Positions 1-43,785 of a DNA stretch of 43,785 nucleotides are shown in pieces; the stretch's first letter is position 1, and each line of letters begins with the position of its first letter. This DNA comes from an uncultured Rhodospirillales bacterium (lineage in GTDB: Bacteria; Pseudomonadota; Alphaproteobacteria; Acetobacterales; Acetobacteraceae), in contig CAIMWH010000149.1 of the NCBI GenBank assembly GCA_903845065.1, positions 1 through 43,785 of the forward strand. Direction: 5' to 3'. Made by a program: the position numbers and the translations under genes. The notes beneath the pieces were generated by a model. That model did no database searches, was not told the origin of the DNA, and saw nothing but the letters and a program-made list of their open reading frames with translations.

Positions 1-121
1 AGTATCGTCGGACATGGCGGGTGTGGCTCGGCGCGTTCGCGTGGAAAGGATGGCTTCGACACCCAGTCCTTAAACGTGATCAACGCCTTACGCGACGCCC
101 GCCAGCGAATCCCTGCCACGC

Positions 122-161
122 CGTGAATAAGATGGGTTAACGATCCTCTAACCCTTTCACG
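122..161. promoter_or_regulatory. Nested dyad in the upstream region of the first gene
   Basis: Bases 1-288 hold no gene I can support. Within them lies a two-level inverted repeat: outer arms CGTGAA (122-127) and TTCACG (156-161), inner arms GGGTTA (134-139) and TAACCC (149-154). The inner part also reads TTAA-N7-CTAA (137-151), one base off the alphaproteobacterial CtrA box TTAA-N7-TTAA. A TTGACT hexamer follows at 167-172 but no convincing -10 box is at the right distance. The position suits an operator for the regulator gene starting at 289, or for a divergent gene beyond the left edge. Function is inference only. Confidence 0.3.
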
Positions 162-288
162 AAGCGTTGACTTCCGTCCGACGGGCCTGCACCTATGAGT
201 CGCAGCCTGCGGACGTGGGCGGCACACAACACACGGACCGGTAGCCGATGGCCTTGCGTGCACAACCGCTTCCGGCGATGAATCCAGG

Positions 289-2391
289 ATGTTGAATCCA
301 CCGCCGCGCTCGCCTGGAATGACGCCCAACGGTTCGGGAAACGAACCCGTGCTGGTGCGCCTGCGTCTCATTGGCCAAATGGAGGCATGGACGCTCACCT
401 CCGAGAGCGTCCTGCCCACCGGCCGCAAAACCCGCGCTCTCCTGGCAATCCTCGCCCTCTCGCTGCCCCGCTCGGTGCTGCGTGGGCGGCTGGCCGAAAT
501 GCTGTGGAGCCGCCGCCCGGAGGAACAGGCCCGCGCCTCCCTGCGCCAGGAAATCCACCGCCTGCTCGAAGCATTGGAGCCGGTCGGCGGCCAGATCCTT
601 GCCATCAGCCGGGACCACCTCAGCCTGCGCCCCGGCGCCGTGTGGGTGGATGTGGAGGAGGTCCTGCGCGCCTCCACCGCCCGCCCCGCCGCCCTCTCGC
701 TGCTCGATGGGGACCTGCTGGAAGATCTTGACGGTGTCGATCCGAGCTTCGACGCCTGGCTCGCCGGCGAGCGCGAACGCCTGCGGGACCGTGCCCGCAC
801 CCTCGCCGAACACCTGCTGATCGAGAAGACCGACCCGGTCGAAGTCATCCCCGCCGCCCAGCAGCTTCTGGGCATCGATCGCACCCACGAAGGCGCCTGG
901 CGCGCCCTGATGCGCGCCTACGCCGCCCGTGGCGAGCGCGGCATGGCCATACAGGCCTTCGAACGCTGCCGCACCGTGCTGGCCGACCAGTTGGACGCCC
1001 AGCCGTCCGAGGAAACCCAGCGCCTGCTCGCCGAAATCCGCGCCGCCGGCCCCATCGTGCCGCCGGTCAAGCCGGAACCCCGCCCTGAGCCGGCGCGTGA
1101 ATCGCGCCCTGAACCGCGCGCACCCCGCAACGCCGAACCCCGCGAACCCCGCGCCGACCGCACCCCGGCGCTGCCCCGCGGCGGCGCCCGCGTCGGCGTG
1201 CTGCCGTTGCAGATGGTCGGCACCTCGGAGGAGGAGGCCCATCTCTCCACCGGCCTCGCCGATGAAATCACCTCCGCCCTGGCCCGCTTCCGCTGGATGT
1301 TCGTCGTCTCGTCCAGCTCGCTGGCCCGCTTCGCCGCCGGCTCGCGCGACGAAACCGCCATCCGCCGCAACTTCAACATCGATTTCCTGCTCGACGGCAC
1401 CGTCCAGCGCACCAGCGGCCGCCTGCGCATCTCGCTGCGCCTGCTCGATCTGCGCGCCGGCAACCAGATGGTCTGGGCCCAGCGCTTCGATCGCGAAAGC
1501 GATGACCTGCTCACCCTCCAGGACGATATCGCCGCCGAAGTGGTGGCGCAGATCGATCCCGAGATCCTCTTCATCGAGGCCCAGCGCGTCACCTCCCGCC
1601 CCCCGCAGGACCCCACCGCCTACGACCTCGTGCTGCGCGCCATCCCGCTCATCACCCGCCTCGAAAAGCCCCTGTTCATGCAGGCCGGAGACCTCCTGCG
1701 CCAGGCCGCCGCCCAGGAGCCCGACTACGCCGCCAGCCACGCCTGGCTCGCTTTCTGGCAGATGTTCCTGGTCGGCCAGGGCTGGGCGGACGATGCCAAT
1801 GAGGTAATGGGCGAGGCCGGCAAAATGGCCGAACGCGCCATCATGCTCGATCCGCATGACGCCAAGGCCCTCACCATCGCCGGCCACGTCCGTGCCTTCC
1901 TGCATCACCGCATGCGCGAGGCCCTCACCCTGCATGACCGCGCCATCACCCTCAACCCCAACCTCGCCATGGCCTGGGCGCTGTCGGCGATGACCTACAC
2001 CTACCTTGGGGACCTCGTGGAGGCCGAAAAGCGCGAAACCCGTTACAAAAAGCTCTCGCCGCTCGATCCGCATGCGTTCTTCTACGATACCATCTCGATC
2101 TACATCGCCCTCCTCAAGGGCGACTATCAGCAGGCCGCCACCATCGGCCGCGGCGTGACCGAGATGAACCCCTCCTTCTCGTCCTCGCTGAAGCCCTACC
2201 TCGCCGCCCTCGGCTACCTCGGCCGCACCCAGGAAAGCGTACCGGCACTGGAACGCTTGCTCTCCATCCAGCCCGGGTTCAGCATCGCCGCATTCGAACT
2301 CACCAGCCCGTTCGAACGCCAGCAGGACCTCGCGGTGGTCCTGCAGGGCCTCCGGCTGGCGGGCGTGCCGGAAACCTCACCGGCACAGTGA
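289..2391 (+). CDS. BTAD/SARP-type transcriptional regulator with TolB-like and TPR domains
   Basis: Probable cytoplasmic transcription regulator of 700 residues. Residues about 20-95 look like the winged-helix DNA-binding part of SARP/AfsR regulators. About 110-250 form the bacterial transcriptional activator (BTAD) helical domain, ending GMAIQAFERCRTVLADQL. A proline/arginine/glutamate-rich linker follows (about 255-298). From about 300 to 430 there is a TolB-N-like segment beginning RVGVLPLQMVG, of the kind seen in adenylate-cyclase-like regulators, and the remainder is TPR-like with repeated A..A...P. I see no membrane segment. Start: ATG 289 is used; ATG 319 in the same frame is an alternative, and neither has a strong ribosome site. 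The next gene lies 32 bp downstream on the same strand and may be co-transcribed. Target genes cannot be told from the sequence. Confidence 0.8.
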   Translation: MLNPPPRSPGMTPNGSGNEPVLVRLRLIGQMEAWTLTSESVLPTGRKTRALLAILALSLPRSVLRGRLAEMLWSRRPEEQARASLRQEIHRLLEALEPVGGQILAISRDHLSLRPGAVWVDVEEVLRASTARPAALSLLDGDLLEDLDGVDPSFDAWLAGERERLRDRARTLAEHLLIEKTDPVEVIPAAQQLLGIDRTHEGAWRALMRAYAARGERGMAIQAFERCRTVLADQLDAQPSEETQRLLAEIRAAGPIVPPVKPEPRPEPARESRPEPRAPRNAEPREPRADRTPALPRGGARVGVLPLQMVGTSEEEAHLSTGLADEITSALARFRWMFVVSSSSLARFAAGSRDETAIRRNFNIDFLLDGTVQRTSGRLRISLRLLDLRAGNQMVWAQRFDRESDDLLTLQDDIAAEVVAQIDPEILFIEAQRVTSRPPQDPTAYDLVLRAIPLITRLEKPLFMQAGDLLRQAAAQEPDYAASHAWLAFWQMFLVGQGWADDANEVMGEAGKMAERAIMLDPHDAKALTIAGHVRAFLHHRMREALTLHDRAITLNPNLAMAWALSAMTYTYLGDLVEAEKRETRYKKLSPLDPHAFFYDTISIYIALLKGDYQQAATIGRGVTEMNPSFSSSLKPYLAALGYLGRTQESVPALERLLSIQPGFSIAAFELTSPFERQQDLAVVLQGLRLAGVPETSPAQ

Positions 2392-2423
2392 ATCCGGCCG
2401 CGTAACGCCGGACGGGAGTGCCG

Positions 2424-3584
2424 ATGACCGACGCGCGGGCGCTGCGCTGGCTGGAACCGGCAGGCGTCGCGCTGGTGCTCCTGCTGTTCGCCGTCTTCGT
2501 CGGCTACGAGGCCTGGCTCATCGCCCCGCGCACCGGCCTGTCCGGTTTCCTGCGCACCGATTTCTTCGCCCAATGGTCCTTCGCCCGCTTCGTCCACGCC
2601 GGCGGCGGCGCGGACATCTATAATCGGGACGTGCTGAGCCGCTTCCAGCACGATCTCGCCCCCGCCTTGCGCCAGGTTTTCCCATTCCCCTATCCGCCGG
2701 TATATCTGTTCGCGCTCTGGCCCCTCGGCGGCCTGGCGATCGGCCCGGCCTACATCGTGGCGATGGCCACCTCGCTCGCCCTGTTCGCCGCGGCGGCCTG
2801 GCGGCGCGGCCTCGGCTGGTCGGCGGGCGCCCTGCTGGCCCTCGCCCCCGGCGCCGTGGTCTGCGTGGTCTACGGCCAGACCGGCCTGCTCACCGCGGCC
2901 TTCCTTGCCGGCGGCCTGCGCCTGCGCCCATCGCATCCGGTGCTGGCCGGCATGGTGTTCGCGCTGCTGCTGATCAAGCCGCAGTTCGCCATCCTGGTGC
3001 CCCTCGCCCTCATCGCCGCGCGAGACTGGCGCTGCTTCGCCGCCGCCGCCTTCACCGCCGCCGCCCTGGTCGCCGCCAGCACCGTCGCCTTCGGCTGGAT
3101 CGCCTGGACCCGCTGGTTCGCCGCCCTCTCCGAACACGGCGCCTATGTCGATCGCGCCGTCAGCTCCTACGTCAAACCCACCATCCGCGAGACCCTGGCA
3201 TTCCTCGGCGCCAGCCCGTCCCTGGCCTGGACCGCCGCCGGATGCGTCGCGATCCTCGCCGCCGCCGCCGTCTGGATCGCCTATCGCCGCCGTGCCCCCC
3301 TGGCCGACGCGGTACTGATCGCCGCCACCCTCGCCGCCTCGCCCTACGGCTTCATCTATGACCTGCCCGTCCTGTCCGTCGCCGCCGTTGCGCTCTACGC
3401 CGCCCGCCCGCCCACCTGGAGTGCTCTGATCGACGATGCCTCCGCTACCCTCGCCCTCGCCACCCCCGCCGTGATGGTGCTCACCACCCGCTTCCACTGG
3501 ATCGGCGCGGTGGCCCTCCTCCTGCTCCTCGCTTGCGTCACCTGGCGCGCCTGCTTCAACCCGCCGGCTTGCGCGTCGCGATGA
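2424..3584 (+). CDS. GT87/DUF2029-like membrane glycosyltransferase
   Basis: Polytopic inner-membrane protein of about 386 residues with roughly ten hydrophobic segments, the first about residues 12-32. The N-terminal periplasmic-loop pattern (TDFFAQWSFARF, then DIYN, then FPFPYPPVYLFALWPLG) is typical of the GT-C fold family GT87 (DUF2029), whose known members transfer mannose or arabinose from polyprenyl-phosphate donors. The sugar and acceptor here are unknown. ATG 2424 is preferred over an in-frame GTG at 2418 because GGGAG at 2414-2418 sits at ribosome-site distance from the ATG. It follows the BTAD regulator by 32 bp. Its 3' end overlaps the convergent EamA gene by 29 bp (3556-3584). 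Confidence 0.75.
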   Translation: MTDARALRWLEPAGVALVLLLFAVFVGYEAWLIAPRTGLSGFLRTDFFAQWSFARFVHAGGGADIYNRDVLSRFQHDLAPALRQVFPFPYPPVYLFALWPLGGLAIGPAYIVAMATSLALFAAAAWRRGLGWSAGALLALAPGAVVCVVYGQTGLLTAAFLAGGLRLRPSHPVLAGMVFALLLIKPQFAILVPLALIAARDWRCFAAAAFTAAALVAASTVAFGWIAWTRWFAALSEHGAYVDRAVSSYVKPTIRETLAFLGASPSLAWTAAGCVAILAAAAVWIAYRRRAPLADAVLIAATLAASPYGFIYDLPVLSVAAVALYAARPPTWSALIDDASATLALATPAVMVLTTRFHWIGAVALLLLLACVTWRACFNPPACASR

Positions 3585-4434
3585 ACACCCCGGTCAGGAT
3601 AACCGCCGTCGCCGCCAGCACCGTCCCGGTGATCGGCTCATCCAGCAGCACCCACGCCAGCACCACCCCCGAAATCGGCTGCAGGAACTGCAACACCCCG
3701 ATCCGCGCGATCCCGCCCCGCCCCAGCGCCCAGTACCAGATCACATACCCCAGCATGGAAACCCCGAGCGACAGGTAGACCACCCCGGTCCACGCCCGCG
3801 CCGAGATCGCCCCCCACTCCATCCCGGCGAACGCCGCCGGCATGAACGGCACGAACGCCAGCGTCGCCAGCGCGATCCCCCAATACGTCGTCCCCTGCGA
3901 CGGATATCCGGCCTGCGACAGCCGCGCCCCCACCACATACCCGGTCGAGGCAATCGTCGCCGCCGCCAGGCAGATCGCATCCCCCGCCATGCTCGCCTCG
4001 CCGCCCGCCACCGCGCGGCCGAAAATCAGCACCGCCTCGCCGCACACCGCGATGGCGCAGCCCAGCCACCACCGCCCGCCCGGCCACGTCCGCTCCAGCG
4101 CGTGCGCCACCGCCCCGGTGAACACCGGCAGCATCGCCAGGATCATCGCCCCATGGATCGCCGAGGTCCGCGCGATGCCCAAGCTGAACACCACCGGAAA
4201 CCCCATGAACCCGCAGAACGCGCACAGCGCCATCAGCGCCCATTCCCGCCGGCTGCGCGGCAGCGGCACCCGCAACACCAGCGCCAGCAGCACCCCCGCC
4301 GGCGCCGCGATCCCCGCCCGCAACGCCGACATCGCCACCGGCGCGATCTCCCCCACCGCCACCTTGGTCCCCACCGGCGAGCCGCCCCAGAAGATGACCG
4401 CGAACAACGCCCCGATCAGCACCGCGGGCGTCAT
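3556..4434 (-). CDS. EamA/DMT-family transporter (second of pair)
   Basis: Predicted inner-membrane drug/metabolite transporter of 292 residues with about ten membrane segments arranged as two EamA repeats. The N-terminus MTPAVLIGALFAVIFWGGSP and the later YVIWYWALGRGGIARIG plus GVVLAWVLLDEPITG near the end of the second repeat are family hallmarks. The start ATG (4434-4432) overlaps the stop of the upstream EamA gene by one base (TGATG), so translation is probably coupled. It is the last gene of the minus-strand run that begins with the ABC ATPase at 9964. DMT exporters move small metabolites such as amino acids or nucleosides; the substrate here is not predictable from sequence alone. Confidence 0.85.
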   Translation of the reverse strand: MTPAVLIGALFAVIFWGGSPVGTKVAVGEIAPVAMSALRAGIAAPAGVLLALVLRVPLPRSRREWALMALCAFCGFMGFPVVFSLGIARTSAIHGAMILAMLPVFTGAVAHALERTWPGGRWWLGCAIAVCGEAVLIFGRAVAGGEASMAGDAICLAAATIASTGYVVGARLSQAGYPSQGTTYWGIALATLAFVPFMPAAFAGMEWGAISARAWTGVVYLSLGVSMLGYVIWYWALGRGGIARIGVLQFLQPISGVVLAWVLLDEPITGTVLAATAVILTGVFIATRKPAG

Positions 4435-5354
4435 CAGCCCGCCCGCGCCCGCCGCAGCACCGCCGCCAGTGGCCGCCCATCCAGCACCGCGATCCCCACC
4501 CCGATCAACGCCATCCCCGCCATCTGCTGCCCGCCCAGCCGCTCGCCCAGCGCCACGATGCCGAGCAGGATGGCGGTGATCGGGCTCATGAACGTCACCA
4601 GCACCGTGTTGGTCGCCCCCGCCGTCGCCAGGATGCGAAAGAAAATCGAATACGCCAGCGCCCCGGTCAGCAGCCCCAGCGCCAGCAGCGCCCCAATCGC
4701 CGGCCACGACAGCCCCTGCAGCGCCCACGGCCGATCCAGCACCAACGCCAACGGCACCAGCACCAGCGCCGAGGTGCCCAACTGCCCCGCCGCCGTGGTC
4801 ATCGGATGCAGCCGCAGCGCGGTGAACCGCCGCCCGTAGACACTCGCATACGCATACGCGAGAGACGCCGCCAGGCACGCCAACTGCCCCAATATGGCCG
4901 CCGGCGAAAACGCGAAATCCCCGCCCCCCAGCATCACGGCCAACCCCGCGAACCCGATCAGCGCCCCCGCCACATGGCGCGCCGTCATCCGCTCATCCGT
5001 CGTCAGGAAATGCGCGAACACCACGGTGAACAGCGGCGAGGTGGCGATCAGCACCGAGGCCAGCCCCGTCGGCACAAACGGGCTGGCGAAGGCGATCAGG
5101 ATGAACGGCCCGGCATCGTTGAACAGCCCCATCACCCCAAACGCCGTCCAGGTCGAGCCCTCGCGCGGCAACCGCGCCCCGGCCTGCCGCATGGCGATCA
5201 GCAACGCCCCTGCCGCCAGCGTCACCTTCACCGCCGCGATGCTTATCGGCGGCAACTCGCGCGCGGCGATGGTGATGAAGAGGAACGTGCTCCCCCACAA
5301 CATGGACAGCACGACGAGCAGCGCCCATTCGAGCGCCGACATCGTCCTGTTCAT
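4434..5354 (-). CDS. EamA/DMT-family transporter (first of pair)
   Basis: Inner-membrane transporter of 306 residues with about ten hydrophobic segments and two EamA repeats. The first opens with WALLVVLSMLWGSTFLFI; the second carries SIFFRILATAGATNTVLVTF and SPITAILLGIVALGERL. It begins 12 bp after the stop of the BMP-type binding protein and ends in a one-base overlap with a second EamA gene, so it looks like part of the same transcript as the nucleoside-type ABC importer. The two EamA proteins differ clearly in sequence, so this is not a recent tandem duplication. A paired or heteromeric exporter is possible but not shown. Confidence 0.85.
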   Translation of the reverse strand: MNRTMSALEWALLVVLSMLWGSTFLFITIAARELPPISIAAVKVTLAAGALLIAMRQAGARLPREGSTWTAFGVMGLFNDAGPFILIAFASPFVPTGLASVLIATSPLFTVVFAHFLTTDERMTARHVAGALIGFAGLAVMLGGGDFAFSPAAILGQLACLAASLAYAYASVYGRRFTALRLHPMTTAAGQLGTSALVLVPLALVLDRPWALQGLSWPAIGALLALGLLTGALAYSIFFRILATAGATNTVLVTFMSPITAILLGIVALGERLGGQQMAGMALIGVGIAVLDGRPLAAVLRRARAG

Positions 5355-5366
5355 GTGAAGGGTGGC

Positions 5367-6431
5367 CTAGACCTTCCCCTGCACCCCATCCACGAACCAC
5401 TTCATCTCGGCGATATCCTTGTCCGCCAGCGCCTGCCCGGCCGCCACCTTGGTCTTGCCGTCCTGGTCGGCGATCGGCCCGGCGAACGGCCTGCGGCTGC
5501 CCGCCCCGATCGCCGCCATCACCCCATCCACATCCTTGCGCACCGCCTCCGGCACCGCCGCGTTGTAAGGAGCCAGCTTCGTCATCCCCTCCTTCACGCC
5601 GCCCCACACATCGCCCGATTTCCACGTCCCGGCGATCGCCGCCTTCACCCGGCCGATGTAGTATTCGTTCCAGTTATGCGTCACCGCCGTCAGGCAGGTC
5701 TTGGGCCCGTACTTCGACTGATCGGAGTTGTAGGCGATCGAGAACGCCCCCTTCTCCTCCGCGGCCTGCGCCACCGCCGTGCTGTCGGTATGATGCGTCA
5801 CCACATCCGCCCCACCCGCGATCAGCGTATCCGCCGCCGCCCGCTCCTTGCCCGGATCGAACCAGGAAGACGTCCACACCACCTTGGTCACCGCCTTGGG
5901 GTTCACCGAGCGCGCGCCCAGGGTGAACGCGTTGATCCCCTGCAACACCTCGGGGATCGGGAAGGCGGCGATATAGCCGAACACCCCGGTTTTGCTCATC
6001 CGGCCGGCCAACACGCCGGCGGCATATCGCCCCTCGTAGAACCGCGCCGAGTAGGTCGCCACATTGGCCGCCCGCTTGTAGCCGGTGGCATGCTCGAACT
6101 TCTTGGACGGGAACTGCTGCGCCACCTTCAACGTCGGGTTCATGTAGCCGAACGAGGTGGTGAAGATCAGGTCATTGCCATCCGTCGCCAGCTTGCGGAT
6201 CACCCGCTCGGCGTCCGCCCCTTCCTCCACGTTCTCCACGAACGAGGTCTTCACCGCGGCGCCCAGCGCCGCATCCACCGCCCGGCGCCCCAGTTCATGC
6301 TGGAACGTCCAGCCCGCATCCCCCACCGGGGACACATAGACATAGGCCACCTTGAGCGGCCCGGCCGCCTGGGCCTGGCTTGCGATCAACGTGGCGGCGG
6401 GCGCCAGCAGCAGGGAGCGACGGGACAGCAT
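5367..6431 (-). CDS. BMP-family (PnrA/BmpA-like) ABC transporter substrate-binding protein
   Basis: Periplasmic binding protein of 354 residues for an ABC importer. An N-terminal signal of about 22 residues (MLSRRSLLLAPAATLIASQAQA) has a twin-arginine-like SRRSLLL stretch and an AQA cleavage site. It lacks a lipobox, so it is probably free in the periplasm rather than a lipoprotein. The body matches the BMP family: KVAYVYVSPVGDAGWTFQHE, then FTTSFGYMNPTLKVAQQFP and FYEGRYAAGVLAGRMSKTG. Characterised BMP proteins bind purine nucleosides, and a few related ones bind purines or other ligands. A GAGGA ribosome site lies 8 bases upstream of the ATG. The gene starts 27 bp after the stop of the second permease and is followed 12 bp later by an EamA exporter. 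Confidence 0.9.
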   Translation of the reverse strand: MLSRRSLLLAPAATLIASQAQAAGPLKVAYVYVSPVGDAGWTFQHELGRRAVDAALGAAVKTSFVENVEEGADAERVIRKLATDGNDLIFTTSFGYMNPTLKVAQQFPSKKFEHATGYKRAANVATYSARFYEGRYAAGVLAGRMSKTGVFGYIAAFPIPEVLQGINAFTLGARSVNPKAVTKVVWTSSWFDPGKERAAADTLIAGGADVVTHHTDSTAVAQAAEEKGAFSIAYNSDQSKYGPKTCLTAVTHNWNEYYIGRVKAAIAGTWKSGDVWGGVKEGMTKLAPYNAAVPEAVRKDVDGVMAAIGAGSRRPFAGPIADQDGKTKVAAGQALADKDIAEMKWFVDGVQGKV

Positions 6432-6458
6432 GGGCGAAATCCTCTGTCGGGGCCGGGT

Positions 6459-7388
6459 TCAGCCGGCGGGATGAAATGGTTTGCCGAGTGCGGCCGGCGC
6501 ATTCAGCTTCAGGCGCAGCGTATCGCGTGAGATCAGCACCAGCACAAGGATGGTTGCGGCATAGGGCAGGGTAGCGAGCAGATTGGGCGCCACCGGAATG
6601 CCCCACGCCTCGGCCTGGAACCCGGCGATGGTGACAAACCCGAACAGAATTGCGCCCGCCGCCAGCAGCAACGGCTTCCAGGTGGAAAACACCACCAGCG
6701 CCAGCGCGATCCAGCCCCGCCCGGCCACCATGTTCTCCGTCCACATCGGCGTATAGGCCAGCGAAAGATACGCCCCCGCCAACCCCGCCATGGCGCCGCC
6801 GAACAGCACCGCGAACCCCCGGATGCGCACCACCTTGTAGCCGAACGCATGCGCCACCTCGGCCGACTCGCCCACCGCCCGCAACAACAACCCCGCCCGG
6901 CTGCGCGCCAGAAACCGCGCCACCGCGAACGGCGCCGCCAGCGCCAGCCACACCAGCGGATCAACCAGCAGCAACTGCTGCAACAGCGGGTGCGCCCCGC
7001 TCAGATTGGGAAATATCAACGTCGCCAGCCCGGTGATCGGGTGGCTCTGATACGGCGCCCCGAACAGCGCGGAAAACCCGATGCCGAAAATCGTCAGCGC
7101 CAACCCGCTCGCCACCTGGTTGGCATGCAGCCGCAGCGTCAGCACCGCGAACACCGCCGCCATCGCTGCCCCCGCCGCCATCGCCGCCAGCAACCCCAGC
7201 ACCGGGCTGCCGGTGGTCACCGAGGCGGCGAACCCCACCACCGCCCCCACCAGCATCATCCCCTCCACCCCCAGGTTCAGCACCCCGGCCCGCTCGCACA
7301 CCAACTCGCCGAGCCCAGCCAGGATCAACGGCGCCGCCGCCCGCAACGTCGCCACCAGCAGCGCCACCAGCATCACACCGTCATCCAT
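6459..7388 (-). CDS. ABC transporter permease, nucleoside-type (NupQ/YufQ-like)
   Basis: Inner-membrane permease of the BPD_transp_2 family, 309 residues from the ATG at 7388. In-frame starts at 7406 and 7412 would lengthen it by a few residues. About eight to nine hydrophobic segments are visible. GELVCERAGVLNLGVEGMMLVGA near the N-terminus is the hallmark of the second permease in BMP-linked nucleoside importers. It overlaps the 3' end of the first permease gene by 8 bp at the chosen start. With the other permease it should form the membrane channel energised by the double-domain ATPase encoded at 8456-9964. Confidence 0.88.
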   Translation of the reverse strand: MDDGVMLVALLVATLRAAAPLILAGLGELVCERAGVLNLGVEGMMLVGAVVGFAASVTTGSPVLGLLAAMAAGAAMAAVFAVLTLRLHANQVASGLALTIFGIGFSALFGAPYQSHPITGLATLIFPNLSGAHPLLQQLLLVDPLVWLALAAPFAVARFLARSRAGLLLRAVGESAEVAHAFGYKVVRIRGFAVLFGGAMAGLAGAYLSLAYTPMWTENMVAGRGWIALALVVFSTWKPLLLAAGAILFGFVTIAGFQAEAWGIPVAPNLLATLPYAATILVLVLISRDTLRLKLNAPAALGKPFHPAG

Positions 7389-8466
7389 GCGAGGAAGCCT
7401 TGGCATGCGCACGCACCCCGCCGAAGCGAACCCGATACAGCGTCAGCACATCGGCCCCGAGCAGGAACAGCAGCAGCATCCCCTGGATCACCCCCGCGGC
7501 CGCCAGCGGCAATTGCTGGGTGATCTGCAACCCCTCCGCCCCCAGATACAGCAGCGCCATCAACACCGCCGCGAACAGCATCCCCACCGGGCTCAGTCGC
7601 CCGAGGAACGCGACAATGATCGCGGCGAACCCATACCCCGGCGAAATCGACGGCGTGAGCTGCCCGATCGGCCCCGCCACCTCGCAAACCCCCGCCAGCC
7701 CGGCCAACCCGCCGCTCAGCAGCAGGCACACCCACACCGCGCCATTCTCCGAAAACCCGGCATACCGCGCCGCCCCTGGCGCCAGCCCCACCACCCGGAT
7801 GCGATACCCCGCCATGGTGCGCCCAAGCAGCAGCGCCGCCAGCGGCACCGCTACCAGCGCGAACACCGCCGCCACCGTCACCCGGCTGCCCTCCAGCAGC
7901 ACCGGCAGCATCGCCGCCGCCTCGAACTGCCGTGTCTGCGGAAAATTGAACCCCTCGGGGTCCTGCATCGGCCCGCGCACCAGCCAGCCCAGCACCTGCA
8001 CGGCGATGTAGCTCAGCATCAGCGTCACCAGGATTTCATGCGCATTGAACCTGGTGCGCAGAAACGCCGCCACGCCCCCCCACGCCGCGCCCCCCAGCAC
8101 GCCAGCCATCAACACCAGCGGCAGCACGAACCACCCCTCCGTCGGCCCCAGCCAAAGCGCCACCGCCCCCCCGGCGATTGCCCCCATGGTGAACTGCCCC
8201 TCGGCGCCGATGTTCCACACATTGGCCTGCACCCCCACGGCGATTCCCAGCGCGCACAACAGCAGCGGCGTCGCCTTCAACGCCAGTTCGGACCACCCGT
8301 TGGCATCCTCCAGCGGCGCGACAAACAACGTATGCAGGCAGGACACCGGATCACGCCCCAACAGCGCGAACAACACCGCCGCCCCCGCCGCCGCGCACAC
8401 CAGCGCCAGCACCGGCGCAAGCACCGCCATCACCCGCGAAGCCGAGGCCCGCCGCTCAAGCCGCAT
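7381..8466 (-). CDS. ABC transporter permease, nucleoside-type (NupP/YufP-like)
   Basis: Inner-membrane permease of 361 residues. It has a basic N-terminus (MRLERRASASR), a first hydrophobic helix at about residues 12-35, and further helices typical of the BPD_transp_2 family. NVWNIGAEGQFTMGAIAGG and FRTRFNAHEILVTLMLSYIA-like segments (here FLRTRFNAHEILVTLML) are diagnostic of the first permease of BMP-linked systems. The start overlaps the ATPase stop by 11 bp (8456-8466), and its own stop overlaps the next permease start. Overlaps on both sides suggest tight translational coupling and balanced subunit amounts. Confidence 0.9.
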   Translation of the reverse strand: MRLERRASASRVMAVLAPVLALVCAAAGAAVLFALLGRDPVSCLHTLFVAPLEDANGWSELALKATPLLLCALGIAVGVQANVWNIGAEGQFTMGAIAGGAVALWLGPTEGWFVLPLVLMAGVLGGAAWGGVAAFLRTRFNAHEILVTLMLSYIAVQVLGWLVRGPMQDPEGFNFPQTRQFEAAAMLPVLLEGSRVTVAAVFALVAVPLAALLLGRTMAGYRIRVVGLAPGAARYAGFSENGAVWVCLLLSGGLAGLAGVCEVAGPIGQLTPSISPGYGFAAIIVAFLGRLSPVGMLFAAVLMALLYLGAEGLQITQQLPLAAAGVIQGMLLLFLLGADVLTLYRVRFGGVRAHAKASSHG

Positions 8467-9964
8467 CGAGCCCCCCCATCAACAGCCCGACCGCCTCCAC
8501 CGAAGTCTCCCCCACCGCCACCGGCGCCGAGAGATGCCCGCCATGCAGCACCGCGATCCGGTCGCACACCGAGAAAATCTCGTCGAGGTCCTCCGAAATA
8601 ATCAGCACCCCCACCCCATCCGCCGCCAGCGCATGCAGCGCGTCATGGATCGCCTGCGCCGCCCCCACATCCACCCCCCAGGTCGGGTGCGCCGCCACCA
8701 GCACAAGCGGCGCATGCCCCATTTCACGCCCGATGATGAACTTCTGCATATTCCCGCCCGACAGGCTCCCCGCCAACGCCTCGGACCCCGCCGCCACCAC
8801 CCTGAAACTCTCAATCACCCCGCGCGCGAACCGCCGCAGCGGCGCGAACCGGATCACCCCATGCCGCGCCACCTCCCGCGTCGCCCCGGTCAACAGCGCG
8901 TTCTCGGTCAACGACAACTCCGCCACCGCCCCGCGCCCCAGCCGCTCCTCCGGCACCACCGCAAGCCCCAGCCGCCGCCGCGCGCTCGCCCCCGCCTGGC
9001 CGCACGCCACCCCCGCGATGGCGACCGCCCCATTCTCCCCGGCCCGCCGCTCGCCCGAAATCGCCGCCAGCAACTCCTTCTGCCCATTCCCCGCCACGCC
9101 GCCGATGCCGAGGATTTCCCCCGCCCGCAGCGTGAACCCGATCGCGCGCAGCGCGGTGCCAAACGGGCTGTCCGCCGCCAGGCTCAACCCCATCACCGCC
9201 AGCACCGCATCCCCCGCCGCCGGCCGCGCCGGCCGCACCGGCGCTGCCATCGCCTGCCCGATCATCAACTCCGCCATCGCCGCCGCCGGCGTCACCCGCG
9301 GATCGCACGCCGCCACCACGCGCCCCGCCCGCAGCACTGTCGCCTGGTCACACAGCGCCCGGATTTCCGCCAATTTATGGCTGATATACAGCACGCTGCA
9401 CCCCTCGGCCGCCAACCGCCGCAGCATGGCGAACAACCCCTCCGCCTCCTGCGGCGTCAACACCGAGGTCGGCTCGTCCATGATCAGCAGCCGCGGCTCC
9501 TGCAACAGGCAGCGCAGGATCTCCACCCGCTGCCGCTCCCCCACGCTGAGGTGATGCACATGCACCCTGGGGTCCACCGCCAGCCCATACCGCGCCGCCG
9601 TCGCCGAAATCCGTGCCGAAAGTGCCGCCAACGGCTCATCGGTGCCGAGCCCGAGCGCGATGTTCTCCGCCACCGTCAGCGTCTCGAACAGCGAGAAATG
9701 CTGGAACACCATCCCGATCCCCAGCCGCCGCGCCGCATTGGGATCGGGGATCGTCACCGCCTTCCCCTCCCATTCAAGGCTCCCCGCATCCGGCTGCACC
9801 ACCCCATAGATGATCTTCACCAGCGTGGACTTGCCCGCCCCGTTTTCGCCCAGCAGCGCATGGATTTCACCCTGCATCACCGTGAGGTCAATGCCGTCAT
9901 TGGCGCGCGTGCCGCCGTAGCTCTTGCCGATGCCGCGCAGGACGAGTCGAGGGGGGAGCGCCAT
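8456..9964 (-). CDS. Double-domain ABC transporter ATP-binding protein, nucleoside-type
   Basis: Cytoplasmic ATPase of 502 residues with two fused ABC domains, like RbsA, XylG and NupO. The first domain is complete: Walker A GENGAGKST (39-47), Q-loop MVFQHFSLFE (85-94), signature LSVGE (139-143) and Walker B LLIMDEP (159-165). The second domain has the usual degenerate P-loop of this class (GGVAGNGQKELL), a signature LSGGNMQK and a weakened Walker B (LVLVAAHP). ATP turnover is therefore expected mainly at one site, as is known for the class. It is the first gene of a six-gene minus-strand operon. The 98-bp gap to the divergent gene at 10063 should hold its promoter; I could not pick out clear -35/-10 boxes. 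Confidence 0.92.
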   Translation of the reverse strand: MALPPRLVLRGIGKSYGGTRANDGIDLTVMQGEIHALLGENGAGKSTLVKIIYGVVQPDAGSLEWEGKAVTIPDPNAARRLGIGMVFQHFSLFETLTVAENIALGLGTDEPLAALSARISATAARYGLAVDPRVHVHHLSVGERQRVEILRCLLQEPRLLIMDEPTSVLTPQEAEGLFAMLRRLAAEGCSVLYISHKLAEIRALCDQATVLRAGRVVAACDPRVTPAAAMAELMIGQAMAAPVRPARPAAGDAVLAVMGLSLAADSPFGTALRAIGFTLRAGEILGIGGVAGNGQKELLAAISGERRAGENGAVAIAGVACGQAGASARRRLGLAVVPEERLGRGAVAELSLTENALLTGATREVARHGVIRFAPLRRFARGVIESFRVVAAGSEALAGSLSGGNMQKFIIGREMGHAPLVLVAAHPTWGVDVGAAQAIHDALHALAADGVGVLIISEDLDEIFSVCDRIAVLHGGHLSAPVAVGETSVEAVGLLMGGLDAA

Positions 9965-10062
9965 CCCCGGTAACTATCAGTGCCGGCCCCCAACGTGAAC
10001 CGGCTTGTTTCGCCCGCCGGGATAGGCAAGATGGCGGTAACGATGTGAACGGGGGACCACAG

Positions 10063-10695
10063 ATGACTTTGGCCGTCATCGGCGCCGGCTTCGGCCGAAC
10101 CGGCACCGCATCGCTCAAACTCGCCCTCGAACATCTCGGCCTCGGCCCCTGCCACCACATGGAGGAGGTCCTCAAGAGCCCCGCCCAACTCGCCCACTGG
10201 CAGGCCATCGCCGCCGGCCACCAGCCCGACTGGAACCAGGTCTTCGCCGGCTTCGGCAGCATGGTGGATTGGCCGGGCGCCAACTACTGGCGCGAACTCG
10301 CCGATTTCTACCCCAACGCCAAGGTGCTGCTCTCCGTCCGCCCCGAGGAAGCCTGGTGGAAAAGCTTCTCCCAGACCATCCAGGTCGTCGTGCGCGAACG
10401 CGCCCACATCCCGGTGCCCCACATCCAGGCCGCGATGGAAATGGGCGAGGCCATCGTCAACCAGCAAACCTTCAACGGCGCCAGCGACAAGCCCTCCATC
10501 CTCTCCGCCTACCGCCGCCGCATCGAGGAAGTGCGCGCCGCCATCCCGCCCGAGCGTCTGCTGGTGTTCAACGTCGCGGAAGGCTGGGCCCCGCTCTGCC
10601 GCTTCCTCGGCCAGGACCTCCCCGCCATCCCCTTCCCGCGCACCAACAACACCGAGGAATTCTGGCAGCACGTGCGCGGCGGCGGCCCCGCATGA
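10063..10695 (+). CDS. Sulfotransferase-family protein (Sulfotransfer_4 type)
   Basis: Protein of 210 residues resembling the Sulfotransfer_4 family. The N-terminus AVIGAGFGRTGTASLKLALE contains the P-loop-like 5'-phosphosulfate-binding motif, followed by LGPCHHMEEV. The tail (NVAEGWAPLCRFLG, then PFPRTNN) is also typical. Family members are usually annotated as sulfotransferases that use PAPS, but many are untested, so the activity is tentative. ATG 10063 is chosen because GGGGGA at 10051-10056 stands 6 bases upstream; an in-frame GTG at 10045 would precede that site. It is divergent from the ABC operon, with an MFS gene 46 bp downstream on the same strand. Confidence 0.8.
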   Translation: MTLAVIGAGFGRTGTASLKLALEHLGLGPCHHMEEVLKSPAQLAHWQAIAAGHQPDWNQVFAGFGSMVDWPGANYWRELADFYPNAKVLLSVRPEEAWWKSFSQTIQVVVRERAHIPVPHIQAAMEMGEAIVNQQTFNGASDKPSILSAYRRRIEEVRAAIPPERLLVFNVAEGWAPLCRFLGQDLPAIPFPRTNNTEEFWQHVRGGGPA

Positions 10696-10741
10696 CCCCA
10701 GGCGGCATGGCCCCAGGCGGCAGGACCACGCGCAGGGTGCC

Positions 10742-11983
10742 ATGAAATCCTACCGCGCCCTGCTCGCCCACGCCCCGTTCCGCCGCTTCTGGCTCGCCCT
10801 CCTCCTCGTCATGCTGGCCGACGAGTTCGTCCGCACCACTCTCGTCTGGCACGTCTACGAAGCCACCCGGTCCTCCGAGGCGGTCGGCCTGCTGATGATC
10901 TGCCTCACCGGCCCCATCATCGCCGGCGGCCTCGTCGCCGGCTGGCTGCTCGATCATTTCCCCCGCGCCCGCGTCATGGCCGCCGACGCCACCCTGCGCG
11001 TCATCACCCTCCTCCTCATCGCCGCCACCCTCGCCGCCGGCCTCGGCGGCGTCACCCCGTTCTACGTCGCCGCCCTGGTGCAGGGCGCGCTCACCATGAT
11101 CCTGCTCGCCGGCGCCCCCTCCGCCATCGCCGAACTCATCCAGCCCGAGGCACGCTCGGCCGCCAACGCGCTCGAAATGCTGGGATTTTCCTTCGCCGGC
11201 GCCGCCGGTCCCTTCCTCGCCGGCCTCCTCGCCAGCCACATCCCCGCCGCCGGTGCCCTCGCGCTGGCCGCCCTCGCCTACGCCGCCTTCGCCCTGGTCA
11301 TCCGCCCCATGCCCATCGGCGGCGGCACCGGACGCGCCACCGCCACCGTGAAAGTGCCATGGCGCGACAGCGGCGTGTTCCAGCCCACCGTGCTCATCAT
11401 CACCGTGCTGTTCGTCATCTCCAACATCGGCTCCGGCGCCCTCGCCGTGTTCCTGCCCATCCTGGTGGATCGCGGCCTCGGCCGCGGCGGCGAAACCTAC
11501 GGCACCCTGCTCGCCGTCATGGGCCTCGCCGCCAGCGCCGGCGCCATCATCGCCGGCCTGTTCACCGGCACCGCCCGCCTGCCCGCCATGGTCGTCGGCG
11601 CCCAGACGATGACCGGCCTGGCCGTCCTGCCGCTCGCCGTGCTGCTGTGGCCCGGCAGCCCGCCGCCATCGCTCGCCCTGGTGCTTGGCTGCATCCTCAT
11701 CCTCGGCCTGTGCTCCGGCCCGATGACGGTGTGGGCACAAACCATCCGCATGCGCTTCGTCGCCCCGCAATGGCGCGGCCGCGCCTTCGCCACCCTGCGC
11801 ATGATCATGCAGTCCGGCCGCCCCATCGGCGGCGGCCTCGCCGGCCTCGCCGTCGCCGCCCTGCCGCTCGGCACCTGCCTCGCCGCCACCGGCGCCGTCA
11901 TCGCCCTGCCCGCCGTATTGTCCCTCGCCCACCGCGCCATGAACGGCCGCCTGCCGGACGCGCCTACCAGTACGCCCGTTTGA
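10742..11983 (+). CDS. MFS transporter
   Basis: Inner-membrane major facilitator of 413 residues with about twelve hydrophobic segments. The loop between helices 2 and 3 reads AGWLLDHFPRARVM, a motif-A-like segment. The N-terminus KSYRALLAHAPFRRFWLALL is common in MFS_1/MFS_3-type exporters and permeases. The substrate cannot be deduced. It lies 46 bp after the sulfotransferase-like gene on the same strand, so co-transcription is plausible. The 3' end overlaps the convergent TauE/SafE gene by 20 bp (11964-11983). Confidence 0.85.
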   Translation: MKSYRALLAHAPFRRFWLALLLVMLADEFVRTTLVWHVYEATRSSEAVGLLMICLTGPIIAGGLVAGWLLDHFPRARVMAADATLRVITLLLIAATLAAGLGGVTPFYVAALVQGALTMILLAGAPSAIAELIQPEARSAANALEMLGFSFAGAAGPFLAGLLASHIPAAGALALAALAYAAFALVIRPMPIGGGTGRATATVKVPWRDSGVFQPTVLIITVLFVISNIGSGALAVFLPILVDRGLGRGGETYGTLLAVMGLAASAGAIIAGLFTGTARLPAMVVGAQTMTGLAVLPLAVLLWPGSPPPSLALVLGCILILGLCSGPMTVWAQTIRMRFVAPQWRGRAFATLRMIMQSGRPIGGGLAGLAVAALPLGTCLAATGAVIALPAVLSLAHRAMNGRLPDAPTSTPV

Positions 11984-12731
11984 AGAAGATCGCCGTCATC
12001 GCCACGGTGATCGCGATGATGATCCCCCGCACCACCGCCACCGGCAACCGCTGTCCCACCCGCGCGCCGAGATAGCCGCCCGCCACGCCCCCCACCAGCA
12101 ACGCCAATGTCTGCGGCCACCAGACCTGCCCCGCCACGATGAAACACACCACCGCAATCCCGTTCATCGCGCTCACGATGATGGTCCGCGTCGGGTTCAA
12201 CTGCTTGAGATCGGCCCCATCCAGCAGCGACCACACCGCCAGCATCATGATCCCCACCGCCCCGCCGAAATACCCGCCATAGATCCCCAGCACGAACTGC
12301 GCCGGCAGCAGCGCCCCCGCCCCCAGATGCACCCGCCGGCGCAGCCACGCCCCAAAATCCCGCCCGAACGCGAACGTCAGCGCCGCCACCAGCAACAGCC
12401 ACGGGATCACCGCGTCGAACGTCGCCACCGGCGTCACCAGCAGCAGGATCGCCCCCACCAGCCCGCCCGCCACCGAGGTGCCCAGCACCACCCCAAACGG
12501 CACCCCCGCCAACCCGCGAAACCCCTGTTTGCCCGCCCCGGTCGTATAGGCATAGGCGCTCGCCAACGTCCCCGGCACCAGCGCCACGGTTGACGAGGCA
12601 TTGGCCGCCACCGACGGCAGCCCCACCAGCACCATCGCCGGAAAACTCGCGAACGACCCCCCACCCGCCAGCGCATTCATGGTGCCGGCCAGCAGCCCGG
12701 CGGCAAGCAGGATCAGGATATCGGTCAACAT
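11964..12731 (-). CDS. TauE/SafE-family sulfite exporter-like permease
   Basis: Inner-membrane protein of 255 residues with seven to eight hydrophobic segments. The N-terminal repeat LLAAGLLAGTMNALAGGGSFASFPAMVL and the later AQFVLGIYGGYFGGAVGIMML are the paired signature segments of TauE/SafE (DUF81) permeases. Members export sulfite, sulfoacetate or other organic anions, and many remain unassigned. ATG 12731 is chosen because GGAGGAG precedes it at proper spacing; the frame stays open further upstream to 12812 but without that support. A sulfur link with the neighbouring sulfotransferase-like gene is tempting but unproven. Confidence 0.87.
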   Translation of the reverse strand: MLTDILILLAAGLLAGTMNALAGGGSFASFPAMVLVGLPSVAANASSTVALVPGTLASAYAYTTGAGKQGFRGLAGVPFGVVLGTSVAGGLVGAILLLVTPVATFDAVIPWLLLVAALTFAFGRDFGAWLRRRVHLGAGALLPAQFVLGIYGGYFGGAVGIMMLAVWSLLDGADLKQLNPTRTIIVSAMNGIAVVCFIVAGQVWWPQTLALLVGGVAGGYLGARVGQRLPVAVVRGIIIAITVAMTAIFFKRAYW

Positions 12732-12907
12732 GGCGCTCCTCCGCGCGGAACCACGGCGGGGCCGGCGCGGCGCGAACGTAGCCACGCCGCCCGCCACCGC
12801 CAAGCCGCCCAATTCGGTGACACGTCAATCATTTGGCAACGTCTCCAGCCCAAGCTGTCGCCATGGGGTGCCATCCGGCTCCCCCGAACGCTCACAACGG
12901 GGCAGGC

Positions 12908-14899
12908 ATGAGTCTGGAACAGCATCGTGGCCCGCCGTGCCATGGCGTCCATTCGGCCATCGTGCTGGCATGGCTGCTCGGCATCGCCACCGCCGTCACG
13001 CCCGGCCGCGCCATGGCTGACGTCACGCTGAAGGCCGCGTTCACCGCGCGCGCCCTGCATGACATGCTCGCGGCCTGGCGCAGCGACATCCTGTTCGCCG
13101 CCGCCGCCGCAACCCTCATCGGCCTCATGCTGGGCGCCGCCGTACTGCTGCGCGATCGCCCGGTCGAAATCCCCGCCCGCCGCCTCGAACGCCGCCCCAT
13201 CGCCGCCTTCGATGCCGTCAGCCCCGGCTTTGCCGCCGCCGTCGATACCCTGGTGCAGGGCCTCGTCATCCTCGATGCCGAGCATCGCCTGGTCATCAAC
13301 AACAAGCTGCTCTACGCCTTCTACCCCACCGGCGGCGCCCCCTTCGCCCGCGGCACCCCGGTGCGGGACATCATCGCCCGCAACGTGGCGGACGGTCACC
13401 ACCCCGGCCGCACCGCCACCGAACTCTGCGCCGCGATGGATAGCAGGCTCGATGCCGGCCACCCCTTCGAATTCCGCCACCAACTCCCCGGCGGCCGCAT
13501 GGTGCTGGCAAAATGGCACAAGCTGCCCGATGGCGGCTGGTGCGGCACCTATGAGGACATCACCGAGCGCCACCGCTCCTCCGCCCGCATCGCCCACATG
13601 GCCCGCCATGACGGCCTCACCGAACTCCTCAATCGCACCGGCTTCACCGAGGCCGTCGCCCGCGCCCTCACCCGCCCCGCCGATGAGTGCGCCGTCCTCG
13701 CCATCACCGTGGACCGCTTCAAAAAAGTCGTCGACAGCCACGGCCACCCCACCGCGGATGCCCTGCTGCGCGAAGCCGCCCTGCGCCTGCGCCACGCCGT
13801 TCGCGAAACCGATCACGTGGCCCGCCTCGGTGGCGAGGAATTCGCCATCCTGCAATCCGCCGCCGAACAACCGCTCGCCGCCGCAGCCCTCGCGCGCCGC
13901 ATCACCGAGGTCTTCGCCACCCCCTTCACCATTGACGGCCAGGAAATCACCGTCGGCGCCTCCGTCGGCATCACGCGCCGCGAAACCACCACGGCGGACG
14001 CCGAAACCCTCCTGCGCAACGCCTCACTCGCCCTCGCCCACGCCAAATCCGCCGGCGCCCACCCCGGCACCTGGTCCTTCTTCGCCCCCGAGATGGACAC
14101 CGCCGCCCGCGCCCGCAGCGCCCTGGAAACCGATCTCCGCCACGCCCTCGAACGCAACGAGTTCGAGCTGTTCTACCAGCCCCTCGTCAACATCGGCGAT
14201 CGCCGCGTCAGCGCCTTCGAGGCCCTGCTGCGCTGGCGCCACCCCGAACGCGGCATCATCCCGCCCGACTCCTTCATCCCCCTCGCCGAGGAAACCGGCC
14301 TCATCGTGCCCATCGGCGCCTGGGTACTCCACACCGCCTGCGCCGAGGCCATGCGCTGGGAAAACCCCGACCACGGCGCCCCCCTGCGCGTCGCCGTCAA
14401 CCTCTCCGCCATCCAGTTCGCCAGCCCCGGCCTCGCTGAAGCCGTCGAAGCCGCCCTCGCCGCCAGCGGCCTGCCCGGCAACCAGCTCGAACTCGAAGTC
14501 ACCGAAAGCGTCCTCCTCCAGGACAACACCGCCACGCTCGACACCCTCCACCGCCTGCGTGCCCTCGGCGCCCGCATCTCGATGGACGATTTCGGCACCG
14601 GCTACTCCTCGCTCAGCTACCTCCGCAGCTTCCCCTTCGACAAAATCAAGATCGACAAATCCTTCATCCACGGCCTCAACCAACCCGGCGAAAGCGGCGC
14701 CATCGTCCGCGCCATCGCCGGCCTCGGCATCTCCCTCGGCATCGCCACCACCGCCGAGGGCGTCGAAACCTTCGAACAACTCGAAACCCTGATCGCCGAC
14801 GGCTGCACCGAAGTCCAAGGCTACTTCTTCAGCCCCCCCCGCCCCGCCGCCGAAGTCCCGGCGCTTATCCTCTCCGCCCCGGCCCGCCAGGCGGCGTGA
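12908..14899 (+). CDS. PAS-GGDEF-EAL cyclic-di-GMP signalling protein
   Basis: Membrane-associated c-di-GMP turnover protein of 663 residues from ATG 12908; a TTG at 12833 is in frame but unsupported. Hydrophobic stretches at about 17-32 and 62-82 suggest two membrane helices, then a PAS-like sensor segment (about 108-225). The GGDEF domain carries GGEEF at 308-312, a catalytically competent variant, with an RxxD inhibitory site (RETD) five residues upstream. The EAL domain has EALLRW at 438, NLSAIQF, ELEVTES, DDFGTG (560-565) and AEGVETFEQ, so the metal and substrate residues look intact. Synthase and phosphodiesterase activities are both possible. The last six codons lie inside a palindromic repeat (14879-15029), which supplies the stop codon. 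Confidence 0.88.
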   Translation: MSLEQHRGPPCHGVHSAIVLAWLLGIATAVTPGRAMADVTLKAAFTARALHDMLAAWRSDILFAAAAATLIGLMLGAAVLLRDRPVEIPARRLERRPIAAFDAVSPGFAAAVDTLVQGLVILDAEHRLVINNKLLYAFYPTGGAPFARGTPVRDIIARNVADGHHPGRTATELCAAMDSRLDAGHPFEFRHQLPGGRMVLAKWHKLPDGGWCGTYEDITERHRSSARIAHMARHDGLTELLNRTGFTEAVARALTRPADECAVLAITVDRFKKVVDSHGHPTADALLREAALRLRHAVRETDHVARLGGEEFAILQSAAEQPLAAAALARRITEVFATPFTIDGQEITVGASVGITRRETTTADAETLLRNASLALAHAKSAGAHPGTWSFFAPEMDTAARARSALETDLRHALERNEFELFYQPLVNIGDRRVSAFEALLRWRHPERGIIPPDSFIPLAEETGLIVPIGAWVLHTACAEAMRWENPDHGAPLRVAVNLSAIQFASPGLAEAVEAALAASGLPGNQLELEVTESVLLQDNTATLDTLHRLRALGARISMDDFGTGYSSLSYLRSFPFDKIKIDKSFIHGLNQPGESGAIVRAIAGLGISLGIATTAEGVETFEQLETLIADGCTEVQGYFFSPPRPAAEVPALILSAPARQAA

Positions 14900-15029
14900 G
14901 GGAAGGGGAAGGAAGCAAGGCCAGGGCTTGGCCCGTCGCGCGAAGGCGCGCAACGGACCTGGTGGGGTCGAGGGGCAAAGCCCCCGCCTTGCCTTCCTTC
15001 CCCTCCCTCCCGCCACCCTGGCGCGCCGG
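14879..15029. repeat. 151-bp imperfect palindrome between GGDEF-EAL gene and P1 peptidase gene
   Basis: The left arm (about 14879-14934) and right arm (about 14975-15029) are reverse complements with scattered mismatches. The best-paired core is GGGAAGGGGAAGGAAGCAAG on the left against the reverse complement of CTTGCCTTCCTTCCCCTCCC on the right. The centre holds a smaller hairpin-forming stretch (GCGCGAAGGCGCGC). The left end lies inside the GGDEF-EAL coding region. It looks like a mobile or REP-type intergenic element. I saw no other copy in this window and no clear target duplication. Confidence 0.75.
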
Positions 15030-15069
15030 AGTGCGGTGGGGGATAATCCGCGGGAGTTTGGAGGGTGCG

Positions 15070-16062
15070 GTGCGGAATTTGTTGACGGATATTCCTGGGA
15101 TTGCGGTGGGGCATGCCACGGATTTCGGGTTGGGCTCTGGTGCGACGGCGGTATTGTTCGATGAGCCGGCGGTGGCATCCGTGGTGATATTGGGCGGCGC
15201 GCCGGGCAGCCGGGACACCGCGCTGCTGGAGCCCGAGATGACCCAGCAGGCGGTGCATGGGTTTGTGCTGTCGGGCGGTTCGGCGTTCGGGCTCGATGCG
15301 GCGGGCGGCGTCCAGGCGGCGCTGCGCGCGCAGGGCAGGGGGCTCCGGCTCGGCCCGACGGTGATCCCCCTGGTGCCACAGGCGATTATTTTCGACCTGA
15401 ACAATGGCGGCAACAAGGACTGGGGGGTGTTCTCCCCCTATCGGGACCTTGGCTACCAAGCGGCATTGGCGGCGGCGCACGGTGCGTTCGCGCTCGGCAC
15501 GGTGGGCGCCGGCACCGGGGCCACCACCGCCACGGTGAAGGGTGGACTGGGTTCGGCGAGTGCCCGCACCTCCACCGGCCACATCGTCGCCGCCCTCGCC
15601 GTGGTGAACGCCATCGGCACCGCCACCATCGGCGCCGGCCGCCATTTCTGGTCCGCCCCCTTCGAGCAGGACGGCGAATTCGGCGGCCTCGGCTGGCCGG
15701 CAACCTTTACGCCGGCGGACCTCGCCCCCAGGTACAAGGGCATGCGTCAATCCGCCGAAACCGCCACCACCATCGCCATCATCGCGACAGACGCGGTACT
15801 GACCAAAGGTCAGGCCAAGCGCCTGGCCATCATGGCCAATGACGGCTTGGCCCGCGCGGTATTGCCGGCCCACGCCCCCTCGGACGGCGATACCGTGTTC
15901 TCCGCCGCCACCTGCACCGTCCCGCTGCAAAACGGCGATCTCACCATCCTCGGCCACGTCGCCACCCAGGTGATGGCCCGCGCCATCGCCCGCGGCGTCT
16001 ACGAAGCCACCGCCTTGCCCTACCCCGGCGCACAACCCTCCTGGCGGGACCGTTTCGCATGA
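15070..16062 (+). CDS. P1-family (DmpA-like) peptidase
   Basis: Predicted cytoplasmic N-terminal-nucleophile hydrolase of 330 residues, family S58/P1 (L-aminopeptidase D-esterase/D-amidase type). Supporting segments are LTDIPGIAVGHATD at the N-terminus, FVLSGGSAFGLDAAGG, and GTVGAGTGATTATVKGGLGS (S162). I cannot assign the self-cleavage residue with certainty. GTG 15070 is chosen because GGAGGG lies just upstream (15060-15065); the reading frame extends back through the palindrome to 14896, but that stretch is not protein-like. The stop overlaps the selO start by four bases (ATGA). Codon choice changes inside the gene: the first 470 bases use many G-ending codons (GCG, GTG, TTG), the rest the C-ending codons seen elsewhere. 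Confidence 0.85.
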   Translation: MRNLLTDIPGIAVGHATDFGLGSGATAVLFDEPAVASVVILGGAPGSRDTALLEPEMTQQAVHGFVLSGGSAFGLDAAGGVQAALRAQGRGLRLGPTVIPLVPQAIIFDLNNGGNKDWGVFSPYRDLGYQAALAAAHGAFALGTVGAGTGATTATVKGGLGSASARTSTGHIVAALAVVNAIGTATIGAGRHFWSAPFEQDGEFGGLGWPATFTPADLAPRYKGMRQSAETATTIAIIATDAVLTKGQAKRLAIMANDGLARAVLPAHAPSDGDTVFSAATCTVPLQNGDLTILGHVATQVMARAIARGVYEATALPYPGAQPSWRDRFA

Positions 16063-17507
16063 ACGCCATCAGCTTCGACAACCGCTACGCCCGCCTGCCC
16101 CCCCGCTTCTTCGCCCCCCGCCCCCCGGCCCCCGTCGCCGCCCCCCGCCTGATCAAATTCAACACCGCCCTCGCCGCCGAACTCGGCCTCGACCCGGACG
16201 CCCCATGGGCCGAAATCTGCGCCGGCAACCTGGTTCCCGAAGGCGCCGAACCCATCGCCCAGGCCTACGCCGGCCACCAGTTCGGCCACTTCACCCCCCA
16301 ACTCGGGGATGGCCGCGCCGTCCTCCTCGGCGAAGTGATCGATCGCGCCGGCCGCCGCCGCGATATCCAGCTCAAAGGCTCCGGCCGCACCGAATTCTCC
16401 CGCGGCGGCGATGGCCGCGCCGCCCTCGGCCCGGTCCTGCGCGAATATCTGGTCGCCGAAGCCATGGCCGCCCTCGGCATCCCCACCACGCGCGCTCTCG
16501 CCGCCGTCGCCACCGGCGAAGCCGTGCGCCGCGAAACCAACCTCCCCGGCGCCGTCCTCACCCGAGTCGCCGCCAGCCACATCCGCGTCGGCACCTTCCA
16601 GTTCTTCGCCGCCCGCGGCGACACCGAAGCCCTCCGCCTCCTCGCCGACCACGCCATCGCCCGGCACGACCCAGCCGCCGCCAGCGCCGAAAACCCCTAT
16701 CGCGCCTTCCTCCAAGGCGTCATCGCCCGCCAGGCCAGCCTGGTCGCCCAATGGCTCCTCGTCGGCTTCATCCACGGCGTGATGAACACGGATAACTGCG
16801 CGGTGTCCGGCGAAACCATCGACTACGGCCCCTGCGCCTTCCTCGACACCTACGAGCCCGGCAAAGTCTTCAGCTCCATCGACCACGGCGGCCGCTACGC
16901 CTACGCCAACCAGCCCCGCATCGCCGCCTGGAACCTCGCCCGCCTCGCCGAATGCCTGCTGCCCCTGCTCGCCGAAAACACCGACGCCGCCGTCGCCATG
17001 GCCCAGGAAGACCTCGCGGAATTCGGCCCCACCTTCGAAGCCGCCTATGAAACCGGCCTGCGCCGCAAACTCGGCCTCTCCCGCAGCATGCCCGATGACA
17101 TGGCCCTCATCGAAGACCTCCTCGAACGCATGGCCACCAACGCAGCCGACTTCACCCTCACCTTCCGCCACCTCAGCGCCGCCGCCGAAACCCCCACCGC
17201 CGACGCCGCAGTCCGCGCCCAATTCGCCAACCCCAACGCCCTAGACGCATGGCTCCCCGTCTGGCGCCAACGCCTGGCCGCCGAAAACACCGCCCCCGCC
17301 CCCCTCATGCGCGCCACCAACCCCGCCATCATCCCGCGCAACCACCGCATCGCGGAAGCCATCGAAGCCGCCGTCACCAATGACGACTTCGCCCCCTTCG
17401 AGGCCCTCCACGCCGCGCTCGCCACACCGTTCGAGGATCACACCAGCCCCTACGCCGCCGCCCCCCGTCCGGAGCAATGCGTCAGTCAGACGTTCTGCGG
17501 CACGTAG
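16059..17507 (+). CDS. selO: Protein adenylyltransferase SelO (YdiU)
   Basis: Pseudokinase-fold AMPylator of 482 residues, the normal length for bacterial SelO (YdiU/UPF0061). It transfers AMP from ATP to protein hydroxyls. Family blocks are in order: AGHQFGHFTPQLGDGRA, IQLKGSGRTEFSRGGDGRA, then NTDN and IDYGP with the metal-binding Asn/Asp, and NPAIIPRNHRIAEAI near the C-terminus. It ends SQTFCGT, with Cys480 third from the end, the position of the redox Cys (Sec in vertebrate SELENOO). Another Cys occurs at 474. NTDNCAV and GPCAF carry Cys where many relatives have Met or aromatic residues. It overlaps the upstream peptidase gene by four bases, suggesting translational coupling. Confidence 0.93.
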   Translation: MNAISFDNRYARLPPRFFAPRPPAPVAAPRLIKFNTALAAELGLDPDAPWAEICAGNLVPEGAEPIAQAYAGHQFGHFTPQLGDGRAVLLGEVIDRAGRRRDIQLKGSGRTEFSRGGDGRAALGPVLREYLVAEAMAALGIPTTRALAAVATGEAVRRETNLPGAVLTRVAASHIRVGTFQFFAARGDTEALRLLADHAIARHDPAAASAENPYRAFLQGVIARQASLVAQWLLVGFIHGVMNTDNCAVSGETIDYGPCAFLDTYEPGKVFSSIDHGGRYAYANQPRIAAWNLARLAECLLPLLAENTDAAVAMAQEDLAEFGPTFEAAYETGLRRKLGLSRSMPDDMALIEDLLERMATNAADFTLTFRHLSAAAETPTADAAVRAQFANPNALDAWLPVWRQRLAAENTAPAPLMRATNPAIIPRNHRIAEAIEAAVTNDDFAPFEALHAALATPFEDHTSPYAAAPRPEQCVSQTFCGT

Positions 17508-17529
17508 CCGTCAAGCAAGGCTCCGCCGG

Positions 17530-17551
17530 CTAAGGGGCCTCCGCCCCTTAG
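17530..17551 (+). terminator. Hairpin in left arm of the MITE-like element, after selO
   Basis: A 9-bp stem CTAAGGGGC/GCCCCTTAG with a CTCC loop lies 22 bases past the selO stop. There is no U-run, so it is not a classical intrinsic terminator. It could still stop or protect the selO transcript. Both strands can form it. Confidence 0.35.
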
Positions 17552-17727
17552 AACCCACTACTTCTCGCGGCTGGGGCGATGGCCTTCAGCTGTGGGGACA
17601 GGCGAAGCCATTCATATATCGCCGGCATGATCGCGCCCGTTTCGTGCAACTGAACGCCTGCGGCGCAAGCGAAGAGCAGCGTCATCACCTGAAGGCCGGC
17701 GCTGCAGCCGCTCAAACGAAATGGGTT

Positions 17728-17747
17728 CTAAGGGGCGAGCCCCTTAG
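17728..17747 (-). terminator. Hairpin in right arm of the MITE-like element, after glmS
   Basis: An 8-bp stem CTAAGGGG/CCCCTTAG with a CGAG loop lies about 25 bases past the glmS stop on the minus strand. It mirrors the hairpin on the selO side and likewise lacks a U-run. A termination or mRNA-stabilising role is inferred from position. Confidence 0.35.
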
Positions 17748-17771
17748 CCGGCGGAGCCTCGCTTTACCGCT

Positions 17772-19595
17772 TCACTCCACCGTCACACTCTTCGCCAGGT
17801 TCCGCGGCTGATCCACATCCGTGCCCTTCAGCACCGCCACATGATACGCCAGCAACTGCACCGGAATGGCATGCAGGATCGGCGCCACGAACGGATCGAC
17901 CTTCGGCAGCACCACCGTCTCCGCCGCGATCCCCTTGAGCTTGGCAGCCCCCTCGGCGTCGCTGAACACGATCACCTGCCCGCCCCGCGCCGCCGCCTCC
18001 TGCAGATTGCTCGCCGTCTTCTCGAACAACGGCCCGGACGGCACGATGGCGATCACCGGCACATTGCGGTCGATCAGCGCGATCGGCCCATGCTTCATCT
18101 CCCCGGCAGCATAGCCCTCGGCATGGATGTAGCTGATTTCCTTCAGCTTCAGCGCCCCTTCGAGCGCAATCGGGAAGCACGAGCCGCGCCCGAGATACAG
18201 CACATCCCGCGCCTCCGCGATCCGTGCCGCGATGCGCTGGATATGCGCGTCATGGTCCAGCACCTCGGCCGCGCGGGACGGCACTTCGAGCAGCGCATCC
18301 GTCATCCGCGCCTCTTCCGCCGCATCGATCGCCCCGCGCGCCCGCGCCATCGCCAGCGCGAAGCACGCCAGCACCGAAAGCTGCGCGGTAAATGCCTTGG
18401 TGCTCGCCACCCCGATCTCCGGCCCCGCGATGGTCTGCAACACCGCGTCCGAAGCGCGGGACATCGTGCTTTCCGGCACATTCACGATGGAGAGAATGTG
18501 CTGCTTCTCGGCCCGCATGTAGTGCAGCGCGGCCATGGTATCGGCCGTCTCGCCGGACTGGCTGACCAGCAGCCCCAGCCCGCCGGCCTGCATCGGCGGA
18601 TTGCGATAGCGGAACTCACTCGCCACATCCGCATCCACCGCCACCCGCGCGATCTGCTCGAACCAGTAGCGCCCCACCAACCCGGCATAGAACGCCGACC
18701 CGCAGGCCGAAATCGTCACCCGCGGGATGGTCGCCAGGTCGAACGGCAACGCCGGCATCACCACCGCCCGCGTCCCCGGATTCACCATCTGGCGCAGCGT
18801 ATCGCCGATTACCGCGGGGTGCTCATGGAGTTCCTTCTCCATGAAATGCCGGTAGTTGCCCTTGCCGACGGCGGCGCCGGACAGCGCGGTGAGCTTGATC
18901 TCGCGCTTCACCTCGGCGCCGGTGGCATCGTGGAACGTCGCGCCATCCCGCGTCACCACCACCCAGTCGCCGTCCCGCAAATACGCGATCCGCCGGGTGA
19001 GCGGCGCCAGCGCCAGCCCGTCCGAACCGACGAACATCTCATGCTCGCCAAACCCCACCGCCAGCGGCGCGCCATGGCAGGCGGCCACCATCAACCCGGG
19101 ATGCCCGGCGAACACCATCGCCAGCGCGTAGGCCCCGTGCAGCCGCCCAAACGCCTCCTCGGCCGCCGCAACCGGCGTGCGCCCGTTCTGCAACAGGTGA
19201 TCCACCAGCTGCACCACCGTCTCGGTATCCGTCTCGGTGACGAAAACCTGGCCGAGCCCCTCAAGTTCCGCGCGCAATTCCGCGTGGTTCTCGATGATCC
19301 CGTTATGCACCACGGCCACCCGGGCGGTGGCATGCGGATGCGCGTTGCCCTCGGTCGGCGCCCCATGCGTCGCCCAGCGCGTGTGGCCCACCCCGGTGGT
19401 GCCATCGAGGGGCTCGCCCTCCAGCACAACCGCGAGATTGCCGAGCTTGCCCGCCGCGCGCCGCCGATCGATCGCGCCGCCCACCAGCGTCGCGATCCCG
19501 GCGCTGTCATAGCCGCGATATTCCAGCCGCCGCAGCGCCTCCAGGATCAGTGGCGCCGCGGGGCGCGCGCCGATAACGCCAACGATGCCGCACAT
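17772..19595 (-). CDS. glmS: Glutamine--fructose-6-phosphate aminotransferase (isomerizing)
   Basis: Cytoplasmic enzyme of 607 residues, full length, making glucosamine-6-phosphate from fructose-6-phosphate and glutamine. This is the first step toward UDP-GlcNAc for peptidoglycan and lipopolysaccharide. The N-terminal class II amidotransferase starts MCGIVGVIG, with Cys2 (Cys1 after Met removal) as nucleophile, and contains GHTRWATHG and VVHNGIIENH. Two SIS domains follow (SACGSAFYAGLVGRYW, SQSGETADT, EGALKLKEISYIHAEGYAAGE). The C-terminus DQPRNLAKSVTVE is the universal GlmS ending. It starts one base after the glmU stop, so the order is glmU-glmS in one operon. No glmS ribozyme sequence is evident upstream. 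Confidence 0.97.
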   Translation of the reverse strand: MCGIVGVIGARPAAPLILEALRRLEYRGYDSAGIATLVGGAIDRRRAAGKLGNLAVVLEGEPLDGTTGVGHTRWATHGAPTEGNAHPHATARVAVVHNGIIENHAELRAELEGLGQVFVTETDTETVVQLVDHLLQNGRTPVAAAEEAFGRLHGAYALAMVFAGHPGLMVAACHGAPLAVGFGEHEMFVGSDGLALAPLTRRIAYLRDGDWVVVTRDGATFHDATGAEVKREIKLTALSGAAVGKGNYRHFMEKELHEHPAVIGDTLRQMVNPGTRAVVMPALPFDLATIPRVTISACGSAFYAGLVGRYWFEQIARVAVDADVASEFRYRNPPMQAGGLGLLVSQSGETADTMAALHYMRAEKQHILSIVNVPESTMSRASDAVLQTIAGPEIGVASTKAFTAQLSVLACFALAMARARGAIDAAEEARMTDALLEVPSRAAEVLDHDAHIQRIAARIAEARDVLYLGRGSCFPIALEGALKLKEISYIHAEGYAAGEMKHGPIALIDRNVPVIAIVPSGPLFEKTASNLQEAAARGGQVIVFSDAEGAAKLKGIAAETVVLPKVDPFVAPILHAIPVQLLAYHVAVLKGTDVDQPRNLAKSVTVE

Positions 19596-19596
19596 G

Positions 19597-20913
19597 TCAT
19601 TTGGCCTTCTTGTGAGCGGCGCGGAATACAGCGGCCCGGCCCGGTTTCACGTCCATCCGCGCCCGCCCGAAGGCCATCGCATCGGCCTCCACATCGGCGG
19701 TGATCACGCTGCCCGCCGTCACGAACGCGCCATCCCCGATCGAAATCGGCGCCACCAGCACGCTGTCGGAACCCACGAACACATTGGCGCCGATGGTGGT
19801 GCGGAACTTGGAGAACCCATCGTAGTTGCAGGTGATGGTCCCCGCCCCGATATTGGTGCCGGCCCCCACCGAGGCATCCCCGATGTAACTGAGATGATTG
19901 GCCTTCACCCCGGCGCCCAGCGTGCTCGCCTTGATCTCCACGAAATTGCCGACATGCGCCGCCGGCCCCACATCCGCCCCCGGCCGCAGCCGCGCGAACG
20001 GCCCGATGATGGCGCCCTGATGCACATGGCAGCCCTCCAGATGGCTGAACGAGCGGATATGCGCCCCGGTCTCGATCCGCACCCCCGGCCCGAACACCAC
20101 GTTGGGCTCCACGATCACATCATTGGCGATCATGGTATCGGTGCAGAACGTCACCGTCTCCGGTGCCACCAGCGTCACGCCGGCCTCCATCGCCGCCTCA
20201 CGCAACCGCCGCTGCACCTCGGCCTCCGCCCGCGCCTGCTCGGCGCGCGAATTGATGCCCAGCAACTCGGATTCGGGCGCCTCAACCGAAGCCACCAGCG
20301 CCCCATCCGCCCGCGCCAGCGTCACCACATCGGTGAGGTAGAATTCCTTCTGCGCGTTGCCGTCCTTCACCGCATGCAACCAGGCCAGCATCCGCCCGGC
20401 ATCCGCGCACAGCACCCCGGCATTACACAGCCCCACCGCCCGCTCGGCCTCGGTCGCGTCCTTGTATTCCACAATCCGCTCGACGAACCCGTCCGCGCCG
20501 ATCACCCGCCCATAGCGCGCCGGATCGCCCGGCCGCATCGCCAGCAGCGCCAGCCCGGCATCCCCCGCGGCGCGCCGATCGAGCAGCCGCCGCAAAGTAT
20601 CCGGCGTAATCAAGGGATTGTCGGCATACAGCACCGCCACCTCGCCATCGCCGAAATACGCCGCCGCCTGCAACGCCGCATGCGCGGTGCCCAGCCGGTC
20701 ATGCTGCACCACCGCCGGCCACGGCGCCGCCTCGCGCCCCACCTGCGCCGTCTCGGGCCCAACCACCACCACGATGCGGTCGAACACCTCTGCACAACTA
20801 TCGATCAAATGGCGCAGCATCGGCTTGCCCGCGATCTTGTGCAGAGTCTTGGGAAGCGACGATTTCATGCGGGTTCCGAACCCGGCAGCCAGGATAACAG
20901 CAGTTGCGCTCAT
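19597..20913 (-). CDS. glmU: Bifunctional UDP-N-acetylglucosamine pyrophosphorylase / GlcN-1-P acetyltransferase
   Basis: Cytoplasmic bifunctional enzyme of 438 residues that acetylates glucosamine-1-phosphate and joins it to UMP to give UDP-GlcNAc. The N-terminal uridylyltransferase shows LAAGFGTRMKSSLPKTLHKI, DRLGTAHA and YADNPLI. The C-terminal left-handed beta-helix shows hexapeptide repeats (IIGPFARLRPGADV, VGNFVEIK) and AGTITCNYDGFSKFRT. ATG 20913 is chosen because GGAGGG lies directly upstream; a GTG at 20925 in frame would precede that site. It is divergent from gph with an 87-bp gap and is followed one base later by glmS, giving a two-gene amino-sugar operon. Confidence 0.96.
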   Translation of the reverse strand: MSATAVILAAGFGTRMKSSLPKTLHKIAGKPMLRHLIDSCAEVFDRIVVVVGPETAQVGREAAPWPAVVQHDRLGTAHAALQAAAYFGDGEVAVLYADNPLITPDTLRRLLDRRAAGDAGLALLAMRPGDPARYGRVIGADGFVERIVEYKDATEAERAVGLCNAGVLCADAGRMLAWLHAVKDGNAQKEFYLTDVVTLARADGALVASVEAPESELLGINSRAEQARAEAEVQRRLREAAMEAGVTLVAPETVTFCTDTMIANDVIVEPNVVFGPGVRIETGAHIRSFSHLEGCHVHQGAIIGPFARLRPGADVGPAAHVGNFVEIKASTLGAGVKANHLSYIGDASVGAGTNIGAGTITCNYDGFSKFRTTIGANVFVGSDSVLVAPISIGDGAFVTAGSVITADVEADAMAFGRARMDVKPGRAAVFRAAHKKAK

Positions 20914-21000
20914 AATGCCCTCCACCGTGGCGGTGTACGCCCGAGTATGTCAAAGACGTGTGAATGACGCACCGTCCCAACTTCGCATGAAAACCCCGGC

Positions 21001-21675
21001 ATGCCCCGCACCCTGATACTCGACCTCGACGGCACGCTCGTCGACTCCGTCCCCGATCTCGCCGCCGCCCTCAACCGCCTGATGACCGCCCGCGGCCTGG
21101 CCGCGTTCTCCCACCCCGAAGTCACCGCCATGGTGGGAGACGGCGCCGCCGCCCTCCTCGCCCGCGCCTTCACCGCCCGCCAGGCCGCGCAGGACCCCGC
21201 CGCCCTCGATGACTTCCTCACCGACTATACCGCCAACGCCGCCGTCGAAACCCAGCCCGTCCCCGGCGTCCCCGAGGGCCTGCACGCCCTCGCCGCCGAT
21301 GGCTGGCGCCTCGCGGTCTGCACCAACAAACCCGAAGCCGCTGCCCGCGCCCTGCTGACCGCACTGGGATTGCATGATATTTTCGCGGCCATCGGCGGCG
21401 GTGACAGCTACCCCGTGCGCAAGCCCAACCCGGCCCACCTGCTCGCTACCCTCGCCGCCGCCGGCGGCACGCCCACCCGCGCGCTGATGGCCGGCGATCA
21501 TCACAATGACGTGGCCGCCGCCAATGCCGCCGGCGTACCCTGCATCTTCGCCGGCTGGGGCTATGGCGCGCGCGAAATGGGCGCCGAAGCCGCCGCCACC
21601 GCGGCCGACTTCAGCGAACTCGTCCGCCTCGCCGAAACACTCCTGGCGCCTCAGGCCGCCGGCGGAACCCGGTAG
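21001..21675 (+). CDS. gph: HAD-superfamily phosphatase, probable phosphoglycolate phosphatase
   Basis: Cytoplasmic HAD hydrolase of 224 residues. Motif I is DLDGTLVDS with Asp8 and Asp10, motif II is VCTNKP, motif III is the Lys in RKPNP, and motif IV is AGDHHNDVAAANAAG. The helical cap between motifs I and II and the overall length fit phosphoglycolate phosphatase, which removes 2-phosphoglycolate formed by DNA repair or oxygenation. HAD substrate ranges overlap, so another small phosphate ester is possible. It is divergent from glmU. Its last 25 bases overlap the 3' end of the convergent sulfotransferase gene. Confidence 0.85.
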   Translation: MPRTLILDLDGTLVDSVPDLAAALNRLMTARGLAAFSHPEVTAMVGDGAAALLARAFTARQAAQDPAALDDFLTDYTANAAVETQPVPGVPEGLHALAADGWRLAVCTNKPEAAARALLTALGLHDIFAAIGGGDSYPVRKPNPAHLLATLAAAGGTPTRALMAGDHHNDVAAANAAGVPCIFAGWGYGAREMGAEAAATAADFSELVRLAETLLAPQAAGGTR

Positions 21676-22517
21676 CGCTCGTCGAACGTATAGCCCCAGG
21701 CGTCCATTTCCGCGGTGCAGGTGTCGCGGAAGATCGTCTTCTGCTCATCCGACCAGCCGGTCTGCTCCAGCGTCAACATCCGCCCGACCGATTCCGAGGC
21801 CAGCACCTGCGGCCGCGCGGTTGCAAACGTCGCCACCATCGTCGCCTTCTGCTCCGCCGTCATCGGCACCAGCCTGGCCACCCCTTCGGCCACCTGCTCC
21901 GGATGATCCACCATGTCCCGGTGCTCGATTTCCATCCAGCTCCCGGCCGGCAAATCCCCACGCAGCCCGCGCCACCCCTGCATGATCCGCACCCAGTCCA
22001 TCGTCTGGTAGGCGATGTCGTGCTTGGGGAACTTCTTCAGCCGGCTGTACACATTCTCGATCGGCCGGCGATACAGGAAGAACGTCGCGAACGGCTGGTC
22101 CAGATGCGACAGCCGCCGCAGGAACGGCAGCATCCCGGGGCTCACCGTCTTGTCGAGCCACACCGTCCCGCCCGACAGCTTGTCGTTCAGTTCAAGCAAC
22201 GCCCGCGCCATCGCGTTCTTCATCTCATCGATCGGCAGGTTGCCAAGGGCATGCCGATCATTGGACGCCGGCCCCTTGTAGATCTTGTAGTGCTGCTCGA
22301 TCACGTTCTCGATCTTGCCGAACATGTCCACCACCTGGCCCTCATGGAACCCAGGCAACCCGGTGGCGCGGCGCAGCGCGAGGGTGAAAATACTGGAGCC
22401 GGAGCGGGGAGACCCGATGATGAACACCCGCTTGGGGGTCACGCCCAGGTCAGCCGCGCCGCCCTGACCAGCCGCAGAATTGACGTCCAAAACAGCCCCC
22501 GCACCACTGAAATCCAA
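21651..22517 (-). CDS. Sulfotransferase family protein
   Basis: Protein of up to 288 residues with the two PAPS-binding signatures of sulfotransferases: the 5'-phosphosulfate loop FIIGSPRSGSSIFTLAL (P-loop at 35-42) and a 3'-phosphate segment LYRRPIENVYSRLKKF (about 149-164). The start is uncertain. TTG 22517 gives the longest frame, but protein-like sequence begins only near residue 27 (TPKRVFIIG), so a shorter start such as the GTG at residue 26 is possible. A good sigma70-like promoter lies just upstream (22567-22594). It follows a PhyH-type dioxygenase gene on the same strand; the acceptor molecule is unknown. The 3' end overlaps gph by 25 bp. Confidence 0.8.
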   Translation of the reverse strand: MDFSGAGAVLDVNSAAGQGGAADLGVTPKRVFIIGSPRSGSSIFTLALRRATGLPGFHEGQVVDMFGKIENVIEQHYKIYKGPASNDRHALGNLPIDEMKNAMARALLELNDKLSGGTVWLDKTVSPGMLPFLRRLSHLDQPFATFFLYRRPIENVYSRLKKFPKHDIAYQTMDWVRIMQGWRGLRGDLPAGSWMEIEHRDMVDHPEQVAEGVARLVPMTAEQKATMVATFATARPQVLASESVGRMLTLEQTGWSDEQKTIFRDTCTAEMDAWGYTFDERYRVPPAA

Positions 22518-22566
22518 GGCCCTGACCGTAGTGGCCCGCAGCTCCGAATGTCAATAGCGACAAGGA

Positions 22567-22594
22567 TTTATCGAATAAAAATCGAAACAGTCAA
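22567..22594 (-). promoter_or_regulatory. Sigma70-like promoter for the sulfotransferase gene
   Basis: Read on the minus strand, TTGACT (22594-22589) is followed after 16 bases by GATAAA (22572-22567). It sits inside a markedly AT-rich patch (about 22550-22610) in an otherwise GC-rich region. The expected start of transcription near 22560 would leave a leader of about 40 bases before the TTG at 22517. This is a motif match only. Confidence 0.45.
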
Positions 22595-22629
22595 GCAAAA
22601 TTGATCGGCAATCGACCACGTCCCTCGCG

Positions 22630-23937
22630 TCAGCTCGCGCCCCCCGGCATGTCCCCGGGCTCGGAGTGCGTGTACACCCCGCTGGCGAACCGATGCTTGC
22701 CATGGTTGTAGATCTGCACGGGCCGGTTTTCGAAATACAACGGCACCAGCCGGCTCGGGCAATAATGCGTCACCACGCTCTTGCGCGTCGTCGCCTTGGA
22801 CACCGGATTGCCGCCATGCACCAGGTCGGCGTGCCAGATCAGCACATCCCCGCGCTTGGCAATGAACGGCTTCTTCGGCATGCCCTGCTGCGCCGTGCGG
22901 TTCTTCAGGGAGTTCACAAACGCGTCAACCTCCGCCGAGGGGAACACATCGTTGTTCATCCGCCGGCAATCATGGATGGTCTTGTATTTCCCCATGTAGA
23001 GGTAGTCGTCCAGCGTGTGGCTGCGCTCATTGTAGAACAACTCGCCCGCCCCCGGCGTCACATCCTCCAGCGCTATCCACGAGGCCACGAAATTGCGCGG
23101 CATCGTGTACGCCACATAGGCGGTATCCTGGTGGCCCGACTGCGCCGACCCCAGCCAGAACCCCAGCGTCTGGGACGCCATCGCCCGGCTTTCGAACACC
23201 AGCGCCATGAAATCGCTGATCGCATCGCTGAAAATGATGTCCCGGATCGCGCCGGACAGAAAATGGATATCGAGCGCCTTGGCCGGATGGTCGTTGAATT
23301 CCTTCAACCATCTGGTCGCCGCGCGTGATTTCACCACCGCGCCGCACTCGAACAACTGCCGCGGCAGCCGCCCGCTATACGCCATCTCCAGTGCCTCCTG
23401 CGCCGCATCGAGGATGGCATCGGGGATCGCATTCTCCAGCACCACATAGCCGCGCTCGATCCACTGCCGCAGCAGCACCGCCTGCGCCTCCGTCACCTGC
23501 CCGATCTCAAGCTTCCCGGCCAGAATGTCCTGCGCATTGGGCAGATCGGGCCACAACCCGCCAAACGGCGACGCCGGCAGCGCCGGGTTGTTGGGGCGCG
23601 GCGCCATCGGGTTGGGCAGAAACGCGCGCGCCTTGCCGAAGCGCTGGTAGTGATCGAACGCATCCGCCGCCCGCCCCTCGGCAATCTCGATCCGCGCGAT
23701 CGGGTAGGACCGCAGATAATACGTCGGATCGAACCCCGCGATCCGCGCCTCGCGCCCCTCGCGCTGCCCGGCCCGGGTGAAATGATGCCAGCCGCTCTTC
23801 CAGTGCCCCGCCTCGATGCCGCGCGCAACATCCGGATAACGCTTGAGATAGAAGGCCTCGTCGAACGAACTCTGTTCGGCGAACGATGCGCCAGCGGGCA
23901 CAACGGGCGGACGATTGGTCTGGACAGTTGCGGACAT
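22630..23937 (-). CDS. PhyH-type (phytanoyl-CoA dioxygenase family) oxygenase with N-terminal YPDV repeats
   Basis: Protein of 435 residues. Residues about 14-105 carry two related units, FDEAFYLKRYPDVARG...HHFTRAGQREGREA and FDPTYYLRSYPIARIE...HYQRFGKARAF, a motif often fused to surface-carbohydrate enzymes. The rest is a PhyH-like Fe(II)/2-oxoglutarate oxygenase: GHQD with His269 and Asp271, distal HG with His374 in LVHGGN, and an Arg in TTRKS for 2-oxoglutarate. The metal triad therefore looks intact. ATG 23937 has a GGGGGGA ribosome site. The 157-bp spacer before it is AT-rich and contains a dyad at 24034-24060. A hydroxylase acting on a surface glycan or lipid is a reasonable guess; the substrate is unknown. 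Confidence 0.8.
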   Translation of the reverse strand: MSATVQTNRPPVVPAGASFAEQSSFDEAFYLKRYPDVARGIEAGHWKSGWHHFTRAGQREGREARIAGFDPTYYLRSYPIARIEIAEGRAADAFDHYQRFGKARAFLPNPMAPRPNNPALPASPFGGLWPDLPNAQDILAGKLEIGQVTEAQAVLLRQWIERGYVVLENAIPDAILDAAQEALEMAYSGRLPRQLFECGAVVKSRAATRWLKEFNDHPAKALDIHFLSGAIRDIIFSDAISDFMALVFESRAMASQTLGFWLGSAQSGHQDTAYVAYTMPRNFVASWIALEDVTPGAGELFYNERSHTLDDYLYMGKYKTIHDCRRMNNDVFPSAEVDAFVNSLKNRTAQQGMPKKPFIAKRGDVLIWHADLVHGGNPVSKATTRKSVVTHYCPSRLVPLYFENRPVQIYNHGKHRFASGVYTHSEPGDMPGGAS

Positions 23938-24033
23938 CGATCCCCCCCTTTGGTATCGTTCCAAACTACGATGACCATCATCGACGGAACAAGGCCGTCT
24001 GGGCGCTATCCGAACAAAAATTTCTTCCGCCTG

Positions 24034-24060
24034 GGTAAATTTTTGATCATAAAGTTTACC
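24034..24060. promoter_or_regulatory. AT-rich dyad, candidate operator upstream of the PhyH gene
   Basis: A near-palindrome with arms GGTAAA (24034-24039) and TTTACC (24055-24060) is centred on TGATCA, with inner T/A tracts that also pair apart from one extra base. It lies about 100 bases upstream of the PhyH-gene ATG in the most AT-rich spacer of the window. It could be a regulator-binding site. No confident -35/-10 pair could be placed around it. Confidence 0.35.
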
Positions 24061-24094
24061 GAAAACCAATCGTTGCGCAGACTCTCGCCGTCGC

Positions 24095-24973
24095 TCAACG
24101 CAGGTCCGGCATCGGGCCGGGATCGCCACCCGCCTTGATCACATGCTCGCGCTCCTCCAGCGTCGCCTTGTCGCGCGGGAACATGAACGTCGCCTTGGCG
24201 ATCAACGCACTGGCCGCGACGATGTCCCCTTTCAGGCGCGCCGCGCGGGCGCCGCGGGCATAGAACTCCGGGATGCCTTCGTAGCGCTCCATGCCCTCGT
24301 CACAACGCGTGGCCATCGCGTCCCAGTTCCCCGCCACCTCGGCTACCTCGGTGAACAACGTCCACGCGAGTACCTTGTCCGGAAAGGCGGCCACCACGGC
24401 ACTCGCCAGCACCTCCGCCTCATCCAGCCGCCCCAGCCGCATCAGCAGATTGCAGCACCGGATCCAGGGCCACAAAGTGCCGGGAAACCGACGCCGCGCC
24501 TCGTTCCAGCGCTGCTCCGCCGCCACCAGGTCGCCCCGCGCCTCGGCACACGCCGCATAGCTCTCGAACCCGGCGGGATTGCGCGGAAAGCGGTGTTGCA
24601 CACTGAGCGCCAGCGCCTCCGCCTGATCCAGCCGCCTCAGGCCCCGCAGCGCGAGGCCGACATTGGCATACCCCTCGAACAACGCCGGAAACTGGCGCTG
24701 CAGGATCTGCCCAACCTCCAGCAACTTGGCCCAGTCCTTGTCGTCACGCGCATTGCGCCCCTCGATCAGCAACGGCTCCGGCCGATCCGGATTGTCCGCC
24801 CGCAGCTTCTTGAGTTCCCACTCGATGTAGCGGAATTCCAGGCACTTTTTCATCATGGAGCGCGATGCGTCGGTCTTCGGCAACTCCCCCACCGCATCCC
24901 CGAACGCCCGCCGCCACAGCCCGATCAGCACCCCCCCGGGATCGCTCACAATACCGATCGAACGCCAATCCAT
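24095..24973 (-). CDS. TPR-repeat protein of unknown role
   Basis: Protein of 292 residues that I do not recognise as a named family. Residues from about 75 onward are tetratricopeptide-like helical hairpins (FEGYANVGLALRGLRRLDQA, then AACAEARGDLVAAEQRWNEA and CCNLLMRLGRLDEAEVLA). This suggests a protein-protein scaffold. The first 60 residues are distinct and include CLEFRYIEWELKKLRADNP. There is no signal peptide. ATG 24973 is chosen because GGAGG stands 6 bases upstream, although the frame is open to 25312. It is the first of three minus-strand genes with the PhyH oxygenase and the sulfotransferase, but the 157-bp spacer allows separate promoters. Confidence 0.7.
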   Translation of the reverse strand: MDWRSIGIVSDPGGVLIGLWRRAFGDAVGELPKTDASRSMMKKCLEFRYIEWELKKLRADNPDRPEPLLIEGRNARDDKDWAKLLEVGQILQRQFPALFEGYANVGLALRGLRRLDQAEALALSVQHRFPRNPAGFESYAACAEARGDLVAAEQRWNEARRRFPGTLWPWIRCCNLLMRLGRLDEAEVLASAVVAAFPDKVLAWTLFTEVAEVAGNWDAMATRCDEGMERYEGIPEFYARGARAARLKGDIVAASALIAKATFMFPRDKATLEEREHVIKAGGDPGPMPDLR

Positions 24974-25083
24974 GCCCCGCCTCCGCTGCTCCCGCGTCGC
25001 TATCACGCACAAGCCACGCCAACAACCGGATGGCGCGCCGCCCCGCCGTCCAGGCATGGATACCCCCGAAGGAGACCCCAACC

Positions 25084-25584
25084 ATGACCCATCCCGCCAG
25101 CAAATTCGCCTGCATCGCCATCGATCCCGCCGTCGCCAACCGCTTCCGCGCCACCGGCCTCGATGATCGCGGCAAGCCGCTCCACCGCATGACCGCCCCG
25201 GCCGATTTCGCCTTCCCCTGCCGCGTCTGCCTGCAATACGCCCGCGCCGGCGAAGACGTCCTGCTCGGCAGCTACGATCTCCCCAAGCCGCAAAGCGTCT
25301 ACTGGACCCCAAGCCCCATCTTCGTCCACGCCGAGCCCTGCACCCCCTACGCCGGCACCAACGAAATCGCCGAAATCGTCCGCCGCAACGCCATCGTCTC
25401 CGTCCGCGCCTATGACGCCGACGGCATGTGCCTCTACGACCTCGGCCAGGTCAGCGAAGGCGCCGCGGTGGACGCACCCCTGGCCCGCGCCATGGCCGAC
25501 GAACGCACCAGCTTCGTCAACATCCACACCGCCAGGCCCGGCTGCCTGCTCTGCCGCGTCGAGAGCCTCACCGAAGCTGCCTGA
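25084..25584 (+). CDS. DUF1203-family protein
   Basis: Protein of 166 residues. FPCRVCLQYARAGEDVLLGSYDLP in the N-terminal half, IFVHAEPCTPYAG in the middle and the C-terminal FVNIHTARPGCLLCRVE match the uncharacterised DUF1203 family. ATG 25084 follows AAGGAG (25069-25074). No membrane segment or known catalytic motif is visible. The conserved Cys and His residues could bind a metal, but that is a guess. It is divergent from the TPR gene and overlaps the convergent tadA gene by 17 bp at its 3' end. Confidence 0.78.
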   Translation: MTHPASKFACIAIDPAVANRFRATGLDDRGKPLHRMTAPADFAFPCRVCLQYARAGEDVLLGSYDLPKPQSVYWTPSPIFVHAEPCTPYAGTNEIAEIVRRNAIVSVRAYDADGMCLYDLGQVSEGAAVDAPLARAMADERTSFVNIHTARPGCLLCRVESLTEAA

Positions 25585-26020
25585 AGAAGTCCCGCAACAG
25601 ATCGGCGGCCTCGCGCTCGCGCACGCCGCCGATCACCTCCGGCCGATGCAGCCCGCCCTGCGTCTCGAACACCCGCGCGCCATGCTCCACTCCGCCCCCC
25701 TTGGGGTCATAGGCGCCGAAAATCAGCCGATCCACCCGAAACAACGCCATCGCCGCCGCACACATCGCGCACGGCTCCAGCGTCACCACCAGCGTGCACC
25801 CCGGCAGCCGTGGTGACCCCATCGCCGCCGCCGCCGCCCGCAACGCCAGCAATTCAGCATGCGCCGAAGGATCGAACATCTCCTCCGTCCGGTTCCCCGC
25901 CCGCGCGAGAACCGCCCCGTCCGGCCCCAGCACCACCGCCCCCACCGGCACCTCGCCACGCCCCGCCGCCGCCCGCGCCTCGGCCAGCGCCAGTTCCATC
26001 CCTTGCCCCACCGCGCCCAT
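25568..26020 (-). CDS. tadA: tRNA adenosine(34) deaminase TadA
   Basis: Zinc-dependent deaminase of 150 residues that converts A34 to inosine in tRNA-Arg(ACG). It has the cytidine-deaminase-fold zinc site: HAE with His54 and proton-shuttling Glu56, and PCAMC with Cys84 and Cys87. FGAYDPKGGGVEHG downstream is typical of TadA rather than guanine deaminase. Its proximity to rluB and rsmD, common in alphaproteobacteria, supports the call. Start ATG 26020 is only 17 bp from the ATG of the divergent C26 hydrolase. Internal Met8 (25999) is an alternative start. Confidence 0.88.
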   Translation of the reverse strand: MGAVGQGMELALAEARAAAGRGEVPVGAVVLGPDGAVLARAGNRTEEMFDPSAHAELLALRAAAAAMGSPRLPGCTLVVTLEPCAMCAAAMALFRVDRLIFGAYDPKGGGVEHGARVFETQGGLHRPEVIGGVREREAADLLRDFFRQLR

Positions 26021-26037
26021 TTCGCTAGCAACTCCTC

Positions 26038-26748
26038 ATGCAAAAGCCCCTCATCGGCGTCACCCTTGACAGCGAACCGGCCGGCGGCTGGTCGAAATAC
26101 CCCTGGTACGCCCTGCGCACCAACTACGCCGGCGCCATCGCCGCCGCCGGCGGCCTCCCGCTCGCCCTGCCGCACCACCCTGAACTCGCCGCCGACTACC
26201 TCGACCGTCTCGACGCCCTCGTCGTCACCGGTGGCGCCTTCGATGTCGATCCCGCCCTCTACGGCGATGATGGCCGCCACGGCACCGTCACCCTCAAGCA
26301 GGGCCGCACCGCCGCCGAACTCGCCCTCGTCCAGGGCGCCCTCGCCCGCAACCTGCCCGTCCTCGGCATCTGCGGCGGCCAGCAACTCCTCGCCGTCGCC
26401 CTCGGCGGCTCCCTGATCCAGCACATCCCGGACAGCGTGGCCGATGCCCTCGCCCACGAACAGCCGAATCCGCGCCACGAACCCGGCCACCCCGTCGCCG
26501 TCGTCCCCGGCACCCTGCTCCACCGCATCGTCGGCTCCACCGAAATGCACGTCAATTCCGCGCACCACCAGGCCGTCCGCGCCCCCGGCCCCCACGCCAT
26601 CGTTGACGCCACCGCCCCCGACGGCGTCATCGAAGGCATCGAGGACCCCCGCTACAAATTCTGCCTCGGCGTGCAGTGGCACCCGGAGTTCCATATCGAC
26701 CAGGGCGACCGCCGCATCTTCGATGCCCTCATCGCCGCCTGTTCGTGA
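26038..26748 (+). CDS. Gamma-glutamyl-gamma-aminobutyrate hydrolase family protein (peptidase C26)
   Basis: Class I glutamine-amidotransferase-fold hydrolase of 236 residues, the PuuD-like C26 family that cleaves gamma-glutamyl bonds. The nucleophile is Cys112 in LGICGGQQLL, and His215 and Glu217 in QWHPEF complete the triad. VVTGGAFDVDPALYG is a family signature. The start has no evident ribosome site and lies 17 bp from the divergent tadA start, so the transcript may be nearly leaderless. It is followed 31 bp later by rluB. PuuD itself releases GABA in putrescine degradation; no puu partner genes are nearby, so the physiological substrate is open. Confidence 0.87.
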   Translation: MQKPLIGVTLDSEPAGGWSKYPWYALRTNYAGAIAAAGGLPLALPHHPELAADYLDRLDALVVTGGAFDVDPALYGDDGRHGTVTLKQGRTAAELALVQGALARNLPVLGICGGQQLLAVALGGSLIQHIPDSVADALAHEQPNPRHEPGHPVAVVPGTLLHRIVGSTEMHVNSAHHQAVRAPGPHAIVDATAPDGVIEGIEDPRYKFCLGVQWHPEFHIDQGDRRIFDALIAACS

Positions 26749-26779
26749 TACCATCGCCGATCAACCAACAGGTTTCGTT

Positions 26780-27568
26780 ATGACTGACCCCGCCGACCAC
26801 GATACCGATGACCAAGACACCGGCGATCAAGAACCCGGCGCCAAGGCCCAGGGCGAACGCATCGCCAAGTTCCTCGCCCGCGCCGGCGTCGCCAGCCGGA
26901 GGGACGCCGAGGTCATCGTCAGCGAAAAGCGCGTCCGCCTCAACAACGCCGTCGTCACCCACCCCGCCACCTTCGTGGCCGACGGCGACATCGTCACCGT
27001 GGACGGCAAGCCCGTCGGCGTGCAGCGCGAACGCACCCGCCTGTTCCGCTATCACAAGCCCGAAGGCCTGATGGTCACCCACAAGGACCCCCAGGGCCGC
27101 CCCACCGTTTTCGAGAAACTCCCCGCCGCCATGGGCCGCGTGGTGAGCGTCGGCCGCCTCGATCTCAATTCCGAGGGCCTCCTCCTTCTCACCAATGACG
27201 GCGCCCTCGCCCGCCAGCTCGAACTCCCCGCCAACGCCTGGACCCGCCGCTACCGCGTCCGCGCTTTCGGCGCCCCCGATTCCGCCGAACTGGCCGCCCT
27301 CATCAACGGCATCACCATCGAGGGCGAACGCTACGGCCCCATCGAAGCCGGCCTCGACAGCCGCAAGGGCGACAACGTCTGGCTCACCGTGGCCCTCAAG
27401 GAAGGCAAGAACCGCGAGGTCCGCAAGGTCCTCGCCCATCTCGGCCTCCAGGTCTCCCGCCTCATCCGCGTCGCCTACGGCCCGTTCCAGCTCGGCACCC
27501 TGCCGCGCGGCGCCGTCGAGGAAGTGGCCCCCAAGGTCCTGCGCGAGCAGATCAAGCTGGCGTCGTGA
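26780..27568 (+). CDS. rluB: 23S rRNA pseudouridine synthase, RluB/RsuA family
   Basis: Pseudouridine synthase of 262 residues. After an acidic, disordered-looking N-terminus (about 1-25, rich in Asp) comes an S4 RNA-binding domain (ERIAKFLARAGVASRRDAE to about residue 70). The catalytic domain has VGRLDLNSEGLLLLTNDG with Asp128 as nucleophile, then GKNREVRKVLAHLGLQVSRLIR and YGPFQLG. RluB modifies U2605 of 23S rRNA in E. coli; RsuA or RluF specificity cannot be fully excluded, but position beside rsmD and tadA supports RluB. The rsmD start lies 10 bp downstream, so the two rRNA-modification genes are probably co-transcribed. Confidence 0.9.
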   Translation: MTDPADHDTDDQDTGDQEPGAKAQGERIAKFLARAGVASRRDAEVIVSEKRVRLNNAVVTHPATFVADGDIVTVDGKPVGVQRERTRLFRYHKPEGLMVTHKDPQGRPTVFEKLPAAMGRVVSVGRLDLNSEGLLLLTNDGALARQLELPANAWTRRYRVRAFGAPDSAELAALINGITIEGERYGPIEAGLDSRKGDNVWLTVALKEGKNREVRKVLAHLGLQVSRLIRVAYGPFQLGTLPRGAVEEVAPKVLREQIKLAS

Positions 27569-27578
27569 GACCCCGCTC

Positions 27579-28130
27579 GTGAGAATTGTGGCAGGCCTGT
27601 TCAAAGGCCGCATGCTCGCCGCCCCCAAGGGCGACGTCACCCGCCCCACCGCCGACCGCGTCCGCCAGGCCCTGTTCGACACCCTGATGCATGCCGAATG
27701 GGGCGGCCGAGAGCTCGTCGCTGGCGCCACCGTGCTCGATGCCTTCGCCGGCACCGGCGCCCTCGGCCTCGAAGCCCTCTCGCGCGGCGCCGCCCACGGC
27801 CACTTCTTCGAATCCGACCCCGCCGCGCTCGAAGCCCTGCGCGCCAACATCGCCTCCTTCCGCGCCAAGGCCTCCGTCCACCGGGACGCCCTCAGGCCTC
27901 CCCGCGGCCCCTCCTGCCAACTCGCCTTCCTCGACCCGCCCTACCGCGAAGGCCTGATCCCCCCCGCCATCGCGGCCCTGCGCACCGCCGGCTGGCTCAA
28001 ACCCGGCGCCGTCATCGTCATCGAAACCGCCCGCGACGAGGAAACCCCCGACCTCGGCGAACTCCTCGACCAACGCCGCCACGGCGCCGCAATGATCAGC
28101 ATCTACCGCCTCGGCGAAGCGACCGCCTGA
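27579..28130 (+). CDS. rsmD: 16S rRNA (guanine(966)-N2)-methyltransferase RsmD
   Basis: Class I SAM-dependent methyltransferase of 183 residues that methylates G966 of 16S rRNA. It begins at GTG 27579 with VRIVAGLFKGRMLAAP, the usual RsmD N-terminus, although the frame is open upstream inside rluB. The SAM loop is VLDAFAGTGALGLEALSRGA (about 52-71), and the catalytic DPPY is at 119-122. Sequence and length fit the family. It lies 10 bp after rluB. Downstream is a 156-bp palindromic repeat, before the convergent isomerase gene. Confidence 0.92.
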   Translation: MRIVAGLFKGRMLAAPKGDVTRPTADRVRQALFDTLMHAEWGGRELVAGATVLDAFAGTGALGLEALSRGAAHGHFFESDPAALEALRANIASFRAKASVHRDALRPPRGPSCQLAFLDPPYREGLIPPAIAALRTAGWLKPGAVIVIETARDEETPDLGELLDQRRHGAAMISIYRLGEATA

Positions 28131-28137
28131 AGCCAGG

Positions 28138-28293
28138 GATTACAAAGAGACAGCGAGACAGCGAGAGGGAAGAATTTTTCACCACAGAGGCGGTAAGACG
28201 GGAAGAAGAGGGAGTTTACTGATTCTCCCCGTCTTACCGCCTCTGTAGTGGAATTGCTTTCTCCCTGCCCTTCTCGCTGTCTCTTTGTGAATC
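28138..28293. repeat. Palindromic repeat, copy A (156 bp, two-layered)
   Basis: The outer arms contain ACAAAGAGACAGCGAGA on the left and its complement near 28270-28289 on the right. A second, inner pair reads ACAGAGGCGGTAAGACGGG (about 28184-28202) against its complement (about 28228-28247). It lies between the convergent rsmD and isomerase genes. It shares its outer arm with copies at 29574, 31472 and 38785. Confidence 0.85.
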
Positions 28294-28352
28294 TTTGCTA
28301 CGCTGCAGTCATAACCAACGTCCGAGCGATCCCCCCGGCGCAAGCCAATCAC

Positions 28353-29093
28353 TCAGCCCGGCACCGCGAACACGCTCCCCCACCCCATCACCCGCGCCGG
28401 ATCGACGCCCGCCATCGCGAGCCCCTTCCACAGCACCGTCGCACAGGTGTCGAACACCGGCAGCCCGGTCTCCGCCTCCATCGCCGCTGCCACCGGCCCG
28501 CCACGCATATTGGTGCAGATGATGGCGATGGCGTCCGGCTTCTCCGCCGCCACCGCCCGCGTCATCGCCGCCACTTCCGCCTCGCTCACCGTCGAGAACG
28601 AGAAATTATCCTGCCGCCCCAGATGCCGCTCCCCGGCGCACTCCACCCCCAGCGCCGCGTAGTTCGCCAATATCCGCGCCTGCACATCATCGCGATATGG
28701 CGTCACGAACCCCAGCCGCCGAATACCCAGTCGCGTAATGATATCGTTCAAAGCCAGCATCGAGGTCGTCGCCCGTATCCCGGTGGCTGCCTCGATGCGC
28801 GCGCACAGCCGCACATCCGCCTCCCACCCGAGCCACCCGGAGGACGTGCCGCTCCAGCCGATCACATCCACCTTGGCATGCGCCAGCAATTCCGCCGCCC
28901 GCAGGATGGCGCTGTCATCGAACTGCGCCAGCGCCCCCTGCGTCAGCGCGATCTCGGTCACCGGAAAGCGCGAGAAATGCGCCGTCACCTCCGGCACCCC
29001 CCCTAGCATCGCGGTGGTCACCGGCTCCAGCACGGTATTGGAACTCGGCGTCAGAATGCCGAGGCGTCGGCCCGGCAGCGCGTCTATTCCCAC
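28353..29093 (-). CDS. Asp/Glu racemase-superfamily enzyme (maleate isomerase / arylmalonate decarboxylase-like)
   Basis: Cytoplasmic enzyme of 246 residues from GTG 29093. RRLGILTPSSNTVLEP and IICTNMRGGP (Cys193) are typical of the maleate isomerase/arylmalonate decarboxylase branch. Two-cysteine members have a Cys in the first half-site, where this protein reads WSGTSSGW (G82-T83-S84). A Gly-Thr-Ser at that point with a single Cys in the second half resembles, from what I recall, bacterial arylmalonate decarboxylase. A decarboxylase or other one-cysteine chemistry is therefore more likely than classical racemisation; this is inference. The GTG overlaps the upstream membrane-protein gene by 10 bp, with GGAGATC as ribosome site, so translation is probably coupled. 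Confidence 0.75.
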   Translation of the reverse strand: MGIDALPGRRLGILTPSSNTVLEPVTTAMLGGVPEVTAHFSRFPVTEIALTQGALAQFDDSAILRAAELLAHAKVDVIGWSGTSSGWLGWEADVRLCARIEAATGIRATTSMLALNDIITRLGIRRLGFVTPYRDDVQARILANYAALGVECAGERHLGRQDNFSFSTVSEAEVAAMTRAVAAEKPDAIAIICTNMRGGPVAAAMEAETGLPVFDTCATVLWKGLAMAGVDPARVMGWGSVFAVPG

Positions 29094-29455
29094 ACGATCT
29101 CCGTTGCGTTCAGCGCCGCCCGCGCGGCATGGAAGCTGTAGAAGAGCAGCCCGACGCCGAGGGTGGCAATACAAACCAGCAACCAGATCACCACCACGCG
29201 CATTTCGCGCTCCACGTCATACGTGCAGCGCAGCCGCCCCATGGTGCGCCCCTGCGCATCGGTGATGCGGGTGAAATTGATCACCAACTTGAAAAAATGC
29301 CCGCTCACGATGATCCAGCCCAGCCCCAGCGTGCAGGCACTCACCAGCAGCCAGACCATGAAGGGGATCCACACGTCCGCGAGCCGCATATCGTTGCGGA
29401 ATTTCAGGTTGACGAAATCGCCCCCCATGGCCGCGCGGCCCAGCGATGCGCTCAT
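29084..29455 (-). CDS. Small two-helix membrane protein of unknown function
   Basis: Hypothetical inner-membrane protein of 123 residues. Two hydrophobic helices are clear (VWIPFMVWLLVSACTLGLGW and VVVIWLLVCIATLGVGLLFY), separated by a polar loop with LVINFTRITDAQG and MGRLRCTYDVEREMR. Arrangement and content recall DUF898-like or DUF6693-like proteins; I cannot assign a function. ATG 29455 is preferred because AAGGA lies 6 bases upstream; ATG 29479 in frame is the alternative. Its stop overlaps the GTG of the isomerase-like gene, so the two are probably made together. Palindrome copy B lies between it and mutL. Confidence 0.65.
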   Translation of the reverse strand: MSASLGRAAMGGDFVNLKFRNDMRLADVWIPFMVWLLVSACTLGLGWIIVSGHFFKLVINFTRITDAQGRTMGRLRCTYDVEREMRVVVIWLLVCIATLGVGLLFYSFHAARAALNATEIVWE

Positions 29456-29573
29456 CTTTGTTCCTTCCCCGTTCGCCATATCCTGCCCTTAGGCGGCCTA
29501 ACCGGGCAAGCCGCACTGACATGGATCAAGCCCATCGCTCGAACATGCCGCCGCGCGCAGCGCAAAAAAGCAT

Positions 29574-29640
29574 CACAACAAGACGGCAAGACAGCGAGAT
29601 AGGGCAGGGGGGAGACCTTGTTTCTCGCTGTCTCGTTGTG
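29574..29640. repeat. Palindromic repeat, copy B (67 bp)
   Basis: The left arm CACAACAAGACGGCAAGACA with adjacent GCGAGA pairs with TCTCGCTGTCTCGTTGTG on the right (29623-29640), with one small insertion on the left. It lies 24 bp beyond the mutL stop, between mutL and the small membrane-protein gene, both on the minus strand. It is the most diverged copy of the family. Confidence 0.75.
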
Positions 29641-29664
29641 AACCTTCCTTGTGTCAGGTGCGTC

Positions 29665-31449
29665 CTACCGCCGCCCGAACAACCGCTCGATCTCCGCCCG
29701 GCTCAGCTTGAGGAACGTCGGCCGCCCATGGCTGCACGTCGCCGCCCGCGGCGTCGCCTCCATCTGCCGCAGCAGCGCATCCATCTCCGGCCCCGCCAGC
29801 CGCCGCCCGGCCCGAATGGAGCCATGGCACGCCATCCGCGCGATCACCGCGTCCAGCCGCGCATCCAGCGCCGTTGTCTCGTCCTGCTCGGCCAATTCAT
29901 CCGCCAAATCCCGCAGCAGCGGCTTCGGCTCCGGCGCCCCCAGCGCCGCCGGCAACGCCCGCACCAGGATCGCGCCAGGCCCGAACGCCTCGATCTCCAA
30001 CCCCAGCCGCCCCAGCACCGGCGCATGCTCCATCAGCCGGATACAGTCCGACGCCGCCATATCCACCACCGCCGGCAACAGCAACGGCTGTGACCTGACG
30101 CCCCCCTCCAGCAACTGCCCGCGCAACGCCTCATGGGTCAACCGCTCATGCGCCGCATGCTGGTCCACCAGCACCAGGCTGCCATCCGCCGCCACCGCGA
30201 TGATGTAGGTATCCAGCACCTGCGCCAACGGCGCCCCTAGCGGGAAATCTCCCGATGAATATCCCCGGGGTGGCGCCTCGGCGGTAAACGGCCCATGAAA
30301 CCGATCCGGCGCCGGCAGCGTCCGCGCCGAAGGCGTATCCGCCAATGGCAACCGCGCCTCGGCAAAACCCGCCGACACCGGCCGCCCCCCGCCACCCAGC
30401 CGCATAGGCGGCCGAGACTGAAACTGCCGCGCCTCCATCACCAACGGCGCCGCCGGCCCCGCCCCGCCCGACAACGCCCGCCCCAGCCCGCCGATCACCA
30501 GGCCGCGCACCGAATCGGCTTCGCGAAACCGCACCTCCGCCTTCGCCGGATGCACATTCACATCCACATCCTCGGCCGGCAGATCCAGGAAAACCGCTAC
30601 GATCGCGTGCCGCCCCATCGCGATCACATCGCGATATGCCACCCGCACCGCGGTCCGCAGCAACGGGTCCGCCACCGGCCGCCCATTGACGATCAACGTC
30701 TGCGCCGCCGCCGTCGCCCGCGTCACCGTCGGCGCGCAGGCAAACCCGGTCAGCCGCATCTCGCCCCGCGTCGCATCGATCGGCAGCAACGCCCCCGCCG
30801 CCTCCGCCCCCAGCAACGCCGCAATCCGCCCCGCCCGATCCTGCCGCGGCAAATCGAACGCAACGCGACCATCCGTCTCGAACCGGAACGCCACCCCCGG
30901 CGCCGCCAGCGCCAACCGCCGCACCGCCGTCTCCACCGCATCCGTCTCCGCCCGCGCCGACTTCAAAAACTTCCGCCGCGCCGGCGTCGCATAGAACAAG
31001 TCCCGCACCACCACCCGCGTGCCAACGCCGCCCGGCGCCGGCGTCACCGCCGAAACCGCCCCGCCCTCCACCGTGATGGTCGCCGCATTCTCCGCCCCCG
31101 CCGTGCGCGAGGTAATCGCCAACCGCGCCGCCGCCCCGATCGACGGCAACGCCTCGCCGCGAAACCCCAGGGTATCGATCCGCACCAACTGGTCGTCGCT
31201 CAGCTTCGAAGTGGCATGCCGCAACACCGACAGCGCCAACTCGTCGCCCGTCATCCCCAGCCCGTCATCCGCCACCTCGATCCGCTCGATCCCCCCCCCG
31301 GCGATCGAAACCGCGATGCGCGTCGCCCCGGCATCCAGCGCATTCTCCACCAACTCCCGCGCCGCCGCCGCCGGCCGCTCGATCACCTCGCCGGCCGCAA
31401 TCCGATTAACCGTCGCCTCGGACAGCAGCCTGATCCGGCTAACGGTCAT
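29665..31449 (-). CDS. mutL: DNA mismatch repair protein MutL (endonuclease type)
   Basis: Mismatch-repair ATPase of 594 residues. The N-terminal GHKL ATPase is complete: LSEATVNRIAAGEVIERPAA, ELVENALDAGA, VADDGLGM, TLGFRGEAL and NGRPV. The C-terminal domain holds the endonuclease metal motif DQHAAHERLTHE (429-440), then ACHGSIRAG-like (MACHGSIRAG) and CSHGRP near the end. It is therefore of the nicking type used by bacteria without MutH. ATG 31449 is chosen; a TTG 27 bases upstream lies inside palindrome copy C and is unlikely. No clear ribosome site is seen. pgi lies upstream on the same strand, separated by the repeat. Confidence 0.95.
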   Translation of the reverse strand: MTVSRIRLLSEATVNRIAAGEVIERPAAAARELVENALDAGATRIAVSIAGGGIERIEVADDGLGMTGDELALSVLRHATSKLSDDQLVRIDTLGFRGEALPSIGAAARLAITSRTAGAENAATITVEGGAVSAVTPAPGGVGTRVVVRDLFYATPARRKFLKSARAETDAVETAVRRLALAAPGVAFRFETDGRVAFDLPRQDRAGRIAALLGAEAAGALLPIDATRGEMRLTGFACAPTVTRATAAAQTLIVNGRPVADPLLRTAVRVAYRDVIAMGRHAIVAVFLDLPAEDVDVNVHPAKAEVRFREADSVRGLVIGGLGRALSGGAGPAAPLVMEARQFQSRPPMRLGGGGRPVSAGFAEARLPLADTPSARTLPAPDRFHGPFTAEAPPRGYSSGDFPLGAPLAQVLDTYIIAVAADGSLVLVDQHAAHERLTHEALRGQLLEGGVRSQPLLLPAVVDMAASDCIRLMEHAPVLGRLGLEIEAFGPGAILVRALPAALGAPEPKPLLRDLADELAEQDETTALDARLDAVIARMACHGSIRAGRRLAGPEMDALLRQMEATPRAATCSHGRPTFLKLSRAEIERLFGRR

Positions 31450-31471
31450 GCGCGCGCCAGCAAGGCAGATG

Positions 31472-31538
31472 CACAAAGAGACAGCGAGACAGCGAGAAGG
31501 CAGAACCTTTCTTCTCGCCGTCTCGCTGTCTCTTTGTG
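31472..31538. repeat. Palindromic repeat, copy C (67 bp)
   Basis: This is the cleanest copy of the family. The arms are CACAAAGAGACAGCGAGAC plus AGCGAGAAG (left) and the complement ending GCTGTCTCTTTGTG (right), with a single mismatch over about 28 positions. The loop is about 10 bases. It lies between pgi and mutL, only 23 bp before the mutL start codon, so any mRNA crossing it would carry a strong hairpin next to the mutL start. Confidence 0.88.
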
Positions 31539-31557
31539 AAAACCTTCCCGCGACCCC

Positions 31558-33207
31558 TCAAGCATCCCCCCGCAAAGCCCGAAACCGCCCAATCAGCGCC
31601 ACCGTCGAAGCATCATGCCCCCCCACCGCCGCTCCCGGCTGCAAGTCGGGCAATATCCCCTTGGCCAACACCTTGCCCAGTTCCACCCCCCACTGGTCGA
31701 AGCTGTTCACCCCCCACAGGAACCCCTGCACCGCCACCTTGTGCTCGTACAGCGCAATCAGCCGCCCCAGCGTGAATGCATCCAGCCGCTCGAACAAAAT
31801 CGTCGTGCTCGGCCGGTTTCCCACGAACACCCGATGCGGCGCAATCCGCGCGATATCCGCCTCCGCCACCCTCGCGGCGCGCATCTCCGCCACCACCTCA
31901 TCGAGCGCCTTCCCCCGCAGCAGCGCCGCCGCCTGCGCCAGCGCATTGGCCGCCAGAATCCGATGCGCCTCCGCCCGGTCATGGTCGGGCACCGCCGCCA
32001 GGATGAAGTCCACCGGCACCGGGCTCGTCCCCTGATGCACCAGCTGCATGAAGCTGTGCTGCGCATTGGTGCCAGGTTCGCCGAAGATCACCGGGCACGT
32101 CCGCCCCTCCACCGGCGCCCCGTCCAGCCCCACCGACTTGCCGTTGCTCTCCATCTCCAACTGCTGGAGAAACGCCGGAAACCGCCGCAGCCGGTCATCA
32201 TACGCCAGCACGCACTGCTGCCCGTAGCCCATGATGTTCACGTGCCAGATCCCCACCAGCGCCAGCAGCACCGGCAGGTTGTCGGCGAAATCAGCCTCGC
32301 GGAAGTGCGCGTCCATATGCCGCCCGCCATCCAGCATGGCCTGGAACTGCTCCCACCCCGCCGCCAGCGCGATCGACAGCCCCACCGGCGACCACAGCGA
32401 GAACCGCCCGCCCACCCAGTCGCGGAATCCGAACACCCGCTCCGCCGCAATCCCGAACCCCGCCACCGCCGGCAAATTGGTCGACAGCGCGGCGAAATGC
32501 ATCGCCACCGCCGCCTCACCCAGCGCCCCGGCAATCCACCCACGGATCGCCCGCGCATTGGTCATCGTCTCGTCGGTAGTGAAGGTCTTGGAGGCCACCA
32601 GCACCAGCGTGCGCGCCGGATCAAGCTCGCGCATCACCGCCGCCGCCCCGGTGCCATCCACATTGGACAGGAACCGCGCCCGCATCCGCCCACCGCGTGC
32701 CAGCGTCAACGCCTCGGTCGCCATCAACGGCCCGAGGTCCGACCCACCGATGCCGATATTCAGCACGGTGTCGAACGTCAGCCCGCTCGCCCCGCACAGC
32801 CGCCCGTCATGCACCGCGGCCACAAACGCCGCCATCCGCTCCCGCTCGCCCGCCGCACTGGCGCTGGCGTGTTCATCGAGCGCCATCATCCCATCGCCCG
32901 CGTGGGACCGCAGCGCCATATGCATCGCCGCCCGCCCCTCGGTCGGGTTCACCATCGCGCCGGCGAACAACCGCTGGCGGAACCCGTCCAGCCCCGCCTC
33001 ATGCGCCAGGTCGAGCAGCCCCACCAGGCTATGCCCATCGATCGCCGTCTTGGAGAAATCGAGCGTCATGTCGCCCAGCACCGCGCTGAACCGGCGCGGC
33101 CGGTCCGGATCGGCGGCAAACAAGGCGCGAATGTCATGCGCGCCGGGACGCGCGGCAAGGCCGGCAAGATGCCGCCAAGCCGACCGGGTAATGGAATCGG
33201 ATGCCAT
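31558..33207 (-). CDS. pgi: Glucose-6-phosphate isomerase
   Basis: Cytoplasmic glycolytic/gluconeogenic enzyme of 549 residues interconverting glucose-6-phosphate and fructose-6-phosphate. Both family signatures are present: DWVGGRFSLWSPVG in the middle and NSFDQWGVELGK near the C-terminus. NIGIGGSDLGPLMATEAL, TFTTDETMTNA and EPGTNAQHSFMQLVHQGT are also present, covering the sugar-phosphate site and catalytic Glu/His region. Length is standard. Its product feeds GlmS, whose gene lies at 17772. It follows the DUF3035-type lipoprotein gene by 73 bp on the same strand and ends 20 bp before palindrome copy C. Confidence 0.96.
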   Translation of the reverse strand: MASDSITRSAWRHLAGLAARPGAHDIRALFAADPDRPRRFSAVLGDMTLDFSKTAIDGHSLVGLLDLAHEAGLDGFRQRLFAGAMVNPTEGRAAMHMALRSHAGDGMMALDEHASASAAGERERMAAFVAAVHDGRLCGASGLTFDTVLNIGIGGSDLGPLMATEALTLARGGRMRARFLSNVDGTGAAAVMRELDPARTLVLVASKTFTTDETMTNARAIRGWIAGALGEAAVAMHFAALSTNLPAVAGFGIAAERVFGFRDWVGGRFSLWSPVGLSIALAAGWEQFQAMLDGGRHMDAHFREADFADNLPVLLALVGIWHVNIMGYGQQCVLAYDDRLRRFPAFLQQLEMESNGKSVGLDGAPVEGRTCPVIFGEPGTNAQHSFMQLVHQGTSPVPVDFILAAVPDHDRAEAHRILAANALAQAAALLRGKALDEVVAEMRAARVAEADIARIAPHRVFVGNRPSTTILFERLDAFTLGRLIALYEHKVAVQGFLWGVNSFDQWGVELGKVLAKGILPDLQPGAAVGGHDASTVALIGRFRALRGDA

Positions 33208-33280
33208 CCCCGCAGTCTAGCCCACCGCCGCCAGCGGGTGGAAACATTTCCCCCGCCGCCAGCCGCTCAGCCCACGCGGA

Positions 33281-33847
33281 TCAGAACCCGAAGATCGACT
33301 TGCTCTTCGGCATGATGATCGTCGTCGTGCCTTCCTGGTTGCTCTGCCCCAGCGCCGCGTTCTCGCGCAGCCGCTGCGCCTCGGCGGTGGGATTCACCAC
33401 CACGCCCGGCTCCGGCGGCAGCTTCCAGAACATCAGCTTGTCGGTGAAGCCCGGCTTGGGCGCATCGATCGCCGACAGCGCGTTGACGGTATTGCGAATA
33501 TCCGCCGGCGCCGCCGGCCCTGCGGCCCGTACCAGCGCCTGCTGCCCGGGGGTCATGCCCGCCTGCGGCTGCAATGCCGCCTGCGGCACCAGCACCGAGG
33601 CCGCCGCCGAGCGCGAACTCACCTCCTGCGGCCGTGTCGCGCCAGGCTGCGGCGGCGTCAGCATATACGCCGGCGGCATCGACAGCGGCGCCCGCGTCGT
33701 CACCTGGAACTCGTCCGGCGCATCGCGTGACAGGCCGAATTGGCGGGCGATATCGCTGCCGCAGCCGGTAAGGCCGAGCAGGCTGCCGCACAGCAGGGCG
33801 GGAACAAGAAACCGGGAACGCGAAGCGGGGGGGGCGAGTTGGCGCAT
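33281..33847 (-). CDS. DUF3035-type lipoprotein
   Basis: Predicted lipoprotein of 188 residues. The signal peptide ends in a lipobox (LLGLTGCGSD), with Cys about residue 28, so it should be lipidated and cleaved by signal peptidase II. The mature part is low in hydrophobicity, rich in Pro, Ala and Gln, and includes RDAPDEFQVTTRAPLSMPP, typical of the alphaproteobacterial DUF3035 family. ATG 33847 is preceded by AAGGA at 6 bases. The gene directly follows lspA, which encodes the peptidase that would process it, 10 bp apart. Function is unknown; an envelope role is inferred. Confidence 0.82.
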   Translation of the reverse strand: MRQLAPPASRSRFLVPALLCGSLLGLTGCGSDIARQFGLSRDAPDEFQVTTRAPLSMPPAYMLTPPQPGATRPQEVSSRSAAASVLVPQAALQPQAGMTPGQQALVRAAGPAAPADIRNTVNALSAIDAPKPGFTDKLMFWKLPPEPGVVVNPTAEAQRLRENAALGQSNQEGTTTIIMPKSKSIFGF

Positions 33848-33857
33848 AGGCTGTTCC

Positions 33858-34394
33858 TTACTTCTCCCCGGGCGCGGCGGCAAGGCGCTCCGGATCGTGG
33901 GCCGGGTCTTGTTTCGGCTTGCCGGGATGCCGCATTCCATCGAGCACCAGCACCGCAACGCCGCAAACGATCGCGGCATCGGCAACGTTGAACACATACC
34001 ACGACCAGCCCATCACATGGGCATGAATGAAATCGACCACCGCGCCGAAACGCGCCCGGTCGATCACATTGCCGATCGCCCCACCCGCCACCGCCCCCAG
34101 CGCGATCGCCACCACCATCCGCTCGGCGCGAAACAGCCAGACGGTAAGAAACCCCACCACCGCCAACGCCACCGCCGCCAGCATGAAGCCCGCCCAGGCG
34201 CTCTGGCTGGTCAGCAGCCCGAACGTGATGCCATGGTTCCACACCATCGTCAGGTTCAGCACCGGCAGCACCGGCACGCTCACCAACTCCGGCAGCCGCA
34301 ACACCTCCAGCACCCACCACTTGCTCGCCTGGTCAGCCGCCAGCACCACCAACGCGGTGACGGCGCCGAACCAGACGCGCGAATTGCGGCTCAT
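33858..34394 (-). CDS. lspA: Lipoprotein signal peptidase (signal peptidase II)
   Basis: Inner-membrane aspartyl protease of 178 residues that removes signal peptides from lipidated prolipoproteins. Four hydrophobic helices are visible. The catalytic pair is Asp121 in GNVIDRARFGAVVDFI and Asp139 in YVFNVADAAI, close to the E. coli positions. VWNHGITFGLL corresponds to the conserved N-x-G-x-(A/S)-F-like block. ATG 34394 overlaps the ileS stop by four bases (ATGA), the common ileS-lspA coupling in proteobacteria, although the frame is open upstream to 34598. The DUF3035-type lipoprotein gene follows 10 bp later. Confidence 0.94.
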   Translation of the reverse strand: MSRNSRVWFGAVTALVVLAADQASKWWVLEVLRLPELVSVPVLPVLNLTMVWNHGITFGLLTSQSAWAGFMLAAVALAVVGFLTVWLFRAERMVVAIALGAVAGGAIGNVIDRARFGAVVDFIHAHVMGWSWYVFNVADAAIVCGVAVLVLDGMRHPGKPKQDPAHDPERLAAAPGEK

Positions 34395-37210
34395 GCGGCG
34401 ACGGTCTTGGTCACCAGGCCCGAGTCGACAGCATCGGTGCACCGCAAGCACAACGTCGGATGCGCATGCACCGAGCCCACCTCGGGCAACACCTTCCAGC
34501 ACCGCGCGCACTTGTCGCCCGGCGCCAGCGCCGTCGCCACCGAAGTCTCGTCCCCCCGCTTCGTCGCAGCCGCCGACACGATCAACACCTCGGCCCACTC
34601 GGCGCCTGACAGCAGGGTCTCCTCCGCTTCCGGCAACCCAAGCTCCACCGCCGCCTGCAACGAGGAGCCGATCTTGCCGTCCCGCCGCATGCCCTCAAGT
34701 GCCGTCGTCGCCTCGCCGCGCCGCGCCCGGATCACCGTCCAGCGATCCGCCAACGCCTGGTCGCGCCACCGCTCCGGCACATCGGGGAAATCCTGCAAAT
34801 GCACGCTGGTCTCCTCGCCGAACCGCGCCGTCCACGCCTCCTCGGCGGTGAACACCAGCACCGGCGCCAGCCAGGTGCACAGGCAGCGGTGCAGATGATC
34901 CAGCACCGTCCGCGCCGCCCGCCGGCGAATACTATCCGGCCGATCGCAATACAGCGCATCCTTGCGAATATCGAAGTAGAACGCCGAGAGATCCGTCGAG
35001 CAGAAACTATGCAGCGCCGGATAAACCCCGGCCCAGTCATGGCTATCCACCGCGCCCCGCACCTGGCCGTTCATCTCCCACAACCGATGCAGCACCCATC
35101 GCTCCAACTCCGGCATCTCCGCCTCCGGCAGATGCTCCGCCGGCGTGAACCCATCGAGGCTCCCCAGCAGCCAGCGCAACGTATTGCGCAACCGCCGATA
35201 CAACTCGGCCGTCTGCTTCAAAATCTCCGGCCCGATCCGCTGGTCCTCGGTGATATCGGTGTTCATCACCCACAACCGCAGGATATCGGCGCCATACTTG
35301 TCCCACACCTCCTGCGGCGCAGTGGTATTGCCCAATGACTTGGACATCTTGCGCCCCTGCTCATCGAGCGTGAATCCATGCGTCAGCACCGCCTTGAACG
35401 GCGCCACCCCACGGCTCCCCACCGATTCCAGCAGCGAGGAATGGAACCACCCGCGATGCTGGTCCGTCCCTTCCAGATACAAATCCGCCGGCCACGGCAA
35501 CTTGCGCTGCTCCAGCACGAACGCGTGGGTGGAGCCCGATTCGAACCACACATCCACGATATCCATCACCTGCTCGTAGTCGTCCGGATCGCGGTCCTGC
35601 CCGAGGAAGCGTGACGGCGGCGAGGAATACCACGCATCCGCCCCCTCCTCGGTGAACACATCGACAATCCGCCGCACCACCTCGGGATCGCGCAACGGCT
35701 GCCCCGACGCCTTCTCGACGAACACCGCGATCGGCACCCCCCACGCCCGCTGCCGCGAGATGCACCAGTCCGGCCGCGCCGCGATCATCGAGTCCAGCCG
35801 CGTCCGCCCCGCCGCCGGCACGAAATCCGTCTCCGCGATCGCCTTGCGGGCGAGTCCACGAATATCCTCCGGCCCATCCATCCGGATGAACCACTGCGGC
35901 GTCGCCCGGAAAATCAACGGCGCCCGCGAACGCCAGGAATGCGGGTACGAATGCACCAGCTTCCCCCGCCCCATCAGCCCACCGGCATCCTTGAGCGCCG
36001 CGCACATCGCGTCGGCCACCTTGTAGACATGGTGCCCGGCGAACATCGGCACCCACGGATTATAGGTGCCGTCATCCCCCACCGTCTCCGGCACCTCGAT
36101 CTTGTGCGCCCGGCCCAGATGGAAGTCGTCCTCGCCATGGCCCGGCGCGATATGCACCAGCCCGGTGCCCGCCTCGGTGGTGACGAAATCCCCCGGCAGG
36201 AGTGGGACGGGGAAATCGTACCCTTTCCCATGGAGCGGGTGATGGCAAACGGTTCCCGCCAGTTCTTCGCCGGTAAACACATGCAACACGTGATGCGTCG
36301 CGACTTTTGCCTCGGAGCAAAAGCTTGGAAGAAGCTTCAGGCCAACCACGACCGTCTCACCCGGAACCGCCATTGATCCGGCTTCGACGGAATCAATTCG
36401 CACCAGAGCGTATTCAATCTCCGGCCCATAGGCGATCGCCCGGTTGCCAGGCATGGTCCACGGAGTGGTCGTCCAAATGATGACCGAAGCGCCAAGCAGT
36501 GAATCACGCTTCGGCGTCGGCGGACCCGACCGCGACACGATGAAGATCGGAAACCGCACGAAAATCGTCGTGCTGGTATGGTCGTGATACTCGATCTCCG
36601 CCTCCGCCAGCGCCGTCTTCTCCACCGGCGACCACATCACCGGCCGCAACCCGCGGAACAACGCCCCGTTGAGCAGGAACTTGCCGATCTCCCCGGCAAT
36701 CGCCCCCTCTGACGGCAAATCCATCGTCGCATACCGCTCGTCCCACGCCCCGAACACGCCGAGCCGCTTGAACTCCTCGCGCTGCACCCCCAGCCAATGC
36801 TCGGCATACGCCCGGCATTCGGCGCGGAACTGCAAAATCGGCACCGCATCCTTGTCCCGGCCGGACTTGCGGTATTCCTCCTCGATCTTCCACTCGATCG
36901 GCAGCCCGTGGCAGTCCCACCCCGGGATATACAGCCCGTCGAACCCCGCCATCTGCCGGCCGCGATTGATCACGTCCTTCAGGATCTTGTTGAGCGCGTG
37001 CCCGATATGCAGGTTGCCGTTCGCATACGGCGGCCCGTCATGCAGGATGAACTTCTCCCGCCCATGCGAATTGGCGCGGATGCGCTCCCAGATGCCCATC
37101 TTCGCCCAGCGCGCAAGGATGGCCGGCTCCTTCTTCGGCAGGTCGCCGCGCATGGGAAACGGCGTCGCCGGCAGGAAAACCGTGTCGCGATAGTCTCGGG
37201 TCTGGCTCAT
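34391..37210 (-). CDS. ileS: Isoleucyl-tRNA synthetase
   Basis: Class I aminoacyl-tRNA synthetase of 939 residues, normal bacterial length. HIGH is at 68-71 (GNLHIGHALNK), KMSKS at 621-625 (KMSKSLGNTT), and a C-terminal zinc-binding segment CARCWK...CLRC at about 900-925. The CP1 editing domain shows IWTTTPWTMPGNRA and GTGLVHIAPGHGEDD. ATG 37210 is chosen; a longer frame to 37318 crosses non-coding sequence. Part of the editing domain (about 36200-36550) has visibly lower GC and different codon use than the rest, which may indicate a recombined segment. It lies between ribF upstream (127-bp gap) and lspA. Confidence 0.97.
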   Translation of the reverse strand: MSQTRDYRDTVFLPATPFPMRGDLPKKEPAILARWAKMGIWERIRANSHGREKFILHDGPPYANGNLHIGHALNKILKDVINRGRQMAGFDGLYIPGWDCHGLPIEWKIEEEYRKSGRDKDAVPILQFRAECRAYAEHWLGVQREEFKRLGVFGAWDERYATMDLPSEGAIAGEIGKFLLNGALFRGLRPVMWSPVEKTALAEAEIEYHDHTSTTIFVRFPIFIVSRSGPPTPKRDSLLGASVIIWTTTPWTMPGNRAIAYGPEIEYALVRIDSVEAGSMAVPGETVVVGLKLLPSFCSEAKVATHHVLHVFTGEELAGTVCHHPLHGKGYDFPVPLLPGDFVTTEAGTGLVHIAPGHGEDDFHLGRAHKIEVPETVGDDGTYNPWVPMFAGHHVYKVADAMCAALKDAGGLMGRGKLVHSYPHSWRSRAPLIFRATPQWFIRMDGPEDIRGLARKAIAETDFVPAAGRTRLDSMIAARPDWCISRQRAWGVPIAVFVEKASGQPLRDPEVVRRIVDVFTEEGADAWYSSPPSRFLGQDRDPDDYEQVMDIVDVWFESGSTHAFVLEQRKLPWPADLYLEGTDQHRGWFHSSLLESVGSRGVAPFKAVLTHGFTLDEQGRKMSKSLGNTTAPQEVWDKYGADILRLWVMNTDITEDQRIGPEILKQTAELYRRLRNTLRWLLGSLDGFTPAEHLPEAEMPELERWVLHRLWEMNGQVRGAVDSHDWAGVYPALHSFCSTDLSAFYFDIRKDALYCDRPDSIRRRAARTVLDHLHRCLCTWLAPVLVFTAEEAWTARFGEETSVHLQDFPDVPERWRDQALADRWTVIRARRGEATTALEGMRRDGKIGSSLQAAVELGLPEAEETLLSGAEWAEVLIVSAAATKRGDETSVATALAPGDKCARCWKVLPEVGSVHAHPTLCLRCTDAVDSGLVTKTVAA

Positions 37211-37337
37211 GAATGATCTCGTGCGGCCATCTGCCGCGTCAGGGGAAAAGGCGCAGGCGTCAGGTCCCGGCGCTCTACCGAGCGGCCGGGCGCATAATTC
37301 GCGCCTGAAAGGTCCCATACATGCGAACTACTATAGC

Positions 37338-38270
37338 TTAGAGCGGCGCCAGCCGGTCAAGAATCACCCTTGCCTCGGCGCAATCGGCAGCTATGCGGGC
37401 GCGCAGCTCATCCAGCCCGGAAAACTTCTGCTCCGGCCGCAGGAACGCATGCAGCGCCACCGACACTTCGAGCCCGTACAAATCGCCCGCGAAGTCGAAC
37501 AAATTCACCTCCAGCCGGCTCTCCGGCCCGGCGTTCACCGTCGGCCGCCGCCCGATATTCGCCGCGCCATGCCGAACCGTCCCATCCGGCAACGTCACCG
37601 TCACCGCATACACCCCCCGCGCCGGCTCCAGATGCCGCCCGAGCGCGATATTGGCGGTGGGAAACCCGATCGTCCGCCCCCGCGCATCCCCATGCGCCAC
37701 CACGCCGCGAATGGCCCACGCCCGCCCCAGCTTCTCGTTCGCCCGCTCCGGATAGCCATCCTGCAACGCCCGGCGAATACGGCTCGACGAGATCTGCCCC
37801 ACATCATCCATCAACGGCGGCACCACCGTCAGCCCGATCCCCAACGCCTCCGCCCGCGCCGCGAGAAACGCCACATCACCACCCCGCCGATGCCCGAACG
37901 CGAAATCCGGCCCGCACACCAAATGCCGCGCGCCCAGCCCCGCATGCAGCACCTCGGCCACAAACGTCTCCGCCGTCATGTTGCTGAACGCCGCATCGAA
38001 CGGCATTTCGTACAGCAGCCCCACCCCCAGCATCGCCAGCGCCACCGCCCGCTCGGCGGTCAGCGTGAGCCGAAACGGCGGATCATCCGGCCGAAACACC
38101 TCGCGCGGATGCGGCTCGAAACTCAGCACCGCCAGCGGCGCATCCGGCCGCGCCGCATGGCCGATCCGCAGCAGATGGGCATGCCCGCGATGCACCCCGT
38201 CGAAATTCCCCAGCGCCACCACCGCGCCCCGCGCGCTCTCCGGCAGCCCGCGCCAGTCGTGGTAGATCAC
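37338..38270 (-). CDS. ribF: Bifunctional riboflavin kinase / FAD synthetase
   Basis: Cytoplasmic enzyme of about 310 residues that makes FMN and FAD. The N-terminal FAD synthetase domain has ALGNFDGVHRGH and GPDFAFGHRRGGD, followed by SSSRIRRALQDG. The C-terminal flavokinase has GRTIGFPTANI and RHGAANIGRRPTV, then EVNLFDFAGDLYG. GTG 38270 (or the adjacent GTG 38273) gives the standard length; the open frame extends upstream into the MaoC gene without support. It starts about 5 bp after the MaoC-gene stop, so the two are likely co-transcribed. ileS follows after 127 bp. Confidence 0.93.
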   Translation of the reverse strand: MIYHDWRGLPESARGAVVALGNFDGVHRGHAHLLRIGHAARPDAPLAVLSFEPHPREVFRPDDPPFRLTLTAERAVALAMLGVGLLYEMPFDAAFSNMTAETFVAEVLHAGLGARHLVCGPDFAFGHRRGGDVAFLAARAEALGIGLTVVPPLMDDVGQISSSRIRRALQDGYPERANEKLGRAWAIRGVVAHGDARGRTIGFPTANIALGRHLEPARGVYAVTVTLPDGTVRHGAANIGRRPTVNAGPESRLEVNLFDFAGDLYGLEVSVALHAFLRPEQKFSGLDELRARIAADCAEARVILDRLAPL

Positions 38271-38275
38271 CACCC

Positions 38276-38698
38276 CTAGCCGCGCGACGGCGGCAACACC
38301 ACCGCCTCGCCCTCGATCACCGTCTTGCCCGCCACCGTGCAAGTCGTCTTCAACGTCGCCTGCTTCTTCGCCGCGTCGATGGCGGTCACCTCGCACGTCG
38401 CCGTCACCGTATCCCCGATCTTCACCGGCCGGCGAAACCGCAGCGTCTGCCCCAGATAGATCGACCCAGGCCCCGGCAGCTTCGTCCCCAGCACCGCGCT
38501 GATCAGCCCCGCCGACAGCATCCCATGCGCAATCCGCTCCTTGAACTGCGAAGCCGCCGCCACCTCCGCATTCAGATGCACCGGATTGGTATCCATGCTG
38601 ACAGCCGCGAACATCAGGATATCCGCCTCGGTAATCGTCTTGCCGATACTGGCCGACTGCCCGACCTGAAGATCCTCGAAAAACACGCCGTCACTCAT
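38276..38698 (-). CDS. MaoC-family dehydratase, (R)-specific enoyl-CoA hydratase-like
   Basis: Single hot-dog-fold protein of 140 residues. The catalytic dyad of (R)-hydratases is present as Asp36 and His41 in FAAVSMDTNPVHLN, and FKERIAHGMLSAGLISAVLGTKLPGPG is a strong MaoC/PhaJ-type block. It probably hydrates enoyl-CoA to (R)-3-hydroxyacyl-CoA, linking beta-oxidation to polyhydroxyalkanoate or another pathway. ATG 38698 is used; the frame is open upstream but that part is not protein-like. ribF follows on the same strand. It is divergent from the hydratase at 38915, with palindrome copy D in between. Confidence 0.87.
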   Translation of the reverse strand: MSDGVFFEDLQVGQSASIGKTITEADILMFAAVSMDTNPVHLNAEVAAASQFKERIAHGMLSAGLISAVLGTKLPGPGSIYLGQTLRFRRPVKIGDTVTATCEVTAIDAAKKQATLKTTCTVAGKTVIEGEAVVLPPSRG

Positions 38699-38784
38699 GG
38701 TCCGCTTCCCATCCTGGTGCCCCATTGTTTTGGCGCGCCCCGGTGCCGGAAGCAAGGCAAGCCAGCCAGACAGCGCGGATTGAC

Positions 38785-38861
38785 CACCGAGACACAGAGA
38801 CAGCGAGAAGCAGAACAAGCCCATTGCGTCCCTTGCTTCTCCCTGTCTCTGTGTCTCTGTG
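38785..38861. repeat. Palindromic repeat, copy D (77 bp)
   Basis: The arms are GAGACACAGAGACAGCGAGA plus AGCA on the left and TGCTTCTCCCTGTCTCTGTG plus TCTCTGTG on the right, with about two mismatches over 28 positions and a loop of about 20 bases. Unlike the other copies it sits between divergent genes (MaoC hydratase and keto-pentenoate hydratase), where promoters rather than terminators are expected. Confidence 0.82.
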
Positions 38862-38914
38862 GTGAACCTGCTTGCTCACGTGCCGCCACACCCGAAAAAC
38901 CGAGGAAACCCCAA

Positions 38915-39676
38915 ATGCCCAACCCCACCACCCAGGCCGCCGCCCTGCTGCTCGCCGCCCGGCGCGACCCCGCCGCCCGCCCCGCCACCCTGCCGGACGC
39001 CCTGAAGCCCGCCGACCGCGCCGCCGCCTACGCCATCCAGCAGCAGGTCGCCGCCGAACTCGGCCCCATCGGCGGCTGGAAAGTCTCCCCCTTCGGCGCC
39101 GACGGTGCCGCCCCCATGTGCGGCGCGCTCCCCGCCTCCGGCATCCAGCCCGCCCCCGCCACCCTGCGCCCCGGCGCCCACGCCCAGCGCGCCGTCGAAA
39201 GCGAACTCTGCGCCCGCATCGGCACGGACCTCCCCCCCCGCGCCACCCCCTACACAACCGCCGAGATCGCCGCCGCCATCGCCGCCATCCACCCCGTCAT
39301 CGAGGCCTGCGAATCCCGCTACCTCGAACCGCGGGACGTCGACATCCTCTCCCTCATCGCCGACACCCAGGCCCATGGCGGCCTGATCTACGGCCCCGGC
39401 CGCACCGACTGGCAATCCATCGACCTTGCCACCGTGGCCTGCGAACAAATCGTCGACGGCACCCACAACGCCGGCCGTACCGGCCACCCCGCCGGCGATC
39501 TCGTCGCCCAGGTCCAGTGGATGGCCAACGTCGGCGCCGTCTGGGCCGGCGGCCTGAAAGCCGGCCAGTTCGTCACCTGCGGCTCCTGGACCGGCGCCAA
39601 CCGCGTCGGCCCCACCGCCAAGGTGGTCACCCGGTTCAGCGGCTTCGCCCCGGTCGAGATTGATTACGCCGACTGA
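38915..39676 (+). CDS. 2-keto-4-pentenoate hydratase (MhpD/FAH family)
   Basis: Cytoplasmic enzyme of 253 residues. Supporting segments are GPIGGWKVSPF, then ESELCARIG with the Glu-x-Glu metal site, PVIEACESRY with the third acidic ligand, and FVTCGSWTGANRVGP near the end. MhpD-type enzymes add water to 2-hydroxypenta-2,4-dienoate in meta-cleavage of aromatics; related members are oxalocrotonate decarboxylases or act on other keto acids. No other aromatic-degradation genes are nearby, so the substrate is open. A GAGGAA ribosome site precedes ATG 38915. It is divergent from the MaoC gene, with a palindromic repeat between. Confidence 0.87.
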   Translation: MPNPTTQAAALLLAARRDPAARPATLPDALKPADRAAAYAIQQQVAAELGPIGGWKVSPFGADGAAPMCGALPASGIQPAPATLRPGAHAQRAVESELCARIGTDLPPRATPYTTAEIAAAIAAIHPVIEACESRYLEPRDVDILSLIADTQAHGGLIYGPGRTDWQSIDLATVACEQIVDGTHNAGRTGHPAGDLVAQVQWMANVGAVWAGGLKAGQFVTCGSWTGANRVGPTAKVVTRFSGFAPVEIDYAD

Positions 39677-39725
39677 ACAGGCGTAACCTCCACGGCGGGG
39701 CAATACCCTCCGTGGAGAAACCGCC

Positions 39726-41831
39726 ATGCCGCCGCCCGCCATCATCATCAACAACCAGCGCGACCTGATCGCGGCCTTCGCCACCATCGACCTCGCGAAC
39801 ACGCCCGGCACCTACACGATGACCCTGGGCCAGAACGTCCAGCTCGGCGGCGATATCGGCCTCTACGTTCCCTTCGGCGCGACCGTCACCCTCAACGGCA
39901 GCGGCTTCAATCTCTTCGGCGCCTTCTCCTTCGCCATCAGCGGCGCCGGCACCATCGTCCTCAACGCCACCAACCTCGCCACCGGCAGCGGCTCCGGCTA
40001 TGCCGGCTCACCGCTCGCCATCCTCGGCAACGCGGTGGTCGAACTCGCCCGCCCCGATGCCGGCGGCCTCGGCCTGATCGCCTTCAACACCACCTACTAC
40101 AACACCGGCGCCACCCTGCGCGTCGATGGCGCCACCCCACCGCTCAACCCGATCGGCCTCGAAGGCGGGTCAAACCTGCACAACACCATCGACCTCACCG
40201 GCATCAGCAGCACCGCGAAATTCACCACCCTCGATCTCGGCCAGGCGCTCGACATCCCGCTCACCGGCGGCGGCACAGCAGTCCTGCAACTCACCAACGC
40301 CTCGGGCTACCACAACTTCCTCCTCGTCCCCGACGGCAGCGGCGGCACCCTCGTGCTCCCCACCAACCAAACCGTCGCCAACGCCGTCCTCGTCGCCGGC
40401 GTCGGCAGCGCCATCCTGAGCCTGCCCCTCGGTGACCCCCTCGCCGCCGGCCCGGCCCAGAACGTCGTCGGCCCCATCAACAACGGCGTCACCCTCGGCA
40501 CTCTCATCCCGTTTGACCTCGCGGGCGGCCCACCCCCCACCGTGCCCTCCGGCAAAGCCCTCGAACTCATCACCCAAACCACCGGCAGCTTCACCATCCC
40601 CGCCACCGCCGGCGCCTTCGTCGACTCCGCCACCGGCCCCGTCAGCCTCCACGGCAGCAAGACCGCCGGCGTCACCGTCGCCAGCGGCAACGGCGGCCTC
40701 ACCTACACATCGGACACCGGCACCGCGAGCGTCATGGCCGGCGGCGGCACCAACTTCCTCGCCTTCGCCGCCCAGTCCAAGCCCCAGTTCGCCCTCCTCG
40801 GCGGCGGCACCAACACCGTCCTGGCGGACGGTGCCGACACCGTGCAAACCGCCGGCGGCAACAACCTCATCGTCCTCGGCCACGGCGCCTCCACCGTCAT
40901 CTCCGCCGCCGCCGACACCATCCTCGGCGGCACCGCCCCCGCCTATATCGACGCCAGCACCGGCACCCCCTTCAATTCGGACGTCGTGTTCCTCGGCGCC
41001 GGGGATGCCACCTTCGGCGGCGGCAACGCCACCACCCTCGTGGGCGGCAGCGGCAACGCCACCATCCAGACCTTCATTGCCTCCCCCCGCCCCTCGCTCT
41101 ACTTCCTCGGCACCGCCAACAACTCCGTCCTCGGCACCGGCGCCGACACCATCGTCGCCAGCAGCGGCACCGCCACCATCACCGAGAGCGCCGCCCTGAT
41201 CTTCGCCGGCTCCGGCACCCTCAACCTCCAGGTCAGCAACGCCCACCCCGGCGTCACCACCCTCGTCGGCAGCGCCAGCGGTGCCACCACCATCACCGGC
41301 GAGGGCCAACTCCTCGCCTTCGCCAACGCCCCACTGACCTACAACAGCAACTACGGCGCCGCGACCATCGTCAGCAGCGGCGCGGCGATCAACGTCTACG
41401 GCGGCTCAGCCGGCGGCAACGTGTTCATCGGCGGCTCGGCAGGCGGCAATAACATCTACGGCGGCAACGGCGGCTACCTCTCGCCCGCCGCCGTCATAGT
41501 CGCCGGCGGCAACGGCGATACACTCTGGGCCGGCAATGGCAACGCCATCATCCAGGCCGGTAGCGGCGCCGAGACACTGATTGGCGGTTCCTACCAATTC
41601 GGCGGACTCGACCTCTTCGCCTTCACCCACGGCACCGTCGGCACCATCGAGGTGCTGAGCTTCAGTCCGGCTCGCGATTATTTGACATTGACCGGTTTCC
41701 CCGCCGGCGAAGCCGCCGCCGCCCTCGGCTCCGCCACAACTTCCGCCGGCTCTGAGACTCTCGCGCTATCCGACGGGACTCACATAACATTCCAAGGCTT
41801 TACCGGCCTCACAACCGCCAGCTTCCTGTAA
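39726..41831 (+). CDS. Large repetitive beta-roll protein, probable type I-secreted surface protein
   Basis: Protein of 701 residues rich in Gly, Ala, Thr, Asn and Ser, with no N-terminal signal peptide. The first third reads like a beta-helix (TVTLNGSGFNLFGAFSFAISGAG). From about residue 330 there are many short glycine-rich strands such as GGGTNTVLADGADTV, GAGDATFGGGNATTLVGGSG and GGNGDTLWAGNGNAIIQAGS, a degenerate RTX-like pattern rather than regular nonapeptides. The C-terminus SETLALSDGTHITFQGFTGL resembles endings of type I-secreted proteins in Acetobacteraceae. Secretion and calcium binding are inferred. No exporter genes are adjacent. The 50-bp gap after the hydratase suggests its own ribosome site; none is strong. 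Confidence 0.7.
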   Translation: MPPPAIIINNQRDLIAAFATIDLANTPGTYTMTLGQNVQLGGDIGLYVPFGATVTLNGSGFNLFGAFSFAISGAGTIVLNATNLATGSGSGYAGSPLAILGNAVVELARPDAGGLGLIAFNTTYYNTGATLRVDGATPPLNPIGLEGGSNLHNTIDLTGISSTAKFTTLDLGQALDIPLTGGGTAVLQLTNASGYHNFLLVPDGSGGTLVLPTNQTVANAVLVAGVGSAILSLPLGDPLAAGPAQNVVGPINNGVTLGTLIPFDLAGGPPPTVPSGKALELITQTTGSFTIPATAGAFVDSATGPVSLHGSKTAGVTVASGNGGLTYTSDTGTASVMAGGGTNFLAFAAQSKPQFALLGGGTNTVLADGADTVQTAGGNNLIVLGHGASTVISAAADTILGGTAPAYIDASTGTPFNSDVVFLGAGDATFGGGNATTLVGGSGNATIQTFIASPRPSLYFLGTANNSVLGTGADTIVASSGTATITESAALIFAGSGTLNLQVSNAHPGVTTLVGSASGATTITGEGQLLAFANAPLTYNSNYGAATIVSSGAAINVYGGSAGGNVFIGGSAGGNNIYGGNGGYLSPAAVIVAGGNGDTLWAGNGNAIIQAGSGAETLIGGSYQFGGLDLFAFTHGTVGTIEVLSFSPARDYLTLTGFPAGEAAAALGSATTSAGSETLALSDGTHITFQGFTGLTTASFL

Positions 41832-41942
41832 CATTCGCCCCGTCCTACCCGCCCCCGGCATACCGGCCTTGCGCAGCCGTTCATCCCAGCCGCGCCGTAC
41901 GGGTGTTAGCGTTACTTCCAGGACAACGGACAGGGACAGGGA

Positions 41943-42212
41943 ATGTCGGAAGCCAATCAGCGCTTTCTCTGTGATGCGGTCGCGGCGGTGAACGACAACA
42001 AGTTGTTCATCACCGTCTATCGCGTCAACGACGGCATCGAATTCGCCAGCGGGCGAGGGGACACCAAACATGGGTCTCCCCGCAAGCAATGGACGGAGGA
42101 CCTGATCAAGCGCGAAATCGCGCTGGTCTACGGTGCCAAGTCAGTGGAAATCCTCCCCGCCGCGGAGCCGCCCCCAGCGCCCCCCAAGCGGCGAGTCCGC
42201 TCAACCCACTAA
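41943..42212 (+). CDS. Small hypothetical protein
   Basis: Protein of 89 residues that I do not recognise. The first 70 residues look globular (QRFLCDAVAAVNDNKLFITVYRVNDG, then KQWTEDLIKREIALVYGAKSVEIL). The tail is proline-rich and basic (PPPAPPKRRVRSTH). ATG 41943 follows GGACAGGGA. Composition is less GC-extreme than its neighbours. It lies 111 bp after the beta-roll gene and 70 bp before the CapA-like gene, all on +. No function can be proposed. Confidence 0.65.
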   Translation: MSEANQRFLCDAVAAVNDNKLFITVYRVNDGIEFASGRGDTKHGSPRKQWTEDLIKREIALVYGAKSVEILPAAEPPPAPPKRRVRSTH

Positions 42213-42282
42213 CGGATACGCTCGCCCGGTTGCAACCGCAGCCGGGATAGGCACAGTGGCCACTCCCCCGAGGAGCCACGCC

Positions 42283-43596
42283 ATGCACCCGCGCCAAACC
42301 CTCCGCCTCGCCCTCACCGGCGACAGCATCCTCCAGCGCCGCCTCCTCAGCCGCGCCGACCCCGTCGTGCGCCCCCTCTTCGACCTCATCCGCGGCGCGG
42401 ACGTCGCCTTCACCAACCTCGAAGTCCTCCCCAACGATTTCCGCGGCCACCCCGCCCTCGAGTCGGGCGGCTCGCATTTCGGCGCCCCCGAATGGGTGCT
42501 CGATGACCTCACCGAAGCCGGCTTCCACCTCTTCGCCACCGCCACCAACCACGCCCTCGATTACGGCGTCGCCGGCCTCCAAGCCGCAATCGATGCGCTC
42601 GACCGCCGCCGCCTCAACCACGCCGGCATGGGCCTCAATCTAGAGGACGCCCGCCGCCCCACCTACCACACCCACCCCAACGGCACCGTGGCGATGATCT
42701 CCTGCTCCTCCACCTTCGCCAAAGGCCAGGAAGCCAGCGCCCAACGCCCGGACATGCCAGGCCGCCCCGGCCTCAACCCGCTCCGCTTCGATGTGGTCTA
42801 CGAAGTCTCCGCCCCCCATCTCGCCGCCATCACCGAAATCGCCGCCGCCACCGGCCTCGAAGCCCGCCGCCAGATGATGCTCAAAATGGGCTTCGGCTTC
42901 CCCCCGTCCGACCCCAGCATCGTCCCCCTCGGCGAGATGAACTTCCGCGCCGGCCCCCAGCCCGGCATCAAGGTCACCGCCCAGGCGAAAGACATGGACG
43001 CCATCGCCCACTGGGTCCGCGAAGCCCGCCTCACCGCCGATATCGTCATCGTCAGCATCCACGCCCACGAACAAGCCGACGACAAGGAAATCCCCGCCGA
43101 ATTCCTCCCCGCCTTCGCCCACCGCATGATCGACGAAGGTGCGGACCTCATCGCCGGCCACGGCCCCCACCTCCTGCGCGGCATCGAGATCTACCAGGGC
43201 AAACCCATCTTCTACAGCCTCGGCAACTTCATCGGCCAAAACGAACTCGTCCCGCGCCTCCCCAGCGACTCCTACGACCGCTTCCGCGCCGACCCGTCCA
43301 TGAAACCCGCCGAAGTCTACCGCAAACGAACCGACAACGATCAGAAAGGCTTCCCGTCGGACCGCCGCTTCTGGGAAACCGTCGTCCCCATCTGCACCTT
43401 CACCGAAGGCCGCCTGACCACGCTGGAAATCCACCCCATCACCCTCGGCCTCGGCCAGCCCCCCCATCTGCGCGGCCGCCCCCGCCTCGCCGAAGGCCCC
43501 GAAGCCACCAACATCCTCGCCCGCCTCGCCACCCTCAGCACCCCCTTCGGCACTCGCTTCACCCCCGACGCCACCCCCGCCCGGATAACCCTCTAG
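42283..43596 (+). CDS. CapA-family protein (PGA_cap, calcineurin-like metallophosphatase fold)
   Basis: Protein of 437 residues of the CapA/PgsA (PGA_cap) family. Metal-site blocks are visible in order: LTGDSILQRR, FTNLEV, ATNHALDYG, VSIHAHEQ and GHGPHLLRGIEIYQGKPIFYSLGNFIGQ. CapA/PgsA proteins take part in poly-gamma-glutamate capsule synthesis or export in Gram-positives, while many proteobacterial members stand alone with unknown roles. No signal peptide or membrane helix is obvious, so it may act in the cytoplasm. ATG 42283 follows AGGAG. No capB or capC homologue is present; a gabD-like gene follows 95 bp downstream. Confidence 0.85.
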   Translation: MHPRQTLRLALTGDSILQRRLLSRADPVVRPLFDLIRGADVAFTNLEVLPNDFRGHPALESGGSHFGAPEWVLDDLTEAGFHLFATATNHALDYGVAGLQAAIDALDRRRLNHAGMGLNLEDARRPTYHTHPNGTVAMISCSSTFAKGQEASAQRPDMPGRPGLNPLRFDVVYEVSAPHLAAITEIAAATGLEARRQMMLKMGFGFPPSDPSIVPLGEMNFRAGPQPGIKVTAQAKDMDAIAHWVREARLTADIVIVSIHAHEQADDKEIPAEFLPAFAHRMIDEGADLIAGHGPHLLRGIEIYQGKPIFYSLGNFIGQNELVPRLPSDSYDRFRADPSMKPAEVYRKRTDNDQKGFPSDRRFWETVVPICTFTEGRLTTLEIHPITLGLGQPPHLRGRPRLAEGPEATNILARLATLSTPFGTRFTPDATPARITL

Positions 43597-43691
43597 CCAC
43601 CCCACCCCATCCCCCACCTGACAACCCCCCCAATCCACCCTATCTCTAAGCGCATCAGCCAACCCACCCTGGCACGCGAGGAGACCCCACC

Positions 43692-43785
43692 ATGCTCAAC
43701 CCCGTCACCCCCCTCCCTCTCAAAGATCCCACCCTCTTCCGCCAGGCCAACTACATCGACGGCAAATGGGTCCAGGCCGACTCCG
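43692..43785 (+). CDS. Aldehyde dehydrogenase N-terminus, probably succinate-semialdehyde dehydrogenase (partial)
   Basis: Only the first 31 codons lie in the window; the gene runs off the right edge. The start MLNPVTPLPLKDPTLFRQAN continuing YIDGKWVQADS matches the N-terminus of GabD-type succinate-semialdehyde dehydrogenases (L-x-D-x-x-L-F-R-x-x-x-Y-I-x-G-x-W). A GAGGAG ribosome site precedes the ATG. If correct, it would oxidise succinate semialdehyde from GABA to succinate. No catalytic residue is visible in this fragment, so another aldehyde dehydrogenase is possible. Confidence 0.65.
   Translation, partial: MLNPVTPLPLKDPTLFRQANYIDGKWVQADS

Follow-up and report, generated by a model that had tools for sequence, protein, structure and literature searches.

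The window is the whole 43,785-nucleotide stretch analysed, from an uncultured bacterium of the Acetobacteraceae. It contains four palindromes between protein-coding genes, here called copies A to D and listed without strand. Copy A (28131..28299; inverted repeat 28131-28207/28223-28299) is a composite. Its type-1 arms, located by pattern matches at 28141-28166 and about 28264-28289, hold in their loop a complete type-3 palindrome with arms at about 28180-28206 and 28224-28250. Copy B (29574..29640), a type-1 palindrome with a partly decayed left arm, has a small gene at 29084-29479 (-) on one side and mutL (-) on the other. Copy C (31472..31538), also of type 1, occupies the spacer between mutL and pgi, both (-), and its 28-bp arms are nearly perfect (31472-31499/31511-31538, 96%). 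Copy D (38775..38871) is a type-2 palindrome (38775-38812/38834-38871, 87%) between the divergent genes 38276.. (-) and 38916.. (+). The settings given in a preliminary description, namely convergent ends for A, a same-strand run for B and C and divergent genes for D, agree with the reading of the open reading frames.

The four copies are real and strongly hairpin-forming, far above chance. They lie at the coordinates that had been reported. Folded as single-stranded DNA against 200 dinucleotide shuffles each, they reached z-scores of -12.5 (A), -4.4 (B), -9.5 (C) and -8.8 (D), and each beat all of its shuffles. The arms are short tandem arrays with units of about 8 bp. When three mismatches were tolerated, the arm pattern CACAAMGAGACRGCGAGA matched 11 times in the window (0.07 expected from shuffles), always at or right of 28141, and the left 28 kb is indeed without copies. 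The 25 identical bases said to be common to the arms of A and C were recovered as ACAAAGAGACAGCGAGACAGCGAGA. A single repeat family with a shared word had been proposed; the arms are related, but they fall into three related types, D being a sister type with the right-arm word CCACAGAG.ACACAGAG.ACAGGGAG. Similarly, the second arm pair nested in A exists, but its word (CCACAGAG.GCGGTAAG.ACGGGAAG) differs from that of the outer arms.

Such palindromes are dispersed throughout this genome. About 60 elements were found in 5.9 Mb, with 106 type-1 arms against none for a reversed control pattern. Four copies within 11 kb are, as had been noted, unusual under random placement, but other contigs show the same clustering. 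Genome-wide, 20 element pairs lie at most 11 kb apart, compared to a mean of 4.3 and a maximum of 13 in 3000 simulations, for which the 60 positions were compiled by hand and the lengths of some contigs approximated. The elements are placed near gene ends, 5 of 39 in divergent contexts. Nesting recurs: four of the six type-3 loci are lodged inside a different palindrome's loop, and one carries a gene of the GxxExxY family. A gene-less type-3 palindrome can also occupy a loop, as inside copy A. Related palindromes were found in many phyla, named Roseateles and Sorangium among the bearers, with up to 191 matches to the AG pattern in one genome, and their distribution among relatives is patchy. 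Carriage by plasmids or phages was rejected, as BLAST gave no match for copy A against plasmids or for copy D against phages and plasmids; the two-armed type-2 pattern was present in 18 viral-contig stretches. A literature search with the arm words returned nothing relevant.

Orthologous spacers of B, C and D were compared in comparable congeners. Spacer B is empty in G001 and G002, spacer C in G001, G002 and G004, and spacer D in G002, G003 and G004. Two outcomes had been named beforehand as speaking against a mobile family, i.e., arms absent elsewhere in the genome and relatives that carry an identical element in the corresponding spacer; neither came true. No target duplication was identified in these congener spacers, which at about 75% identity are too diverged to fix the borders. 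MITEs are short, gene-less, inverted-repeat elements present in many copies. The elements described here are short and gene-less, have terminal inverted repeats and numerous dispersed copies, and show insertion polymorphism, seen as empty orthologous sites, for B, C and D. For the inner palindrome of A, a gene-bearing element with the same arms, which may be autonomous, lies on contig C125; types 1 and 2 gave no gene-bearing counterpart in this genome. Like MITEs in general, of which those of Thiomargarita are an example (PMC4853749), they are also mostly intergenic. No target duplication was seen in the diverged spacers, and the proposed partner is no known transposase.

The earlier label "REP/MITE-like" thus stands in outline (many copies, empty spacers at B, C and D, patchy distribution, nesting) but not as REP identity. 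The closest known systems of this sort are REPtrons, in which REP/REPIN sequences go with a RAYT gene, and TIRtrons, in which TIRs flank a tyrosine transposase gene (PMC3733652). The likeness lies in palindromes dispersed between genes in several phyla, in a gene between inverted repeats that also occur alone as a repeat family, and in several types per genome. In contrast to them, no Y1/HUH enzyme was found here and no GTAG/CGTC tag, the stems consist of about 26-30 bp of tandem unit words, and the flanked gene encodes a PD-(D/E)XK protein. A search of this genome (G000, 96% complete) for Y1_Tnp (PF01797) gave no match, while 5 of 14 controls matched. In the outer 16 nt next to 89 arm ends, GTAG occurred 11 times and CGTC 5 times, with about 4.5 of each expected on a rough uniform estimate. 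The GTAG count exceeds this expectation about twofold, yet the tag marks a small minority of arm ends, and neither tag takes a fixed position in the pooled flanks. RAYT/REP identity was rejected on the missing Y1_Tnp match, the lack of a fixed tag and the stem length.

A function in RNA, as terminators, transcript stabilisers or processing hairpins comparable to the intervening sequences (IVS) of 23S rRNA, had also been considered in part by the preliminary description, and the long stable stems beside gene ends would suit it. It found no support and is very improbable. Between 27000 and 40000, 9 terminator-like sites were predicted against 9.0 expected, and none is formed by the stems of A to D; the site at 38900-38914 is separated from the right side of D by about 36 bp. 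The occurrence of 5 of 39 elements in divergent contexts also argues against it. Selection at the RNA level was rejected, as the sense strand shows no excess of G.U over A.C (16 versus 23 over 17 elements, p = 0.34). Rfam gave no match at gathering thresholds. IVS elements have a terminal stem. In favour of the comparison, the IVS of Coxiella is reported to be of similar size to the gene-bearing elements described below (428 nt) and to enclose an ORF (PMC4990558). IVS with an S23 ORF resemble those elements as small selfish elements of roughly half a kilobase, but the present ones lie between protein genes. No rRNA match was found in the window, where A to D sit between protein ORFs and not inside 23S rRNA. 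The S23/IVP profile (PF05635) matched none of 120 family genomes, but as it also matched none of 14 controls, this negative is uninformative.

Outside the window, arms of the same kind flank GxxExxY genes (TIGR04256/PF13366, PD-(D/E)XK superfamily). The preliminary description had considered a transposase encoded elsewhere; no Y1/RAYT enzyme was found, and the enzyme to which the association points is a GxxExxY protein instead. These gene-bearing elements are roughly half a kilobase long, with arms of about 8-10 bp tandem units enclosing one gene. Where such elements were inspected in detail, the reading frame begins in or beside the left arm and stops at or in the right arm. Flanking inverted repeats scoring at least 15 were found at 73 of 107 GxxExxY genes and at none of 265 control intervals with matching geometry. 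The other 34 genes score below 15, 18 of them below 12; as 19 of the 265 controls also reach 12, only the cut-off of 15 separates cleanly. When the genes were gathered, three at contig edges and 15 with partial HMM matches were set aside, and identical cores were collapsed. This genome has a single GxxExxY element, on C125, whose arms match the inner type-3 palindrome of copy A. A scan for arm pairs around ORFs of 80 aa or more gave four distinct intervals. The arm pairs L225 and L190 (429 and 812 bp apart) were rejected as looking like chance, having mismatched words and no GxxExxY gene. No gene-bearing element of type 1 or type 2 was found in this genome, and no GxxExxY gene with type-1 arms, the commonest type of the window (B, C), was found at all.

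Of 285 homologous gene pairs, 212 have flanking DNA in common; most loci that carry a gene thus appear old and immobile. GxxExxY genes are rare both on plasmids, where a single query protein matched 7 of 72,556 records, and in viral contigs, where two scans gave one locus each. Many conserved gene loci would be expected of a host-useful system, in which the palindromes bind a chromosomal protein for chromosome organisation or recombination control, GxxExxY proteins are partners and selection sets the copy number. Conserved unit words, clustering and placement near gene ends point the same way. This explanation is nevertheless improbable in view of the patchy occurrence among relatives, the empty congener spacers and the nesting in loops.

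The C125 protein belongs to the GxxExxY/PDDEXK_3 family of predicted nucleases, with 145.1 bits for TIGR04256 (cut-off 35) and 141.3 bits for PF13366 (cut-off 22). D64, E74 and K76 are invariant in an alignment of seven sequences headed by this protein and in two further alignments; we take them to be the catalytic residues of the D...E-x-K kind of the superfamily. Sequence searches of solved structures gave no match up to E = 1, and Foldseek with a weak model of the protein gave none at E <= 0.001. In a second structural look at 284 Foldseek-ranked chains, Rep15 came first (Z 6.6), followed by the PD-(D/E)XK enzymes BglII (5.5) and Hjc (5.4); the tool cautions that scores of this size may reflect a mere common arrangement. 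The homing endonuclease I-Bth0305I reached 4.7. No role of GxxExxY is described in the literature searched.

The arm word changes with the protein clade. GLLES-type proteins, which include that of C125 and a Verrucomicrobia relative (L126), go with ...AG words and GFLEK-type proteins with ...GAT words. Scored as ...AG versus ...AT/AA/AC, the word requires a single change on a protein tree with 95 labelled genes, whereas the lowest number in 300 shuffles is 20. For 12 of the 107 genes no word could be assigned, and 16 of the 95 labels were given manually on inspection of the arms, without blinding to protein type. With the 79 automatic labels only, one change compares to a shuffle minimum of 14, and with 45 cluster representatives to a minimum of 7. 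As gene and arms descend together, this covariation is by itself no proof of recognition.

Within one bacterial family, the palindromes track the gene and the gene's word. Among 74 genomes of that family, AG arms occur in 41 of 45 gene-positive and 12 of 29 gene-negative genomes (p = 8e-6). All 11 genomes in which a GFLEK gene is flanked by GAT words have GAT arms, compared to 16 of the 34 remaining gene-positive genomes (p = 0.0014); the 11 were hand-picked from the loci retrieved, so that some of the 34 may hold such a gene. AG arms show no difference between these two groups. GAT arms also occur in 10 of the 29 gene-negative genomes. In an Acetobacteraceae sample, 115 genomes lack the type-2 pattern, and 11 of them have the gene; of the five genomes with the pattern, one lacks the gene.

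Palindromes in gene-negative genomes would be expected if another, unseen enzyme (e.g., an HUH or DDE transposase) moved them and GxxExxY genes were passengers that entered loops and then co-descended. The palindromes also far outnumber GxxExxY genes, the single gene of this genome, with its type-3 arms, cannot alone explain type 1, and a gene-less palindrome can occupy a loop as well. However, Y1_Tnp, the family searched, had no match in this genome, and a plain passenger is not expected to give covariation of word and clade or a word-specific association across genomes. An unseen enzyme is unlikely.

GxxExxY proteins probably recognise the arms as DNA, with the palindromes as gene-less, MITE-like relatives of the gene-bearing elements in a two-part family. 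The protein would recognise the repeated unit word, in the duplex or in an extruded hairpin, and would cut at the arms. Protein binding, one of the functions suggested at the outset, would thus form part of this reading. Copies may arise by cut-and-repair, either between genes at sites not occupied before or within the loop of a palindrome already present, the strand-level route being speculative. PD-(D/E)XK homing endonucleases are also small selfish genes with an enzyme of this superfamily. In contrast to them, the elements here were not seen to be tied to an intron, an intein or a fixed allelic target, and the recognised word would sit in the element's own arms.

That the arm word keeps in step with the protein hints at a small mobile element of a kind not recognised before. 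More tentatively, it could be a new minimal class: a lone GxxExxY nuclease gene in a palindrome of tandem recognition words, spreading same-word gene-less palindromes in trans across phyla and into resident loops, with the nuclease clade setting word specificity. The palindromes are abundant in some genomes (more than 100 arms here) and present in many phyla, and the covariation offers a direct, testable code (GLLES-type with ...AG, GFLEK-type with ...GAT). If true, short palindromes would spread by means of a nuclease, outside the HUH/RAYT and DDE transposases, and the orphan GxxExxY family would gain a role.

The four palindromes of the window (copies A, 28131..28299; B, 29574..29640; C, 31472..31538; D, 38775..38871) lie where the preliminary description had placed them, and each folds as DNA better than 200 of 200 shuffles. 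The arm pattern is also absent from the left 28 kb, as had been claimed, since all 11 matches in the window (0.07 expected) occur from 28141 on. The copies belong to three related types, all with arms in which 8-bp units repeat in tandem. The type 1 arm, ACAAMGAG.ACRGCGAG.ACRGCGAG.AAG, is found in B, C and the outer part of A, the type 2 arm, CCACAGAG.ACACAGAG.ACAGGGAG.AAG, in D, and the type 3 arm, CCACAGAG.RCGGTAAG.ACGGGRAG, in the palindrome inside A. In 88 pooled arm ends from this genome (41 left, 47 right), conservation extends about 13 bp beyond the first unit, roughly as G-c-AAG-n-AAG-n-TTC, and then fades. Two more long inverted repeats of the window, at 14879-15029 (48 nt at 71%) and 17506-17771 (33 nt at 91%, with 200 nt between), hold AAGGAAGCAAGG- or CAAGCAAGG-like runs similar to this border. 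The window also encodes, at 39726-41831 on the plus strand, a Gly/Ala-rich ORF of 701 aa in which GGxG-type motifs recur and which by eye resembles RTX-like or surface repeat proteins.

The family is dispersed in the bacterium's own genome (G000; 5.9 Mb, 380 contigs). The type 1 arm, with at most 3 mismatches, gave 106 matches there versus 0 for the reversed control, and 60 elements were compiled on 45 contigs. These are clustered: pairs no more than 11 kb apart number 20, whereas simulations gave 4.3 on average and 13 at most. By naive gene calling, which is rough (contrary to direct ORF reading, it scored D as ORF-overlapping, A as same-strand and B as convergent), 19 of the 39 elements examined had neighbouring genes on one strand, 6 lay between convergent and 5 between divergent genes, 7 overlapped a called ORF and 2 were situated at the edge of a contig. 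The genes that we take to be rsmD, mutL and pgi were named by eye, without a search. Contigs C9, C84, C96, C146, C188, C222, C249, C308, C320 and C364 of this genome start or end in or beside palindromes. As the assembly seems to break at palindromes, their copy number is probably underestimated. In another genome, consecutive 10-bp CACAGATAAA units (G083:C1:232599-232675) resemble an arm that has been extended into a tandem array.

Among 60 genomes searched, type 1 was found in G000 and the congeners G001 and G002, the latter two with a few arms each; the other 57 had no match. Five of 120 family genomes carry type 2 (1 to 91 matches), and 2 of 398 phylum genomes a mixed pattern. The two-armed type 2 pattern matched at least 119 stretches in the named genome collection. 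Among the matches listed, record titles, some of them MAG labels and possibly wrong, include Acidobacteria, Planctomycetota, Verrucomicrobia, Sorangium, Spirosoma, Chloroflexi, Gemmatimonadetes, Spirochaetes, Alpha-, Beta- and Gammaproteobacteria, and others. Orthologous spacers of copies B, C and D were compared in four congeners (G001-G004) at about 75% identity. For C, the spacer is empty in G001, G002 and G004, and in G003 it is about 106 bp shorter. For D, empty spacers are seen in G002, G003 and G004, and for B in G001 and G002. The B spacer of G004 holds about 1 kb of other DNA and is thus not informative; nor is the D spacer of G001, where the gene left of D does not align. The comparison is limited to B, C and D because the genes flanking copy A are on different contigs in G001-G003, and the right-hand one is missing in G004.

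It is unlikely that the palindromes are RNA elements, acting as terminators or in another role at the RNA level. No terminator-like site was seen in the stems of A-D, and no Rfam match was obtained. In 17 same-strand elements, mismatches read in the sense direction comprise 16 G.U and 23 A.C (p = 0.34), whereas selection on RNA would favour G.U.

On contig C125 of G000, type 3 arms about 0.4 kb apart enclose an ORF matching TIGR04256 (GxxExxY, 145 bits) and PF13366 (PDDEXK_3, 141 bits). In a first scan for arms 150-2500 bp apart around an ORF of at least 80 aa, all four distinct facing pairs (L049, L126, L230, L231) held a GxxExxY gene. Among the 119 stretches listed for the named genome collection, 152 of 157 facing pairs were less than 150 bp apart, i.e., empty palindromes; of the five wider pairs, one holds the gene. 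In the reverse approach, GxxExxY genes were collected by profile whatever their arms (15 of 120 family and 65 of 398 phylum genomes). Flanking inverted repeats scored at least 12 in 89 and at least 15 in 73 of 107 distinct genes with usable flanks, versus 19 and 0 of 265 control intervals of matching geometry taken from other positions in 53 of these loci. Both arms of one gene are more alike than arms of other genes of the same word class (median 20.5 vs 9.5), and the own-arm score beats 19 of 20 other-gene arms in 65 of 95 genes. The only GxxExxY gene found in G000 has type 3 arms; for type 1 (B, C, outer A), no gene-bearing relative was found in a gene search that covered G000 alone among the three genomes with type 1 arms.

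Nesting was seen among type 3 loci. Four of six in G000 are placed inside the loop of a second palindrome (copy A of the window, C241, C308 and C320, the last two cut by contig ends); the others are the C125 element and a contig end near a broken type 2 palindrome (C84). Three-mismatch matches on C249 and C328 were taken as chance. Since loops make up a tiny fraction of the genome, they look like preferred sites of entry. A GxxExxY gene located within a loop has the same layout as a nested palindrome. At the start of C320 (L054; compare L049 3780-3830), a type 3 arm nested in a type 2 palindrome is followed by the same AAGAGGTGTTT as in the C125 gene, and a second gene copy was possibly lost at the contig break. 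No target duplication was identified for the elements. Flanking DNA is common to both members in 212 of 285 homologous gene pairs and to neither extent nor part in 65, with 8 undecided, so gene-bearing elements seem to move rarely. In one bacterial family, f60, many homologues share flanks across genomes; it appears to supply most of the 212 pairs, and these loci are regarded as old and vertically kept.

Arm words vary by locus (CACAGAG, CGCAGAG, CACGAAG, CGCCAAG, CGCAGAT, CACGAAT, CACGGAA and others) and covary with protein clade. On a quick maximum-likelihood tree of 107 proteins (a short alignment of 118 columns; 46 of 104 forks unresolved, support 97 for the branch parting most of the AT side), the word class (...AG vs ...AT/AA/AC) changes once among 95 labelled genes, against 20 to 28 times in 300 label shuffles. 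With automatic labels only (79 genes), there was 1 change vs a shuffle minimum of 14, and when a single gene represented each 65%-identity cluster (51 clusters, 45 of them labelled), 1 vs a minimum of 7 in 500 shuffles. The ...AG words pair with GLLES-type proteins, and GAT, AAT, GAA or GAC words with GFLEK/GFLEA and GHG-LEKPY types. Finer words cluster as well (AAG/GAG, 8 changes vs a minimum of 16; within the AT clade, 4 vs 8). Genome G018 carries genes of both clades, each with its own clade's word, so the covariation is not an effect of composition across the genome. It is partly explained by gene and arms descending together. The ...AG class persists across proteins about 46% identical (L126, L408), and this constancy suggests a constraint that may reflect recognition.

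The association also holds between genomes. In f60 (74 genomes), AG arms occur in 41 of 45 gene-positive vs 12 of 29 gene-negative genomes (p = 8e-6; medians 15 vs 0), and in 21 of 22 vs 7 of 17 genomes at least 90% complete. GAT arms occur in 11/11 genomes with a GAT-flanked GFLEK gene vs 16/34 other gene-positive ones (p = 0.0014), sets alike in AG arms (10/11 vs 31/34). Reversed-pattern controls gave 4 vs 392 matches for GAT and 2 vs 1192 for AG. A few of the matches counted for either word come from the gene's own arms. Besides the 12 exceptions with AG arms, GAT arms are present in 10 of the 29 genomes that lack the gene. Among the sampled Acetobacteraceae, the gene is present in 4 of 5 genomes with the type 2 pattern, the fifth having a single arm, and in 11 of 115 without it.

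No description of this palindrome family or of its GxxExxY link was recognised in the open-licence PMC literature, judged mostly by titles and opening lines. Two papers mention GxxExxY briefly, one as a neighbour of a reverse transcriptase in a CRISPR-like setting (PMC8934634) and the other in a table of virus genes (PMC12085832). The nearest described systems are REPtrons and TIRtrons (PMC3733652).

Three alignments of 4 to 7 sequences each all show invariant D...E-x-K residues. A weak structure model from four sequences (pLDDT 64) gave a comparison compatible with a PD-(D/E)XK fold. Dispersal, absence from orthologous spacers, nesting, the association of genes with arms and the covariation of word with clade are direct observations. 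In the proposed mechanism, the GxxExxY protein would bind and cut the unit words, and movement might, more speculatively, proceed by cut-and-repair from extruded hairpins.
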